A stretch of DNA of 64,000 nt from the NCBI GenBank assembly GCA_036346225.1, contig JARFIW010000139.1, forward strand, positions 744,001-808,000. The letters are read 5' to 3'. Shown piece after piece: positions 1 to 64,000 of the stretch (its first letter is position 1; every line of letters starts with the position of its first letter). The DNA is from Platerodrilus igneus (Eukaryota > Arthropoda > Insecta > Coleoptera > Lycidae). Under the pieces are notes generated by a model that saw only the letters and a program-made list of their open reading frames with translations, ran no database searches and had not been told where the DNA came from. A program made the translations under genes and the position numbers.

Positions 1-245
1 TATAAAAACTTTGGAGAGGTTATTCGAAGATTTCGCAATGCTCTACGAGTAAAAAAAGCAGAATGTGGGCAACGCTTTTCGATAGAAGGAGAAAAATGTC
101 TTATGTGTCAGTCATACGAGGAAGCAATACAGCACTGTTCTGCAGTGTTTCATTGCCCGAGGATCTGGATGATTTTATGGAAATAATCGAGGAGATGGGG
201 TTTATAAAACTGTTGGCAGATATATTCAAATGGAATATATACTAA
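1..245 (+). pseudogene. Possible LINE C-terminal zinc-knuckle remnant (partial)
   Basis: Open frames continue in from the left window edge. One frame gives a cysteine/histidine cluster (KCLMC, then QHC and FHCP) and, after a shift near position 150-165, a second frame gives an acidic/hydrophobic tail ending at the stop at 243-245. The spacing loosely resembles the zinc-binding segment that follows the reverse transcriptase in many non-LTR retrotransposons (C-x2-C ... H-x-x-x-C). No RT motif is visible because the window starts here, so the family assignment is a guess. Confidence 0.25.
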
Positions 246-592
246 ATTGTAAGTTTTAAAATAAAATTTAACCACCACAACTGTTATCATAAGAAATGAA
301 TGATGTGAATTTAGAAATTATTTTGTATATATTAGCTTGTTTATGTTTTAAAATATAAAGCATACATTGGTATTGTTTAATTTTTCAAGATGTTCACGTA
401 ACTGAAATGGGTATCTAAGTAATTATGAAAAGAATTATAACAAAGATGTGTATTATTTTTTTAAAAGGGTGTTATAAACGTTTTACAAAATTATTAATCA
501 GAATTGTTTTATTTAAAACTATAACATAATTTTATTGACATCTATTAATATCTGTAGTTGAAATACAACAATTTAGAAACGTATAAGAAATA
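246..592. other. AT-rich spacer, no gene seen
   Basis: AT-rich sequence without a plausible open frame, repeat or RNA motif that I can recognise. Confidence 0.6.
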
Positions 593-751
593 GTTTGGAA
601 TGTTACTCAAGGTTAAACGACGCTGGGTTTCACCTAATTTAAAAGTAAACTAGCTAATTGATTTTCACCGACGTGATTAGACTGGTTTGGAATGTTACTC
701 AAGGTTAAGCGACGCTGGGTTTCTCCTACTTTGAAAGTAAACTAGCTAATT
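593..751 (+). repeat. 67-bp direct repeat pair upstream of the PolB promoter
   Basis: Positions 593-659 and 685-751 are near-identical 67-bp copies starting GTTTGGAATGTTACTCAAGG and ending with TAGCTAATT, separated by 25 bp. They lie immediately upstream of the TATA box at 764. A duplicated upstream block at this location suggests promoter-proximal enhancer-like repeats or the inner edge of a terminal repeat of the polymerase element. Neither function can be shown from sequence alone. Confidence 0.9.
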
Positions 752-763
752 ACACCAACCGGG

Positions 764-797
764 TATAAAAGCACCGTGCAATGCAATATAATTCAGT
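764..797 (+). promoter_or_regulatory. TATA box plus TCAGT initiator
   Basis: TATAAAAG at 764-771 lies 31 bp upstream of the A in TCAGT (793-797). This spacing and the TCAGT initiator are the arthropod RNA polymerase II core promoter arrangement. Predicted transcription start is A795, about 70 bp upstream of the zinc-finger coding region. The promoter looks far better preserved than the coding sequence it serves. Confidence 0.75.
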
Positions 798-865
798 ATC
801 TGTTTAGTCTTCGGCTAGTTACAACAGCTATAAAGTCTTTGACCAGTTTTTTAATTTCTTTATAG

Positions 866-3800
866 AAAATGGTTTCTTTACCTGTAACGTCTGCGAGGCT
901 GTCTTCTCAAGAGGCAACAATTTAAAACGACACCAGCTCCAACAACATGGATCGGTGTCAGATCAAAAGACTGGCTTGTTCGCCTGCGATGTGTGCCCGG
1001 AATCCTTCACTCGTAAGGACAACCTTAAACGTCACAAGGATGCCAAGCATGGAGTGGCTGCCCCCGTTGCAGGTCCATCTGGGGTCAAACGACCTGCTGC
1101 ACCGACCGTTGAGGAGCCTACCCCCAAGAGATTGCGGAGATGCATTGAATGCGATGTGGATGTTGCCAACTTGGCAGTCCACCAACGCTCGAACGAGCAC
1201 AAAGCTAATGCTAGTCGCGTCCTGGATGGGGGTGTAGAGGTTGTAGCGACCGCATTCAAAAGTCGAATCGCTACATACAGAATTAATAATGTCGATTCTA
1301 CAAGTATGTATTTTTTTATAAGTATTTTGTGTTTGCTTAGTTTGTATTTCTAGGTCTGTTGGAATTCTTGCAAAATCAACGGGAACGATTTGTAAGCTTA
1401 GTCGGGAAACAGCGAGCAATCCACACCTCCCTAAAGGTGAACCTGGAGGTGTTTGGTGGATACACCAAGATGGCTGCGGCAGAAGGTGTTGATGACGTGA
1501 AATCCTTCAACACCCGAAACACAGTTATCACCTCATCCAGCAACCTAGGGAATGTCTACAACTCCTTTGTGGAGAGGATGTCAGCTAAGTCAGACAAATT
1601 TCAAGAACGAGATTCTGGTAAGTTTCTACAATAATTTATTTTTTCTAATTTTTTAAATTTTAGGATGGACTCTGAAAAATGCATTATACTTAGAAATAAA
1701 TATTAACAAGTATAAACCTCTTCGCGGGGGGTCCTACATCGAGCTTCCCAAATGGATAAGGGAGAAACATGCCGTTGTTAACGTGCAGAACCAAGACAAT
1801 GCATGTTTTGCCTGGAGCGTTGTAGCAGCTCTTCACCCCGTTAACAAGCACACTTATCGTGTATCGAGCTATCCGCATTACAGCACCGCACTCGACGTAG
1901 CAGGAGTGCAGTTCCCGATGCCCATAAAGGACATAGCCAAGTTCGAGGAATTAAATGCTGTAAGCATTAATGTTTTCGGTATAGAAGGCAAGTCGATTGT
2001 GGGACCGCTTCACTTCACCAAAAGAAAGAGGATCAGCACGTCAACCTCCTTTACATCCAGAATGAGAATAACACACACTACTGCTGGATCAAGGATTTGG
2101 GAAGCTAGTGAGAAAACAGCTGTCTAAACATGACGGGTACAAATGGGTTTGCGATGGATGTCTTGTCTTTTTCCCATCCGAAGACAAATTACACCAACAC
2201 TCAACAAATGACTGCAACCACGTTGTGACAAAAATGCCCAACCACTTTAACAACATATTGGAGTTTACGAACGTGCACAAGCAAATGAGGGTACCGTTTG
2301 TTGTGTACGCAGACTTTGAAAGCGTGTTGAAGCCCTTTTCTTCGGCAGCACAGGATCCCTCCGGCTCCTTTACTAACAGCACCCACCAACACGAACCATA
2401 CAGCTTCGCCTATTATATTAAATGCTCCTACGACGAGAATTTGGATAAGTTTGAATTGTATAGGGGGCCTGAAGCTGCTAAAGTGTTTATGGAGAAGTTA
2501 AAGGAGGAAGCCCGCAGATTGGGGATTATCTTAAAAAAACAATGTACCGATGACAGCGTTGGAGCCTTTAGACGAATTGTTATTCCACATGGTTGACGAT
2601 TGCGGCATCTGCAGGAAACCATTGGGAGACGATCGAGTAAGGGATCACTGCCATCTTACAGGGAAATTCCGCTTCGCAGCACATCGCCAATGCAACATCC
2701 AATACCGGATGCCAAATTTCATACCGGTCATATTCCACAATTTAAGTGGGTATGATTCCCATTTTATTGTGAAGGAATTGGGATGCGATAAGGAGCGTGT
2801 TACAGTGATCCCAAATAATAAGGAGCGATTCGTATCGTTCACAAAGTATGTGAGGTTATATGGCGAAGAACCAGACGTAGAAGAATGATGATGATGAAAC
2901 CGATAATTCCACAGTACAGCTGCGATTCATCGATTCCCTACGTTTCATGGCATCGTCCCTGGACAAGTTGGTGAAAAATTTGGAATGCGAGCAGTTTGTT
3001 GAGATGAGGAAGTGTTTCCCGACGACAAACAGTTTTCATTTCTACGCAGAAAGGGTGTGTCCCGTACAGGTATGTGACAGACGCTTCAGCGTTAAATAGG
3101 TCAAGTCTACCACCCGAGAGGATTTCTATAATGATCTCACGAATACTGTGATTTCGTTGTCTGAGTACGATCACGCTCAGAATGTATGGAACGCCTTCCA
3201 CATATGCACACTCGGCGAATACAGCGATCTTTATTTGAAAACAGACGTTTTATTATTAGCTGACGTGTTCGAAAATTTCCGGGTGTGTGTGAAAACCTAC
3301 GACTTGGATCCCTGCCAATATATGACAGCACCTAGTCTAAGCTGGGACGCCATGCTGAAACATACTGGGGTTAAACTGGATCTATTCACTGATGTAGAAA
3401 TGCATCACTTTGTAAAGAAAGGGATTCGTGGTGGTCTAACTCAGTGCAGTCAACGATACGCTCACGCCAACAATAAGTACATGGAGAATTTTAATTCTGA
3501 AGAGCCCTCAAGGTACTTGACGTATTTGGATGCTAATAATTTGTATGGATGGGCCATGTCACAACCGCTACCGATAAGCGGATTCAGGTGGTTGAAAGAG
3601 AAAGATCTTAACCTCCTGAAAGCCCACATCGATGACATATCTGTAACAGGGGACAAGGGGTACATCCTGGAAGTAGATCTGGAGTATCCAGAAGACCTAC
3701 ACGAACAGCACAACGATTTACCGTTTTGTCCAGAAACCATGGTACACCAACACCATCCTCCAAGACTCCGAAGCTGCTCGCCACGTTGCTCAACAAGAGT

Positions 3801-4762
3801 CATTACGTCATACATTACAGAAACCTGCAGCAGGCGCTACGTAATGGTCTCCGGCTCACAGCAGTCCACCGGGTCATGGAATTTGACCAATCGCCTTGGT
3901 TAAAACCCTACATCGATTTGAACACCACCCTTAGGACATCTGCCAGAAATGCGTTTGAAAAAGACTTTTTCAAATTAATGAATAACGCAGTCTTTGGAAA
4001 AACGATGGAGAATGTCGACAAGAGGGTGGATGTAAAGATCGTGCCCCGGTGGGGACACGATGGACAAAAATTGTGCGCGAGTGGACTTATCGCCCGCCCG
4101 AACTTTAACAGTAGTTTAGTGCTAGGTGAGGATTTGGTTATTATACAGATGGATAGGGTAAAAGTCACTTACAACAAGCCTATATATGCAGGTTTTTCAG
4201 TTTTAGATATTTCAAAGACCCTCATGTATGATTTTCATTATAACACCATGAAACATTTGTATGGAGCCAAACTCTTACTACTTTATACAGACACTGACTC
4301 TTTAGTGTATAGTATAGAAACAAAAGACTTGTATAGTGATATTAGTGCAAACATTAACAATTTCGACACTAGTGACTACCCTCGAGACAATAAATACAAT
4401 ATGCCTCTTGTGAACAAAAAGATCCCCGGCAAGTTTAAAGACGAGTTCAACGGCGACTTGGTGTTACAATTTGTTGGGACTAGGGCCAAGTCGTATTGCA
4501 TTCTTAGTGAGAAGGACACGATTAAAAGATCAAGGGGGTATCTCGTAGTGTGGTGGCTGGGATTAGTGTGGATAGTTTTAAGAACGTTGTGCATAATAAT
4601 TCTTGTGCCCTTATGCATAGCATGGTATGTATTCGGAGTAAAAAACACGTTTTGTACACCCAATTAATTAATAAAATTAGTTTATCGGCAGAAGATGACA
4701 AAAGGTACGTCATCCCTGGTAGTACTTCCACATATGCATGGGGGCATAAGGATATTAGATAG
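866..4762 (+). pseudogene. Degraded C2H2 / endonuclease VII-like / family B DNA polymerase gene
   Basis: The translated pieces match the large arthropod proteins carrying DNA_pol_B_2 (organellar/viral family B polymerase), as found in Polinton/Maverick- and adintovirus-like elements. Order of parts: two C2H2 fingers (about 880-1050); two short in-phase introns at 1304-1353 and 1618-1663 with GT/AG ends; a conserved pre-polymerase segment (about 1690-2030); exonuclease motif YADFES (about 2305); a C-x2-C ... DHCHLTGK ... C endonuclease VII-like zinc motif (about 2600-2700); polymerase motif A DANNLYG (about 3528); motif B KLMNNAVFGKTMEN (about 3970); motif C YTDTDSL (about 4286). The reading frame is broken near 2030, 2100, 2570, 2885, several times between 3040 and 3120, near 3745 and near 4530, so no full polymerase can be made. 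No start codon lies in frame with the first finger; an ATG at 869 is one base out of frame. No capsid, integrase or terminal repeat is seen nearby, so membership of a complete Polinton is not shown. Confidence 0.9.
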
Positions 4763-5188
4763 TTGTTTATATTTTAGTGTATATATAGTATGTAAGTTAG
4801 TTATAAGCATATCTACCCTCCCCCATCCTTAAAATTTCCTTTGTTCCCGGCGATATGTGTTTACCTCCACGTGGTCTCGCCGGACGGTAAAACATATTGT
4901 TGGATTAACAACAATATGTCTTATTGACTGAAAACACGTTTTCTCTTTTTTACTTTAATCTCTTTTTATTACAGGGCTATTTAAACAACACATTAATCTC
5001 TTTTTTGTTACAGGTTAACCTGCTTGGATTCGACTAAACACAGGAAATAATGTTATACTTTGTAAAAATTGTAATTAGTTTATTAAACTGTAAATTGGAT
5101 AAAAATAAAATATTAAACTTTTGTGTTCTTATTTTCTTTTGTGTTGGTTAAAGGACTGTAGATATTAAAAAGGAGAGGTGATTAGGAA
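4763..5188. other. 3-prime flank of the polymerase gene
   Basis: Non-coding. It contains two similar pyrimidine-rich stretches ending in TTACAGG (about 4957-4976 and 4994-5014) that look like tandem splice acceptors, and an AATAAA at about 5104. No terminal inverted repeat matching the 0.6-kb region was found. Confidence 0.5.
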
Positions 5189-5366
5189 TTGATCTTGGTA
5201 CAAAATCTTAAAATCAGGGTAGGTCCCTGGGGGATTGCGCTATCTAAAAAATTTAAAGAGATTCGGGTAGCTGAGACAAATCTAATCTTAATTAATACCA
5301 AACAAGGTAGGTTTATCACGAAAGATAAAAAATGGCTAGTCGAAGAAAACTATTCGGTTCAGATGT

Positions 5367-5466
5367 GGGAGCAAATGAGGAAGGAAAGAGTCGCTCCTCC
5401 TCATTTGCTCCTTATGATTTACATGTAAATGTGGGAGCAAATGAGGGTTTTGGGAGCAAAAGAGGG
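5367..5466. repeat. Inverted and direct repeats of GGGAGCAAATGAGG
   Basis: GGGAGCAAATGAGGA at 5367-5381 is the complement of TCCTCATTTGCTCC at 5398-5411, giving a hairpin with a 16-base loop. The forward form recurs at 5433-5446 and, slightly changed, at 5451-5466. An 80-codon open frame (5189-5428) runs through the first part, but I do not recognise its product. Confidence 0.75.
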
Positions 5467-6865
5467 CCCAGTATTGCCAATTATACCCTACTCGCGTAAT
5501 TTAAGTGATAAATTGTGACTGTGGTTTTTACTGCAGTGTTTTTTTTATTGGCTGTAAACCCAACGGGCAGTGAAATAAAATACTTTTATGTTGCTGTCAA
5601 GTAGATACACAAGTTGTGCTACGATGCCATTAAAATATACATGCGATTATAATATTAATATTCATGTTTACTTTGGGTGTAGTTGTTCGTTACCAGTTGG
5701 AAAACTAACAAAACCCTTCAAAGCCTGCGTGAGGGATTATCATATCCAGGTGACCAACAGCTGCTTACCTGACTCTTGTACGGTATGTAAATTGCTACAT
5801 TCCAGGAATGTCAAGCGTTTAATAAATAACCTAGTGTTGATTACTTAGTGCGGTAAGTTTTTGTTTAATTATTGATACTAATTTAACGATTGATGCAGTA
5901 TTGACGTCCTAATGATGACTCATTGTGAATATGTATTTTTCGTCTGTATGTTTTAGTAGCTTTTCGTTGACGAACTCGTCATTGTTATCGTTAAGTAAAT
6001 CTAGTAAGTAATTAGGTAGGATTTATTTGATACTTATTTAGGCTTATTGATGTAATTAGCATTTTGAATTGTGTTAACCGTTGTGTATTTGTAATTGATT
6101 AGTTGTCAGCGGTGTCACTGTAGAGTGTTATTAAATAGAGTTGGATAACGCTACTTAGTGTTATTAGACCCTTTAGTTTAATTGTTATTTAGATATAATT
6201 GATATTTACTATTAGTACGTGGGGAGTGAAGAATTCAAATGTTCGTCTTTAAACCAGTAGTTTAATATTGTTCGCTATCTAAATTTATAAAATGACTTAT
6301 TATAGTTATATTTTACATGTCTTTTTTGTGTTTAATGATCACATCAGATAGAGATGTTCTAAAAAAGGCGAATTGTGTTGTGTGTTATGTAGTTTCGTTC
6401 TTTAAAACCTCCTATTCTCCGTCTGTGATAGCATGGCATTCGTTTTATTCTTTTTTTTTTTTTGTAATCCCGTAATTTAAGCCAGTATTCTGTCATTGAT
6501 TTGGTTTTTTTGTTACTGACCCACTCGTCTTACAGGTAACAAATATTAGCATACCCAACGTTAGACCTCGATTTTTTGTACACATTTTTTCGTCCTGATA
6601 ATAATTTTCGTTTTCTGTTTTCTTGTCCCTTTTTTATTACATTCTGTAGGTTTATGTTTCACGGTGAATTATCGGAATGTGTCTTCGTCGATAATTTTAG
6701 TTGAAAACTCTAGCACTCAAATTCTCGTTTACTCCTCCCTATTTTTGTCCATCAATGTTTGCACTTTTCGTTAAAATTTAATTTGTTTACTTACTTTTCT
6801 TTTTGTAATTTCTTGGTTGTTCTGGTTCATGATGTCACATTCGCACATTTAGGTTAAACGGCTAA
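5467..6865. other. AT/T-rich region, no recognisable gene
   Basis: An 86-codon open frame at 5588-5848 is cysteine-containing but unrecognised. The rest is T-rich non-coding sequence with poly-T runs (for example around 6450). No repeat partner was found elsewhere in the window. Confidence 0.45.
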
Positions 6866-7159
6866 GAAAACCCGAGCTTCGGTACGAACTCGATTCGCGA
6901 TCCGGAGGGCAATGTAGATGAGTTACACAAATTCGTGCAGAGTACTCACCACTTGGAACGGGACAAAGAACTACCTCCTACGTCCGTAGAATTCCATTTT
7001 GCTACCGAGCAAAAAAGCGTTGTGACATCTATCCAAAAGTTGCAACAATTTCTCGCAGGGTTTGATGGTGACAAGTCTACACTTACGTTCAAACGGATTA
7101 GTTCCAGAGAACGTCGCTGCCAACGAAAAGAGAACGTTCTCAATTATTACTTACTTTAG
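6866..7159 (+). pseudogene. Unrecognised open frame, coding-like
   Basis: After a stop at 6863-6865 a frame stays open for about 97 codons with a balanced, protein-like composition (segment VEFHFATEQKSVV, then SIQKLQQFLAGFDGDKS). The region is less AT-rich than its surroundings, which supports former coding use. It lacks a strong start codon and is not a family I recognise. A gag-like or other retroelement fragment is possible. Confidence 0.35.
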
Positions 7160-7276
7160 CCAATTTCCGCAGTGCTTTTGTGACTAAGTTAAAAAATTTC
7201 GTCATAATACGACTTTATCCGAGACATCGATAGCTACTTCTAGTCTTACTTACGTACCTAATGCGGATGCGGATGA

Positions 7277-7522
7277 ACCTCCGAACCGGAATCGAACGGT
7301 GATCCGGAACTTGTTTCCACTACACGTCCTATTTTCCCCCCCTGCATCTCATTAGAGTCAACCAGTAACGAAATGGCTTGGAAATTTTCTAGCGAACTGA
7401 ATACCATCGCTGTCCATAATTTTTTGAAAGGAACGAAAAACTTCGAAGCGTTCGACATGTTTCCGAGTTCGAGTTATTTCACTCCACTGCAGACTTATTC
7501 GAATCGAAATCATTTGTGGTAG
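7277..7522 (+). pseudogene. Unrecognised open frame, possibly the same source as 6866-7159
   Basis: An 81-codon open frame in a different phase from the preceding one, bounded by a TGA at 7274-7276 and TAG at 7520-7522. It is rich in proline, serine and aromatic residues (segment AVHNFLKGTKNFEAFDMF). Closeness, orientation and base composition suggest it belonged with the frame at 6866-7159. Open frames on the opposite strand here look like its shadows. No known domain identified. Confidence 0.3.
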
Positions 7523-8289
7523 TACCGCAGTAATCGTCATAGATTTTCTGACTGGAAGACGTTGTCCAACTTATTCATTTGGTTTTTTCTTACTGACCTG
7601 CTCGTCTTGCGGATAACATTGTCTTTCGCAGGCGTATATGATTTTTATTGTCATTCGCCTGCGCCAGTGGTCTTCTTTCGTCGTCGTACACTCATTGACT
7701 TCACATGTATGTACGGCGTGAGGCCGCTATTTTGTCTCTTTCATACTGACCCTCAAAGTATGATTGGAATTTGAACCGAAGTGTCATTTACTCAATTCAC
7801 CTATAAAATGAAACGCACGCACATCGCGAACCATCAATTTGATAATAACGTATCTTTTTGAATATTGTCAAACTATAGCATTTGAAAAGCAAGGAGGACT
7901 ATAATAGATGCAAAATAAATGGACAAAAATGTATCCGCATTAAACACATTAAAAATATTTTCACAACTAAAACTTGACATTGAAAATACGCTTGTCATTA
8001 AAAAAAAATCTAATTAATTAGCAATGATGAAACACAAACAAAGATGAAACACCGACAGCTTTAAATTTTCAAGTGGCTAATTTTACTTTTAAAGCATGAA
8101 TGAAGTCTTGCTACAGCATCAAAACTTTTAATTAAAATTAATTACAAATGGAAAAATTACAATTTTAAACTTGGTATAGACCCTGATATAATTCACAACG
8201 TTGCAAGTGTCGAAGTCAGAAAAATATTATTCAGCGTTAGTAATTCAAGAACAATGGTAAAAAAGCATTTCAGTTCACTGTTCTCTACA
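7523..8289. other. Non-coding stretch
   Basis: A 70-codon open frame at 7562-7774 has no recognisable features. The remainder is AT-rich and without identified motifs. Confidence 0.45.
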
Positions 8290-8878
8290 AAACTAACTTG
8301 TTAATTATTTTATGATTAAAATAATCATGGTCAAGTCAAAAAATTTTAGTATTTTTTAGTTCATAGATATGTACATAACCTCAATTTTTTAAATGGCAGA
8401 CATAGTTGACCATTAGCCGTTTAATAGCTTATGTTTTGCCGATTTTACAGAGAAAACACATGATGGAGTTGTTTTAGCAAATGACCAAAATATTGAGTTT
8501 TTTTAGTTTTTCATAAGAAAATAGCTTATATTTCGATATACAATCACAAAAACAGACATAACGACTGTATTTTTGTATCATAACAATACTGGATAGCTAT
8601 TTTTAACAACAAACTGGTAACACAAAAAAATAACTAATTGAAAAGATCATTTAAATAACAATAAAATTCAATTTAAAATTATAGGGATTAAAAATCACAA
8701 AAACCCTTAAACTATAATGAATGGAAAAAAAAACTAAAATATGAATGAAAACAAACAAGATAAATACTGTATTTATAAAATACAAATGCTCAAAAAGTTT
8801 AATATTTTGTGCAATACATAGCCCACATCTTTGAACTCTTTGAAGGCAGCTGGTCATCTGAGAATACCACCTATTCAA
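8290..8878 (-). mobile_element. Mariner-like transposase 3-prime remnant, copy 1
   Basis: The region pairs with 45790-46255 in the same orientation (shared blocks such as CTGGATAGCTATTTTTAACA and CAAATGCTCAAAAAGTT). On the minus strand, 8790-8878 encodes a short tail with a cysteine followed by LFEHL. This resembles the C-x-x-x-N-x-x-x-FEHL C-terminus of insect mariner-type transposases. Only the tail and its 3-prime untranslated part remain. Confidence 0.4.
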
Positions 8879-9115
8879 AAATTATGTTCTACATTCTTGT
8901 TGGTTCTTTCAATTAACCATGACGCTAAATGTTTTGCCTATACTCTAATTTCTAATGCATGCTATGCGTTTCGCGGAATATTGTTATTGTGAGTTAGGTT
9001 ATGATTGTAAACACATGTGATGTTGCATGGTTAGAATCACTCTCACATAAAAGCTATACAATGTTGTTATTGTTAGTTCATTGTACCCAATATCCAGTAA
9101 GTCAACTCTACTTGT

Positions 9116-9928
9116 ATTCTTCTTAATCTTCTTTGGGAATGAAACCACTCATAGTTTTTAAAATCTATTTTATTTACGTTTCGATCCATGACCTAGGTAA
9201 AAAATAAAATAAAAAATAAATAAAAAATAACTACGTTGCAAACGAATCCGTGACTTTCAGTAAACAATGGATTCCATTACTAAAAGAAATAACAAAAGAA
9301 ATAACAAATGAAGATCAAATGCCCACAATATCTAGGTAGCATTGCAAGTTTTTCCTGGGTTTTCCTTGCGATATTAACATGAAATACAGCATACATACAT
9401 GATTTCTATTTATACATACAATAACTAATTACATAACAATAAGCATATTAACTAGAAAACCATTATTTCGGCAAATTATAAATATTGGGGATCTTGGTAG
9501 CCACAGGTTGCTTAACCCCTTCACTGAATCTCGGTAAAATAAGACATAAAATCAGAAATCTCTCAATTGTATAAATAGAAACATGTTAAAAATGTTTTCC
9601 AAATTATTGAATTTATATGAAATTCACCAATAAAATTAATCAGCTGATTTCACGTTAAGCGTATTGGCTACCATAGGAAAGTCGATCCCAGGTCGCAACA
9701 CAAATTGAAGGCAATCATTCTTTTAAACTTTAAAAATTTTTGCTTAGTGTACTCAAACCAAATATTACAAACATCAATAAATCAAAGTAACCTTCAATTT
9801 ATGTCATAAACGTCAAACTTGAAGTTTTTATTATTTTGACAACGATCCTAGGTCATGGATCGAAACGTAAATAAAATAGATTTTAAAAACTATGAGTGGT
9901 TTCATTCCCAAAGAAGATTAAGAAGAAT
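9116..9928. mobile_element. Element with 82-bp terminal inverted repeats, possibly PLE-derived
   Basis: 9116-9197 is the reverse complement of 9847-9928 over 82 bp. A 12-bp direct repeat TCTACTTGTATT occurs at 9107-9118 and 9961-9972 and could be a target duplication. Read on the plus strand, the right arm contains GATCC-loop-GGATC followed by GAAACGT. That is the stem II and GAAA part of the hammerhead-like motifs in Penelope-like element terminal repeats; the other half of the core (TTGACAA here) is degenerate. Positions 9486-9545 match the RTE 3-prime UTR seen at 16795-16870 in opposite orientation, so RTE-derived sequence lies between the arms. No protein is encoded. Confidence 0.6.
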
Positions 9929-10180
9929 GCTAAACAAACCACAACAAACATACAGGAGTATCTACTTGTATTATTTACCGTCAGAATAATTATTTCACAA
10001 AAAGTTAATTCAATTTGTTTGGCAAATTGTAATTTTTATGCGGTCATTTAACAATACCTCCGTGCCGACTGTTACTAAAAACCTACAATGTCAGGTGAAA
10101 CGACACTAAGACACAAGTTGTTAGCTGGTTGATGCTGTACTTCCATAAGATGTCTGTATTAAATATTACAACTTTGCTAC

Positions 10181-10225
10181 TCCTGTCTTGATGAGCCCCA
10201 ATTAGGGCGAAACGCGTCGACAGGA
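10181..10225 (+). ncRNA. Hammerhead ribozyme motif, copy 1 (core position 3 changed)
   Basis: Stem I pairs TCCTGTC (10181-10187) with GACAGGA (10219-10225), 7 bp perfect. Stem II pairs GCCC (10195-10198) with GGGC (10205-10208). GAA at 10209-10211 is followed by a minimal stem III A-C / G-T (10212-10213 with 10216-10217, loop GC) and C10218 as the cleavage residue. The core reads TTGATGA instead of CTGATGA, a C3-to-T change expected to impair catalysis. The very short stem III is typical of minimal type I hammerheads of retroelements. Confidence 0.85.
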
Positions 10226-10481
10226 TGCCTTCGTGGCTGAATTTGAGTCACTTGCCAATAATTTCTTTTTACTTTGTATTAATTTAAGACTCATTAAACC
10301 ACTTTTCGTTTAAATTAAAACTTTTGGCTATGGAAAAAGTCAGTTGAGCCGGATCTCCTCCGTGCCGACTGTTGCTAAAAACTTGCGATGTCAGGTGAAA
10401 CGACACTAAGACACAAGTTGTTAGCTGGGTGATGCTGTACGTCCCATAAGGTGTCTGTATTAAATATTACAACTTTGCTAC

Positions 10482-10526
10482 TCCTGTCCTGATGAGCCCC
10501 AATTAAGGCGAAACGCGTCGACAAAA
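10482..10526 (+). ncRNA. Hammerhead ribozyme motif, copy 2 (intact core)
   Basis: The core CTGATGA (10489-10495) and GAA (10510-10512) are canonical. Stem II is GCC/GGC (10496-10498 with 10507-10509) with an AT-rich loop. Stem III is the same two base pairs as copy 1, and C10519 is the predicted cleavage residue. Stem I pairs only 4 bp next to the core (TGTC with GACA), because the 3-prime strand has changed to GACAAAA. Copy 1 has the better stem and copy 2 the better core, consistent with an active ancestor. Confidence 0.85.
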
Positions 10527-10548
10527 TGCCCTCGTAGCTGTATTTGAT

Positions 10549-11449
10549 GGCAAATGTTATGTTTGTTAATATTAATTTAAAGGTCAACAAAATAACTCTT
10601 GTTAATATAGACAACCGAATTTTGTTTATTCAAGCCTCTTATTAAAGTCTTTTGATTTAATAAATGATCTTAATACGTCATAGTTTGATTACCTTCCAGA
10701 TTATGTTCCTAAAGATTAGTCACTCACATGATGAAATATGCCACCGCGATTTCGCTTTCTTATCTATTTAATTACGGTCGTAAAAAGTTTTACATTCTTT
10801 GTTAATGCATTAAAATCAGACGAAGTTATTTTTTTCTTACGGCTTCTGTAATGTAATTAGAGCTATTAATCGCGTTACCTTATCTATTTTATAGGCTCCA
10901 AATAGTGACGCTTCTTTGAATCGACGTATATTTATACAAGATAATTAATTTGTTGATTTAATAGTTTTGAGAACATTTCTCGAAGCAAATGACGTATTCC
11001 TTTCTTTAGTTAAGGTAAATATTCGAAAATTCTGGAATTAACTCATATGAAATAAAACTACTCTTTATTAAAAACTCATAAAAATGGTATTATTAACAAG
11101 GATGAATTGCTTTGGGCAATACACCTTTTAGTAAATGCAGCGTATCACGTGTTCAATAAATAACGCTTATTGCGGTATTGTTGAAGATTGATTTTTAATC
11201 TAGCAAAGTACGGATTTTAGCTTAGCATATCTTAAAGAAAATAGCTCAAAATCGAAGTTATTTAATTTAAAGTGAAGGTTTTTCAGTCTGCATACGCGCA
11301 ATAAAACTTTATTGTTCAAAAGAATAATATCTCCACACGGATTTTCATTATACAATTAAGAAAAACTTTATTCTTATGATTTGTAAATGCCATAAGGCTT
11401 GTATTTGCAAAAAAATATTTACGACCGGTAAATGAAAACTGGTACTCTG
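10549..11449. other. AT-rich spacer, no gene seen
   Basis: No coding-like frame, inverted repeat or matching copy recognised. Confidence 0.5.
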
Positions 11450-11975
11450 AAGCCGTTTTACACATTATAGTAATCTAGAAGTTCTTCAAGGTGCAGATCC
11501 ATTCAGAACTAGATCTTCAATTAATGGAAGAAACTTACTTAAACTTGTAATCTTAGTTTTGAAAGCTTTTGTGGTGTTTGAACACATTGCTTGTCATTTA
11601 TGACATAAAATTCGTATTCAAAACACTCGAACAACATAAAAATGGTTGCAGCTTATCTGTTGAATATTTACATTATTTATTAAACCCAGGTTTCACAAGC
11701 AAGAAATCGAAGTAAAGTAAAGAAAAGCCAACGAAAACACCCCTCTACTGTAGCATTAAGAATCTAAAATCGGAAGGACGCCTTCCAGGAACTTACAAAG
11801 TTAAAAAGTCTACAAAGTAGGATGCTTTGTCTTCCATAATTTTACAATAAAAGCAAAAAGTTTGCGGTCTCAGTTCCTTTGATGTATTAAATCAAGCTTC
11901 CGCCTATAATTTACTTTCAAAAAAGGTCTTGAAGTACACAATGTGCGGTAGATTAAGTCTAACCGAAACCGTTTT
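11450..11975 (+). repeat. Dispersed non-coding repeat, copy 1
   Basis: Shares scattered similarity in the same order with 22600-23875: CTAGAA..TTC..AAGGTGCAG near the start and CTATAATTTAC plus flanking bases near the end. Heavily diverged, no coding capacity. It could be an old non-autonomous element. Confidence 0.4.
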
Positions 11976-12756
11976 CAAATCGCCGTATGCACAAGCGGAT
12001 TTGGAACAAACGATTAATATTTTAATTTGTTATAGTATTTATTATTGAGTAATAAAAGTTCATATAAACATGTGCAATATTTTCAATGATACACCTGATG
12101 TTGAATTACATCCCTAACGGTTTCATTATTTTATTAATTTGTTTCGGAGGTATTTAAAACTCCTACCTCAGTGCACAAAATATTTTATGAGCTAGTACTC
12201 TCCACAATTTAATCCATTCATTTCGTGTTTCTCACAACATCGTTTAATATTGTTCCTCGTACTCCATAGTTCAAAGTATTTCGAATGAAAGACAATTAAT
12301 GAAGCAGTAAAGGGTGGAGTGCACGCGGGCGGCATATGAAAGTAGCAACAAATAGCCTCTTGGCCATGGTGCATATTTCACTTCCATAATTTAATGTAAG
12401 ACAAAAAAATTAATGCATTTTAGGAAAATTGTATTTATTTTTAGATATTTGTACGCGTAGAAAGTATATTATATTATGTGAACGATTCTATACAATTTTA
12501 TTTTCATTTGTTTCAAAGCAAGAAAGAACTAGCTTAACTTTACCCTATCGTATCGGTACCCATCGTGTCGGTGAGTATTACAAATAAGCCGAGTCCACAA
12601 AAAAAGCGGCCGATGGGATTTTGAATGTAATTTTCTCTATATGGACTTTACATGAGTAGAAGAGAGATAGACATACATTATACTAATCACCTAGCTAAGT
12701 ACGCACGGTTCTTTGTCTTTGCTTGTCACTTATTCAACTACACGACCGCTAATGTT
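11976..12756. other. AT-rich spacer, no gene seen
   Basis: Only very short open frames without recognisable features. Confidence 0.45.
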
Positions 12757-13520
12757 ATTAACCCTTTTGCTATAATCATTTTCTTAGCGTATAAGACATA
12801 GAATGGGTTCAAATTATCTTGGCAGTCCAAATTCGACATTTCATTAATTTACACTACCGTTAACAGTTTTACAACCCTAAATGCCTATTTTTTTATTTCT
12901 AAAAGTTATATAGCATGTAAAGTATTTAACGAGCTCAAATTTTCTTGGAAGTGCCAATCCGACATTACTTTAATCTAATACGATCCCTAAATAGTTTTAC
13001 AACCCTTAAACGCTTACGTTTTTATTTCGAAACATCTTCTTGGCGTTTACAGCGTTTGATGATCTCAAATTCTCTTGGAAGTGCCAATCCGACAATACTT
13101 TTACTCTAGAACCAACCCGATCGAGCTACAACCCTTAAATCCCTATTTTTAAACCTCTATTTATAAGCATTTTCTTAACGTATAAAGCATTAGCTGCTCT
13201 GAAATTCTTCGAACACTAAAAATTCGCAACTTACTTAAACCTTAGCCCACCCTTATCGAGGTACAAGCTCTAAATGCCTACTTTTTAATTTATAAACATT
13301 TTTTTAGCATGTAAAACGTTTTATAACTTAACACTTTCTAGGAAACCTCAATCCGGCATTACTTTAATCTAGGACCAATTCCTAACAGATTCAACCCCTA
13401 CATGCCTACTTTTGTATTTCTATACATTTTCTTAACATGTAAAGCAATATGTGGGCCCAAATTTGTTTATAAATCCGTGTCTACAATTAATTTTACATTG
13501 GACCAACTCATAGCCAAGAT
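12757..13520 (+). repeat. Degenerate minisatellite, period about 128 bp, about 6 units
   Basis: A unit starting ACAACCCTTAAATGCCTA and containing CTTGGAAGTGCCAATCCGAC recurs with phase markers at 12871, 12999, 13128, 13263 and 13391 (spacings 128, 129, 135, 128), with a partial unit on each side. Units differ by many substitutions, indicating an old array. Each unit includes a TTTTCTTA..GTATAAAGC block, so the array looks like one ancestral non-coding sequence amplified in tandem. Confidence 0.85.
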
Positions 13521-13811
13521 CTAAAAAATTATAAGGATGGGGCACACCTATACATCGCCAATTACTTGCAATTATTTGAATATAGGATAATTATATATTT
13601 TGTAATAGTGTTATGGAGATGGTTATTCGTCGAGGCATAAAATTCAAAATCACATCGCAGACCATTAATTAATAAACAATTTCTAATTTAAATTTTTATT
13701 TAGATTACATAAAATGCATAATCTGGAGTAAATACATTTCTACATACCAAACACGACTATTTCTTTATTTTTATTCGGAGTTGTTTTTAATTTATGTAAT
13801 TAAATCTTATT

Positions 13812-14344
13812 TTATAATTTAGATCTATATTTTCTTTTTGTAACCAATAATTGGATACGTACAGCACGTCTTGATTTTCGAGTTAAAGAATATAACACAT
13901 ATTGTTTCTGTGATCTACTTTTTAATTCCAGCAATAATAAGTCTGTTCCTTCATTTATTTGCTGCAAGTTTTGGCACTTCGTAACATGTACTTTCTGCGT
14001 TAGAATGTCTTTCACTTGTTTTACTTTTTTAAGTAAAAGATGTATTCTGCATGTTTTCCAGATATGCATAGAAAACGTAAAGCCCTCAACTTTCGAAAGC
14101 GAGTGATCGGTATATGTTGTAACAACATTAGTTAGGAATGATGCAAAATGCTCTTCTGTAGGCAGGCAAATCAAATCCATTCTGTTAAGAGAATTAAAAC
14201 AAATTCTTGCTCTGTAAGCTCTTCTTTTGCATCGTATATCTTAGTAAAATGAGTTGTGTAAAATCCCTTTAAAAAATACACATCCTTATGCCCGTTGTTC
14301 TCTACAAGAACCCTTTTATAGGAATAAATTCCTCGGTTATTAAC
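13812..14344 (-). pseudogene. Unrecognised degraded coding sequence
   Basis: On the minus strand a frame from 14344 to the stop at 14171-14173 (segment YSYKRVLVENNGHKDVYF, then FTKIYDAKEELTEQEF) is followed, after a shift, by a 122-codon frame 14180-13812. Upstream on the same strand (about 14560-14390) another frame begins with ATG and is rich in E/K/L, ending with a stop. Together they look like one broken protein gene of at least 240 codons. The charged heptad-like first part resembles accessory proteins of DNA transposons, but the family is not recognised. Confidence 0.35.
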
Positions 14345-14579
14345 TGTACATGTAGAAATATTATGTACGCCAGTTGTGTCAAAATTTTTCCAATTCTATC
14401 ATATTGCATTCTTTTTTTACTAAAGGTTTATACTGCTGTTTTATTGCGATTGTATTTGCCTCGTACTCGACCTTTCTCGTTTTTAAATCTATTTCTTCCA
14501 AATTTAATTCTCTATTCTTAATTGATAGTGTATAAAGTGCCGACATAGGTTCTATTTCTTTTACAGCTTACAGTAAAAG

Positions 14580-15958
14580 TTTGTTGCATGCATTGGCTTT
14601 TTTTCTTAAAACTTGTGCAGAAACATTACTTGTAGGGATCAAAAATAAATACGTTGCAATGCATGTTTAGTTGTGGAAATGTTACTGCAGCTATGAAACA
14701 ATAGTTTGTAGTAATTACGGAACAATTATAGGCTCCGATGCAGAAATGTGAAGTACTCCTCCAGAAATAATGGCCAGCCACCACTGCAAGTGAATTCTTG
14801 TTGCACGGACAATCTCTCCAAATCTACGAAAGTGCGTATCAAAAATTTATGTTCTGGCGAAAAGAAAACAAGATAAATACATTTTCAGAAAATGAAATAC
14901 TGTATTCAAAGTAAATTTAATCATCCACACTGTAAAAGAGCTACTCTATGTTAAAAAGTACAATCAATATGAGACACAGTATAAACATTGGTAAATATCC
15001 GAAAATGCGTACTTATTGAAAAAGACAAAATAAAAGATATACTCCAAGAAGTCCCTGACATTAGAAAGAGAGTACGTTTTTAAGTTTATGAAGGATATGC
15101 CTGATGAAAAACTTTTGCTAACTAAAGCTAGTAGATAAACATCATACAATTATAAAATTATCTATTAAGAATAATCATTAGATTATATTACTATTTGGTG
15201 TTGCTGATACTCTTCGAAAGAATGAACTTTATAAATCAGAACCAAACGATATTCAAAATTTAGAGTCATTTATGTAGTAACTCTTCGCGATACTAAAATC
15301 AAAATACGCGTAAATTCAGCATTACAGAGCATTTAAAAAGATATAGAAAATATGTGTCAGTTCGTCATAAAAATTATACCGAAAAAAAACTTTCCCTTAA
15401 TTATAAGGCCGGTAGATGTACTCTACAAGTTGTGGAGATTAATAAAATTGGAAAAGCGCTAAGCAAAATTGCGAAATTCTTACAATTGCGGATTGCGATA
15501 AATATACAGGTCACTGTTTCTGACGATCATCCGCTTCTCTTCTAGTGGAGTCAGATGAAACAACATGGTGGTTGGAAATCATTTGTCATAGTGGAGAACT
15601 CAATCGAAAATTGTTTGAATACAAAAAATTATATCGCAAAGAAAATTTTAAAAATAAACTCCAATAATACTTCAACCGTTACCAACTAAGTCACAAACAG
15701 GTTATTGAATGAACCGTTTAGTTAGATAATCTAACTGCCTGTACGATTACTATTAATAATTATTATTATTACAAAAATATTTGAATTTTTGGTTCTTATT
15801 TGACTAGGTTCATTTTTATTTAAAGTTTTATAAAAACTATAGTGTATAACACATGTGTTAAGTGAGTCTATACACTCGTTAGGATTGTAACACTTGCTTG
15901 CAGCTAGTGTTGTAAACTCCTCACCTGTGTATCAAACCTGACTCCACACACTTGTTAT
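14580..15958. other. AT-rich region with small unrecognised frames
   Basis: Contains a 64-codon plus-strand frame at 15354-15545 and a 62-codon minus-strand frame at 14964-15149, neither recognisable. No repeat partner found. Confidence 0.4.
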
Positions 15959-15959
15959 A

Positions 15960-16436
15960 CAATATCATCACCAGTAGGTCTTCGGTCCTGGAACTGATTT
16001 GACGCGTACCATCATTGTTTGCTATTCTGAACTAACCTACACATTTCCCTGAAATTTGCACATTCTGCATCTATCACTATCTGATCTAGGTCTACATCTA
16101 TCTCCTTTTTCCTATCTCTGTTTGTAATATATCCCATACTATTTCCCAAAAATGCCTTAAAACGTATTCTGCCCTTCTATGTCTCCTATTTATTCCACAT
16201 ATATTCATCTTCCCGTACTATTTCTATAACCTATTGTCTGTCCATTCTATCATCCTCAAACATCTGAAACACAGAATTCCAAACGGTTTCTACCGTTTTT
16301 TGGTCTGCTTTTCCTACTACCCGTATTTCATAGGCATACTGTGCTGTGCTCCACACAATATGCTTTCAACAATTTTCTTCTTGTTTCAATGTTTGATGTC
16401 TTTCATCATAGGCGCTGTTCTATCTTGGTAGATGCA
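15960..16436 (-). mobile_element. RTE retrotransposon 3-prime fragment, copy 2
   Basis: Aligns on the minus strand with the C-terminal region of the main RTE copy (compare 16990-17410), including the block whose complement contains CTCTCTTTTTTCCTATCTCTG-like sequence. Diverged, with no open frame for the domain. Truncated at its 5-prime end, as expected for target-primed reverse transcription. Confidence 0.6.
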
Positions 16437-16780
16437 GTTCGGTTCCCTTCTATTGTTTTACAATTATATACCTTATTTCTCGGACATTTAGTGGTTGTGA
16501 AGGGGGGTAAGCAGCTTGTGGCTGCCAAGTTCCCCAGCACTTAAACATTTACCGATTTAATATTTTTTCCAATATATCTTTTTGTACAGTCAACATTAGT
16601 TACAGATATTTCACAACCAACACCTGCACTTGTTTATAATTATTATCAGATTTATCTGCGTTTATTTTTTGGTCATTAGGTTTTCCGTCTCAAAACTGGT
16701 TGGACTCGTACCTGCACTTATTTATATTCTGAGCTAGCCTACACAGTTCCCTGAAATTCTCACTCAGCCTGTATACAACT
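16437..16780 (-). mobile_element. RTE retrotransposon 3-prime fragment, copy 3
   Basis: Contains the RTE 3-prime UTR (GGTAAGCAGCTTGTGGCTGCC around 16505-16530, parallel to 16829-16850 of the main copy) and about 90 bp of the C-terminus (16690-16780). It lies head-to-tail between copy 2 and the main element, so three 5-prime-truncated copies follow one another on the same strand. Confidence 0.6.
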
Positions 16781-16986
16781 CGGTTCCCCTTCTATGCCCT
16801 ATTTTACCGAGATTCAGTGAAGAGGGTTAAGCAGCCTGTGGCTGCCAAGGTCCCCCAACACTTAGATAGCTGCCGAATTAATAGCTTTCCAGTAAATTCT
16901 TTCACACAATTAACATTATTCGAGAAAACTTGTAGTTGCTTATAATAATCATCATGTTTAGGTACAGTTACTGTTTTCGTCATTGA

Positions 16987-17890
16987 TTATTCATCTTGGG
17001 ACTGGTTGGATGCGTACCTCCATTGATTTCTATTTTGAGCTAGTCTACACATTTCTCTGAAATTCCTGCACCCTACATCTTTCACTATCTGTGTGCAGTA
17101 GTCAAACTTAGGCCTACTTCTACTTCTCTTTTTTCCTATCTCTGCTTCTAATATATTCCGCACTATTGCCTCATGCCGTAATATGTGGCCTATCATTCTA
17201 TATCTTATATTTTTACCGTTTTCCACATATTTCTTTCTTTCCCTACTATTTTTAGTACCTCTTCGTTCTTAACTTTGTCTGTCTATGATATCTTCATCAA
17301 ATACGTCTGTAGCACGACATTTCAAAGGCTTCTACCTTTTTCTTATCTGCTTTTCCTACTGTCCAGGCTTCACAGCCATACAGTGCTGTGTTCCACACAT
17401 ATGTTTTAAGCTATCTTTTCCTCGATTCACGAAAATGTGCTAATTTTTGTTTTATATCTTTTGTGCTTTTCCCATCTTGCGTTATTTGACTTCCTAGGTA
17501 GCAGAAATCCTTAACCTCTTGTAAGTACGTGTTACATATTTGTATTTTTGTTTTTGATTTATTTTTCCCTCCTTTGCATACTAGTACTTTAGTTTTATGC
17601 TTGTTAATTTTCATACAGTATCTTTCTGTTAGGACCGTTTCCATTTTATTAAGAGCAGCTTCTAACTCTTCCTTGCTAGATGCTAATACCGTTATATCAT
17701 CTGCAAATCTAAGCATATCAACTTTTTGTCCCTGCATAGTAATTTCAAACGTCTTCCTGCATTTGACAGTATTTATTGCCTCTTCAGTGTACAGGTTAAA
17801 AATGAATGATGATAGGGCAAATCCTCTCACCACTTTCCTAATGTTTACTTCTCTACGTTCCTGCTCTATTATTACTGCTGTTTGCTCTAT
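16987..17890 (-). pseudogene. RTE reverse transcriptase, distal half
   Basis: Encodes RT motif FNLYTEEAIN (block before the catalytic site), the catalytic motif LRFADDITVLA, then MKINKHKTKV and FCYLGSQIT, followed by a C-terminal segment (HILRHEAIVRNILEAE ... EMCRLAQNRNQWR) ending at 16987. The segment 17411-17833 is open for 140 codons; shifts separate it from the C-terminus. The domain continues upstream beyond the inserted transposon at 20480. Confidence 0.9.
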
Positions 17891-17893
17891 ATA

Positions 17894-20471
17894 TGAGCCG
17901 TTTATTTTGAAAGTGGCTTAAGTCCATTTTCATCTTTTATCAAGTTGGCACTTGTGACATTTATAATTTATGCTGAACTGTTAAAAAAATAAATCGGTAT
18001 TGAAATATACTTAGTACATTTGAAAATTTTATATCACGTACATTTTCAAAATAATATAAATACTGAAAATCCTAATTTTGAAAGTGACCTAAGTCCACTT
18101 TTTATTGACGATGTCAAAAAGTGCGGCCCAAAATGTTGAAAGCAGTGATGAAGGTAATTTAAATTACGTTTTGATATTAAATTGAAATTTAAAAAATAAT
18201 ATTTAATTTAAATAAATTATTAAACCCATGGGAAAGGATAAAATAACAAGATTTCTTGATTCTGAAAGTGAAGAGGAATTAAACTCATACAGCAGATTTA
18301 AAAAAAGAAGGAGAATTTTACAAGTTCATTCTTCAACAGAGGAAGAGGAAGTAATTGAGAATGAGAATTTACAAAACAGCACCTTCAAAGAAGGATTCAG
18401 AGAACACAAAAGTGGTACTTATATTCAGAAAATTCGTAAAATTAAACGGAATTCAGGGAAAAGATACGATACACAATCGGGAAAAATTATTCCTGCCAAA
18501 GTTTTTCAAAATGAAAATTGCCAATGCCGAAAAGACTGCTTGAAAAATTTAAATGAAAGAGAAAGAAAACGTATTTTCGAAATCTTTTGGAACTTAGGAG
18601 ACTTTAATAAGCAAAATATATTGCTATACGAAGCGACCGGACGCAGTGTTGTAAAAAAAAGACGTCAGAGAAACGGAAAAGGTTCATGTAGAAATGAGAG
18701 TTTTACGTATTGGTTAAATTCTAAAACAGGCAAAGTTGCTGTTTGTAAAAAATTCTTTTTAGATACTTTTCAAATAAGGACTATTGAAACGTGTATTAAA
18801 ATCTAAAAACGTTGGCAACGATTTACGTGGGCGTTTGCCTGGATCGTCGAGAAAAATATGTGATGAAGCAAATATGATTGTTCAAAACCATATTAACAGT
18901 TTCCCGAAATTTGAATCCCATTATACTAGGGACTATAATCCCGACAGAAAATATCTTCATCCTGAACTGACTATAAAAAAAATGTTTAATTTTTATGAGC
19001 TTCTCTGTGAAGAAAATAATTTAAAAGCAGTTAATGAATGGACTTATAGAAAAATATTCAAAAAGGATTTTAATCTACATTTCCACCAACCACGCAAAGA
19101 CACATGTCAAAGATGTGATCTAATAAACATTAAAGTCAAAGCATCAGAAAACCACGAAGAATAGAAAAAACTTATGGAAGAACATGATATTCATTTGAAG
19201 CTAGCAGAATCGGCTAGAAATGCGTTAAAACAAGATCAAGAGCGAGTATCAAGCAATCCATCTCGTTATTTTGGCTTTTCATTCGATTTGCAGAAAGCGT
19301 TACCATTCCCAAAGTTAACTACTTCAGTAGCTTATTATAAATGTAACATGTATATTTTAAATTTAGGCATACACAATTTCCACAACGATAATGTATACAT
19401 GTACGTTTGGGATGAAACAAAAGCTTCTAGAGGTTCCCAAGAAGTGGCTTCATGCCTCTTGAGACACCTAAAAACCCTGACGGGTGAAAACACATCATTG
19501 CATATAGTGACATGTGTGGAGGACAAAACAGAAACATCAAAATATCTTTAATGTGGTTAAAAATTCTATCGATGGGAAATGATGTGGAAATCATAGACCA
19601 CAAATTTTTAATATCAGGGCATTCATTTTTACCTAATGACATAGATTTTGGCGTTATAGAAATGTCGTTAAAAAGAAATCAGTTATTGTATGTGCCACAA
19701 GATTATTATAATATAATTAAAAAATGTAGAAAAGGTAATACTTTCATACTAAATGAAATGAAACAAGAGGATTTTATATCAACAAGACTTTTGAAAGAAG
19801 CAGTTTACAAAAGATCCAAAAATACCAACGGAGAAAAAATAAACTGGCTTCAAATATGCTGAATGCGATTTTTAAGAAATGAACCATATAAAATTTTATA
19901 CAAAACAACCATGGATGAGAACGCAGAATTTAAAATTCTTGATTTATTGCCACGTTGGAGTAGACCTAAAAAATTTGGGAATATTGTATTGCCATCGTTA
20001 TATAAAAGTATAAGAAGCATCACATCACTAAAATACCGACACATGATGGACTTATTGCGGTATATACCTCCGGAACACTATAACTACTTCAAATCACTTC
20101 CGCACACTGAGAATGTTAACGAATAACTTGTTACTAAATTTATTTCTATTATCTAAAAATATAATTTAAATGTTTTTTTTCTATTTTTTAAGCTATATGT
20201 AACGGACTTAAGCTCTTTCACTTTTTGTAACAAAACAAATTTTTATTTTGAAAGTGACCTAAGTCCTTTTAAGATAAGCAAGGTCATATTATACACTTAA
20301 TAATAGCGACTTTTTAATAGGATGTATAAAATTAAATCTCTTAAATGCGATTTAACATTGCAAGTCAACCATATATCTTACGTATATTTTTAATTTTGTA
20401 AAATCGCAAAACCTTAAGTATTTCAAATTAAAGATAAATGGACTTAAGTCACTTTCAAAATGAACGGCTCA
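17894..20471 (+). mobile_element. DUF7869-type DNA transposon with TIRs and TATA target duplication
   Basis: The element starts TGAGCCGTTTATTTTGAAAG at 17894, and its right end at 20471 is the inverted form (CACTTTCAAAATGAACGGCTCA complementing the start). The inverted repeats are about 38 bp with 2-3 mismatches. TATA flanks both ends (17890-17893 and 20472-20475), a 4-bp (or TA) target duplication. Removing it joins the two halves of the RTE reverse transcriptase. A further internal copy of the TTTTGAAAGTG-CTTAAGTCC block occurs near 18075-18100 and near 20247-20270, so subterminal repeats are present. It encodes the transposase at 18228-20126. Confidence 0.85.
18228..20126 (+). pseudogene. 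DUF7869-type DDE-like transposase (frameshifted)
   Basis: Pieces in order: acidic/basic N-terminus with a C-x-C-x3-C cluster (18228-18806); segment with RGRLPGSS and CQRCD zinc-like cysteines (18784-19164); FSFDLQKALPFPKLT, whose D is a candidate first catalytic acid, with WDETKASRGSQEVAS (19174-19551); a segment with CGGQNRN preceded by SD (second candidate acid) and GHSFLPNDIDFG (19512-19862); and a C-terminal part after a TGA at 19860-19862. This arrangement is that of the uncharacterised insect/hydra proteins with DUF7869, thought to be RNase H-fold transposases. Breaks: shift near 18790, stop at 19162-19164, shift near 19500, stop at 19860. Start chosen at the first ATG after the left subterminal repeats. 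Confidence 0.8.
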
Positions 20472-20479
20472 TATAAGCT

Positions 20480-22430
20480 ATGTGCTATTCGTCTATCTCT
20501 ATAATTCGTTCTAATTTTTTTGAGTATTTCAAACATTTTTTTTTCATTTTACATTGTCGAATGCTTTTTCCAGATCTACAAACCCTATATACACGCTTTA
20601 TCCTTTTTCAATCGTTTTCTCCATTATCACGCTCAGAGCTAAAATAGCCTCCCGCGTTCCCCTGTTTTGCCTAAACCCAAATTGATTTTCTACTAGTATT
20701 TCTTTAGCTCGTTCTTTCCATTCGTTTTTATGCAGTTCTAGTTAATATTTTTGATACGTGTGCTGTCAAACTTATTGTTCGAAAACCTATCCCAGCCTAT
20801 CTTTTTTGGTATAGTTACGATGATGTTGCGTTTGACATCTTTGGGTATCTCGCCTGTCTCATACATATTGCTTACAAATTGGAAGAGACGTTCTGTTACT
20901 GCTTGGCCAGCGGCTTTTAGAGTTTCTGCTTGCACCTTATCTGTAACCGACGCCTTACCATTTTTCAGACCCTTTAATGCTAATTCAAACTCATCCCTAG
21001 GTATAAGATATCTCAAGTCTTCATTTTCAATGTCTGATTCCTGCATATAAATTCCTATATATTCTTGCCACCTACCCACTTTCTCTACATTTTCTATAAT
21101 GAAGATTTATCCCGCGTCCCTATTATTTTTGCTATACAGTTTTATATCCATAAAATTCATTCTAATTAGTTTGTATGCTTCAACTGTCTTTCCTACTTCT
21201 ATCTTAGTTTGTACCTCTTTGCACTTTTTATCAATCCATTGTTCTTTAGCGTTCCTGCATTTGCGAATAATTTCCCATTTTATGGCTTTGTATCTCTGTT
21301 TTCCTGTTTCGTCTGATTTATTTTTGTTTTTTCGTCTTTCTTCTATTAAATTCAGGATATCCTTTGTTATCCGTGGTTCCTTATTTGCTTTTTGTGTATA
21401 TTCCAGAATATCTCTGGCCGCCATGTCTAAGCTGGGTTTAATGTTATTTCATTCCGTTTCTACTTCCTTAGTATAAGATATTTTCCTGATATCTTTCAGC
21501 AATTCATTTGACTTGTTTCGAATCTTTCTTGGATATCTTTATCTTTTAGTTTGTGTAAATCAAAGTGCCCTTTTCCGTTTCTTTTTTCAAATTTTTAAAT
21601 TTAAGTGCTCCCTTCATAATTACGATGTCTATATCTGCTTCTGGGCAGCTTCTACAGTCTTTTACTTGATTTCTAAACCGTTGTCTAACAAGAATGTAAT
21701 CTATTTGAATCTTCCTATACCTCCTGGAATCTTCCACGTGCATCGTCTTCTAGCAATATGTTGAAATAACGTTTGTGATGATAAAATTGTCGTTTCTCGT
21801 GCCTAAACCAAATAAACCAACTACCGCTCCATCCCTACCCTCATCTACCACTGTATTAAAATCCCCCGTAATTATTAACTTTTGATGTCCTTTTACGTAT
21901 CTTAATATGTCTTCGATATCTTTGTAGATGGCTTCCACCTCTTCGTCACTGTAGCTAGAGGTGGCCATGTATACTTGTATTATTACTGTGTTTATCGGTT
22001 TAGATTCTAATCTAACCATGAGTACTCTTTCGTTCTTTTGTAAGTAATTTTCTACATAGTTTCCTATCTTTTTCCGCATAACTATTCCCACACCCAAATT
22101 TCCTTCCTCTACTCCTGTATGAATTACCCTGAAGTCTCCACTCTAAAAATCCCACGCCTCTGGCCACCGAACTTCGCTGATCCCTACTATGTCTAGTGCT
22201 AACCTATTCATTTCGATTTTTAGGATTTCTAGCTTACCTAGTTGCTTCATGCTTCTCACATTCCACGCTCTTATTCTGAAGTTTCCGATCCCATCCTCCG
22301 AAGTAGTCCCCTCCCGGAGATCCGAATGGGGAACTATTTTAACTCCGGAATCTTTTACCCCAGAGAATGCCATCATTTTATTATAATTTAAGTACGCTGT
22401 GTACTTGGGAGGTAATTCCACCCCGCGGTA
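20480..22430 (-). pseudogene. RTE endonuclease and proximal reverse transcriptase
   Basis: From the 5-prime end: segment before the endonuclease (22421 on), AWNVRSMKQLGKLE and GISEVRWPE (endonuclease motifs), GDFNTVV with downstream RND, IDYILVRQRF (endonuclease end, 21743-21546), lysine-rich linker (21424-21107), then RT with IVTIPKK and, near 20560, FVDLEKAFDNV (catalytic motif A). Several single-base shifts and small deletions (for example between the RND motif and 21750) disrupt it. Same strand and family as the fragments at 15960-16780 and 63285-64000. Confidence 0.88.
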
Positions 22431-22600
22431 GCGTGTCTTAGACTGCCATACCGACCGCTGTAGTCTCTACCAATCTAAGTACCGAAAAAACCGCTGAATT
22501 TTTTCGGGGACCTGTCTTAGTCTGGTTCCTCACTAACGAGCTTCTTACTTTGGTTGGACCTGTAGTTAGGCTCTTTAGCTCATTTGAACACGCAAGCCAT

Positions 22601-23875
22601 TTCTAATATTCTAGAACTTCGGCAAGGTGCAGGTCTTTTCGAAATGGGTTATACAATATACCATTAAAAAATTTGCACGAGTATGAGCTTTCAAATAATT
22701 GCAAAACTTTACATTTAAAACTAATCGACAAGTTTAAAAATGAATCTGACATTGACGGCAATGATTTATGTAATGAAATAAATGACTTACCACGTTTCCT
22801 CTGTTAAATGAACTTAGAAAATTTCTACGAGCTACTGTCATACAACTTAGAACATAATTTAGCACGAATCTTTTTCAATGAACAATTATTTGAAGGATTC
22901 TTCTTACTCTTCTGGTATTAATAGCATCAAATGTATGTTCATTTTCTAAACTTAAATTGATAAAACATTATTTAGTCAACCATTATCTGAATTAGTCGCC
23001 TCGATTGTCGATAGAATCTGAACTTTTAGATACATCTAAGACGGCGCTGACTTTAAAAGAATTTGCTGCAATCAAAAGTAGAACAGTTCAGTTTTATAAT
23101 TTCCATGTATATGCAGATTATGTTAAATTTTTAGTATAAAAAATTAATACAATAATTTTCATTATGAAATTTATAAACTGCTAACGTTTTGTAAAAAAAA
23201 ATATTCATTTGTAGTATACAGTCACGCACATACCTATTATTCCCTTTAATTTATAATTTAGTAACGCAAGCTTACTTAGAAATTTTGAGTTCATTTTGCT
23301 TTTGTAATTGTCTCTTTTTCTAATATTAACAATATATGTTTAAATAACAAAACTTAGTGTTCAATTTATCTTAATTGTTGATAAACTGTTTAAAGAATCT
23401 CACATTTTTGAGTGCCGCAACTCATTCGTCAGATGACGTTAAAATAAGAAGTGGTACGCGGCACGGCTTTTGACTCGCTGGGGACCTTGAGAGCTGGTTA
23501 ATTGACAAACCTGGAAGCAAACGTACCTTGACATTGCTTATCCATTACTAGAAAACTCTAAGCACAATGCAGGTACTAGCAAGCAAATAACACGAATTTA
23601 ATACATTGTAAAAAATGCCTTTCACAAAATTACTCTAGAGATGTTAAGTAGGAAATTGCGTCCTGAAACATACAATTTAGATATCAAAAAGGTGGAAAGG
23701 CTTTGTCTGTAATTTTGCTGTGGAGCCAACAGCCCTGAAAATTCAATTCTTTTGATGTATGCATATATTCGAGACTCCATCTATAATTTACCTTGATAAA
23801 AGGGTTTTGAAAACACAAGATAGGTAGCAGCTTTAAAACAAAAAGCTTTTCCTGTCTGGATTTGTGTAGCACAAT
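22601..23875 (+). repeat. Dispersed non-coding repeat, copy 2
   Basis: Partner of 11450-11975 by scattered ordered similarity (AAGGTGCAG near 22630, CTATAATTTACC near 23783). No coding-like frame. Possibly a longer version of the same old element. Confidence 0.35.
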
Positions 23876-24599
23876 CTAGCGGTATTAGCATCTAGCAGGG
23901 AAGAGCTAGAAGCAGATCGACGCTATACAAACCACTAATGGCTGTGACTATTACACTGAGGTTCTCTAAAACTCTTCCTGTATGGTTGTCGTTAATCTTC
24001 ATATTTATGTAAGCCTTTGTGAAAATATTAGTATTTACTAATACACTTTTGTACGAAACTTCATGGCGTTTTAAACATTACTGGTATTCTATAAAGTTAT
24101 AATACTAATGTTACGTATTTTTCACATCCCAAATACATAACTCTGTGAGAAAAGTGATCTTAAATAAAAGTCAATCGTCAGAATTTGTTATATATTTTTC
24201 ATATGTTTTCCATGTCTATATTATGTATGTCTGTAAAGCGTTCTTGATTGAACTCTAATTGGAAATGTGTATTACAGACCGCAACCTCAAGAACTGTATA
24301 GATTTATTGACAGATCCGACATCAAACTTAGAGAAAAATAACATCAACAATCGCAACAAATTATAATGTTTGTATTCGTTTAGAAAAACAGACTTTTATT
24401 CTGAGAATCATCAGTTTTACTTTATTACGATACCTTTAAAATAAACCACAATATAATTTTGAATCGAGCTAGCAAAAAAAGAAATGTAAGACCTCGGACA
24501 GAATTTGTAATGCTCCAGTTTGTATTCAAATTCGGTTGTATATTCATCGAACTAATTAACAAGTGGATATACAGCTCCTTGCCCAATTTGAGGATAATA
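23876..24599. other. AT-rich spacer, no gene seen
   Basis: No recognisable feature. Confidence 0.4.
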
Positions 24600-25144
24600 A
24601 AAGAAGATTTGGATTAACACTTTTTGGATTTTGCAAGTAATAATTTTAAGTTTTTTTGTTTGTATCTGAGATTTGAGTATTTTGTCATTTGAATTTAAGG
24701 TAGAATAAGTCTGTATCATATAATGTTTTTGTAAGAATGTGTACTAGAAAGTTTGTGGTCAGGGTTCGAAACACTTTGAATTTTAAATTCACCATTTGTC
24801 AAGGAATTTTGGATAAAACAACCATACAAGCATGGGACACTAAAAGACAAATAAACTATCGGCAAGAGAAGAAATTTGAGTTCTGTAAATTTTAACCAAG
24901 ATTAGGCGAGGAACATTTTAATAATGAAGTAAATAGGTACTTGTTAGGAATAATTTTATATTTAAAAAAAATTATGCTGTAAATGTTATATATTGCTTTG
25001 TCTGAGTTAGTCAGGGAAAGATAAATTAGAAAAAGAAGTAAGTCGGTAATTTCAAAATTTTCCATTTTTGTACCTGTGTTGCAGCACTTTTAGCGATGTT
25101 CTGCGCACAGGTGTTATCACAGCACTTTTTTAGCGGCATTCACA

Positions 25145-25147
<3 letters not shown>
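24600..25147 (+). repeat. Tail of (TA)n-associated element, type 3 (copy 1)
   Basis: Matches 43075-43640 in the same orientation and order (TTTTTGCAAGT, TTTGTCATTT, AAATAAGTACTTGTTAG, then GAGTTAGTCAGGGAAAG and ATCACAGCAC..TTTAGCGGC). It ends at a (TA)n tract. Non-coding. Confidence 0.65.

Positions 25148-25181
<34 letters not shown>
25148..25181. repeat. (TA)n microsatellite 1
   Basis: About 17 TA units between a type 3 tail ending CATTCACACAC and the sequence TATGCTGTGATAAGG. Confidence 0.95.
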
Positions 25182-25183
<2 letters not shown>

Positions 25184-27136
25184 GCTGTGATAAGGGGTTG
25201 CGTAAGGGTGCAAGTTCTAGTGGGGATACTTCGGGAATGAGTAATTAAGATAGTCAGCAGAAAACTACACTTATTTAAAGAGATAATTAAGAAATAGACA
25301 TAGTTTGTAGATAGTAAGTAGTCAACACCCTGTATATAGAGTAGAGATAATTTTGGGCGACGCAGGTAAACTTAGGAAGACGCATAGTCGGCGTAGGAAT
25401 GTGAAATAAATGCATTAAGTAGATAGTAAATATTAAATACCCTGTAAATAGAGTTGAGTTAATTTAGGTAAAACAAATAAGGAGATTTTTCAGTGGAAGC
25501 ACGCGTATATTTGATAAAGTGTAATTAGACACGCATTGAGAAGAAGAGTTCCAGACGATTAAAGTAATGCGGATATAAAAATAGAATTTCAGGTAGTTGA
25601 TATAAATGCGTGCAAAGATCTAACCATGTGATAAGGGAAACGATTAAAAATTGCGTGAAACATATGTAAACATGGAAATATAAAGTCGGGTTACATCAGT
25701 TGTTTATAGAAAAGCAAGTAATCTATCAAAATACAATATGTTGACAATCGAAGACAGCTGTAGGCATGTGGTGATTATGGGAAAATGTCGAGCATTGCAT
25801 CAGAAACGGCTCGTAATAAAATTATTTGATTGGTCCGGGACAACGACAAGTTCTAGATCACACCCACGGTTGGAGTGGGAATTCAAAATGATATTAGCAA
25901 GCTCCGTGATGGGGAAGTCAGTTTTAAACTCAATCAAGGCCGAAGTGCATTGCTATGAAACAGAGTAGTACGCGATACGTATAAGAGTGAAAATTAAATA
26001 AGTGAAAATATGATTACAATTGCCGTTTAAACGGTTTCGATTTCTGGTTCTGATTCTGATGTCTGGGGAAAATAAACTACAAATTAGAGGTCTAATGTTA
26101 AGAAAAATACAGTAATGCAATTTAAATGTCACGGGAAAAGGTAGAATAATAATAATCTTGAAGTACAGGGGTGAAACGAGCTGCAATTTTAAGTCTGGGG
26201 CAAGAATAATGAAAGTTTAAGAATTGGAATAGATTGGGGTATATGATTTAATGGTGCTGATCAATAGTGTTATAATTTGAATGGAATCCAGAATTGGGGA
26301 AGTTCAATTTTAGTGGGAGCGTCGATTTGAAAAGATAAAACCAGGTCAGAGATTTTTAGTTATAAGATATTTGTTTTTTTTATATGGAGTATTATTTTAT
26401 TTTTATATTTAATTTGCTAAATTACTATAGGTTTGTGAACAAGTCAACAAGAAGGGTTGCATATTATATGAATGAATAATGAGAAAACAAGTTTGGAATA
26501 TTCCACGCTTTGTTCCTAAGAGTAGTAAATGTTCTTTGGTGACTTTGGGGTTTTTTTTGAGTACCAATTAGATGGTTGTTAATAAATCAAATTTATAAGA
26601 AAGGTATTACAAATAATTTCAAAAGCTGTATATAACATATTAGTTTCATTATACAAAATCTAAATTTACTGAATTTTATAATTGCAAATAAATGCTAGCC
26701 GAGGTCAAAGATTTAAATAGTAGAAAGGCGGAGTCACAAATTGAATAGAGAAGAGATAACGCGCAAGGCGGTAACATATTGAATTTTGTCATTGGTTGTT
26801 AAAGAGTTCTTTAAAGATAACGTCCAGTTTGATAGTGATAACTACATTTAATCGTGAATGTTAAAATGGTGGTACAATAATTTAATATCATAGCAAATAA
26901 AGATATCAAACCAAAGTTAGAGCATGATAATAATTCTTTTAATATTATAGCAATTAAATAAAGCGCACCAACGTAAGGGCACGTAGCATAGCAAATAAGA
27001 TATAGTACCCAACTAGGGGCGTGTTACAGCAAATAAAATATAGCAGCCCAAAATAGGGGCACGATAAAACGTAAGTATTACAGCAATTAAAATATGGTCG
27101 CCCAAAGTAGGGGCACGATTATAGAGAGTATCACAG

Positions 27137-27138
<2 letters not shown>
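25182..27138 (+). mobile_element. (TA)n-flanked non-autonomous element, type 2 (copy 1)
   Basis: Begins ATGCTGTGATAAGG and ends GTATCACAGCAAT, giving short inverted ends, with (TA)n on both sides. Its first 300 bp (CAACACCCTGTATA near 25325, AATGCATTAAGTAGATAG near 25410) match the complement of 41780-41950. An ATATAAAG at about 25677 precedes a 76-codon unrecognised frame (25738-25968). Near the end, blocks of the form AGGGGCACGAT repeat about every 60 bp (26975-27120). No transposase. Confidence 0.6.

Positions 27139-27174
<36 letters not shown>
27139..27174. repeat. (TA)n microsatellite 2
   Basis: About 18 AT units directly after TATCACAGCA. Confidence 0.95.
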
Positions 27175-27176
<2 letters not shown>

Positions 27177-29446
27177 CTCAAATTTAGACCAGGGTAGAAA
27201 ATTAATTAACGACATCAAATAATTTTAAGCACCGTGTATAAGGAATTTTATTAGATAATACGCGTTATTAAAACCGTGAAGCATAAAAATTCATTCGTTT
27301 CATTAAAAATAAGGGATTTAAATTATTTACTAGACGGTTTCTATAAAACAAGCAGAATTAAAATGCTCAATTTGTATGTAATTTAATTGTTCCAAGTAAA
27401 GAATCAAATAGAAATTACGTGCAAAATTTATATTAATTAACTCAATTTTAAGTAACCGGTATTAAACAAAATGTACAAATAATAATTAATATTTAATTAG
27501 GATTCACTAAAAATTAAAGAGTAGAAGTCAATGCCATTCATTATTATTTTAATTGGAGTTAATTGAACGATTATTAAGGTATAATATGCATAAAAACTTT
27601 TAAAAAACCCAATAATATCAAATATGAGACGCGTTGCTAGCATACAAACATATAATAAGCATAAAAGTCTGTAAAAACCCAATAGTATTCAAATCGTAGA
27701 AGTGTTATTTAGAAGTATTACGATTGAACACCTGCGTATTTTTAAAAGTCACGTTCTGCTTAAATTTTGTAGATAACAAATGGTTACAGAGAATGTTGGA
27801 GAAACCGTCGCTTAATATTCACGGGAAATGCTAATAAAGTGGGTTATTTAACAGTTCACGTGGATTGTATACAGCCGATAGGAAAGAGTATCGATTTGCA
27901 CCACTAAGGCCAAGTTAGAAAAGGAAAGAGAAAATGCGTCAAGCTGAGACACTAATAATTAAAGGCGTGATTTGAGCAGCGTCACGAGAGCTACGATTGG
28001 TTGTAATCAGATGCAGATATGAGAGGTGTAAACGTAACGATTTCGATACAAAATTAATTAGTTATTCTCGGACGTGGTTGCGTGCCGTGTTGAAAATTTC
28101 TCAGATTTTCAACTGGCGCGTGTGCAAATTTAATAGAATCGCATGCCCGACTGTCGAGAAGGGAACCGAGAATGCGAAATTCTGAAAACTGGCCGTTGAG
28201 GGACAAAAGCGACGAACAGGCTAGCCATTGTATAAACCCAGACTTTAAACAGTTTCGCTCTCTTAGATTTTCGATTTTGATTGAATACTTTAAAACAGTT
28301 TGCTATTTATGTGCTACGAAACAAGTTAGTATGCGTTAGTGCACTTAGAAAAGAAGATACAAGGTAATAAAGTTTAGTTATATTTGCGAGTATTACTGTA
28401 CCAAGTATCCAAATTTGTAACGATAAATGAATAAACAAAAGTAGTCAGTTTTGGGTATAGCGTGAAAGAAGTATGAATTTCTTTGCTACTTTTCCGGGGT
28501 GTTAATAATCAAATGTTATTCGTAATCGTGAGTGGATCCACAAAACAAATTCGGATATACCTAGATGAGTTCCTGAAAAGCCCTGAAACAATTTTAGATG
28601 AATGGTGGTGTAGAGAAAATTTTTAAGAGTGACCAGTAATCCGAGGACCTAAACATAACCCAGTTGGAATGGTGTGATTAACAAAGGACGATGTACATTG
28701 GAGCCACGAGTGCATTAACCTTCAGGTAACTTATGCTTTCTTGTTCGATTTTTGATGTTTTGGTGGGCGTTGAATAACTTTATAATTTGTTTACTTAAAA
28801 TGGACAGTAGTGAATTTGTACAAACAACAAAATTTTTAATTTTAAGGTGAAATTTTCTTGTTTAAGTAGAAAGGAGTATTTAGTATTTATGTTCTTGATT
28901 ATGATGAAAATTTGGGTCTGTCTTTGAGCTCAATTAGACGAACCTGTTTAATTAACGTAAAGGGTGGAAGATGCTCCTTTTATTCAGACTCAGGTCTGCA
29001 AATATTGTTAAATTAAATAGTAGGCATCCTACAAGGACTTTAATTCTGGATGCAAATTAAAATGATGACAAATTTAATCTTGAAATTTTATGATACTGAA
29101 ATTTATGCTACAATTTAATTTTGAAATTTTAATGTATTATAAATATTGATGTAAATAGAGTTAACGTTGATGTTTGTGGTAAGAATGTGTCTGTTTTTTT
29201 TATGAATGAGGATGAGAGTTTTAACTAGGTAAGCAGCCGAGGCGAAAAGAGTAAAGAGGCGATTATCAAGAGAATCACAGCAAATCGTAGCGCCCAAAAG
29301 TGAGGCTCGAGTTCAAAATAAAACTTTTGTGATTTTATTCCAGGAAACTGGCGAGGCTTTTTGTACATTACACAGCATTTTATGACGGCCCAACGCTGGG
29401 GCTCGATTCGAAAACCTTAGTTCCCGAATAATGGTGAGGATCACAG

Positions 29447-29448
<2 letters not shown>
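27175..29448 (+). mobile_element. (TA)n-flanked non-autonomous element, type 1 (copy 1)
   Basis: The reverse complement matches 57371-59610 over nearly its whole length (for example GAGCTCAATTAGACGAACC near 28928 against 57810-57830). It also matches 51520-53553 directly in its first 600 bp (ATAATATGCATAAAA, ACGCGTTGCTA). It contains TTGTATAAACCC near 28225, a candidate TATA box about 30 bp before a pyrimidine/TTAG start region, and ends GGATCACAGCAAT. No protein recognised; small frames only. Confidence 0.65.

Positions 29449-29479
<31 letters not shown>
29449..29479. repeat. (TA)n microsatellite 3, left border of the PLE cluster
   Basis: About 15 AT units between GGATCACAGCA and the PLE sequence AATCAAATTTACGGACG. 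Confidence 0.95.
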
Positions 29480-29482
<3 letters not shown>

Positions 29483-32400
29483 CAAATTTACGGACGTGAA
29501 ATTAATAAAGTAATGTTGATGGAAAATCGTTATGGGATAAAGGCGTCCGAATAAAATAAATTATTGAATAATCATTTATTGAACATCAACGTTTCGGATA
29601 ATATGAATCCTTAATCATGAGCTAAAAATTGCAATTAACAAAAACAGGAAAATAACATTATATACGGTACTTACTTTCAATGTGATTAATAACACTAATT
29701 CATAACAAACATTGACTAGAATATTAAAGTGTCAGTTTGACAGATAAAACATCAAGTAGTGTTTTAAATAAGGATAGACAAATGATTGATTTGGATAGCC
29801 AAATGATTGATTTGAAAAGTCACAAAATTGAAATATAACTACCCAATAAAAAGAGTGCAATGTATCGATCTACTAAAAATTAATCTGTTGCATATGTTTC
29901 ATGTTGTAGTTAAAATATCTAAAAGCAAAAGCAAACAACTCTAAAAATTCAAAACTATTAGGAATATTGATAACTATTGTATGGTGTGAAAAGGATTGAA
30001 AGGGTGTGTAGAACAAGAAAAGAATTTTTTTTTTTTTTTATAAAAATAGAAAATAATAAATAAATAAATAAACTGTTAGGAATTATTATTATTTATAGAA
30101 AATAAAAGAGAATAAACTGCACTTAGATGCTGAGTGTCTGATTTTCCATTAAGGCCATTAGTTTGTTGTTGGATATGTAACGCTTCAAGAAATAAACGAT
30201 TTTGTATTTAGGTTCCATTTCTAGGATTTTTGTGTCGGTGTAATTCGGTATATGATTCGTATTATTTACATGCTCTGCTAAGGTGCAGGTGGTCTTTGTA
30301 ACTTGGCATCACTTTTGTGTTGGGTGATGCGATTTTTAAGCCATTGACTAGTGTGGCCCACATAAGTGGCACTGCAACTACAAGTAATTTTGTATACTAC
30401 ATTACTCAGTGACATTTTATTGGTTGGGTCTTTAAGTTTAGTAAACAAAGAATTAAGCAAATTATTATATCGAAAAGATATTGTAGAAAAGGGTTAGCAA
30501 GAATTTTTTGAGTGTGGGTGTTAGATTCTTAATAAACGGAAGTGATTTATATATTTTATTTTTGTTGTTTTGGGAGTGTTGTAATAGAGGTGGTATTAAA
30601 TAGAAGTTTTTGATCAAAATGGTGGGATAAGCATTGTTAATGAGAATTTCTTGAAGGAGACAGAGATTTTGTTTAAAAATTGCGGTTCACAAATTTTACT
30701 GATCCGGGTTTTTAGAGCCAAAATCATATTTACTTTATGTTGAAAGGTGTGCTGTGAATAATAATTGATATACCTTCCTGAATGGGTAGGTTTAGTATAC
30801 CAATCAAAAATGAGGAGATTGTCTGGATTGCGTATCACAAGGGTATCTAAAATGGTAAGCAACCGTCAATTTCAATTTCATATGTGAACTGTAGATCAAC
30901 ATCAAAACTATTAAAAATTATTAGGGTATCATCAATTTTGTCAATGGGAATGGCACATATGATATCATCAACATATTTGGCGAGGAATGGAATTTTGAAC
31001 GGGAGTAATTCTGTAGTGTGTTCTAATAAAAAATCCATCGTAATCTGAGCTAGTACAGGTGATAAAGGTGAACCCATCGGTGTACCAAATATTTGATTAT
31101 AAACTTGATTTTGAAAAGTGAAGTTAGTGTTATTGAAGATTAAATGTATAGATGCTATGAATAAATCAAGAGGAACTTACAATGTGGTTGTATCAAGTCC
31201 CACTTTTCAGTGATAACTTGTATTACGAGATCTTTGGAAATGTTAGTAAAAAGTGATGTGACATCTAAAGAAATTAAAATGTAATTATGTGGTAACTGAA
31301 AATTACGAAAAGTGTTGACAAAGGAAAAAGTATCTGGGACATTAAAACCGTATTGTAATGGAAAAGCATTAGACAATATCTGTGATAAAAATTTTGAAAA
31401 TTTGTATGTTGGGGTGTTAATTGATGAAATGATAGGACGTAAAGTAAGCAAAGGTTTATGAATTTTTGGGAGTCCATAGTATCTACCTGGAACGGAATTA
31501 GTAGTTAATAACATCTTCTTTTCTATATCACTAATAATACCCTTATTATGTAAAAACTTTATATGGTCATTGACTTTCTTTTGAACAGTAAAAGTAGGAT
31601 CTCTAGGTAGTTTTGGTATATGTTATTATCATTGAGTAATTCATTAGATTTGTTAATGTAATCTGATTTATTCATAATAACAGTTGTTGAGCCTTTGTCA
31701 GCATTCGTAACTATAATTTGTGGATGTTTTTTCAAAAAAGTTTTAGTGAAAGAATAATCAGACTGAAAATGATCATTGTGTGCTGAATTAGTAGGTTTTA
31801 AAATGTAATTAGTAATAATGTTAGTTGCTTTTGCTCTCAAGACATTAGTTTTTCTGTAGAAAATGCTTACTATCTAAAATTAATTCAATATCCGCTAACA
31901 ATTTACCTATGTTAAGATTATTACTGTTACATGCTATATTAAATTGAGGACCTAAGGATAAAATATTACTAACCTTCTTGGGAATATCACAATTACTAAC
32001 ATTAACAAACCATTTACTATTATCAGTAAACATTTTATTGTCGTAAAATTGATGGTTAACTAAGTTAGTAAACTTTTAATATTAACTTTCTTAATTTGTC
32101 TATATCGTTTATTATAAAAGTGGTCTGTCTAACTTGAAATTGTATTAAACAGGAAAGAGGTATAATCTTACTTGCGTCACTTTTAATTTGTGTGAGTTGT
32201 TTATGACTAAAACTAATTTGGTGGTGTAATTTCGATTTCTAAGGTTAGTAATTTCTTTTCGAAAATATTTTAAAATTCATGACACGGTTGTTAACTCTAA
32301 AATTTCTACACTCTAATAAACTTACATAATTTAGTGTTATATGTTATGTGCGAAGGAACGATTGAATATCTTCTGCAACGTTCTAAGAAAAGCTTCCTGT

Positions 32401-32510
32401 TTTCTAAATTGGCGAGTTTTGTAGTTGTTGTGGCCCACCTCTTGAGTAATTGCATTGCTTGTTCACCATATTTTTCTGTATGTAATTATAAAATCCCATG
32501 TTTTATTTTA
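29480..32510 (-). mobile_element. Penelope-like element copy A, near full length
   Basis: Minus-strand PLE. From low to high coordinates: terminal repeat (29480-29620), 3-prime UTR (to about 30125), GIY-YIG endonuclease (30130-30460), reverse transcriptase (30614-31514), N-terminal region (31559-32100 and beyond), 5-prime leader (to 32510). The terminal repeat recurs at 32511-32640, where it also serves copy B, so A and B are tandem and share one repeat. About 3 kb long and inverted relative to copy E. Confidence 0.92.
30130..32280 (-). pseudogene. PLE reverse transcriptase-GIY-YIG protein (copy A, broken)
   Basis: Contains the PLE ADKGSTTVIM motif (about 31690), YGLPKIHKP (about 31460), SLDVTSLF (catalytic motif A, about 31240), GTPMGSPLSPVLAQ (motif B, about 31060) and KYVDDIICAI (YVDD catalytic site, about 30970). 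The C-terminal GIY-YIG domain has VVYKITCSCSATYVGHTSQ at about 30400. Breaks near 30480, 30850, 31150, 31540 and 31850 are mostly one- or two-base changes in A/T runs. It keeps the homopolymer length that copy E lost at the YGLPKIHK site. Confidence 0.9.
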
Positions 32511-33748
32511 TCAAAATCAAATTTACGGACGTGAAATTAATAAAGTAATGTTGATGGAAAATCGTTATGGGATAAAGGCGTCCGAATAAAATAAATTATT
32601 GAATAATCATTTATTGAACATCAACGTTTCGGATAATATGAATCCTTAATCATGAGCTAAAATTGCAATTAACAAAACAGGAAAATAACATTATATACGG
32701 TACAAATTTCAATGTGATTAATAACACTAATTCATAAAAACATTGACTAGAATATTAAAGTGTCAGTTTGACAGATAAAACATCAAGTAGTGTTTTAAAT
32801 AAGGATAGACAAATGATTGATTTGGATAGCCAAATGATTGATTTGAAAAGTCACAAAATTAAAATATAACTACCCAATTAAAAGAGTGCAATGTAAGTTA
32901 TCACAAAATAGCTGTTGCATATGTTTCATGTTGTAGTTAAAATATCTAAAATCAAAGCAAACATTTAAAATTCAAAACTATTAGGAATATTGATAACTAT
33001 TGTATGGTGTGAAAAGGATTTGGAACGATGGGAACAACTAAAACTTTTTTTTTTTATTAAATAGAAAATTAATAAATAAATAAATAAACTGTTAGGAATT
33101 ATTATTATTTATGAACAAAATGAATAAACTGCACTTAGATGCTGAGTGTCTGATTTTCCATTAAGGCCATTAGTTTGTTGTTGGATATGTAACGCTTCAA
33201 GAAATAAACGATTTTTGTATTTAGGTTCTATTTCTAGGATTTTGTGTCGGTGTAATTCGGTATATGATTCGTATTATTTACATGCTCTGCTAAGGTGCAG
33301 GTGGTCTTTTGTAACTTGGCATCACTTTTGTGTTGGGTGATGCGATTTTAACCATTGACTAGTGTGGCCCACATAAGTGGCACTGCAATCTAAAGTAATT
33401 TTGTATACTACATTACTCAGTGACATTTTATTGGTTGGGTCTTTAAGTTTAGTAAACAAAGAATTAAGCAAATTATTATATCGAAAAGATATTGTAGAAA
33501 AGGGGTTAGCAAGAATTTTTTGAGTGTGGGTGTTAGATTCTTAATAAACGGAAGTGATTTATATATTTTATTTTTGTTGTTTTGGGAGTGTTGTAATAGA
33601 GGTGGTATTAAATAGAAGTTTTTGATCAAAATGGTGGGATAAGCATTGTTAATGAGAATTTCTTGAAGGAGACAGAGATTTATGTTTAAAATTGCGGTTC
33701 ACAAATTTTACTGATCCGGGTTTTAGAGCCAAAATCATATTTACTTTT
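32511..33748 (-). mobile_element. Penelope-like element copy B, 3-prime part
   Basis: Terminal repeat (32511-32640), 3-prime UTR and GIY-YIG region in the same orientation as copy A. It breaks off near 33748 inside the region just after the RT domain. Compared with copy A it has many one-base losses in homopolymers (for example CATAAAAACATTG near 32735 against CATAACAAACATTG). Confidence 0.88.
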
Positions 33749-33865
33749 ACTGTTAAAAAAAGATGAACCCATGATTACCAAATATTTGATTATAATTGAT
33801 TTTGAAAAGAAGATGTTTATAAGATAAATGTAGGTGCATAATATCCCAAGAATAAAACCTTGTTA
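33749..33865. other. Scrambled junction between PLE copies B and C
   Basis: A short mosaic of PLE-derived pieces (ACCAAATATTTGATTATAA from near RT motif B, then AAAAGAAGATGTT from the pre-RT region) and unmatched bases, where orientation switches from minus to plus. Confidence 0.6.
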
Positions 33866-35185
33866 CTTTACGTCCTATCATTTCATCAATTAACACCCCA
33901 ACATACAAATTTTCAAAATTTTATCACAGATATTGTCTAATGCTTTTCCATTACAATACGGTTTTAATGTCCCAGATACTTTTTCCTTTGTCAACACTTT
34001 TCGTAATTTTCAGTTACCACATAATTAATTTTAATTTCTTTAGATGTCACATCACATTTACTAACATTTCCAAAGATCTCGTAATACAAGTTATCACTGA
34101 AAAGTGGGACTTGATACAACCACATTGTAAGTTCTCTTGATTTATTCATAGCATCTATACATTTAATCTTCAATAACACTAACTTCACTTTTCAAAATCA
34201 AGTTTATAATCAAATATTTGGTACACCGATGGGTTCCTTTATCACCTGTACTAGCTCAGATTACGATGGATTTTTGTAGAACACTACAGAATTACTCCGT
34301 TCAAAATTCCATTCCTCGCCAAATATGTTGATGATATCATTGTGCCATTCCCATTGACAAAATTGATGATACCTAATAATTTTTAATAGTTTTGATGTTG
34401 ATCTACAGTTACATATGAAATTGAAATTGACGGTTGCTTACCATTTTAGATACCCTTGTGATACGCAATCCAGACAATCTCCTCTTTTGATTGGTATACT
34501 AAACCTACCCATTCAGGAAGGTATATCAATTATTATTCACAGCACACCTTTCAACATAAAGTAAATATGATTTTGGCTCTAAAACCCGGATCAGTAAAAT
34601 TTGTGAACCGCAAATTTTAAACAAAATCTCTGTCTCCTTCAAGAAATTCTCATTAACAATGCTTATCCCACCATTTTGATCAAAAACTTCTATTTAATAC
34701 CACCTCTATTACAACACTCCCAAAACAACAAAATAAAATATATAAATCACTTCCGTTTATTAAGAATCTAACACCCACACTCAAAAAATTCTTGCTAACC
34801 TTTTCTACAATATCTTTTCGATATAATAATTTGCTTAATTCTTTGTTTACTAAACTTAAAGACCCAACCAATAAAATGTCACTGAGTAATGTAGTATACA
34901 AAATTATCTAAAATAGTTGCAGTGCCACTTATGGGCCACACTGTAAGGCTTAAAATCGCATCACCCAACACAAAAGTGATGCTAGTTACAAAGACCACCT
35001 GCACCTTAGCAGAGCATGTAAATAATACGAATCATATACCGAATTACACCGACACAAAAATCCTAGAAATGGAACCTAAATACCAAAATCGTTTATTTCT
35101 TGAAGCGTTACATATCCAACAACAAACTAATGGCCTTAATGGAAAATCAGACACTCAGCATCTAAGTGCAGTTTATTCTCATTTA
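33866..35185 (+). mobile_element. Penelope-like element copy C, RT to C-terminus
   Basis: Plus-strand PLE from just after the YGLPK motif to the end of the GIY-YIG coding sequence, ending at CAGTTTATTCTC. It carries a very high density of one- to three-base deletions relative to copies A and E, including inside the YVDD region (about 34320-34345). Not translatable as one protein; the last 89 codons (34922-35191) are open. Confidence 0.88.
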
Positions 35186-36954
35186 TGTTGATGGAAAATC
35201 GTAATGGAATAAAGCTCCAATAAATAAATTATTGAATAATCATTTATTGAACATCAACGTTTCGGATAATATGAATCCTTAATCATGAGCTAAATTGCAA
35301 TTAACAAAACAGGAAAATAACATTATATACGGTACTTACTTTCAATGTGATTAATAACACTAATTCATAAAAACATTGACTAGAATATTAAAGTGTCAGT
35401 TTGACAGATAAAACATCAAGTAGTGTTTTAAATAAGGATAGACAAATGATTGATTTGGATAGCCAAATGATTGATTTGAAAAGTCACAAAATTAAAATAT
35501 AACTACCCAATAAAAAGAGTGCAATGTATCGATCTACTAAAATTAATCTGTTGCATATGTTTCATGTTGTAGTTAAAATATCTAAAAGCAAAAGCAAACA
35601 ACTCTAAAAATTCAAAACTATTAGGAATATTGATAACTATTGTATGGTGTGAAAAGGATTGAAAGGTGTGTAGAACAAGAAAAGAATTTTTTTTTATTTA
35701 TAAAAATAGAAAAATAATAAATAAATAAATAAACTGTTAGGAATATTATTATTTATAGAAAATAAAGAGAATAAACTGCACTTAGATGCTGAGTGTCTGA
35801 TTTTCCATTAAGGCCATTAGTTTGTTGTTGGATATGTAACGCTTCAAGAAATAAACGATTTTTGTATTTAGGTTCTATTTCTAGGATTTTGTGTCGGTGT
35901 AATTCGGTATATGATTCGTATTATTTACATGCTCTGCTAAGGTGCAGGTGGTCTTTTGTAACTTGGCATCACTTTTGTGTTGGGTGATGCGATTTTAACC
36001 ATTGACTAGTGTGGCCCACATAAGTGGCACTGCAACTACTAAGTAATTTTGTATACTACATTACTCAGTGACATTTTATTGGTTGGGTCTTTAAGTTTAG
36101 TGCGGTTCACAAATTTTACTGATCCGGGTTTTAGAGCCAAAATCATATTTACTTTATGTTGAAAGGTGTGTGGAATAATAATTGATATACCTTCCTGAAT
36201 GGGTAGGTTTAGTATACCAATCAAAATGAGGAGATTGTCTGGATTGCGTATCACAAGGGTATCTAAAATGGTAAGCAACCGTCAATTTCAATTTCATATG
36301 TGAACTGTAGATCAACATCAAAACTATTAAAAATTATTAGGGTATCATCAATTTTGTCAATGGAATGGCACATATGATATCATCAACATATTTGGCGAGG
36401 AATGGAATTTTGAACGGAGTAATTCTGTAGTGTGTTCTAATAAAAATCCATCGTAATCTGAGCTAGTACAGGTGATAAAGGTGAACCCATCGGTGTACCA
36501 AATATTTGATTATAAACTTGATTTTGAAAAGTGAAGTTAGTGTTATTGAAGATTAAATGTATAGATGCTATGAATAAATCAAGAGGAACTTACAATGTGG
36601 TTGTATCAAGTCCCACTTTTCAGTGATAACTTGTATTACGAGATCTTTGGAAATGTTAGTAAAAAGTGATGTGACATCTAAAGAAATTAAAATGTAATTA
36701 TGTGGTAACTGAAAATTACGAAAAGTGTTGACAAAGGAAAAAGTATCTGGGACATTAAAACCGTATTGTAATGGAAAAGCATTAGACAATATCTGTGATA
36801 AAAATTTTGAAAATTTGTATGTTGGGGTGTTAATTGATGAAATGATAGGACGTAAAGTAAGCGAAGGTTTATGAATTTTTGGGAGTCCATAGTATCTACC
36901 TGGAACGGAATTAGTAGTTAATAACATCTTCTTTTCTATATCACTAATAATACC
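35186..36954 (-). mobile_element. Penelope-like element copy D, internally deleted
   Basis: Minus-strand copy: terminal repeat (35186-35310), 3-prime UTR, GIY-YIG, then a deletion of about 240 bp near 36101 (GTTTAGTG joined to CGGTTCAC) and the RT to the pre-RT segment, ending at TAATACCCG. The 139-codon frame at 36568-36987 covers YGLPKIHKPS to the motif A region. It abuts the GAAACGTTGATG of copy E. Confidence 0.88.
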
Positions 36955-37130
36955 CGAAACGTTGATGTTCAATAAATGATTATTCAATAATTTATTTTAT
37001 TCGGACGCCTTTATCCCATAACGATTTTCCATCAACATTACTTTATTAATTTCACGTCCGTAAATTTGATTTTTATAAAATAAAACATGGGATTTTATAA
37101 TTACATACAGAAAAATATGGTGAACAAGCA

Positions 37131-39128
37131 ATGCAATTACTCAAGAGGTGGGCCACAACAACTACAAAACTCGCCAATTTAGAAAACAGGAAGCTTTTCT
37201 TAGAACGTTGCAGAAGATATTCAATCGTTCCTTCGCACATAACATATAACACTAAATCTATTGTAAGTTTATTAGAGTGTAGAAATTTTAGAGTTAACAA
37301 CCGTGTCATGAATTTTAAAAATATTTTCGAAAAGAAATTACTAACCTTAGAAATCGAAATTACACACACCAAATTAGTTTTTAGTCATAAACAACTCACA
37401 CAAATTAAAAGTGACGCAAGTAAGATTATACCTCTTTCCTGTTTAATACAATTTCAAGTTAGACAGACCACTTTTTATAATAAACGATATAGACAAATTA
37501 AGAAAGTTAATATTAAAAAGTTTACTAACTTAGTTAACCATCAATTTTACGACAATAAAATGTTTACTGATAATAGTAAATGGTTTGTTAATGTTAGTAA
37601 TTGTGATATTCCCAAGAAGGTTAGTAATATTTTATCCTTAGGTCCTCAATTTAATATAGCATGTAACAGTAATAATCTTAACATAGGTAAATTGTTAGCG
37701 GATATTGAATTAATTTTAGATAGTAAGCATTTTCTACAGAAAAAACTAATGTCTTGAGAGCAAAAGCAACTAACATTATTACTAATTACATTTTAAAACC
37801 TACTAATTCAGCACACAATGATCATTTTCAGTCTGATTATTCTTTCACTAAAACTTTTTTGAAAAAACATCCACAAATTATAGTTACGAATGCTGACAAA
37901 GGCTCAACAACTGTTATTATGAATAAATCAGATTACATTAACAAATCTAATGAATTACTCAATGATAATAACATATACCAAAAACTACCTAGAGATCCTA
38001 CTTTTACTGTTCAAAAGAAAGTCAATGACCATATAAAGTTTTTACATAATAAGGGTATTATTAGTGATATAGAAAAGAAGATGTTATTAACTACTAATTC
38101 CGTTCCAGGTAGATACTATGGACTCCCAAAATTCATAAACCTTTGCTTACTTTACGTCCTATCATTTCATCAATTAACACCCCAACATACAAATTTTCAA
38201 AATTTTTATCACAGATATTGTCTAATGCTTTTCCATTACAATACGGTTTTAATGTCCCAGATACTTTTTCCTTTGTCAACACTTTTCGTAATTTTCAGTT
38301 ACCACATAATTACATTTTAATTTCTTTAGATGTCACATCACTTTTTACTAACATTTCCAAAGATCTCGTAATACAAGTTATCACTGAAAAGTGGGACTTG
38401 ATACAACCACATTGTAAGTTCCCTCTTGATTTATTCATAGCATCTATACATTTAATCTTCAATAACACTAACTTCACTTTTCAAAATCAAGTTTATAATC
38501 AAATATTTGGTACACCGATGGGTTCACCTTTATCACCTGTACTAGCTCAGATTACGATGGATTTTTTATTAGAACACACTACAGAATTACTCCCGTTCAA
38601 AATTCCATTCCTCGCCAAATATGTTGATGATATCATATGTGCCATTCCCATTGACAAAATTGATGATACCCTAATAATTTTTAATAGTTTTGATGTTGAT
38701 CTACAGTTCACATATGAAATTGAAATTGACGGTTGCTTACCATTTTTAGATACCCTTGTGATACGCAATCCAGACAATCTCCTCATTTTGATTGGTATAC
38801 TAAACCTACCCATTCAGGAAGGTATATCAATTATTATTCACAGCACACCTTTCAACATAAAGTAAATATGATTTTGGCTCTAAAACCCGGATCAGTAAAA
38901 TTTGTGAACCGCAATTTTAAACAAAATCTCTGTCTCCTTCAAGAAATTCTCATTAACAATGCTTATCCCACCATTTTGATCAAAAACTTCTATTTAATAC
39001 CACCTCTATTACAACACTCCCAAAACAACAAAAATAAAATATATAAATCACTTCCGTTTATTAAGAATCTAACACCCACACTCAAAAAATTCTTGCTAAC
39101 CCTTTTCTACAATATCTTTTCGATATAA
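37131..39128 (+). pseudogene. PLE reverse transcriptase (copy E, frameshifted)
   Basis: An N-terminal basic region (37131-37757) is followed by ADKGSTTVIM (about 37890), YGLPK (about 38120), SLDVTSLF (about 38325), IFGTPMGSPLSP (about 38505), KYVDDIICAI (about 38620) and GCLPFLDTLVIR (about 38730): the RT of Penelope-like elements, which copies RNA into DNA at the target. Frames change near 37745 (A run), 38131 (A run), 38785 (T run) and 39115 (T run), all at homopolymers. Few other defects, so this is the best-preserved copy. Neighbouring copy A differs in length at several of these runs. Confidence 0.92.
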
Positions 39129-39132
39129 TAAT

Positions 39133-39519
39133 TTGCTTAATTCTTTGTTTACTAAACTTAAAGACCCAACCAATAAAATGTCACTGAGTAATGTAGTATA
39201 CAAAATTACTTGTAGTTGCAGTGCCACTTATGTGGGCCACACTAGTCAATGGCTTAAAAATCGCATCACCCAACACAAAAGTGATGCCAAGTTACAAAAG
39301 ACCACCTGCACCTTAGCAGAGCATGTAAATAATACGAATCATATACCGAATTACACCGACACAAAAATCCTAGAAATGGAACCTAAATACAAAAATCGTT
39401 TATTTCTTGAAGCGTTACATATCCAACAACAAACTAATGGCCTTAATGGAAAATCAGACACTCAGCATCTAAGTGCAGTTTATTCTCTTTTATTTTCTAT
39501 AAATAATAATAATTCCTAA
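39133..39519 (+). CDS. PLE GIY-YIG endonuclease domain (copy E)
   Basis: 128 codons open to a stop at 39517-39519. VVYKITCSCSATYVGHT is the GIY-YIG core with the CxC zinc ligands characteristic of PLEs. RITQH supplies the conserved arginine/histidine. CTLAEHVNNTNH supplies further C/H ligands, and LFLEALHI contains the catalytic glutamate. The domain nicks target DNA for insertion. It is the C-terminal part of the RT protein separated by one frameshift near 39115, so the ATG at 39133 is probably not a true start. Confidence 0.88.
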   Translation: MLNSLFTKLKDPTNKMSLSNVVYKITCSCSATYVGHTSQWLKNRITQHKSDAKLQKTTCTLAEHVNNTNHIPNYTDTKILEMEPKYKNRLFLEALHIQQQTNGLNGKSDTQHLSAVYSLLFSINNNNS

Positions 39520-39969
39520 CAGTTTATTTATTTATTTATTATTTTTCTATTTTAAAAAAAAAAAAAAAATTCTTTTCTTGTTCTACACACCCTTTCAATC
39601 CTTTTCACACCATACAATAGTTATCAATATTCCTAATAATTTTGAATTTTTAGAGTTGTTTGCTTTTGCCTTTTAGATATTTTAACTACAACATGAAACA
39701 TATGCAACAGATTAATTTTTAGTAGATCGATACATTGCACTCTTTTTATTGGGTAGTTATATTTTAATTTTGTGACTTTTCAAATCAATCATTTGGCTAT
39801 CCAAATCAATCATTTGTCTATCCTTATTTAAAACACTACTTGATGTCTTATCTGTCAAACTGACACTTTAATATTCTAGTCAATGTTTGTTATGAATTAG
39901 TGTTATTAATCACATTGAAAGTAAGTACCGTATATAATGTTATTTTCCTGTTTTTGTTAATTGCAATTT

Positions 39970-40083
39970 TTAGCTCATGATTAAGGATTCATATTATCCG
40001 AAACGTTGATGTTCAATAAACGATTATTCAATAATTTATTTTATTCGGACGCCTTTATCCCATAACGATTTTCCATCAACATT

Positions 40084-40087
<4 letters not shown>
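39970..40087 (+). other. PLE terminal repeat with degenerate hammerhead-like fold
   Basis: GCTCATGATTAAGGAT, a short loop, ATCC and GAAACGTTGATG reproduce the stem II and GAAA half of PLE hammerheads, but the core reads CTCATGA instead of CTGATGA, and no convincing stem I forms. The same sequence with the same change is present in copies A, B and D. The rest of the repeat (TTATTTTATTCGGACGCC and CATCAACATTAC) recurs at 36975-37045 and, inverted, at 29510-29590, 32540-32620 and 35190-35250. Confidence 0.6.

Positions 40088-40120
<33 letters not shown>
40088..40120. repeat. (TA)n microsatellite 4, right border of the PLE cluster
   Basis: About 16 AT units between the PLE end CATTACTTTAT and TTGCTATGATTAAAC. 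Confidence 0.95.
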
Positions 40121-40122
<2 letters not shown>

Positions 40123-41951
40123 CTATGATTAAACAGGAATTATCGTGGACCGACCTTGTGTCGACCAATAACAAAATTTGATGTGATAACGCCTTCCTCG
40201 ATCTCAATGGCGTATTCAGCTTATAACTCCGCCTCTCTTTTAAATTATCAAATAATACTCCCACCAACTTTTATCATTCGTATGGCCTCGACTAGCTTTT
40301 ATCTTGAATTGTAAAATGAAGTTAATTAAAAAATTATGCTGTAAATGTTATATATTGCTTTGTCTGAGTTAGTCAGGGAAAGATAAATTAGAAAAAGAAG
40401 TAAGTCGGTAATTTCAAAATATTATGTACAGGTTTTGTAAATTATTTAAAATACACTTTTCAATCAATTAATGTTGTAAATCTTATTTATCTCAAAAATC
40501 ATATCCTTTTTAATCAATTAAAAGTCACCAAAAAACCTATTGTTTATATAAAAAGAAGCCTGGAACGTTCAAAACCCCTTAATCATATAACGCACTTTCT
40601 ACTTATACAAGTTTGTTGTTGACTCCGTCACATTAATTTATATTAAGCAAATTCAATATTCAATATTTAAATTCAAATAGAAAAATTGTCTTAATACTAA
40701 AAAATCTAACCTGGTCTGTTTTCTTTGTTATTTCCTTCTCGCTACCAAGATTATCGACGCATTCATTATCAACTAGTATTTTCCATGCATTATACCATCC
40801 ATTTGGATCAAAATTATTTTCCACCAATTCAGAATTATTATATACCCATTTAAATTTTTATCTATCCACACGCTTGAATTATTGCATTTAAATTGTTGTC
40901 ATCGCCCTCTGGATTATTAATATTCAACTTAAACTTATGCACCCCAAACTTAGACTTGGATTTTATGCTCACCGGCCTCAGACTATCATTTGAATTATTA
41001 TATTACTTTTTCTCACCAGCCTCAGACTTAGATCATTTTTCTCCCCAGACTCATAACTTTTTCAACCGCCTCCAACTTAGAGTATTTTTCTCCCCAGACT
41101 CAGAGCCCTATTTTTATTATATTTTAGTTTAAATAAATTCCCCAAAATCTACTTACGTTTAATCGGCAATAGTAATTTTCATCTTCGTCACACTATCTGT
41201 CACTTAAACAATTTTCACTTTTAAATATTATTACGCGTTACTCTCACATTCAGAGTGATGCACCTTGGCCTTTGTTGAGTTGAAAACCCATTTCGTTATC
41301 ATGTCGCTGTTAATATATGCTTGTTTTCCCACTTCGTCTGTGGGCATGGCCTACAAGCCTGTCGCTAATTTTAACCAATCAAGTCTTTGCATTTAAAGTA
41401 GTTTCTGATGTAACATTCTCGTCCTCTTAAGTAATTGTTATTTGCTTGCAGCTGCTTCGTTATCAAACATGCGGTGTTTTGAGAAATATTATCGCTTTTC
41501 CATATTATCCACAAATAACTGATGCAATTCGACTTTCAATTTTCATATAGGCTTGTTTATTGACGCAATTTTTAATCACCTTTACTTGTCAAAATTGTTA
41601 ATTATTTGTACGCACTTACACTACGCTTCTTTAAGCTTTATTTCTTATCTCCGTATTATCATAACTGATTTGAATTCTTTTGAATGCGTGTTTAATTACC
41701 TCTATTACGCTTACTTATAAATACGCGTGCTTCTACTAAAAATATCGTTATTTGCATTACCTAAATTAACTAAAACTCTATCTACAGGGTGTTAAATATT
41801 CGTTATCTACTTAATGCATGCATTACTTACTTCTATGCTAACTATGCGTCTTCTTGTCCTAAGATGTGTCTATTTGCGTCGCTTAAAACTACTTATACCC
41901 CATATACAGGATGTTGACTGCTTACTGTTTACAAACTATCCTAATTACTCC

Positions 41952-41953
<2 letters not shown>
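40121..41953 (-). mobile_element. (TA)n-flanked non-autonomous element, type 2 (copy 2)
   Basis: Inverted relative to 25182-27138 (its far end, with CAGGGTGTTAAATATT and ACAGGATGTTGACTGC, complements 25320-25440). It starts TTGCTATGATT next to (TA)n and includes CCTCGACTAGCTT (about 40285), the complement of the GAGCTAGTC-AGG block in plus-oriented relatives. Positions 40327-40420 are a 94-bp identical copy of 24965-25058. Pyrimidine-rich, with repeated CTCCCCAGACTCA units (41040-41105). No protein. Confidence 0.55.

Positions 41954-41990
<37 letters not shown>
41954..41990. repeat. (TA)n microsatellite 5
   Basis: About 18 TA units between ATTACTCCAT and AGTGTGCATTT. Confidence 0.95.
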
Positions 41991-41994
<4 letters not shown>

Positions 41995-42583
41995 TGCATT
42001 TATTTTGTGCTTTTTCGGTTACCTGATGAATAAGGTGATTCTCTCTTTTATTGCTTACATTTTCCAATTTATTTAATTCGTGCTCACTGGCACCAAAAAG
42101 GAAAACTTTTAACTGGCTCAATTTTGTTTAGATAGTACTTGCTGAAGTGAGAATTAATATAATAAGTTGGTTAACAATTTTTAATTTTAATGTGTATTAA
42201 AACACATTTTACTGTGAAAGCAAACATTTTCTATAAAAATGCAACTAATTTGAATTATAAAGCTATAAATTAATCGTATCATTTGACTTTTGTATTACAT
42301 AAATTTACTTTAAATAAATAATTTTCTGGAATAAACGAGATTAAGAAAGAAGTTTCAGAAGAATAAGTTCATTTCGTATGAACTAATTAATAAAGAAACG
42401 TTTATTCCAAGAAGCGATCAAAACATAAAAAAATTCATAAAATAAATAAGAATTATTGATTCTTTTCCGCATTAGTATGCGCCGCCACAATAACTTTGGG
42501 TGTTAAACAAAGACTCATCGCACGTCACTAAGAAGTGGAACGCGCTAACGAGGTAATAAAACGCGACAATTTAAACAATAATG

Positions 42584-42681
42584 AGAAAATTCCAGAAACT
42601 CACATCAGATAAGCGCGTGCTTTGGAATGGAATTCCATACAGAGTTCGAACATACTAGAGTATTGATAAATTGTATATAAA
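42584..42681 (+). promoter_or_regulatory. Heat-shock-element-like promoter
   Basis: GAAAATTCCAGAA at 42585-42597 is a perfect three-pentamer heat-shock element (nGAAnnTTCnnGAAn). A second cluster GAATGGAATTCC (42625-42636) with GTTCGAAC (42643-42651) lies between it and TATATAAA (42674-42681). An ATTCATT about 30 bp later is a plausible start site, upstream of the ATG at 42732. The match is by eye; activity is not shown. Confidence 0.5.
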
Positions 42682-42731
42682 CGAGAAATTTAAATAAAAA
42701 GAAGCATTCATTCATAAATTCGGTCACGAAA

Positions 42732-42938
42732 ATGTCACATTTAAAAAAAATTGTTTTATGCAATACGCATACCGTATTTAGAAATTACCATGTAACAGTG
42801 AATACAGAAGTTAGTTTTAAACGTAACCTGCGTAGATATGAAAATTGGTAAAGGCAATTATTTGATTTTGTAATATACAATGAAGAGGGGAATTGCTTCA
42901 ATATAAAAAACGACTTACATATTAATTTAAATAATTAA
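42732..42938 (+). pseudogene. Small ORF with one in-frame stop downstream of the heat-shock-like promoter
   Basis: ATG at 42732 opens 39 codons (MSHLKKIVLCNTHTVF ...) to a TAA at 42849. The same frame then continues for 29 more codons to TAA at 42936-42938 with protein-like composition (FVIYNEEGNCFNIKN). A single substitution could account for the internal stop. The product is not recognised. It could be the only coding trace of the type 3 element. Confidence 0.4.
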
Positions 42939-43681
42939 ATTGAAGATGCACTTTAAACCTGATGTTTCTAAGTGAAGATTTTATGAATGATTTTCTACAC
43001 TGGGATTTGACGTCAAATAAAGAATAGAAACCGATGATATTTAATATCGTTGATTAAAAATTGGAAAAGCTCTTCGTGGATTTTTGCAAGTATAAATTTT
43101 TAAAAACGTTGCTTGTAATTGATATTTGTGTATTTGTCATTTAAATCTAAAGTAGAATAGGTCTTAATTATATAATAATTTTTTTTTGTAAGGAATTTGT
43201 GCTCAGAGTTCAAAACACTCTGACCTTTTTAATAGATTATCTGTTAAGGATTTTTTTGGCCAAGCAAACCTTACAAACGTGGAAATATAAAACCAGGTAA
43301 AATATCCATAAGAGAAGAGATTGGGTGCTGTAAATTTAAACCTAGATAAAGTAAGGAACATTTTTATCATTAAGTAAATAAGTACTTGTTAGAAATAATT
43401 TGAAGTTTGAAAGAAATGTTGTAAATGTTCTATATGTTTCTGTACGAGAGAAAATATTTCATCCTGTATAAATGCTTTATGATATTGCTCTGTTTGATTT
43501 CATTTTGAAAACTCCGTCAATTCCATTGAGCTAGCCAGGCAAAGTAAAATTAGTAAGGAAGGTAAGTCAACAATTTTAAATTTTACAATTTGCGGTATCT
43601 GTATCACAGCACTCTTTAGCGGCGCATCAAAGCAAGGCGTTGTTACAGCTATAATATATATAATATATACAGCTATAATAT

Positions 43682-43910
43682 ATATAATATAATGTAAGTA
43701 GTGGGTTTTAGGTCTGCTGGATGATTAAAAAGACTTATATTTATTACCTAAATTTTCGAATATATTTATATATTTGATGTCACTTCATATATTTTAAACC
43801 TCAAGTTATACCTTTGAGGAAGAATATAAATATATTTGAAAATTTACGTAATAAAAAAAGAGTCCTTTTAATCATCCAGCAGACCTAAAACCCACTACTT
43901 ATATTATATA
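43682..43910. repeat. Fold-back (MITE-like) element
   Basis: Left arm about 43682-43770 (with GTAGTGGGTTTTAGGTCTGC) and right arm about 43822-43910 (with GCAGACCTAAAACCCACTAC) are inverted copies with a loop of about 50 bp. No coding capacity. Confidence 0.85.
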
Positions 43911-43940
43911 ATAGAATAAAGTCATAAAATAATTACCTGT

Positions 43941-43945
<5 letters not shown>

Positions 43946-43986
<41 letters not shown>
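43946..43986. repeat. (TA)n microsatellite 6
   Basis: About 20 TA units preceded by TGTTGTGTG and followed by CTATGATATTTACC. Confidence 0.95.
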
Positions 43987-43987
<1 letters not shown>

Positions 43988-45560
43988 TATGATATTTACC
44001 TGTTAGCCCCTTGTTATTATATTAATATTTAGCCCAACGATTGAGTCGAGCTATATTTATGTCACGTTATCTTCCTGTAGGAAAAATAAAACCCTTGTTA
44101 TTCTCTCCCCACGGTTGGGCAGATATATTTATGCTATGATTTATTCTTTTATTACTCAAGCACTTTTAGAAATGTTAATTTATAATTTTCTTTGCCTCGA
44201 CTAGCTGATTCAATTAAATAAAGCAATTCTACAATACATAGTATAATGATTAAATATTTACAACCTTTTTAAATATCTTTTCTTTTTAAATTATTTACAT
44301 CTGTCAGATTTTAGAAAATCTAGTCAGCAAAAAAATCTTTTTATTACATTTAGAGACCTATTGAAACGTTTCAAGATGTCTATTACTTTTCATAAATTTA
44401 AATCCCAATTTGTCGGCTCTTACACTTTGAATTATTATTGAGATAAAAACAGTTTTTAGAAATAAATCAAATCAAAATATCTAACCTGAAGTGGTTCAGT
44501 GGGTGCTCTACATTCCCAAGAATTGAAGTCGACATGCAACCAAAATCGTTATTGGTGCGTTTATTCCAATAAAAGGTTTTTCATTTCCGTAATAGAATAT
44601 TTACCATTTTCAGAGATTATCAAATTGCTTGAACAGGCAGCATTCTCCAGAGTCTCGTATCCAAAATTGTATTTAAGATCGTAATTAACAGGAATCGTAA
44701 CAAGATCTTTATTAGGAGCGTTATTTCGATTGTAATTTAAGATTGTAATTAAAATGGTGATTAAGATGGTGATTAATTAAAATGGTAATTAAGATGGTGA
44801 TTAAGGGCCCTGTTTTATTTATTATTAGAAATAGTATAACTTCACTAAATCTGATCTACTTACGTCTTTAGAAGTACGGCTCGCTTGTACAATTATACAC
44901 TATCTAATTTTCACTTTAATTTAATTTACTATTCACGTAAATATTTAGCACTTTTAAGTATAGTAACTGCCCAGTTTCAAAAGTATACTAACTCGATATT
45001 CAAATGTCATGATATTTATAGGATCAGCCCCTTTTGTTTGCGATTCGTTGACTTCACGTGCTGGACGAGACCAAGTGTCTTATCTCTTGTTATTTTATGA
45101 AACTTTACCAATTGTGTATTCAATTGCATGAAGCGATGCTACGAATGTTACGTAATTCATTATTATACCTCACATTTAATTCCGAAATCCCAGGAATCTT
45201 CGTTCAACAGATCACGTACTATTGTTGTTGGCCTTATTCTAATATGAATGGAATAAATTTTGTGTTTGTTTATTTCCTAATAAATTGGATTTTTGAACAA
45301 ATGTGATACTTTTAGATCACGTACGCTTTTAGAATAATGCATAATTTCTGCGTGCGTTTAAGATGATATATTAACGCATTTTTTGAATATTTATCTAGCC
45401 AATTCATGCAGGTTTTTCACTGATTCAATGCGTTTTGTTACATTTTTAAATTCCTATCTTTGCTCGTAGCTACTCTTGGATATGTGTTTTAATCGCTTGC
45501 ACTGCTATATACAGTGTGCTCTCAACTAATAATTTTTATAATGACCTATTTACTCTTCTA
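43987..45560 (-). mobile_element. (TA)n-associated element, minus orientation
   Basis: Starts CTATGATATTTACC beside (TA)n and contains GCCTCGACTAGCTGATTCAA (about 44195), the complement of the GAGCTAGTC-AGG block. It includes a CTATATACAGTGTGCTCTCAAC block near 45505 comparable with the CAGGATGTTGAC region of type 2 elements. Non-coding; the right boundary is uncertain. Confidence 0.45.
44729..44805 (+). repeat. Short tandem repeat of AAGATGGTGATT-like units
   Basis: Five to six imperfect units (AAAATGGTGATT, AAGATGGTGATT, AAAATGGTAATT) in a row. Confidence 0.8.
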
Positions 45561-45789
45561 ATATTTGTAATTATGTGCTTTTGTTACTTGGGAGTTTCTT
45601 TTGTTTATTCTACAACCCCTATGACTTAACTTACCCCTAAATTAACCCTATAATTACAGCATTAAATATGTTTTTTTTCAATTTTACTACAGGTATCTTG
45701 AAAACTGTTAAAGATAGAGATACGCTCAAATGGGAAAAGTAATGCGGTTTTATCTATTGATATTGCATGTGCTCTTTTGTTTTAGAAAA

Positions 45790-46414
45790 AATCCACGGAT
45801 ATATAGATATTTTGAAAAAACTAAATATTGCCATTTCTTTCAAATCCATGTGCAAACTTTATTATAGACATTAGAGAAATAATGTGAGTAGCTAAAAAAA
45901 TTTTAGTTTTTTTAGTTGACTATTGGCCTGTTTAATCGCTTGTGTTTTGTGGATTTTACTGATATGGTACGTGATAGATTTATTTTTGCAAACAAACTTA
46001 GCGGCTGTATTTCTTTATCATAGAAGTACTGGATAGCTATTTTTAACAACTAGTAACAGAAAAAATTAACTAATTGACAAACAACAACAATAATATACGA
46101 TTTAAAATTATACGGATCAAAAATCTCAAAAACCCTTAAGGTATAATAAATGGAAACATAACTAAAATACGAACGAACACAAAGTAGATAAATATTGTAT
46201 TTATAAACTACAAATGCTCAAAAAGTTCAAGATTTTGCGAAATACATATCCTATACCTTTCTACAATGGAATAATGTATTACTCTTTTTAACGAACGGCT
46301 GGTAATGCTTCTATGAGCATTTAGAACAGCTTCACGTAGTTGTCCTTCTGTATAATATTTCTTAATATACACTTTGTTATTCAATATTAGATTTTTATTT
46401 ATGACTAATTGCAA
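45790..46414 (-). mobile_element. Mariner-like transposase C-terminus and 3-prime remnant, copy 2
   Basis: The minus strand 46414-46208 encodes LREAVLNAHRSITSRSLKRV followed by CISQNLELFEHL, the helical C-terminal tail seen in insect mariner-type transposases, ending at a stop just after FEHL. The downstream 3-prime part (to about 45790) matches 8290-8790. The catalytic domain is missing. Confidence 0.5.
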
Positions 46415-49400
46415 TCAGTTTGATATCTTTTCTTCAAGGTTAACTAACGTACCCAAGTTGCGTGTTATCTGCTTGAATCGCCAAAGCGAAGTGCTTATCC
46501 AATAAGCCTCCCCTCCATAAAATTCCAGATATCTTTCCCAAAATTCAGAGAAATGAATTAAGAGTGCAATTTGAAATTACTCACGTCGTTATTCTCTATC
46601 TAGCGTATATAATATTATCTTACTTGAAACCTTTCAGTAGACCCAGAGAAAGGAACTTTTAACTTTTTTCAATCAGTATTAATTTAGCGTGTAAACTTCT
46701 TCGTGCAAAGACGATGAAGTCCTATCTTCGGCGTTATACATTTTTAATCAGAACAAATTAATCATAAAACTGTAATAATTCTGAGTACAAAGTAACCATA
46801 ATATCATTTCTAACTTGACAACCGCCATAATGAATTTGACAATCTTTGAGTATGAACAATATAAGATACAAAACTAATCTTTCCTTAGATCAAGGATGCT
46901 GTAGTCAAAAAATTATATTATTTAAAGGAAGTAACCTAATTCTATTGGCGGGATTTACCTACAGAAAAACTATTAAAATGAAATATGATTTATAAACATT
47001 TCTAAGGATGGTTGCACTTTACTGTCCATCGTGGGATAATCTTATACAGCAATACGCCATATAGCTTGTAATCATCAAGCACGAGAAGTAAGAATAAATT
47101 TATTCAATAGACAACTAATTAATTTTCCAGAAACCCTTATTTCCCGATAAATAAAAGCTAATTCAGAAACGACTACGTTAGCTTTCACCGACGCTGTAAA
47201 ATTTTGTTGAACAATGCTTTGGCTTTAATTTATTTAACTTTTAAATTTTTAAAAACGCTTCCTTCCGGTGTTAGGGTAAAGTAAAATTTTTTTAGAGCCT
47301 TTAATAAATAATATTATACAAAGAAGCGTGTCGCTAACTGCTTTTTTAATGATCCTGAGACTGTTTCTACTTTACTCTTCTGTTTATATAATTAAAAATT
47401 TGAGCTTTAGACTGCAAGTTTAATCACTTTTGTCCTTAATGTATAGTTTTACTTGCTCATGAACTTTTGCGTTGGGGTTTTCACAAAGTACAAAAGTTAA
47501 TGCAGCAAACAATTTCTAAAGGAATGCAGTAGTAAGCTTCTCGTGAAATCAATTTAAATAGACAGTAGTGTGGTACCTTTGTTTTATTGTTTGAACGTTT
47601 GGGCCATTCACAAGCAACAAACCACGTCCTTTAGCCACTAGTTCGGTGTTCAAGAACTTTCTATGCCCATCGACCCCTTTTCATATCAAAAATTGTATTA
47701 TTTCTCAATGAAATCTTTCTTGTAATATTAAAAGTTACTTCATACAACACTATGCCTACTACCATACTTACAACAGGTAGAATAATTTACTCACAAATGT
47801 GGTAAGGTTTTCAGGACTGAAATCAGTAAAGAATTGTTATAAGAAGCACCTAGTCCATCGTCGACTCGTTCAAGAGCTATCGTTGGGGTTGTTGCAAAAA
47901 GCAATTTTCAAATATTTTCGTTGACTTAAAAAAAAGTTAAATAATTATCTCTTACTGCGTTCCAATTTTGTCTTAAAATTTTTCTCTTCTTAATTCATTA
48001 CTCGTACGAATAAATTCCGTTTCAATTCTTATATTCTTCAACAACCCCCTATATAGTTTATTTGCTATTTCATAAGCCCGTTTTACCATAAATCTGTTAA
48101 ATCTTTCAACATGATTCATAATAAACACGCTCCCGAATAAACTCCTCAATTCAAACCCTTTTTTGCTTTTAAAACAAAAATTTATTTTATAAATTAAATA
48201 GTCTAGGCCTTGTGTTAGGTACCCCGTCATCTCCTAAATTCTTCAATAACACCCTGTTTAAAAAAATAAATACGCTTTCTACAAATTTTCATTTTGAACT
48301 CATTTATTTCGAAACGACAAGGTTATGCTACAAGTAAATAGTTATATCCTGTCTTTAAGTACCCGCTATCTTGGTATATCTTACGATCGTCGTATAATAG
48401 TGTTCTTTATTGTTCCAAGGTAACAACTTGGTGAAATAAGGTCGCGCACGATCCGATATAAACCTGGGTTTTTTAGTTTTAACGCGTTTTGCTAAGCTAG
48501 GAATTGGCAGTTTGAATTCGTGTTGTTTGAACGATTGTTAAGTTTGATTCTGTAGCGTGTGCATCGAAGGGTTTTCTACATTTTATTCGTCACTGTATTT
48601 CAAAAAGCGATTAACGACTTTCTGTTTAACAACTAGGATACGTCCTGCGTGTATTCGCTTTTTTTTAGCTGGAGGCCAAATGGGTTCTTTCGTTATGCAA
48701 AACAACTTCTTTATTTATGTAAAACAACTACTTTTGTCCGTAGCAGAGTAAATGTATGCTGACGACCACGGGTTTCTATGCTGGCTCAACCCGTCGGCTT
48801 GCGAGCTAAGTATCAGGATACCTACAGGTATGCAACTTGTTTTCTTGTGTGTGCGTCAATGGCATATTCCGTATCAACGGTTGGCGTAGTTACGTGACAA
48901 GAAACGTCACATTGTAGAACTATATATTTATTGCTGCGATCCGATATTATCACTCTACAGGTGAGATGTACTATTTTTAAAGATGCGTGTCAAAAGAACG
49001 CACATGTTTATTCGCTTTAGTAATTAGTTACTTTCCAAAAATTATTAGGTAAAAATTTAAAAATACTTGACAAAAGCTCTCACAGTTTTTATTCGATACT
49101 GATCAATTTTATTTTGTATAAGTACGAGATGCTCTCATCGTAACTAAAGTTGTCCGTGGAATATAATTGTTGACTGTAAAATAGTAACGCTTAATTTATT
49201 TTCCTTTACTTGTTTGTACAGAATCCATTATTTATTTTTATGCGTTAATAGGTAATCGTGGGCGATGTACTTTATTTTTTTTGTTTCTTTTTGGTATGTT
49301 GGCAAATCCCTCCACTCTCCGCGGTTGGTAGTTAACCTGGTATCTACTTTTCTTTCGGCTATGTCTAGGTACGTAGCATTCTTTCATCGTTATACACTTT

Positions 49401-50980
49401 TGTCGAACTTTCCTTAAGTTTAGACGGTTCCATTGTTTTGTTTGAAAAAGTTTTATTGCATAGGAAGACACGTGACTTGCTTTCGTTTCAATATTCCGTA
49501 ACTTCCTGTCATAAGAAACGCCCCTGACTGTACCTGCTAATTAAACCTATCAATCTATTTCTTTAAAGCGCATTCTAAAACGCTGGAAATAAATGCTTAT
49601 TCAACATCCTGTATATTTTAATTTGTACAACTATTATTTTGTGAATATAAACATTGCTCTTATAATAGAACAACGTGGCTCTCAGAAATATTTTTCTAGC
49701 AAATACATTGGATTTTCTACAATTGGTAATTTCTAAAGAATGCATTCGTTTTATTTTTAAACCGGAATATGAGTTTGAATAACATAAGATTTCTTCAAAA
49801 GTACTTAATAAGCGCAATTGTAGTTAAATTTGTCAGTTTGGATATCTAACAACGACATTTGAAAGTGTTTTGGTAACACATGTTAATAAAATATGGGAAT
49901 TACTTTTCTTTTCGTGGTTCGGAATTTCATTCATTTTCAATCCTGCCTACGGCGGTGAAATACACACCCTCTATAGAGTTATCACCGTTTTTTAAGAGTA
50001 AGGAACCAATTTTGCGGTTTCACAAACAAGGAGATGTTGGTGGATCCATTAGTAAGTCCTGGAGCATTGATTCATACAAGCGGGGTTTTCTTCTTTCGCT
50101 CTTCGGCATAGTCTAATCTGTCCTTAATCACAGGCCCCTTTGAATCTTTACCGTAACCACTAAAAAGCTTCTTACTGCCGGCCAAAATGATTCTGCTAAA
50201 GGAATTTTTGTCGTGTTTGACACGATAGATGTAGCTAAAATTATGGAAACGTGTAATGCGGAGAGACAATTCCGGTTTGCAATTAGTAAACCCGGGTTGA
50301 TGAGGCTTGTCGCAGTTGCTGTGAAAATTTTGCCTGCTCCTGTTCGTGTATCTGCTATTGGGAAGGAAGTAAATCGGATTGCAGCAGATGTTCTACCCGT
50401 TTCTATACCTTAGTGTACTGCTGTTGGAAAAGAAGCAAGTCGTAACGCGGCTGAAAGACTCCTTTAGGTTCTTTTTTATTTTTGATTGTAGCAATTAAGT
50501 TTAACCACTACCGCTTATGGGTTTTTTTCTCTTATGCGACCTGTTTCAGACACACTACTACCACGCTTGTCGGCGGCCGGAGTGCATTCCGACAGTAATT
50601 ATGAAAATCACCAAGTAATTTATTTTCAATTTACTCACAAACGGTTACATGGCTGTTGTAATATGTTTTTTTATTGTGTGTAATACTGGAAAAAACCCTT
50701 CGGGCTAATTTGTCTTATATGAATCAACATTTTCGTCGGGGGTTGATTGTTTGGATTTTCGTTATTTTATTTGTTTATATCAAATGTTTCTCTTGTACAA
50801 ATTATAGCTTTTAAATAAAATGTATACCCCGATGCCGCCTACTTTTTTTTTAAGTAAGAAAGTATGGCACACCCTGACTCACCTTACTCTCTGCTTTTGT
50901 ACCTGGCCCGGTTTATCTACATTTCATTTACTGTTTTTTTATATATGTCTTTCCCTCTTTCCAACGTAACACCATAGCCT
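46415..50980. other. 4.5 kb without recognised genes
   Basis: Many short frames on both strands (longest 85 codons, 47973-48230 minus) lack recognisable domains. Short CCTGT-containing motifs like those in the (TA)n-associated elements (AACACCCTGTTT at 48249, CAACATCCTGTATA at 49606) suggest old element borders. No RNA gene seen. Confidence 0.45.
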
Positions 50981-50984
50981 TATA

Positions 50985-51075
50985 TTTTCCATCTTTCAAT
51001 TAATAGCTTGATTTGAAATGAATATTTGGGTTTAGCATAAAGGTCTAAGTTATTATTTCATCTAATTGACTATAA
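50985..51075 (+). repeat. Dispersed 90-bp repeat, copy 1 (partner 60213-60303)
   Basis: CTTATATTTTCCATCTTTCA followed by TGAAATGAATATTTGGG and GTCTAAGTTATTATTTCATC recurs at 60213-60303 with about 10 differences. Both copies precede AT microsatellite sequence. Confidence 0.8.
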
Positions 51076-51314
51076 TACCTTATATATACATATATATATA
51101 CATATATATAAATCTCAAAGGCCCAACGTACTTTTATAGTCATTTTTAAAATTTATTATGTAGTTTCGGTTCAATTCTGTACTTCCACACTTTAGTAGTG
51201 TTGGTGTTTTATCACCTGATGGCGGTTTTATTTACTTTTGCCATAGTACAGTGATTGTTTCGAAATTATATCATTATAATAGCTTCGATTACTTTATAGG
51301 GTTCTTGGGAACAG

Positions 51315-51358
51315 TCCACTCTGATGAGGCTAACAAGCCGAAACCATTGGTCAGTGGA
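51315..51358 (+). ncRNA. Complete type I hammerhead ribozyme
   Basis: Stem I: TCCACT (51315-51320) with AGTGGA (51353-51358), 6 bp perfect. Core CTGATGA (51321-51327). Stem II: GGCT (51328-51331) with AGCC (51336-51339), loop AACA. GAA (51340-51342). Stem III: ACC (51343-51345) with GGT (51349-51351), loop ATT. C51352 is the cleavage residue, so self-cleavage is predicted between 51352 and 51353. Every conserved core base is present and all three stems pair without mismatch. Both ends lie in stem I, hence type I. Such ribozymes are carried by Penelope-like elements, retrozymes and some satellite DNAs; no coding part of such an element is adjacent. Confidence 0.92.
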
Positions 51359-51482
51359 TGTTTCCTCCCCTATGAATTAATAAAGCTAATGTTTTGTTAA
51401 TGGCTATATAACTACCAGCCCGATTTGTATTTGTCAATGGCTCTTATTATTTTCATAAGAGTTTGTTTACAGATACATCTTA

Positions 51483-51484
<2 letters not shown>

Positions 51485-51519
<35 letters not shown>
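51485..51519. repeat. (TA)n microsatellite 7
   Basis: About 17 TA units followed by TTGTAGTGGTTTT. Confidence 0.95.
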
Positions 51520-51522
<3 letters not shown>

Positions 51523-53552
51523 AGTGGTTTTAAAGGGCTAAATCTACGTATAAACAAAGTAATTTCAAACACTCACTTTAAAGGAAACAACCAGAATTTA
51601 CGTGCGAAATTTATTCCAGTTAGTTCATCTTTAAGTAACAAGTATTAACAAAGTTTTACAAATAATGATTAAAATTTAGTAGATTTGCAAAGGAAATAAA
51701 TTGTTGAGGCAAATGCCATTAATTTATTAATTTAATTGAATTTAATTGAACGGTTATTTACGTATAATATGCATAAAAGCGTGTAAAAATCAATAATACC
51801 AAGGTGAAACGCGTTGCTAACAAACAAATATATCGGTTGGGTTGAAATACCATGAAAAGAAGCTCGTAGAAATGTTATTTAAAACGTTCGTTAAAATTGA
51901 ACACCTGCAGGTTTCTAAATGTCAAGTCCCACTTATTTTTATAGATAACAAACAAGTTTCAAAGAACATCGGGTAAACAGTCGGATGTTTTTGCATTAAA
52001 CGCTAATGAGGGGTTATTTAAAGCACGTATTTTGGGATCTACATGGAGTTGTAGAACGCGGACAGGAATATCGATTTCTACCACTCGAACAAGGTTAGAA
52101 AGAGACGTAGAATATGCATAAGCAAAGGACAGCGTTAGTATAGGCGGGATTTGTAAAACGTCAATGCATAGACAATTGGTCGATATCGCTAGTTGTACAT
52201 CAGACAAAACACGGGAATATTAAATATTAATTTTCAGAAAATATCGTAACGAAGCGCTAAATTTCGAGGATTTCAAAAACGGTTGAACCAAAATTTTAAG
52301 AACGTGTTACTGTAAATGAGGGACTTCGGGTGAAATTTGGCCGAGAGGTGGCATCGTAAATGTATAAATACCTTTTGAAAATATAAAGAAAGCCCTTAGT
52401 ACTTTGATCGCTTCAGACTACGTACGAAAGTTACTACGAACTTGTAAGTATAGAAAATTATTTTAAATTAAATAGTACAATGGTAACCTCATAATTTGTA
52501 CGCGTATTGTGCCGAGTTTAAAATTTATTGAGGTGTCACGTATATTTTTTTAACAAGCTCGTGTAGTGACGTTATGTAACGTGGATTAAATTAATCAATT
52601 ATGAAAGAAGTATAATTAATTTGGATTTGGAAATTGGATACACCGTGAAGGCAGCACAAGCAGCACAACTTAAATGGGGTTCTTCTACTAATAGCTAGAA
52701 GCGGCCTGCAGAGCAGAAAGAAGCAAATATACGGCATCGTCAACGGAGCAGAGATCTTCTAGAAATTCCAGGTAATGCTTTAAAATTGTTGTGGTTATGA
52801 ACTATGAAACTATGAATATTGGGTGACGTGTGAGAGTGAATTTGAAGGAATTGTACATTATTTTGCGTATTGAAAATAATACGTATAACTAACGTTATTA
52901 TGGTATTTAAATAGAAATCTGAAGGTGTATATAAAGCTTATTAACGTTTCATCAGGAAGTTAAAATTTGTAAAGAGTACATGAGTTTGTTTTTTTTGTTT
53001 GTTGTAAGAGTATGCGAAGTATAAGGGCATACATTATTCATAATTAACTGGGTTATCATGAGCTCACCGTACTCCAGAGTTTACGTAGATTTAAAGTAAA
53101 TTATAAAGAAAGAATGAGAAATAAGATATTATTCAGGGCCCATTTACTTCGGGTACATTCTGTGTTTGATCATTTAAATTAAAATACAGAACATTATAAA
53201 ATAGGATTTATTGAGGTGTAACTTGATCACTGAAATGTGGATAATATTGAATTTTATTTGTAAATAGTGATAAATAAAAGATTGTATGATTGTTGTATTT
53301 TGTGGTTGTATTGAGAGTGTGCGTGAACGATGCAAAGCATAATAGTCAATCTAGGTATCCCAGAGGAGGTTCAACTGAGCTAGCCGGAAGCAGTTGAAAA
53401 AAGCAATTTAATCGAGTAAGAGAGGAATCTGGGTAAGAAAAATATTTTTTGCTTAAATTTACTATTGTGTGAAATTTATGTTCGATTTTGGTAAATTAAT
53501 AAAATTTTCGAATGTATTTTTGTAAGTGAGGCTTGTACCGAACATTCCACGG

Positions 53553-53553
<1 letters not shown>
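51520..53553 (+). mobile_element. (TA)n-flanked non-autonomous element, type 1 (diverged copy)
   Basis: Begins TTGTAGTGGTTTT and ends CATTCCACGGCAA, so its ends form an inverted pair of the ATTGCTGTGAT type. The first 600 bp parallel 27390-27900. Near its middle, TGTATAAATACC (about 52360) marks a candidate TATA box in the same relative place as TTGTATAAACCC in copy 1. GAGCTAGCCGG occurs about 190 bp before the end. Non-coding. Confidence 0.6.

Positions 53554-53592
<39 letters not shown>
53554..53592. repeat. (TA)n microsatellite 8 between converging elements
   Basis: About 19 AT units, preceded by CCACGGCA and followed by TTGTTGTGATATAG, so inverted ends face each other across it. Confidence 0.95.
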
Positions 53593-53598
<6 letters not shown>

Positions 53599-55190
53599 GA
53601 TATAGTAGCAATAACCTAATGTCCCCTTTTAATAAATGAAAAGGTTAAAATTTTTTTTTAGTCAATTTTTAATTTAATTTTAATTTTGAATACCTCTGCT
53701 AGCTCAATTTTAACCACGCACGGAGCTTGCGGCAATACGACAACAAAGCCTTTAAGTTTATCTTCTACCTCTACTCCTTGTTTCTTTAGGCCAAAACACC
53801 ATTAAGCACAATTACTCTAATATTCTCAGAAATATTTACAAAGTATGAAATATTGAAGAATAAATAGAACTTCCTTTTAATAATTGAATAAAAATTCTTT
53901 CAATAATTATTATTCCCAAAATTAATCAAAAATCCAGCAAAAATCGCCCTTATTATTATTATCTGGAGCTCTATCAACGTTCAATAAACTTCCTTGAAAA
54001 TTTACGTAATTTATAACCGTGTATTAAAAACGATCTTTGTTGACCCTCACATAAAGTTCTCATGAAAGCAATTTTTAAATTATTCAAATTAGAAATATAT
54101 AACGACATATTCACAAATGAAAATAACAAAACATTGAGATTAAATAACCTGTTGTTTCAAGCTCAAATCAGTTTCTGTACCAACTGCTCCCGTATTCAGC
54201 TTATTGATTTATATAGTCCCAACGTCGAATTTAAATATGGCGTGCATTTTTCTTGGTACAGCTTCTTCTAATTAATTCATGAATTATTTCAGCGGCTTTG
54301 CTAAACTTTCTGGTCGAATCCAGTGATTAATAATTGAGTTAAATATTTGTCAAATTTCCACATCGGATCCAGTAATCATTTAGAGTCCTCTTATTAATGT
54401 TAATATTAGAATTTAATTTAAAACAACCTTTAGTTACTTACATTTTTAAAGCATTAAAACGACTAACCTCGCTCAATTTTCCACAGTCATCATTGTACTA
54501 TTTATTACTTAACTATAAATCACTTCTAAATCTTTTCACATAAATACTTTCTACTAAGTGATGTAGACTATGCCTTAATTCATGTTGAACTGATTTGTTT
54601 ACAAATCCGGTCGTATTTAAAAATATTGCCTATCTATTGACATGCATAGAGTTCAACGATTACGCTATGGATCGTGATTCTTACATACAAGGTTTTGGGT
54701 ATTTCTATGGAATTTTGCTGTATACACAAAGTTGATGCGCAACTTTCGGCACGTAATACTTCAAGTTAATGCATTCGCTCTATTGGATTTTCTCATTCCT
54801 CGTTCATGTAAATTATTGTTTGTACAATAAATTTTTCCTTTCTGGTCACGTTTTCTTAATATAACTTATGTATTAAATTATATGCGTTTTCTATTACGCA
54901 TTTTTAAATCTGTTTGTTCGATTGAGATTCTTAGCGTAATGATGATGCATTATTAATGCGTATTGTATTTCAGCTTACGTCCACGTTGTTTTATGACTTG
55001 CCGAATCGTTTATTTAATCAAATCTTCAAAAGTACTTTTAATATACAGGGCGTTGTCATTTACTTCCTTGCCTAATCGTTGTATTTCTTTTTTCTTTGTA
55101 GAAATGTCTAGTTTTCTGAGCCCACATTATTTTCATGAAGTACACTATACTAATGGTCCTATCTATTCCTAAATGACCTTATTAACACAG

Positions 55191-55192
<2 letters not shown>
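53593..55192 (-). mobile_element. (TA)n-flanked non-autonomous element, minus orientation
   Basis: Starts TTGTTGTGATATAG and ends TTAACACAGCAA, an inverted pair. It includes CTCTGCTAGCTCA (about 53695; complement TGAGCTAGCAGAG) about 100 bp from the start, and ATACAGGGCGTTG (about 55043) about 150 bp from the other end, the same order as its relatives. About 1.6 kb, no recognised protein. Confidence 0.6.
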
Positions 55193-55233
<41 letters not shown>

Positions 55234-55239
55234 TATATT
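55193..55239. repeat. (TA)n microsatellite 9
   Basis: About 23 AT units with one AAAT interruption, flanked by ACACAGCA and TTGCCGTGAAGC. Confidence 0.95.
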
Positions 55240-57342
55240 GCCGTGAAGCTCCTAAAATTCTCAACCCACAAAGATTGAGCCAACATAAAATTTTCAAAAA
55301 AAATTTTATGAAAAAAAATTTCTTACATTTTATTGGACGCCTTTAATTTTCTTTGCTCACCCTGTCTAGCTCAGCAATTGTCTTCTTCTTGAATACCTAT
55401 CTTTAAGTACATACCGCTCTCTCACACACACACACACACACCATCAAATGAAATTACCAAAATAATACAACAACCATACAACCTTTAATTTACACATATT
55501 AACGGATAAAATATTTACACATGAGTACAAACGATTTGGTACAATTGTTACCAGCTCAATTATTAAATGTTTTAAAGTTCTTGGTTTTTAAATTATATTT
55601 ACAAAAATTTTACATCCGATGAGTAGATGGGCCCCACATGCATCCCTAGTTTGACTTCATACTGGTCTATTGTGAGCTCATTATAACCCAGTTTTTGTAA
55701 AGCTTTGAACTTTGCACTTTATTGAAAACAGATTTACATATCCGTTTACTCCTTACAACCACAATTTATAACCAGAATAAACCTTTATATATCATCAATA
55801 AACCCTTTTTTAATAATCAAAATTAATTGTCAATCACATGTACCTTTTTAAACAAGTTTTAAAAATAATAAATACGCCACCAATTAGTCAAACACACAAA
55901 CACCAAAATATTACCCCAAATATTTATACAAAAAAGAAATTCAAAGTTCGTTACCTAGAGTCATCTACGTTCCTCGTCACCGCTGCAGATGGGTACCAGA
56001 AACCCTCGTCGATGTGTTCATATACTACGATGAAGTCTGGATCCACAGATCCCCACCATCTAGTATCTCCGTTACCACTCCCAGATATCAGCATTGTTTC
56101 AACAGTAACATTCCATGCCAATATTTCATGCATACAAATTGCTTTCAGTTTCGCTTACCCCAAATATCATCAATACATTAATAACTTTGTCGTAGTAACG
56201 GCGCCTTTTATTTAAACAAGCACCAACTCGTGCAAACACTTTTATAACTTGCGGTCCGCTACTACAGCTTTTATAATTTTTACAGGATGTTTAATACAAT
56301 TTTTACTGAACACAATAATTGCTAACCGAAAGCTTTTACTATTATAGGTTGTAGATCTGAACCCGTATTCAAATCCAAAAGGGAAAGAAAAAAGAGCTTT
56401 AATATATTCGTTCGAGTATTTATATTATTCTCAACCTTCCTAGTGGAACCTGTTTCATGTGGAAAGCTTGTTTTCGAAATGGCTTCTTAAAATTTTGAAC
56501 GTAACCGGCTATAATTTCTGAAAATTTCTCCCGTCTGTCGTGCTGTTTACATAGAATTTCGTTTCCTACCTTACCGTACGCGCACTTTTCGAAAACTGCT
56601 CTATATCAACCAATGATATAATTTCCTGTCGTCACAACGCTCCACCTATCAACTATCCATCTCTGTTCTACTCATATCTGTTGTCTCCTTTAGAACCCCT
56701 CTTAAGTTACAGAAAATCGATATTGTATTTGGCCTTCGCCTTTGCACGTGTATATCTTACGTGACTTCTATCCAACGCTTCATTTATACTTTTTCTGTCT
56801 GTTTTATATTATCGATCGTTTATTCCACTCACTCCTTAAGGTACTGGTTATTGTAGCAGCTTATCCACATTGCCCTTTGTAAACAATTTCTATGGAATTT
56901 TGTGCTAACGTTCGTTTTATATTCTATGAACCCGACATATAACAGGTGTTCCTTGAAACAACCGACCGTTTGAAAATAACAATTCTCGGTTTCTTCGCTT
57001 CGTAGTATTTATATAACCAAACGTTGGCTTTTAAAATGAATAACGTTTGCGTTTGAAATTATTGATTTTCTATGCAAGCACGCTCCCTTATTGCTTCCAT
57101 GCGTTTGATTAAATTATTATAATTACTTATGCGTATCCTTGAGAATTTTATGTACTCTAAAACTTTCTTCCTTGTATAATTTTTACATTCCCATTTAAAT
57201 ATAGAAAAATATCTTAATACCCGTCAGTTTCCACTATATAAATTAATTAATTCGGCGCGTAAATAATTTGCTCCTATTTTTATATACACGGTTGCAAAAA
57301 TTTTATTGTCTACACCTATTTACCCTTTAAATCCACAACAAT
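55240..57342 (-). mobile_element. (TA)n-flanked non-autonomous element, minus orientation
   Basis: Starts GCCGTGAAGC beside (TA)n, has CACCCTGTCTAGCTCAGC near 55355, a short (CA)n run at 55423-55441, and ends CCACAACAATATG at the next (TA)n. A 125-codon frame (55838-56215) is unrecognised and its opposite strand is also open. About 2.1 kb. Confidence 0.55.
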
Positions 57343-57370
57343 ATGTATGTATATATATATATATATATAT
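57343..57370. repeat. (TA)n microsatellite 10
   Basis: TATG/TA repeats between CCACAACA and TTGCTGTGAAACC. Confidence 0.92.
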
Positions 57371-59610
57371 TGCTGTGAAACCACCACTATCCGGGTACTC
57401 CGCTTTTCGAATCGAGCCCCTACGAATTGGGCGTCAAGAATGCTGAGAATCCTACAAAAAGCTATTCATTAACTTAACTGGTCCGTTGACTTTCTTCTGT
57501 TAATCGCCTCGGCTGCTCCCCTAGATAACTTTCATCCTCATTCATAAAAAAAACAACACATTCCTACCACAAACATCAACGTTAACTCTATTTACATCAA
57601 TATTCAGAATACATTAAAATTTCACAATTAAAACTCAGCATAAATTTCAGTTTTAAAAAGAATTTCAAGATTAATTTTATCATCATTTTAATGAGCATCC
57701 AGAATTAAAGTCCTTGTAGGATGCCTATTAATTAATATAACAATATAAGCAGACCGGAGTCTGAGTATAAAGGGAGCATCTACCACCCCTTTACGTTAAT
57801 TAACCAGGTTCGTCTAATTGAGCTCAAAGACATACCCAAATTTTCATCATATTCCCGAACATCAATACTAAATACCCCTTTCTACTTAAACAAGCAAATT
57901 TCATCTTAAAATTAAAATTTTATGGTTAGTACAATTTCACTAATGTCCATTTAAAGTAAATCAATTATAAAGTTATTCAACACACACAAAAATATCAAAG
58001 TTCAACCAAAATAGTATAAATTACCTGAAGGTTACTGCACTCGTAGCTTCAAGGTACATCGTCCCTTTTGTTAATCACACCATTCCAACTGGATTATATT
58101 TACAGCTTCTGATTCTCAACGCTTTTAAAATTTTCTCCATCACCATTTATTTAAAGTTGTTTCTGGGCTTTTCCGGAACTCATCTGTGTATATCTGACCC
58201 TTGTTTGTGGATCCAGACACGTTTATGAACCATCTAATCATTAACACCCCCGAAAAATAGCAAAGAAATTCATACTTCTTTCACCAATATACGCCAAAAC
58301 TGCCTACTTTTGTGTATACATTTGTCGTTGTAAATTTCTAGTCTTACGCTTACTAATTGGTACAGTGATACTAAATTTTATTACCTTGTATCTAAGTGCA
58401 CTCAAGTACATTCATGTTAGCACGTAAATAACAAACTGTTTTAAATCACCAAAATATACGAGCAAACTTTAAATTATTCTATCAAACTAAAATGCACTGT
58501 TTAACGTCTTGAATCAACTCGCGGATGTAAGAGAGCTTGTTTATATTCACCTCGGTATATATAGCGGTTAGCCTGTCTGTCGGTCTGTTCCCCAAAACGG
58601 GCAATTCTAAAGAATTTTGCATGCTAGGTTCCCAGTCCGTAGCCTGTGCGTCGGTTTTTACGAATTTTGCACTCGCCAGTTGAAAATCTCAGGCACGCAA
58701 ACATGTCCGAGAAAAACTAATTAATTTTGTACAGAAATTGTTGTTTCTACCTCTGATATTTGCATCCTATTTTCAACCAATTGTGACCCTCGTGACGTTG
58801 CTTAAATCACGCCTTTTACTATATGTGTCTTTGCTTGACGCATTTTCTCTTTCCTTTTCTAACCTGTTCGTATTGGTGCAAATTGATATTCCTTATTATC
58901 GATTATTTCAGTCCATGTGGACTATCTGGGTTAAATAACCCCGTATCGCACCTTCCCGTGAATATTAAGTCCCGGTTTCTCCAAGATTCTTTGAAACCAT
59001 TCGTTATCTGCAAAATTTACGCAGAACGAGCTTTTTAAATAAACCCTGTTTTGTATTTCGTGCTAAAGCATCTGACCGTTTCCAATATCCTTAGAATCGA
59101 CATGTTTATCTAAACAAATTAAACTGAAATTGCCTTTTAAAATACGCAGGTGTGTTCAAACATCCTACTTCTAACTAACACTTCTAGGATTTGCATTTTA
59201 TTGGGTTTTTACAAGTTTCTATAGATATTATATGTTACTAACGGTTCAATTAACTTCAATTAAAATTAATACCCTTTAAATTTTAGTGAATCCTAACTAA
59301 ATATTAATTATTATCTGTACGTTTTGTTCAATACCGGTTACTTAAAATAGGGTTAATTAATATAAATTGAAGTTAATTTCCATTTGTTTCTTTCCTCGGA
59401 ATAATTACATTACACGTAGAGCTTGTTAATACTGTTTCTTTTGATATAAAGCGTCTTGTACATGATTTAAATCTCTTATTTTTACTGAAACGAATGAATT
59501 TTTATTCTCCACGGTGTTTTAATAAAGCGTATTATCTAATAAAATTCCCTATACACGGTGATTAAATTTTTTTATGTAATTCATTAATTTTCTACCCTGG
59601 TCTAAATATA
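57371..59610 (-). mobile_element. (TA)n-flanked non-autonomous element, type 1 (copy 2, inverted)
   Basis: Reverse complement of 27175-29448: TTGCTGTGA...TCGAATCGAGCCCC at the start, GGTTCGTCTAATTGAGCTC near 57808, CTATACACGGTG near 59550 and CTACCCTGGTCTAAATATA at the end. Similarity is good throughout with scattered small indels. No protein. Confidence 0.7.
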
Positions 59611-59974
59611 TATGTGGTAAGGAGTTCATAAGAGGTCATTGAATACCACATTCTGCGAGAAAACCCAACCCAAAGCTGGGAAAGTTAAATTTTTAAATAT
59701 TTAATTTGTACCCTGTATAAAATATAACGATATACAGGGTGTTCAATTTAGAAGTGCAAAGTTGATAGCATTTCCGGTTAAACCGGAAACAATAGTAACA
59801 ATATATTTTGTCGCTTAAAGAGGCACTAAAAGCATTGACTCATTCTCCATCAAACCTAGTTTCTATTTCTAAAAATAAGCAAGTGACCAATGGTAGACGT
59901 GTAAAGTTTGGCTCCTTGTATATTTTTTTAAAGTAGATATTGGGGAAGCAGTCAAATTAATAGAACATTCTTCT
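59611..59974. other. Spacer with a CAGGGTGTTCAATTT motif
   Basis: Contains ACCCTGTATA (59709-59718) and ATACAGGGTGTTC (59733-59745) as a near inverted pair, typical of insect transposon ends. No coding sequence. Confidence 0.5.
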
Positions 59975-60106
59975 AATCATTCAAGATTTCGATAAATTTA
60001 TTATTTTCTTCAGGAGTGTTCACGTTGTAATGTCAAACGTCCATAGTTGTAAATTTTATAAATTTACATAAAGAAGATAATAAATTTATCTAAAGCTGGA
60101 ATGATT
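59975..60106. repeat. Imperfect inverted repeat (MITE-like)
   Basis: 59975-60010 and 60071-60106 are 36-bp inverted arms (GATAAATTTATTATTTTCTT against AAGAAGATAATAAATTTATC) with 5-6 mismatches and a 60-bp loop. Confidence 0.75.
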
Positions 60107-60212
60107 AGCAAAGTGATTTATTAAATTGAAAAATATGACTGTTCTCTCAATATCCACATTAAAATAATATTTCACACAGTCGATATAGGGTTCAAGTCTT
60201 GTCCAAGACCTT

Positions 60213-60303
60213 ATATTTTCCATCTTTCAATCACTAGCTCGGTTTGAAATGATTATTTGGGCTTTGTATAAAAGTCTAAGTTATTATTTCATCTTATTCA
60301 CTG
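60213..60303 (+). repeat. Dispersed 90-bp repeat, copy 2
   Basis: Partner of 50985-51075. The hammerhead found about 240 bp downstream of copy 1 has no counterpart here, because a (TA)n tract follows at 60351. Confidence 0.8.
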
Positions 60304-60348
60304 TAACACGATAGTATTTATCAACTTACCTTGTGTAAAAACTACCTA

Positions 60349-60350
<2 letters not shown>

Positions 60351-60392
<42 letters not shown>
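60351..60392. repeat. (TA)n microsatellite 11
   Basis: About 21 AT units followed by ATCACCTTGTTG. Confidence 0.95.
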
Positions 60393-60395
<3 letters not shown>

Positions 60396-61548
60396 CTTGT
60401 TGTATGTGCGAGAATATTATAATGTTTACTGATTTCTTTATTGGAATAATTTTATGTATAGAATTCTGTACTTGCCATGCTGATTTCGAACTATGGTATT
60501 TAGTGGGGTAATTTTGTTCCTTTTTTTTCTTTGAAGATTAATATAGGGGGTAACCTAAAAACTGCAGCTCGCCATGTTAAAAATGATTCTTTTCTTTATT
60601 TCGTAAATATGTATATTGTGTACCTACGAATTGTTCATTTTTGGTACTAATGTGTTTGGTATATAGTTTTGTTTTTTAAATTAGATGTTTTTAGTTTGTA
60701 AATATTTGATTGTGCGTGAGTGAGTATATCTGTATTTCAGGCCTTCCTTAATTTTTTTTTTGTATAATACCCCGCCCACTCGCCGACTGAGCTCGGCCAA
60801 TTTCTTCTTTTTCTTCCTCGGTTTTATTTTCCCTTTTTATACTACGTCGCTGAACGTGGCAAGTTATTAATACTTAGTTTTTTTAGTGCTTAAAGCATAA
60901 GTGAATTTAACCACATAAATTGTTTATATATTCGAATTGTACAGAAATATCAGGTAGTTAAACTTTTTTATAAGTATTGTGTATTGTGCATCACAAATGA
61001 CTGATGATATAAGTAATATTTCTACTAGCCGATAGGTAAATTGAAAAATACAGTCACATTAATTTGAATTTTTACGTCATTAGGTTTAATATTTTTTTAA
61101 CCAAAAATGTCTTTTTAATATTTCTAAAATAAGATTTAGTTTTACTTCGAATAATAAATGGGTTTTAAAGAATTTTCTTTGTTAATGTGAGCACAATTCG
61201 TAAAATTGTAAAATTAAAAAACAATGTGGTCTTCCTCACATTTTAACAGCTGGCTTTTAATGCACAATTCGCAGAATAATTTATTGGTTATATTTTAGTA
61301 TATTTTTTAAAAAGGTTGGTTCAATTCTAAATGGAAGTTTATTGGCATCAAAGGTTTTGAATAACTTTTTAGGTAATTTAAAAATTCAAAATAATACAAA
61401 CATTAACAGTACATAAATAAGCAAAACTAATTATTACAAATCAAAAGAAATAAAGCAATATGCTGTAATACGCCTCCAAAACAACACATACTTTCTTATA
61501 TCTACCTTGTTTGCTTCTAAACACAAAGCTCAAGCTTCTTAAGTTACA
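60393..61548. other. AT-rich spacer, no gene seen
   Basis: No plausible coding frame or repeat partner. Confidence 0.5.
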
Positions 61549-61628
61549 CATAGTCACACATGCACCACACACGCACTCTTGTCACACGCACACGCGCGCA
61601 ACACACACGCGCACATGCACACACACCC
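61549..61628. repeat. Compound CA/CG-rich microsatellite
   Basis: Interrupted (CA)n with CACGCG variants over about 80 bp. Confidence 0.9.
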
Positions 61629-63110
61629 ACTGGGTGTCTTTCAAATCGCGGAAAATGAAATTTACTTCTGTTAAAAAAAGAGGAGTATTAAAAATTTAAG
61701 ATTCAAAGAGAGATAGAAGTATGTAGTATAAGTAACAACTTGATGCGCTTCCTCACTAAAAAATCTCACGGCACGCCACTGGAAGAGAGAAAGAGTAAGA
61801 ACAGAGTCAGTTTTTGGTCAACAAAGGAATTGTCTTAAAATAAATGTTACAACACAACAAGCGTGTCAAAACAGAACCTCTTTAGCACTTTATTGTATTA
61901 CTTGTCCTAACTGTCCATTCTAATTTGATTTATGGATCGTTTTCTACCGCTGATCTTATTTTTGGGTTGTCATAGTGCTTTCTCTAATATAATTTCGAGC
62001 AAGGGTTGCCTAATAATTGCCGTACTTTTACAAAAATTAGCATGATTTCTTGGTCTAATTCCTAATGGGTTTAGTTGGAGAATATAATATCACTTCGTTG
62101 TTAATATGCAACACTCAATCGGTTTGAGAAAGTGTGTAGAATGTATAATAATATAAGTACATTTCGTATACCTAAACTAAGAGGTGTACTCAAATTCAGA
62201 TAGCAAATCGATTATTGTATTGAAGATTGGTCTTGACACTCTACGCATTGTGATATAATGAAAATGGAAACCGTTACTCAATTATGCCCTTCATTGTGAA
62301 ATTGAAAATGATAGAGTTTCGCTTAACGTAATAAATTGTTCTGTTCGATAAAATACAAACACCTTAAGTACATTTATTTGCTTTCTTAATCTAATTTGGT
62401 TTCTTAGACATTTAATTTAATTATTTTTAAATCAACTCTCATGGAATGTTTTTTCCTTCTTAAAACTGCTTGCAATAGCTCATTTAAGGAAATACGGCAG
62501 ACCTTTTTCTAAAGCCTGTTTGGCAGGATTTGCTTACTGCAATCTAACGTGCTTATCTTAAATACATTTACCATCAGAACGAGGTCGCTTTAAAATAACC
62601 AAGGTTTATTGTGATTCTTTAAAATGTTAAAGATCTAGATTTCTTTTTACATATTTAGTATTAGAATAATTCAATATTTGGTGATGGTCAAACACTATGG
62701 CATTACCTCATGTTAGTCAATTAACACTATAAAAAATTATTCTTCTAATTGATTCAAGTCAGTTAATCAAATAACAGTGATTATAGGTGTTGGTGGATGT
62801 ATTTCTAATTTATGTGACAAAAATATATAGTTTGTAATTTTGTGTACAGGTCCGGTTTCTGTACACAGGTCAGAGCACCCTTAAGTTTTATTAGTTCTTG
62901 GAAGGTTTAGTTTAAGGTAGAATTGAAGGTCTTCCTTTGTATTATAAAACGGGCATTGCTCCTTTTAGGATAATTTTTTTACAACATGTTTGTACTGTTA
63001 TATTTTTAATTTTACTAGAACTTTCGTTCTGTAAGGACTTACCTCTTAATAGAAATAAAAACAAACCATTTTTCTTTTAACTGTAATTTATTTACCCATA
63101 ATTTTTAATA
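61629..63110. other. AT-rich spacer, no gene seen
   Basis: No recognisable gene, RNA or repeat copy. Confidence 0.5.
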
Positions 63111-63123
63111 GGTGTGTCCTATT

Positions 63124-63270
63124 GGTCGACTAATCGAATATTCGATTATTCAAATATTCGATTAATCGATTATTCGAGTATTCGATTAATCGAATAATCG
63201 ATTTGTTAATTTTTAAAAACTGCGATTTTCGATTAATCGAGTAATCGAATAATCGATCAATCGAATATTA
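63124..63270. repeat. Array of TCGATTAATCGA / ATTCGAATAT-like palindromes
   Basis: At least ten overlapping copies of TTCGATTA, TAATCGAA or ATCGAT in both orientations, including TTCGATTAATCGA three times, around a short unrelated core (about 63206-63228). The block can form alternative hairpins and abuts the truncated end of an RTE copy. Confidence 0.85.
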
Positions 63271-63284
63271 TTGCCAGCACTATG

Positions 63285-64000
63285 ATCTACTCCTAGTATT
63301 TCGTTAGCTCGTTTTTTCATCACTCCATTGTTCTTTAATTTTCCAGCATTTGCAAATAATTTCCCATTTTATGGCTTTGTATCTCTGTCTTCCTGCTTCA
63401 GAATATCCTATGTTACCAATAGTTTCTTTTTTTTGTTTATACCCCAGAATACTTCTGGCCACAATGCCTAAGCTGGATTTAATGGTATTCCAGTCTGTTT
63501 CTACCTCCTTAGTATCAAAGATTTTCCAGATGTATTTCAGCAATGCATTTAATTTTTTCTTAAATCTTTTGTGAATGTTCTTATCTTTTAGTCTCTCAAA
63601 GTCAGAGTGCTCTTTTTCTATTCTTTTCTTAAAATTTTTAATTTTAAGCGCAACTTTCATTATCACTATGTTGAGGTCAGTGTCTATATCTGCTTCTGGG
63701 TAGCTTCTACAGTCTTTTACCTGAGTCATAAACCGTTGTCTAACAAGAATGTAATCCATTTGATATCTAATCTCTCCTGGCATCTTCGACGTGTAGTCTT
63801 CTTGTATGATGTCGAAATAATGTGTTTGTAATGGTTATTAAATTGATTCTGTCGCAAAATTCTACCAGCCTATTTCTCCTGTCGTTCCTCGAGCATAAAC
63901 CAAATAAACCTACTACCGCTCCTTCCCTACCCTCATCTATCACCTGTATGCACATACATACAATTTTCTAGACTTATCTGGCAACAAATCACAACTAGTA
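63285..64000 (-). mobile_element. RTE retrotransposon fragment, copy 4 (runs off the window)
   Basis: The minus strand encodes the endonuclease end (MDYILVRQRF near 63750, KDCRSYPEADID), the lysine-rich linker (63304-63783, 159 codons open) and, upstream, EGREGAVVGLFGL with CDRINLI (63767-63955). It is close in sequence to the main RTE at 16781-22600 and better preserved here: the region lost from that copy between 21743 and 21790 is present. After the linker it jumps to a short piece matching about 20690-20725, so the RT is deleted. Confidence 0.88.

Follow-up and report, generated by a model that had tools for sequence, protein, structure and literature searches.

The segment at positions 51114-51484 of the window, by which we mean the whole 64,000-nucleotide stretch of Platerodrilus igneus DNA that was analysed, is probably a single DNA copy of a non-coding, strongly self-paired, retrozyme-like hammerhead RNA unit of approximately 370 bases that lies between TA tracts. 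The ribozyme is a type I hammerhead at 51315-51358 of the + strand and, as predicted by folding, forms one arm of a self-contained RNA domain between the two TA-rich tracts, a feature that is new here. Among the papers listed in literature searches, none describes hammerhead elements in beetles, to judge from titles and the openings of abstracts.

The hammerhead motif and its competing folds

The + strand at 51315-51358 reads TCCACT-CTGATGA-GGCT-AACA-AGCC-GAA-ACC-ATT-GGT-C-AGTGGA, which is a type I hammerhead with a complete core and an open-ended helix I. The 5' strand of helix I (TCCACT, 51315-51320) forms 6 bp with the 3' strand (AGTGGA, 51353-51358) and is followed by the catalytic core CTGATGA (51321-51327), which we take to be C3 to A9 in hammerhead numbering. 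Helix II (GGCT/AGCC, 51328-51339) contains 4 bp and an AACA loop, the core GAA (51340-51342) presumably corresponds to G12, A13 and A14, and helix III (ACC/GGT, 51343-51351) encloses an ATT loop, with which it forms a near-palindrome (8 of 9 positions). The core elements CUGANGA and GAA and an H at the cut site are all present, and the 13 pairs of the three helices (6, 4 and 3 bp) are without exception Watson-Crick, in agreement with the sequence-only reading, which had described a full set of core bases and three perfect stems of these lengths. The same reading had placed the cut between 51352 and 51353, a predicted position that fits cleavage after C17, the cleavage-site C being 51352; cutting at this point would follow from the motif and the known chemistry of hammerheads.

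The 6 bp that had been assigned to helix I are correct but understate its length, as folding extends the helix over 51293-51376. Beyond a bulged G (51314) there are 7 further pairs (GGGAACA/TGTTTCC, 51307-51313 with 51359-51365), and a 5x2 internal loop separates these from 9 outer pairs (TTTATAGGG/CCCTATGAA, 51293-51301 with 51368-51376). The hairpin 51290-51380 has a folding energy of -34.3 kcal/mol (z -3.8), which none of 200 shuffles equals. The bulged G stands 6 bp out in helix I and the AACA loop caps helix II, the two sites between which a type I hammerhead would make a tertiary contact, a kind of contact that the folding score leaves aside. A descriptor scan of both strands of the window for an intact core and minimum helix lengths of 4, 3 and 1 pairs yields motifs at two places, 51315-51358 and 10489, to which a motif at 10188 is added when one mismatch is permitted in the core or in GAA.

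At the gathering score, the Rfam scan of the window gives 0 matches. The sequence-only reading had held that the lack of a covariance match above threshold would refute the ribozyme, and formally the scan does so; the refutation is a weak one, because none of three well-formed hammerheads from viral contigs (L001-L003; helices of 6, 4-5 and 5-6 bp) reaches the gathering score either, and because the RAGATH-1 model (RF03152), which scores 15.7 bits in one permissive scan, aligns the 51315-51358 motif in the correct layout at 19.4 bits in another. The best match of the permissive scan is Hammerhead_3 (RF00008), with 22.0 bits against a threshold of 48.5 (23.5 bits in a 46-base segment), and its alignment adopts a type III layout that mismatches the real helices of the motif. 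The Rfam gathering score is a detection threshold rather than a defining property of hammerheads. The viral-contig hammerheads were found by the helix I pattern CCACT-CTGATGA ... CAGTGG and were used only as controls for folding and for Rfam; exact relatives of a 24-25 base stretch of the motif number 0 in prokaryote genome contigs and in viral contigs.

In the energy model, an inactive fold is favored over the active secondary structure by 3.4 kcal/mol (3.8 kcal/mol in the automatic comparison). CTGATG (51321-51326) pairs with CATTGG (51345-51350) in this alternative, and the predicted lowest-energy fold of 51315-51358 thereby hides the catalytic core, whereas the active fold is the predicted minimum in all three viral-contig controls, which exhibit no such competition. 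The preference for the inactive fold does not show inactivity, since the model ignores the non-canonical pairs of the core and the loop contacts, and the hidden core would fit either a circle that conceals its ribozyme or decay. The near-palindrome of helix III and its loop indicates that dimerization could also give rise to a hammerhead made of two strands, a form that has been described for repeat-type hammerheads (PMC3088659).

The RNA domain and the flanking TA tracts

The domain that contains the ribozyme comprises 371 bases (51114-51484, + strand). Its predicted fold has three branches, at 51158-51271, at 51280-51388 with the ribozyme at the tip, and at 51426-51477, and the first two are closed by the pairing of 51120-51152 with 51391-51420. 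The folding energy is -112.9 kcal/mol compared with a shuffle mean of -72.7 kcal/mol (z -8.6), and 0 of 200 shuffles are equally stable; the same count is obtained when the ribozyme hairpin 51290-51379 is held fixed and the rest is shuffled (z -7.2). The circular fold of the domain has a z of -7.9. When the domain is folded within an 801-base context, approximately 124.5 expected pairs fall inside it and 1.0 across its borders. The opposite strand also exceeds its shuffles (z -4.0, 0 of 200 equally stable).

Among 40 + strand pieces of the same size from the window, the only comparable z (-7.0) belongs to a piece that overlaps the domain, and the next is -2.6. Folding in 120-base windows gives a z of -4.8 for 51260-51379 of the + strand. 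When excess energy is used to rank 300-nt pieces (510 in total, from 255 positions on both strands), the + strand piece at 51264, which takes in the right TA tract, comes third, behind the two strands of a simple inverted microsatellite at 63014. On both strands, an array of TCGATTAA/TCGATTAT-type units at 63126-63269 forms a strong inverted repeat. The borders 51114 and 51484 were chosen with the TA tracts in view, and TA tracts are able to pair with each other; when start and end are varied over a grid of 64 cells with 20 shuffles per cell, the top four (z -9.8 to -10.3) take in one TA tract or both, and 51160-51390, which ranks fifth (z -9.8), lies clear of the two.

The domain has a GC content of 0.34, and the longest listed ORF wholly inside it spans 49 aa. 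No second copy of the domain is found within the window, no second hammerhead or tandem unit is found at 51114-51484, and the domain has no similarity to the 301-bp tandem hammerhead repeat at 10.1-10.5 kb. A candidate homology with what follows the (TA)n at 60393, prompted by a block common to 50978-51078 and 60209-60309 and by one common 12-mer, was rejected, as its score was equaled or exceeded in 281 of 300 shuffles. Among 274 other window pieces (both strands) compared with the domain, the best score is 323, under the shuffle maximum of 339 of the 60393 pair.

The left tract is TA-rich and consists of TATATATACATA units (51081-51110), and the right tract is (TA)17.5 (51485-51519). No other two of the 11 TA-rich tracts defined lie so close together (374 bp, the next being 1602), and random placement would bracket the hairpin this tightly with a probability of 0.001, in a test made after the tracts had been seen. 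The sequence CTTATATATA at 51079-51088 occurs again at 51483-51492 and is a possible target-site duplication, weak in that it is TA-rich. No clean target-site duplication emerges from the exact repeats of at least 9 bases, which are only CTTATATATA and TTTAAGTAA (50849 and 51630), both of low complexity. The block to the left (50978-51078) is 87% identical to 60209-60309, shortly after which a (TA)n tract also follows, and the left flank, being a repeat, differs from the left half expected of a TA palindrome or an empty TA site. Similarity to the right flank is found on the minus strand at 57370-57298, a place at which TTCACAGCAA lies across the (TA)n. The left border of the unit is uncertain because its left flank is a repeat and the sequence that matches its right flank has TTCACAGCAA on the opposite side.

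Pure (TA)n tracts are present at eleven positions of the window (25148, 27139, 29449, 40088, 41954, 43947, 51485, 53555, 55193, 57350 and 60351), several of them inside CACAGCAA(TA)nTTGCTGTG-like palindromes and often spaced by approximately 2 kb. Such tracts mark the ends of a repeat of approximately 2.3 kb at about 27.1-29.4 kb and, on the minus strand, 57.3-59.6 kb, to which 51.6-52.2 kb exhibits partial similarity.

Coding context and other elements of the window

The sequence-only reading had seen no coding element beside the hammerhead, and the scans bear this out: no stop-to-stop ORF of at least 110 aa lies between 39519 and 55817, and no Pfam family is detected at E<=0.01 in any of the 12 six-frame pieces of 40-64 kb. 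As a positive control, the Penelope-like element (PLE) of the window returned RVT_1 and a sub-threshold GIY-YIG in one forward frame, with no match in the remaining two. No reverse transcriptase with GIY-YIG is found beside the hammerhead, and the PLE ends at approximately 40.1 kb, 11 kb away.

The region 29480-40088 is a rearranged cluster of PLE copies in both orientations. A TA tract borders this block on each side, beyond the tracts stand the palindrome halves ATCACAGCAA and TTGCTATGATT, and to judge from the sequence the cluster is arranged as if inserted in one TA microsatellite. The claim that the PLE terminal repeats carry only a degenerate motif agrees with what is seen by eye at 39974-40003, where CTCATGA, an extra TTAA, GGAT/ATCC and GAAA are recognized, G5 being replaced by C and helix II being preceded by four additional bases. 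A protein search with the PLE reverse transcriptase gave 872 matches; among the 120 listed, the named ones are insects, and the best named is from Coccinella septempunctata (48%). For the frame 37101-37757, the search gave no match at E<=0.001.

At 10057-10547, a unit that contains a type I hammerhead occurs in two copies, which are 301 bp apart and have 92% identity over 191 bases. Their Rfam Hammerhead_1 scores are 29.3 and 24.5 bits, compared with a cutoff of 34, and both hammerheads are decayed, the first copy having T for C3 and the second weakened helices. The motif at 10489 is without a stable active monomer fold (0.0 versus -6.7) and has a competing fold as at 51315-51358; the motif of this unit has 0 exact relatives in viral contigs. 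A possible 8-bp duplication, TGGCAAAT, is located at 10020 and 10548. In its layout, this unit looks more like a retrozyme than does the one at 51114-51484. The 301-nt tandem unit is not unusually self-paired (circular z -1.3), and self-pairing is therefore no sure mark of a retrozyme.

Other parts of the window also contain long frames. The region 808-4667 has several, which we take to resemble a disrupted DNA polymerase of the B family, such as a Polinton or a virus-like element would carry, together with a sub-threshold C2H2 zinc-finger match (24.0 bits versus 25.2). By eye, frames at 17411-22142 and 63304-63834 are like proteins of non-LTR retrotransposons, and 21225-21856 is 70% identical to 63314-63949. 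Long frames are present at 18216-19862; that at 18216-18806 has 10 protein matches, the best of which is 89% to a protein of Psylliodes chrysocephalus, presumably a flea beetle. This frame probably encodes a mobile-element protein, since further relatives are found in another insect and in other sources. Its best match and the insect matches of the PLE reverse transcriptase agree with an insect origin of the window.

Origin of the unit and comparison with known systems

The sequence-only reading had left three options for the ribozyme, namely a small retrozyme-type element, a different PLE family and a solitary functional ribozyme. The first has the best support, since the domain of 371 bases in which the ribozyme is embedded is non-coding, low in GC, strongly self-paired and bounded by TA tracts; the size of 371, the GC of 0.34 and the self-pairing match the description of metazoan retrozymes. 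Against it count the non-tandem layout, the absence of a further copy in the window, of an Rfam match at the gathering score and of a clean target-site duplication, the preferred inactive fold, which could equally mean decay, and the opposite strand, which beats its own shuffles as well. The unit is called retrozyme-like rather than a retrozyme because a tandem copy is absent and because multiple genomic copies, clean insertion ends and a circular RNA are putative.

To our knowledge, the copying enzyme of animal retrozymes is not settled. In the model for these elements, the unit is released, closed into a circle and returned to DNA by a reverse transcriptase (PMC7229834, PMC7761336). By analogy, the transcript of the 51114-51484 unit would fold during its synthesis, the hammerhead would cut after C51352 through attack by the neighboring 2'-OH, and the ends of the released unit would be joined into a circle. 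Once the circle is closed, pairing with the loop III side may conceal the core and so guard the circle against self-cleavage, and the circle would be converted to DNA by a reverse transcriptase acting in trans, perhaps from a PLE such as that of the window.

A more specific version of the retrozyme-like reading is possible, although we hold it only tentatively and consider it rather doubtful: the locus may be a monomeric DNA copy of an insect viroid-like circular RNA of approximately 370 nt, whose hammerhead, at the tip of an unusually long helix I, is inactivated in the closed circle through pairing of its core with the loop III side. In this version, the PLE machinery that placed the autonomous PLE of the window in one TA microsatellite would have inserted the unit into another. 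If so, the unit would be a non-autonomous partner whose choice of target betrays its enzyme. The presence of a TA-flanked unit and a TA-flanked PLE in one window offers a direct test of the copying enzyme, in that the PLE would be the likely enzyme if copies of the unit and of the PLE in the genome have TA-tract targets and short terminal signals in common.

Of the explanations that do without a retrozyme, the one that survives best, although we consider it unlikely, is a hammerhead that the host has retained or put to use within an intron or an untranslated region, where it would cut or delay a pre-mRNA, like the hammerheads of vertebrate RECK and C10orf118. The solitary ribozyme of the sequence-only reading thus retains a small share of the probability. 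The single copy in the window without a tandem unit and the intact core are in keeping with it, and intronic hammerheads conserved in mammals and birds have been published (PMC3088659, PMC6155905), whereas repeats occupy both flanks of the locus, and neither the Pfam search (0 domains in 12 of 12 pieces) nor the ORF search (39.5-55.8 kb) points to a gene, an argument that is weak in that introns can be long.

Next in rank, and also improbable, is a fold-back DNA repeat, i.e., a long imperfect palindrome, an arm of which holds or once captured the hammerhead and which has no present RNA function. The self-complementarity of the DNA on both strands, the repeat in the left flank block and the preferred inactive fold could all be explained in this manner. 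However, the hammerhead strand is clearly the more stable of the two (z -8.6 versus -4.0), with 17 G-T pairs among the 127 of its fold, and all of its core bases are intact, whereas the two hammerheads at 10 kb are decayed.

An origin from another Penelope-like family, of whose terminal repeat the hammerhead would be a relic, is considerably less probable still. PLEs do carry type I hammerheads (PMC7761336), and the one PLE of the window lies between TA tracts, as does the hammerhead unit; however, the domain has no similarity to this PLE at E<=0.01, the motif of the PLE itself is degenerate by eye, and the helix III and very long helix I observed here differ from the minimal PLE hammerheads, which are described as being without helix III (PMC6155905, PMC7761336). 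The suggestion of a different PLE family therefore finds no support.

The chance level was obtained from 20 Mb of order-3 Markov sequence trained on the window (one strand, G-U allowed), which contained 0 motifs with helices of at least 5/4/3 and 3 motifs with at least 4/3/3. In a conditional simulation with natural loop limits, 5.3e-7 perfect 6/4/3 motifs are expected per window and 0.008 per Gb on both strands, and these values decrease to 1.5e-9 and 2e-5 when the 7-bp extension is included. Even in a large genome, these expected counts for the 13-bp motif, with and without its extension, make a chance match a very unlikely explanation, the lack of an Rfam match at the gathering score being the point in its favor.

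The retrozyme-like unit is closest in description to the non-LTR retrozymes of metazoans. In animal genomes, the majority of classical type I hammerheads reportedly belong to small retrozymes, which are tandem repeats of 150-450 bp with a GC content under 50% whose circles of approximately 170-400 nt are highly self-paired (PMC7229834). These elements coexist with PLEs, and insects are named in a list of the animal groups in which they are reported. The locus resembles them in its type I hammerhead, its non-coding sequence of that size range, its GC content and its strong self-pairing, and differs from them, as far as they are described there, in that it is single and non-tandem, has TA tracts in place of a clear target-site duplication and has a very long helix I (PMC7229834). 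An extended stem I, putative in those cases, is a feature in common with pDo500 of Dolichopoda and with amphibian satellite hammerheads, which, compared by description, lie in satellite DNA (463-505 bp for pDo500), whereas the locus has no array (PMC2837043).

The hammerheads of PLEs are also of type I and in a retroelement setting, and a PLE is located 11 kb from the locus; those described are minimal forms without helix III in the repeats of the element (PMC6155905, PMC7761336), whereas the locus has a helix III of 3 bp and no reverse transcriptase is found beside it in 40-64 kb. With the intronic hammerheads of vertebrates it has in common a single, dispersed hammerhead (PMC3088659); unlike them, it has no host gene detected in the Pfam and ORF scans. 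The phage-type hammerheads L001-L003 have the same CCACT-CTGATGA ... CAGTGG at helix I, the pattern by which they were found, and differ in a helix III of 5-6 bp and in an active fold that is the predicted minimum. The features that distinguish the unit at 51114-51484 are its unusually long helix I, its monomeric layout and its TA flanks.
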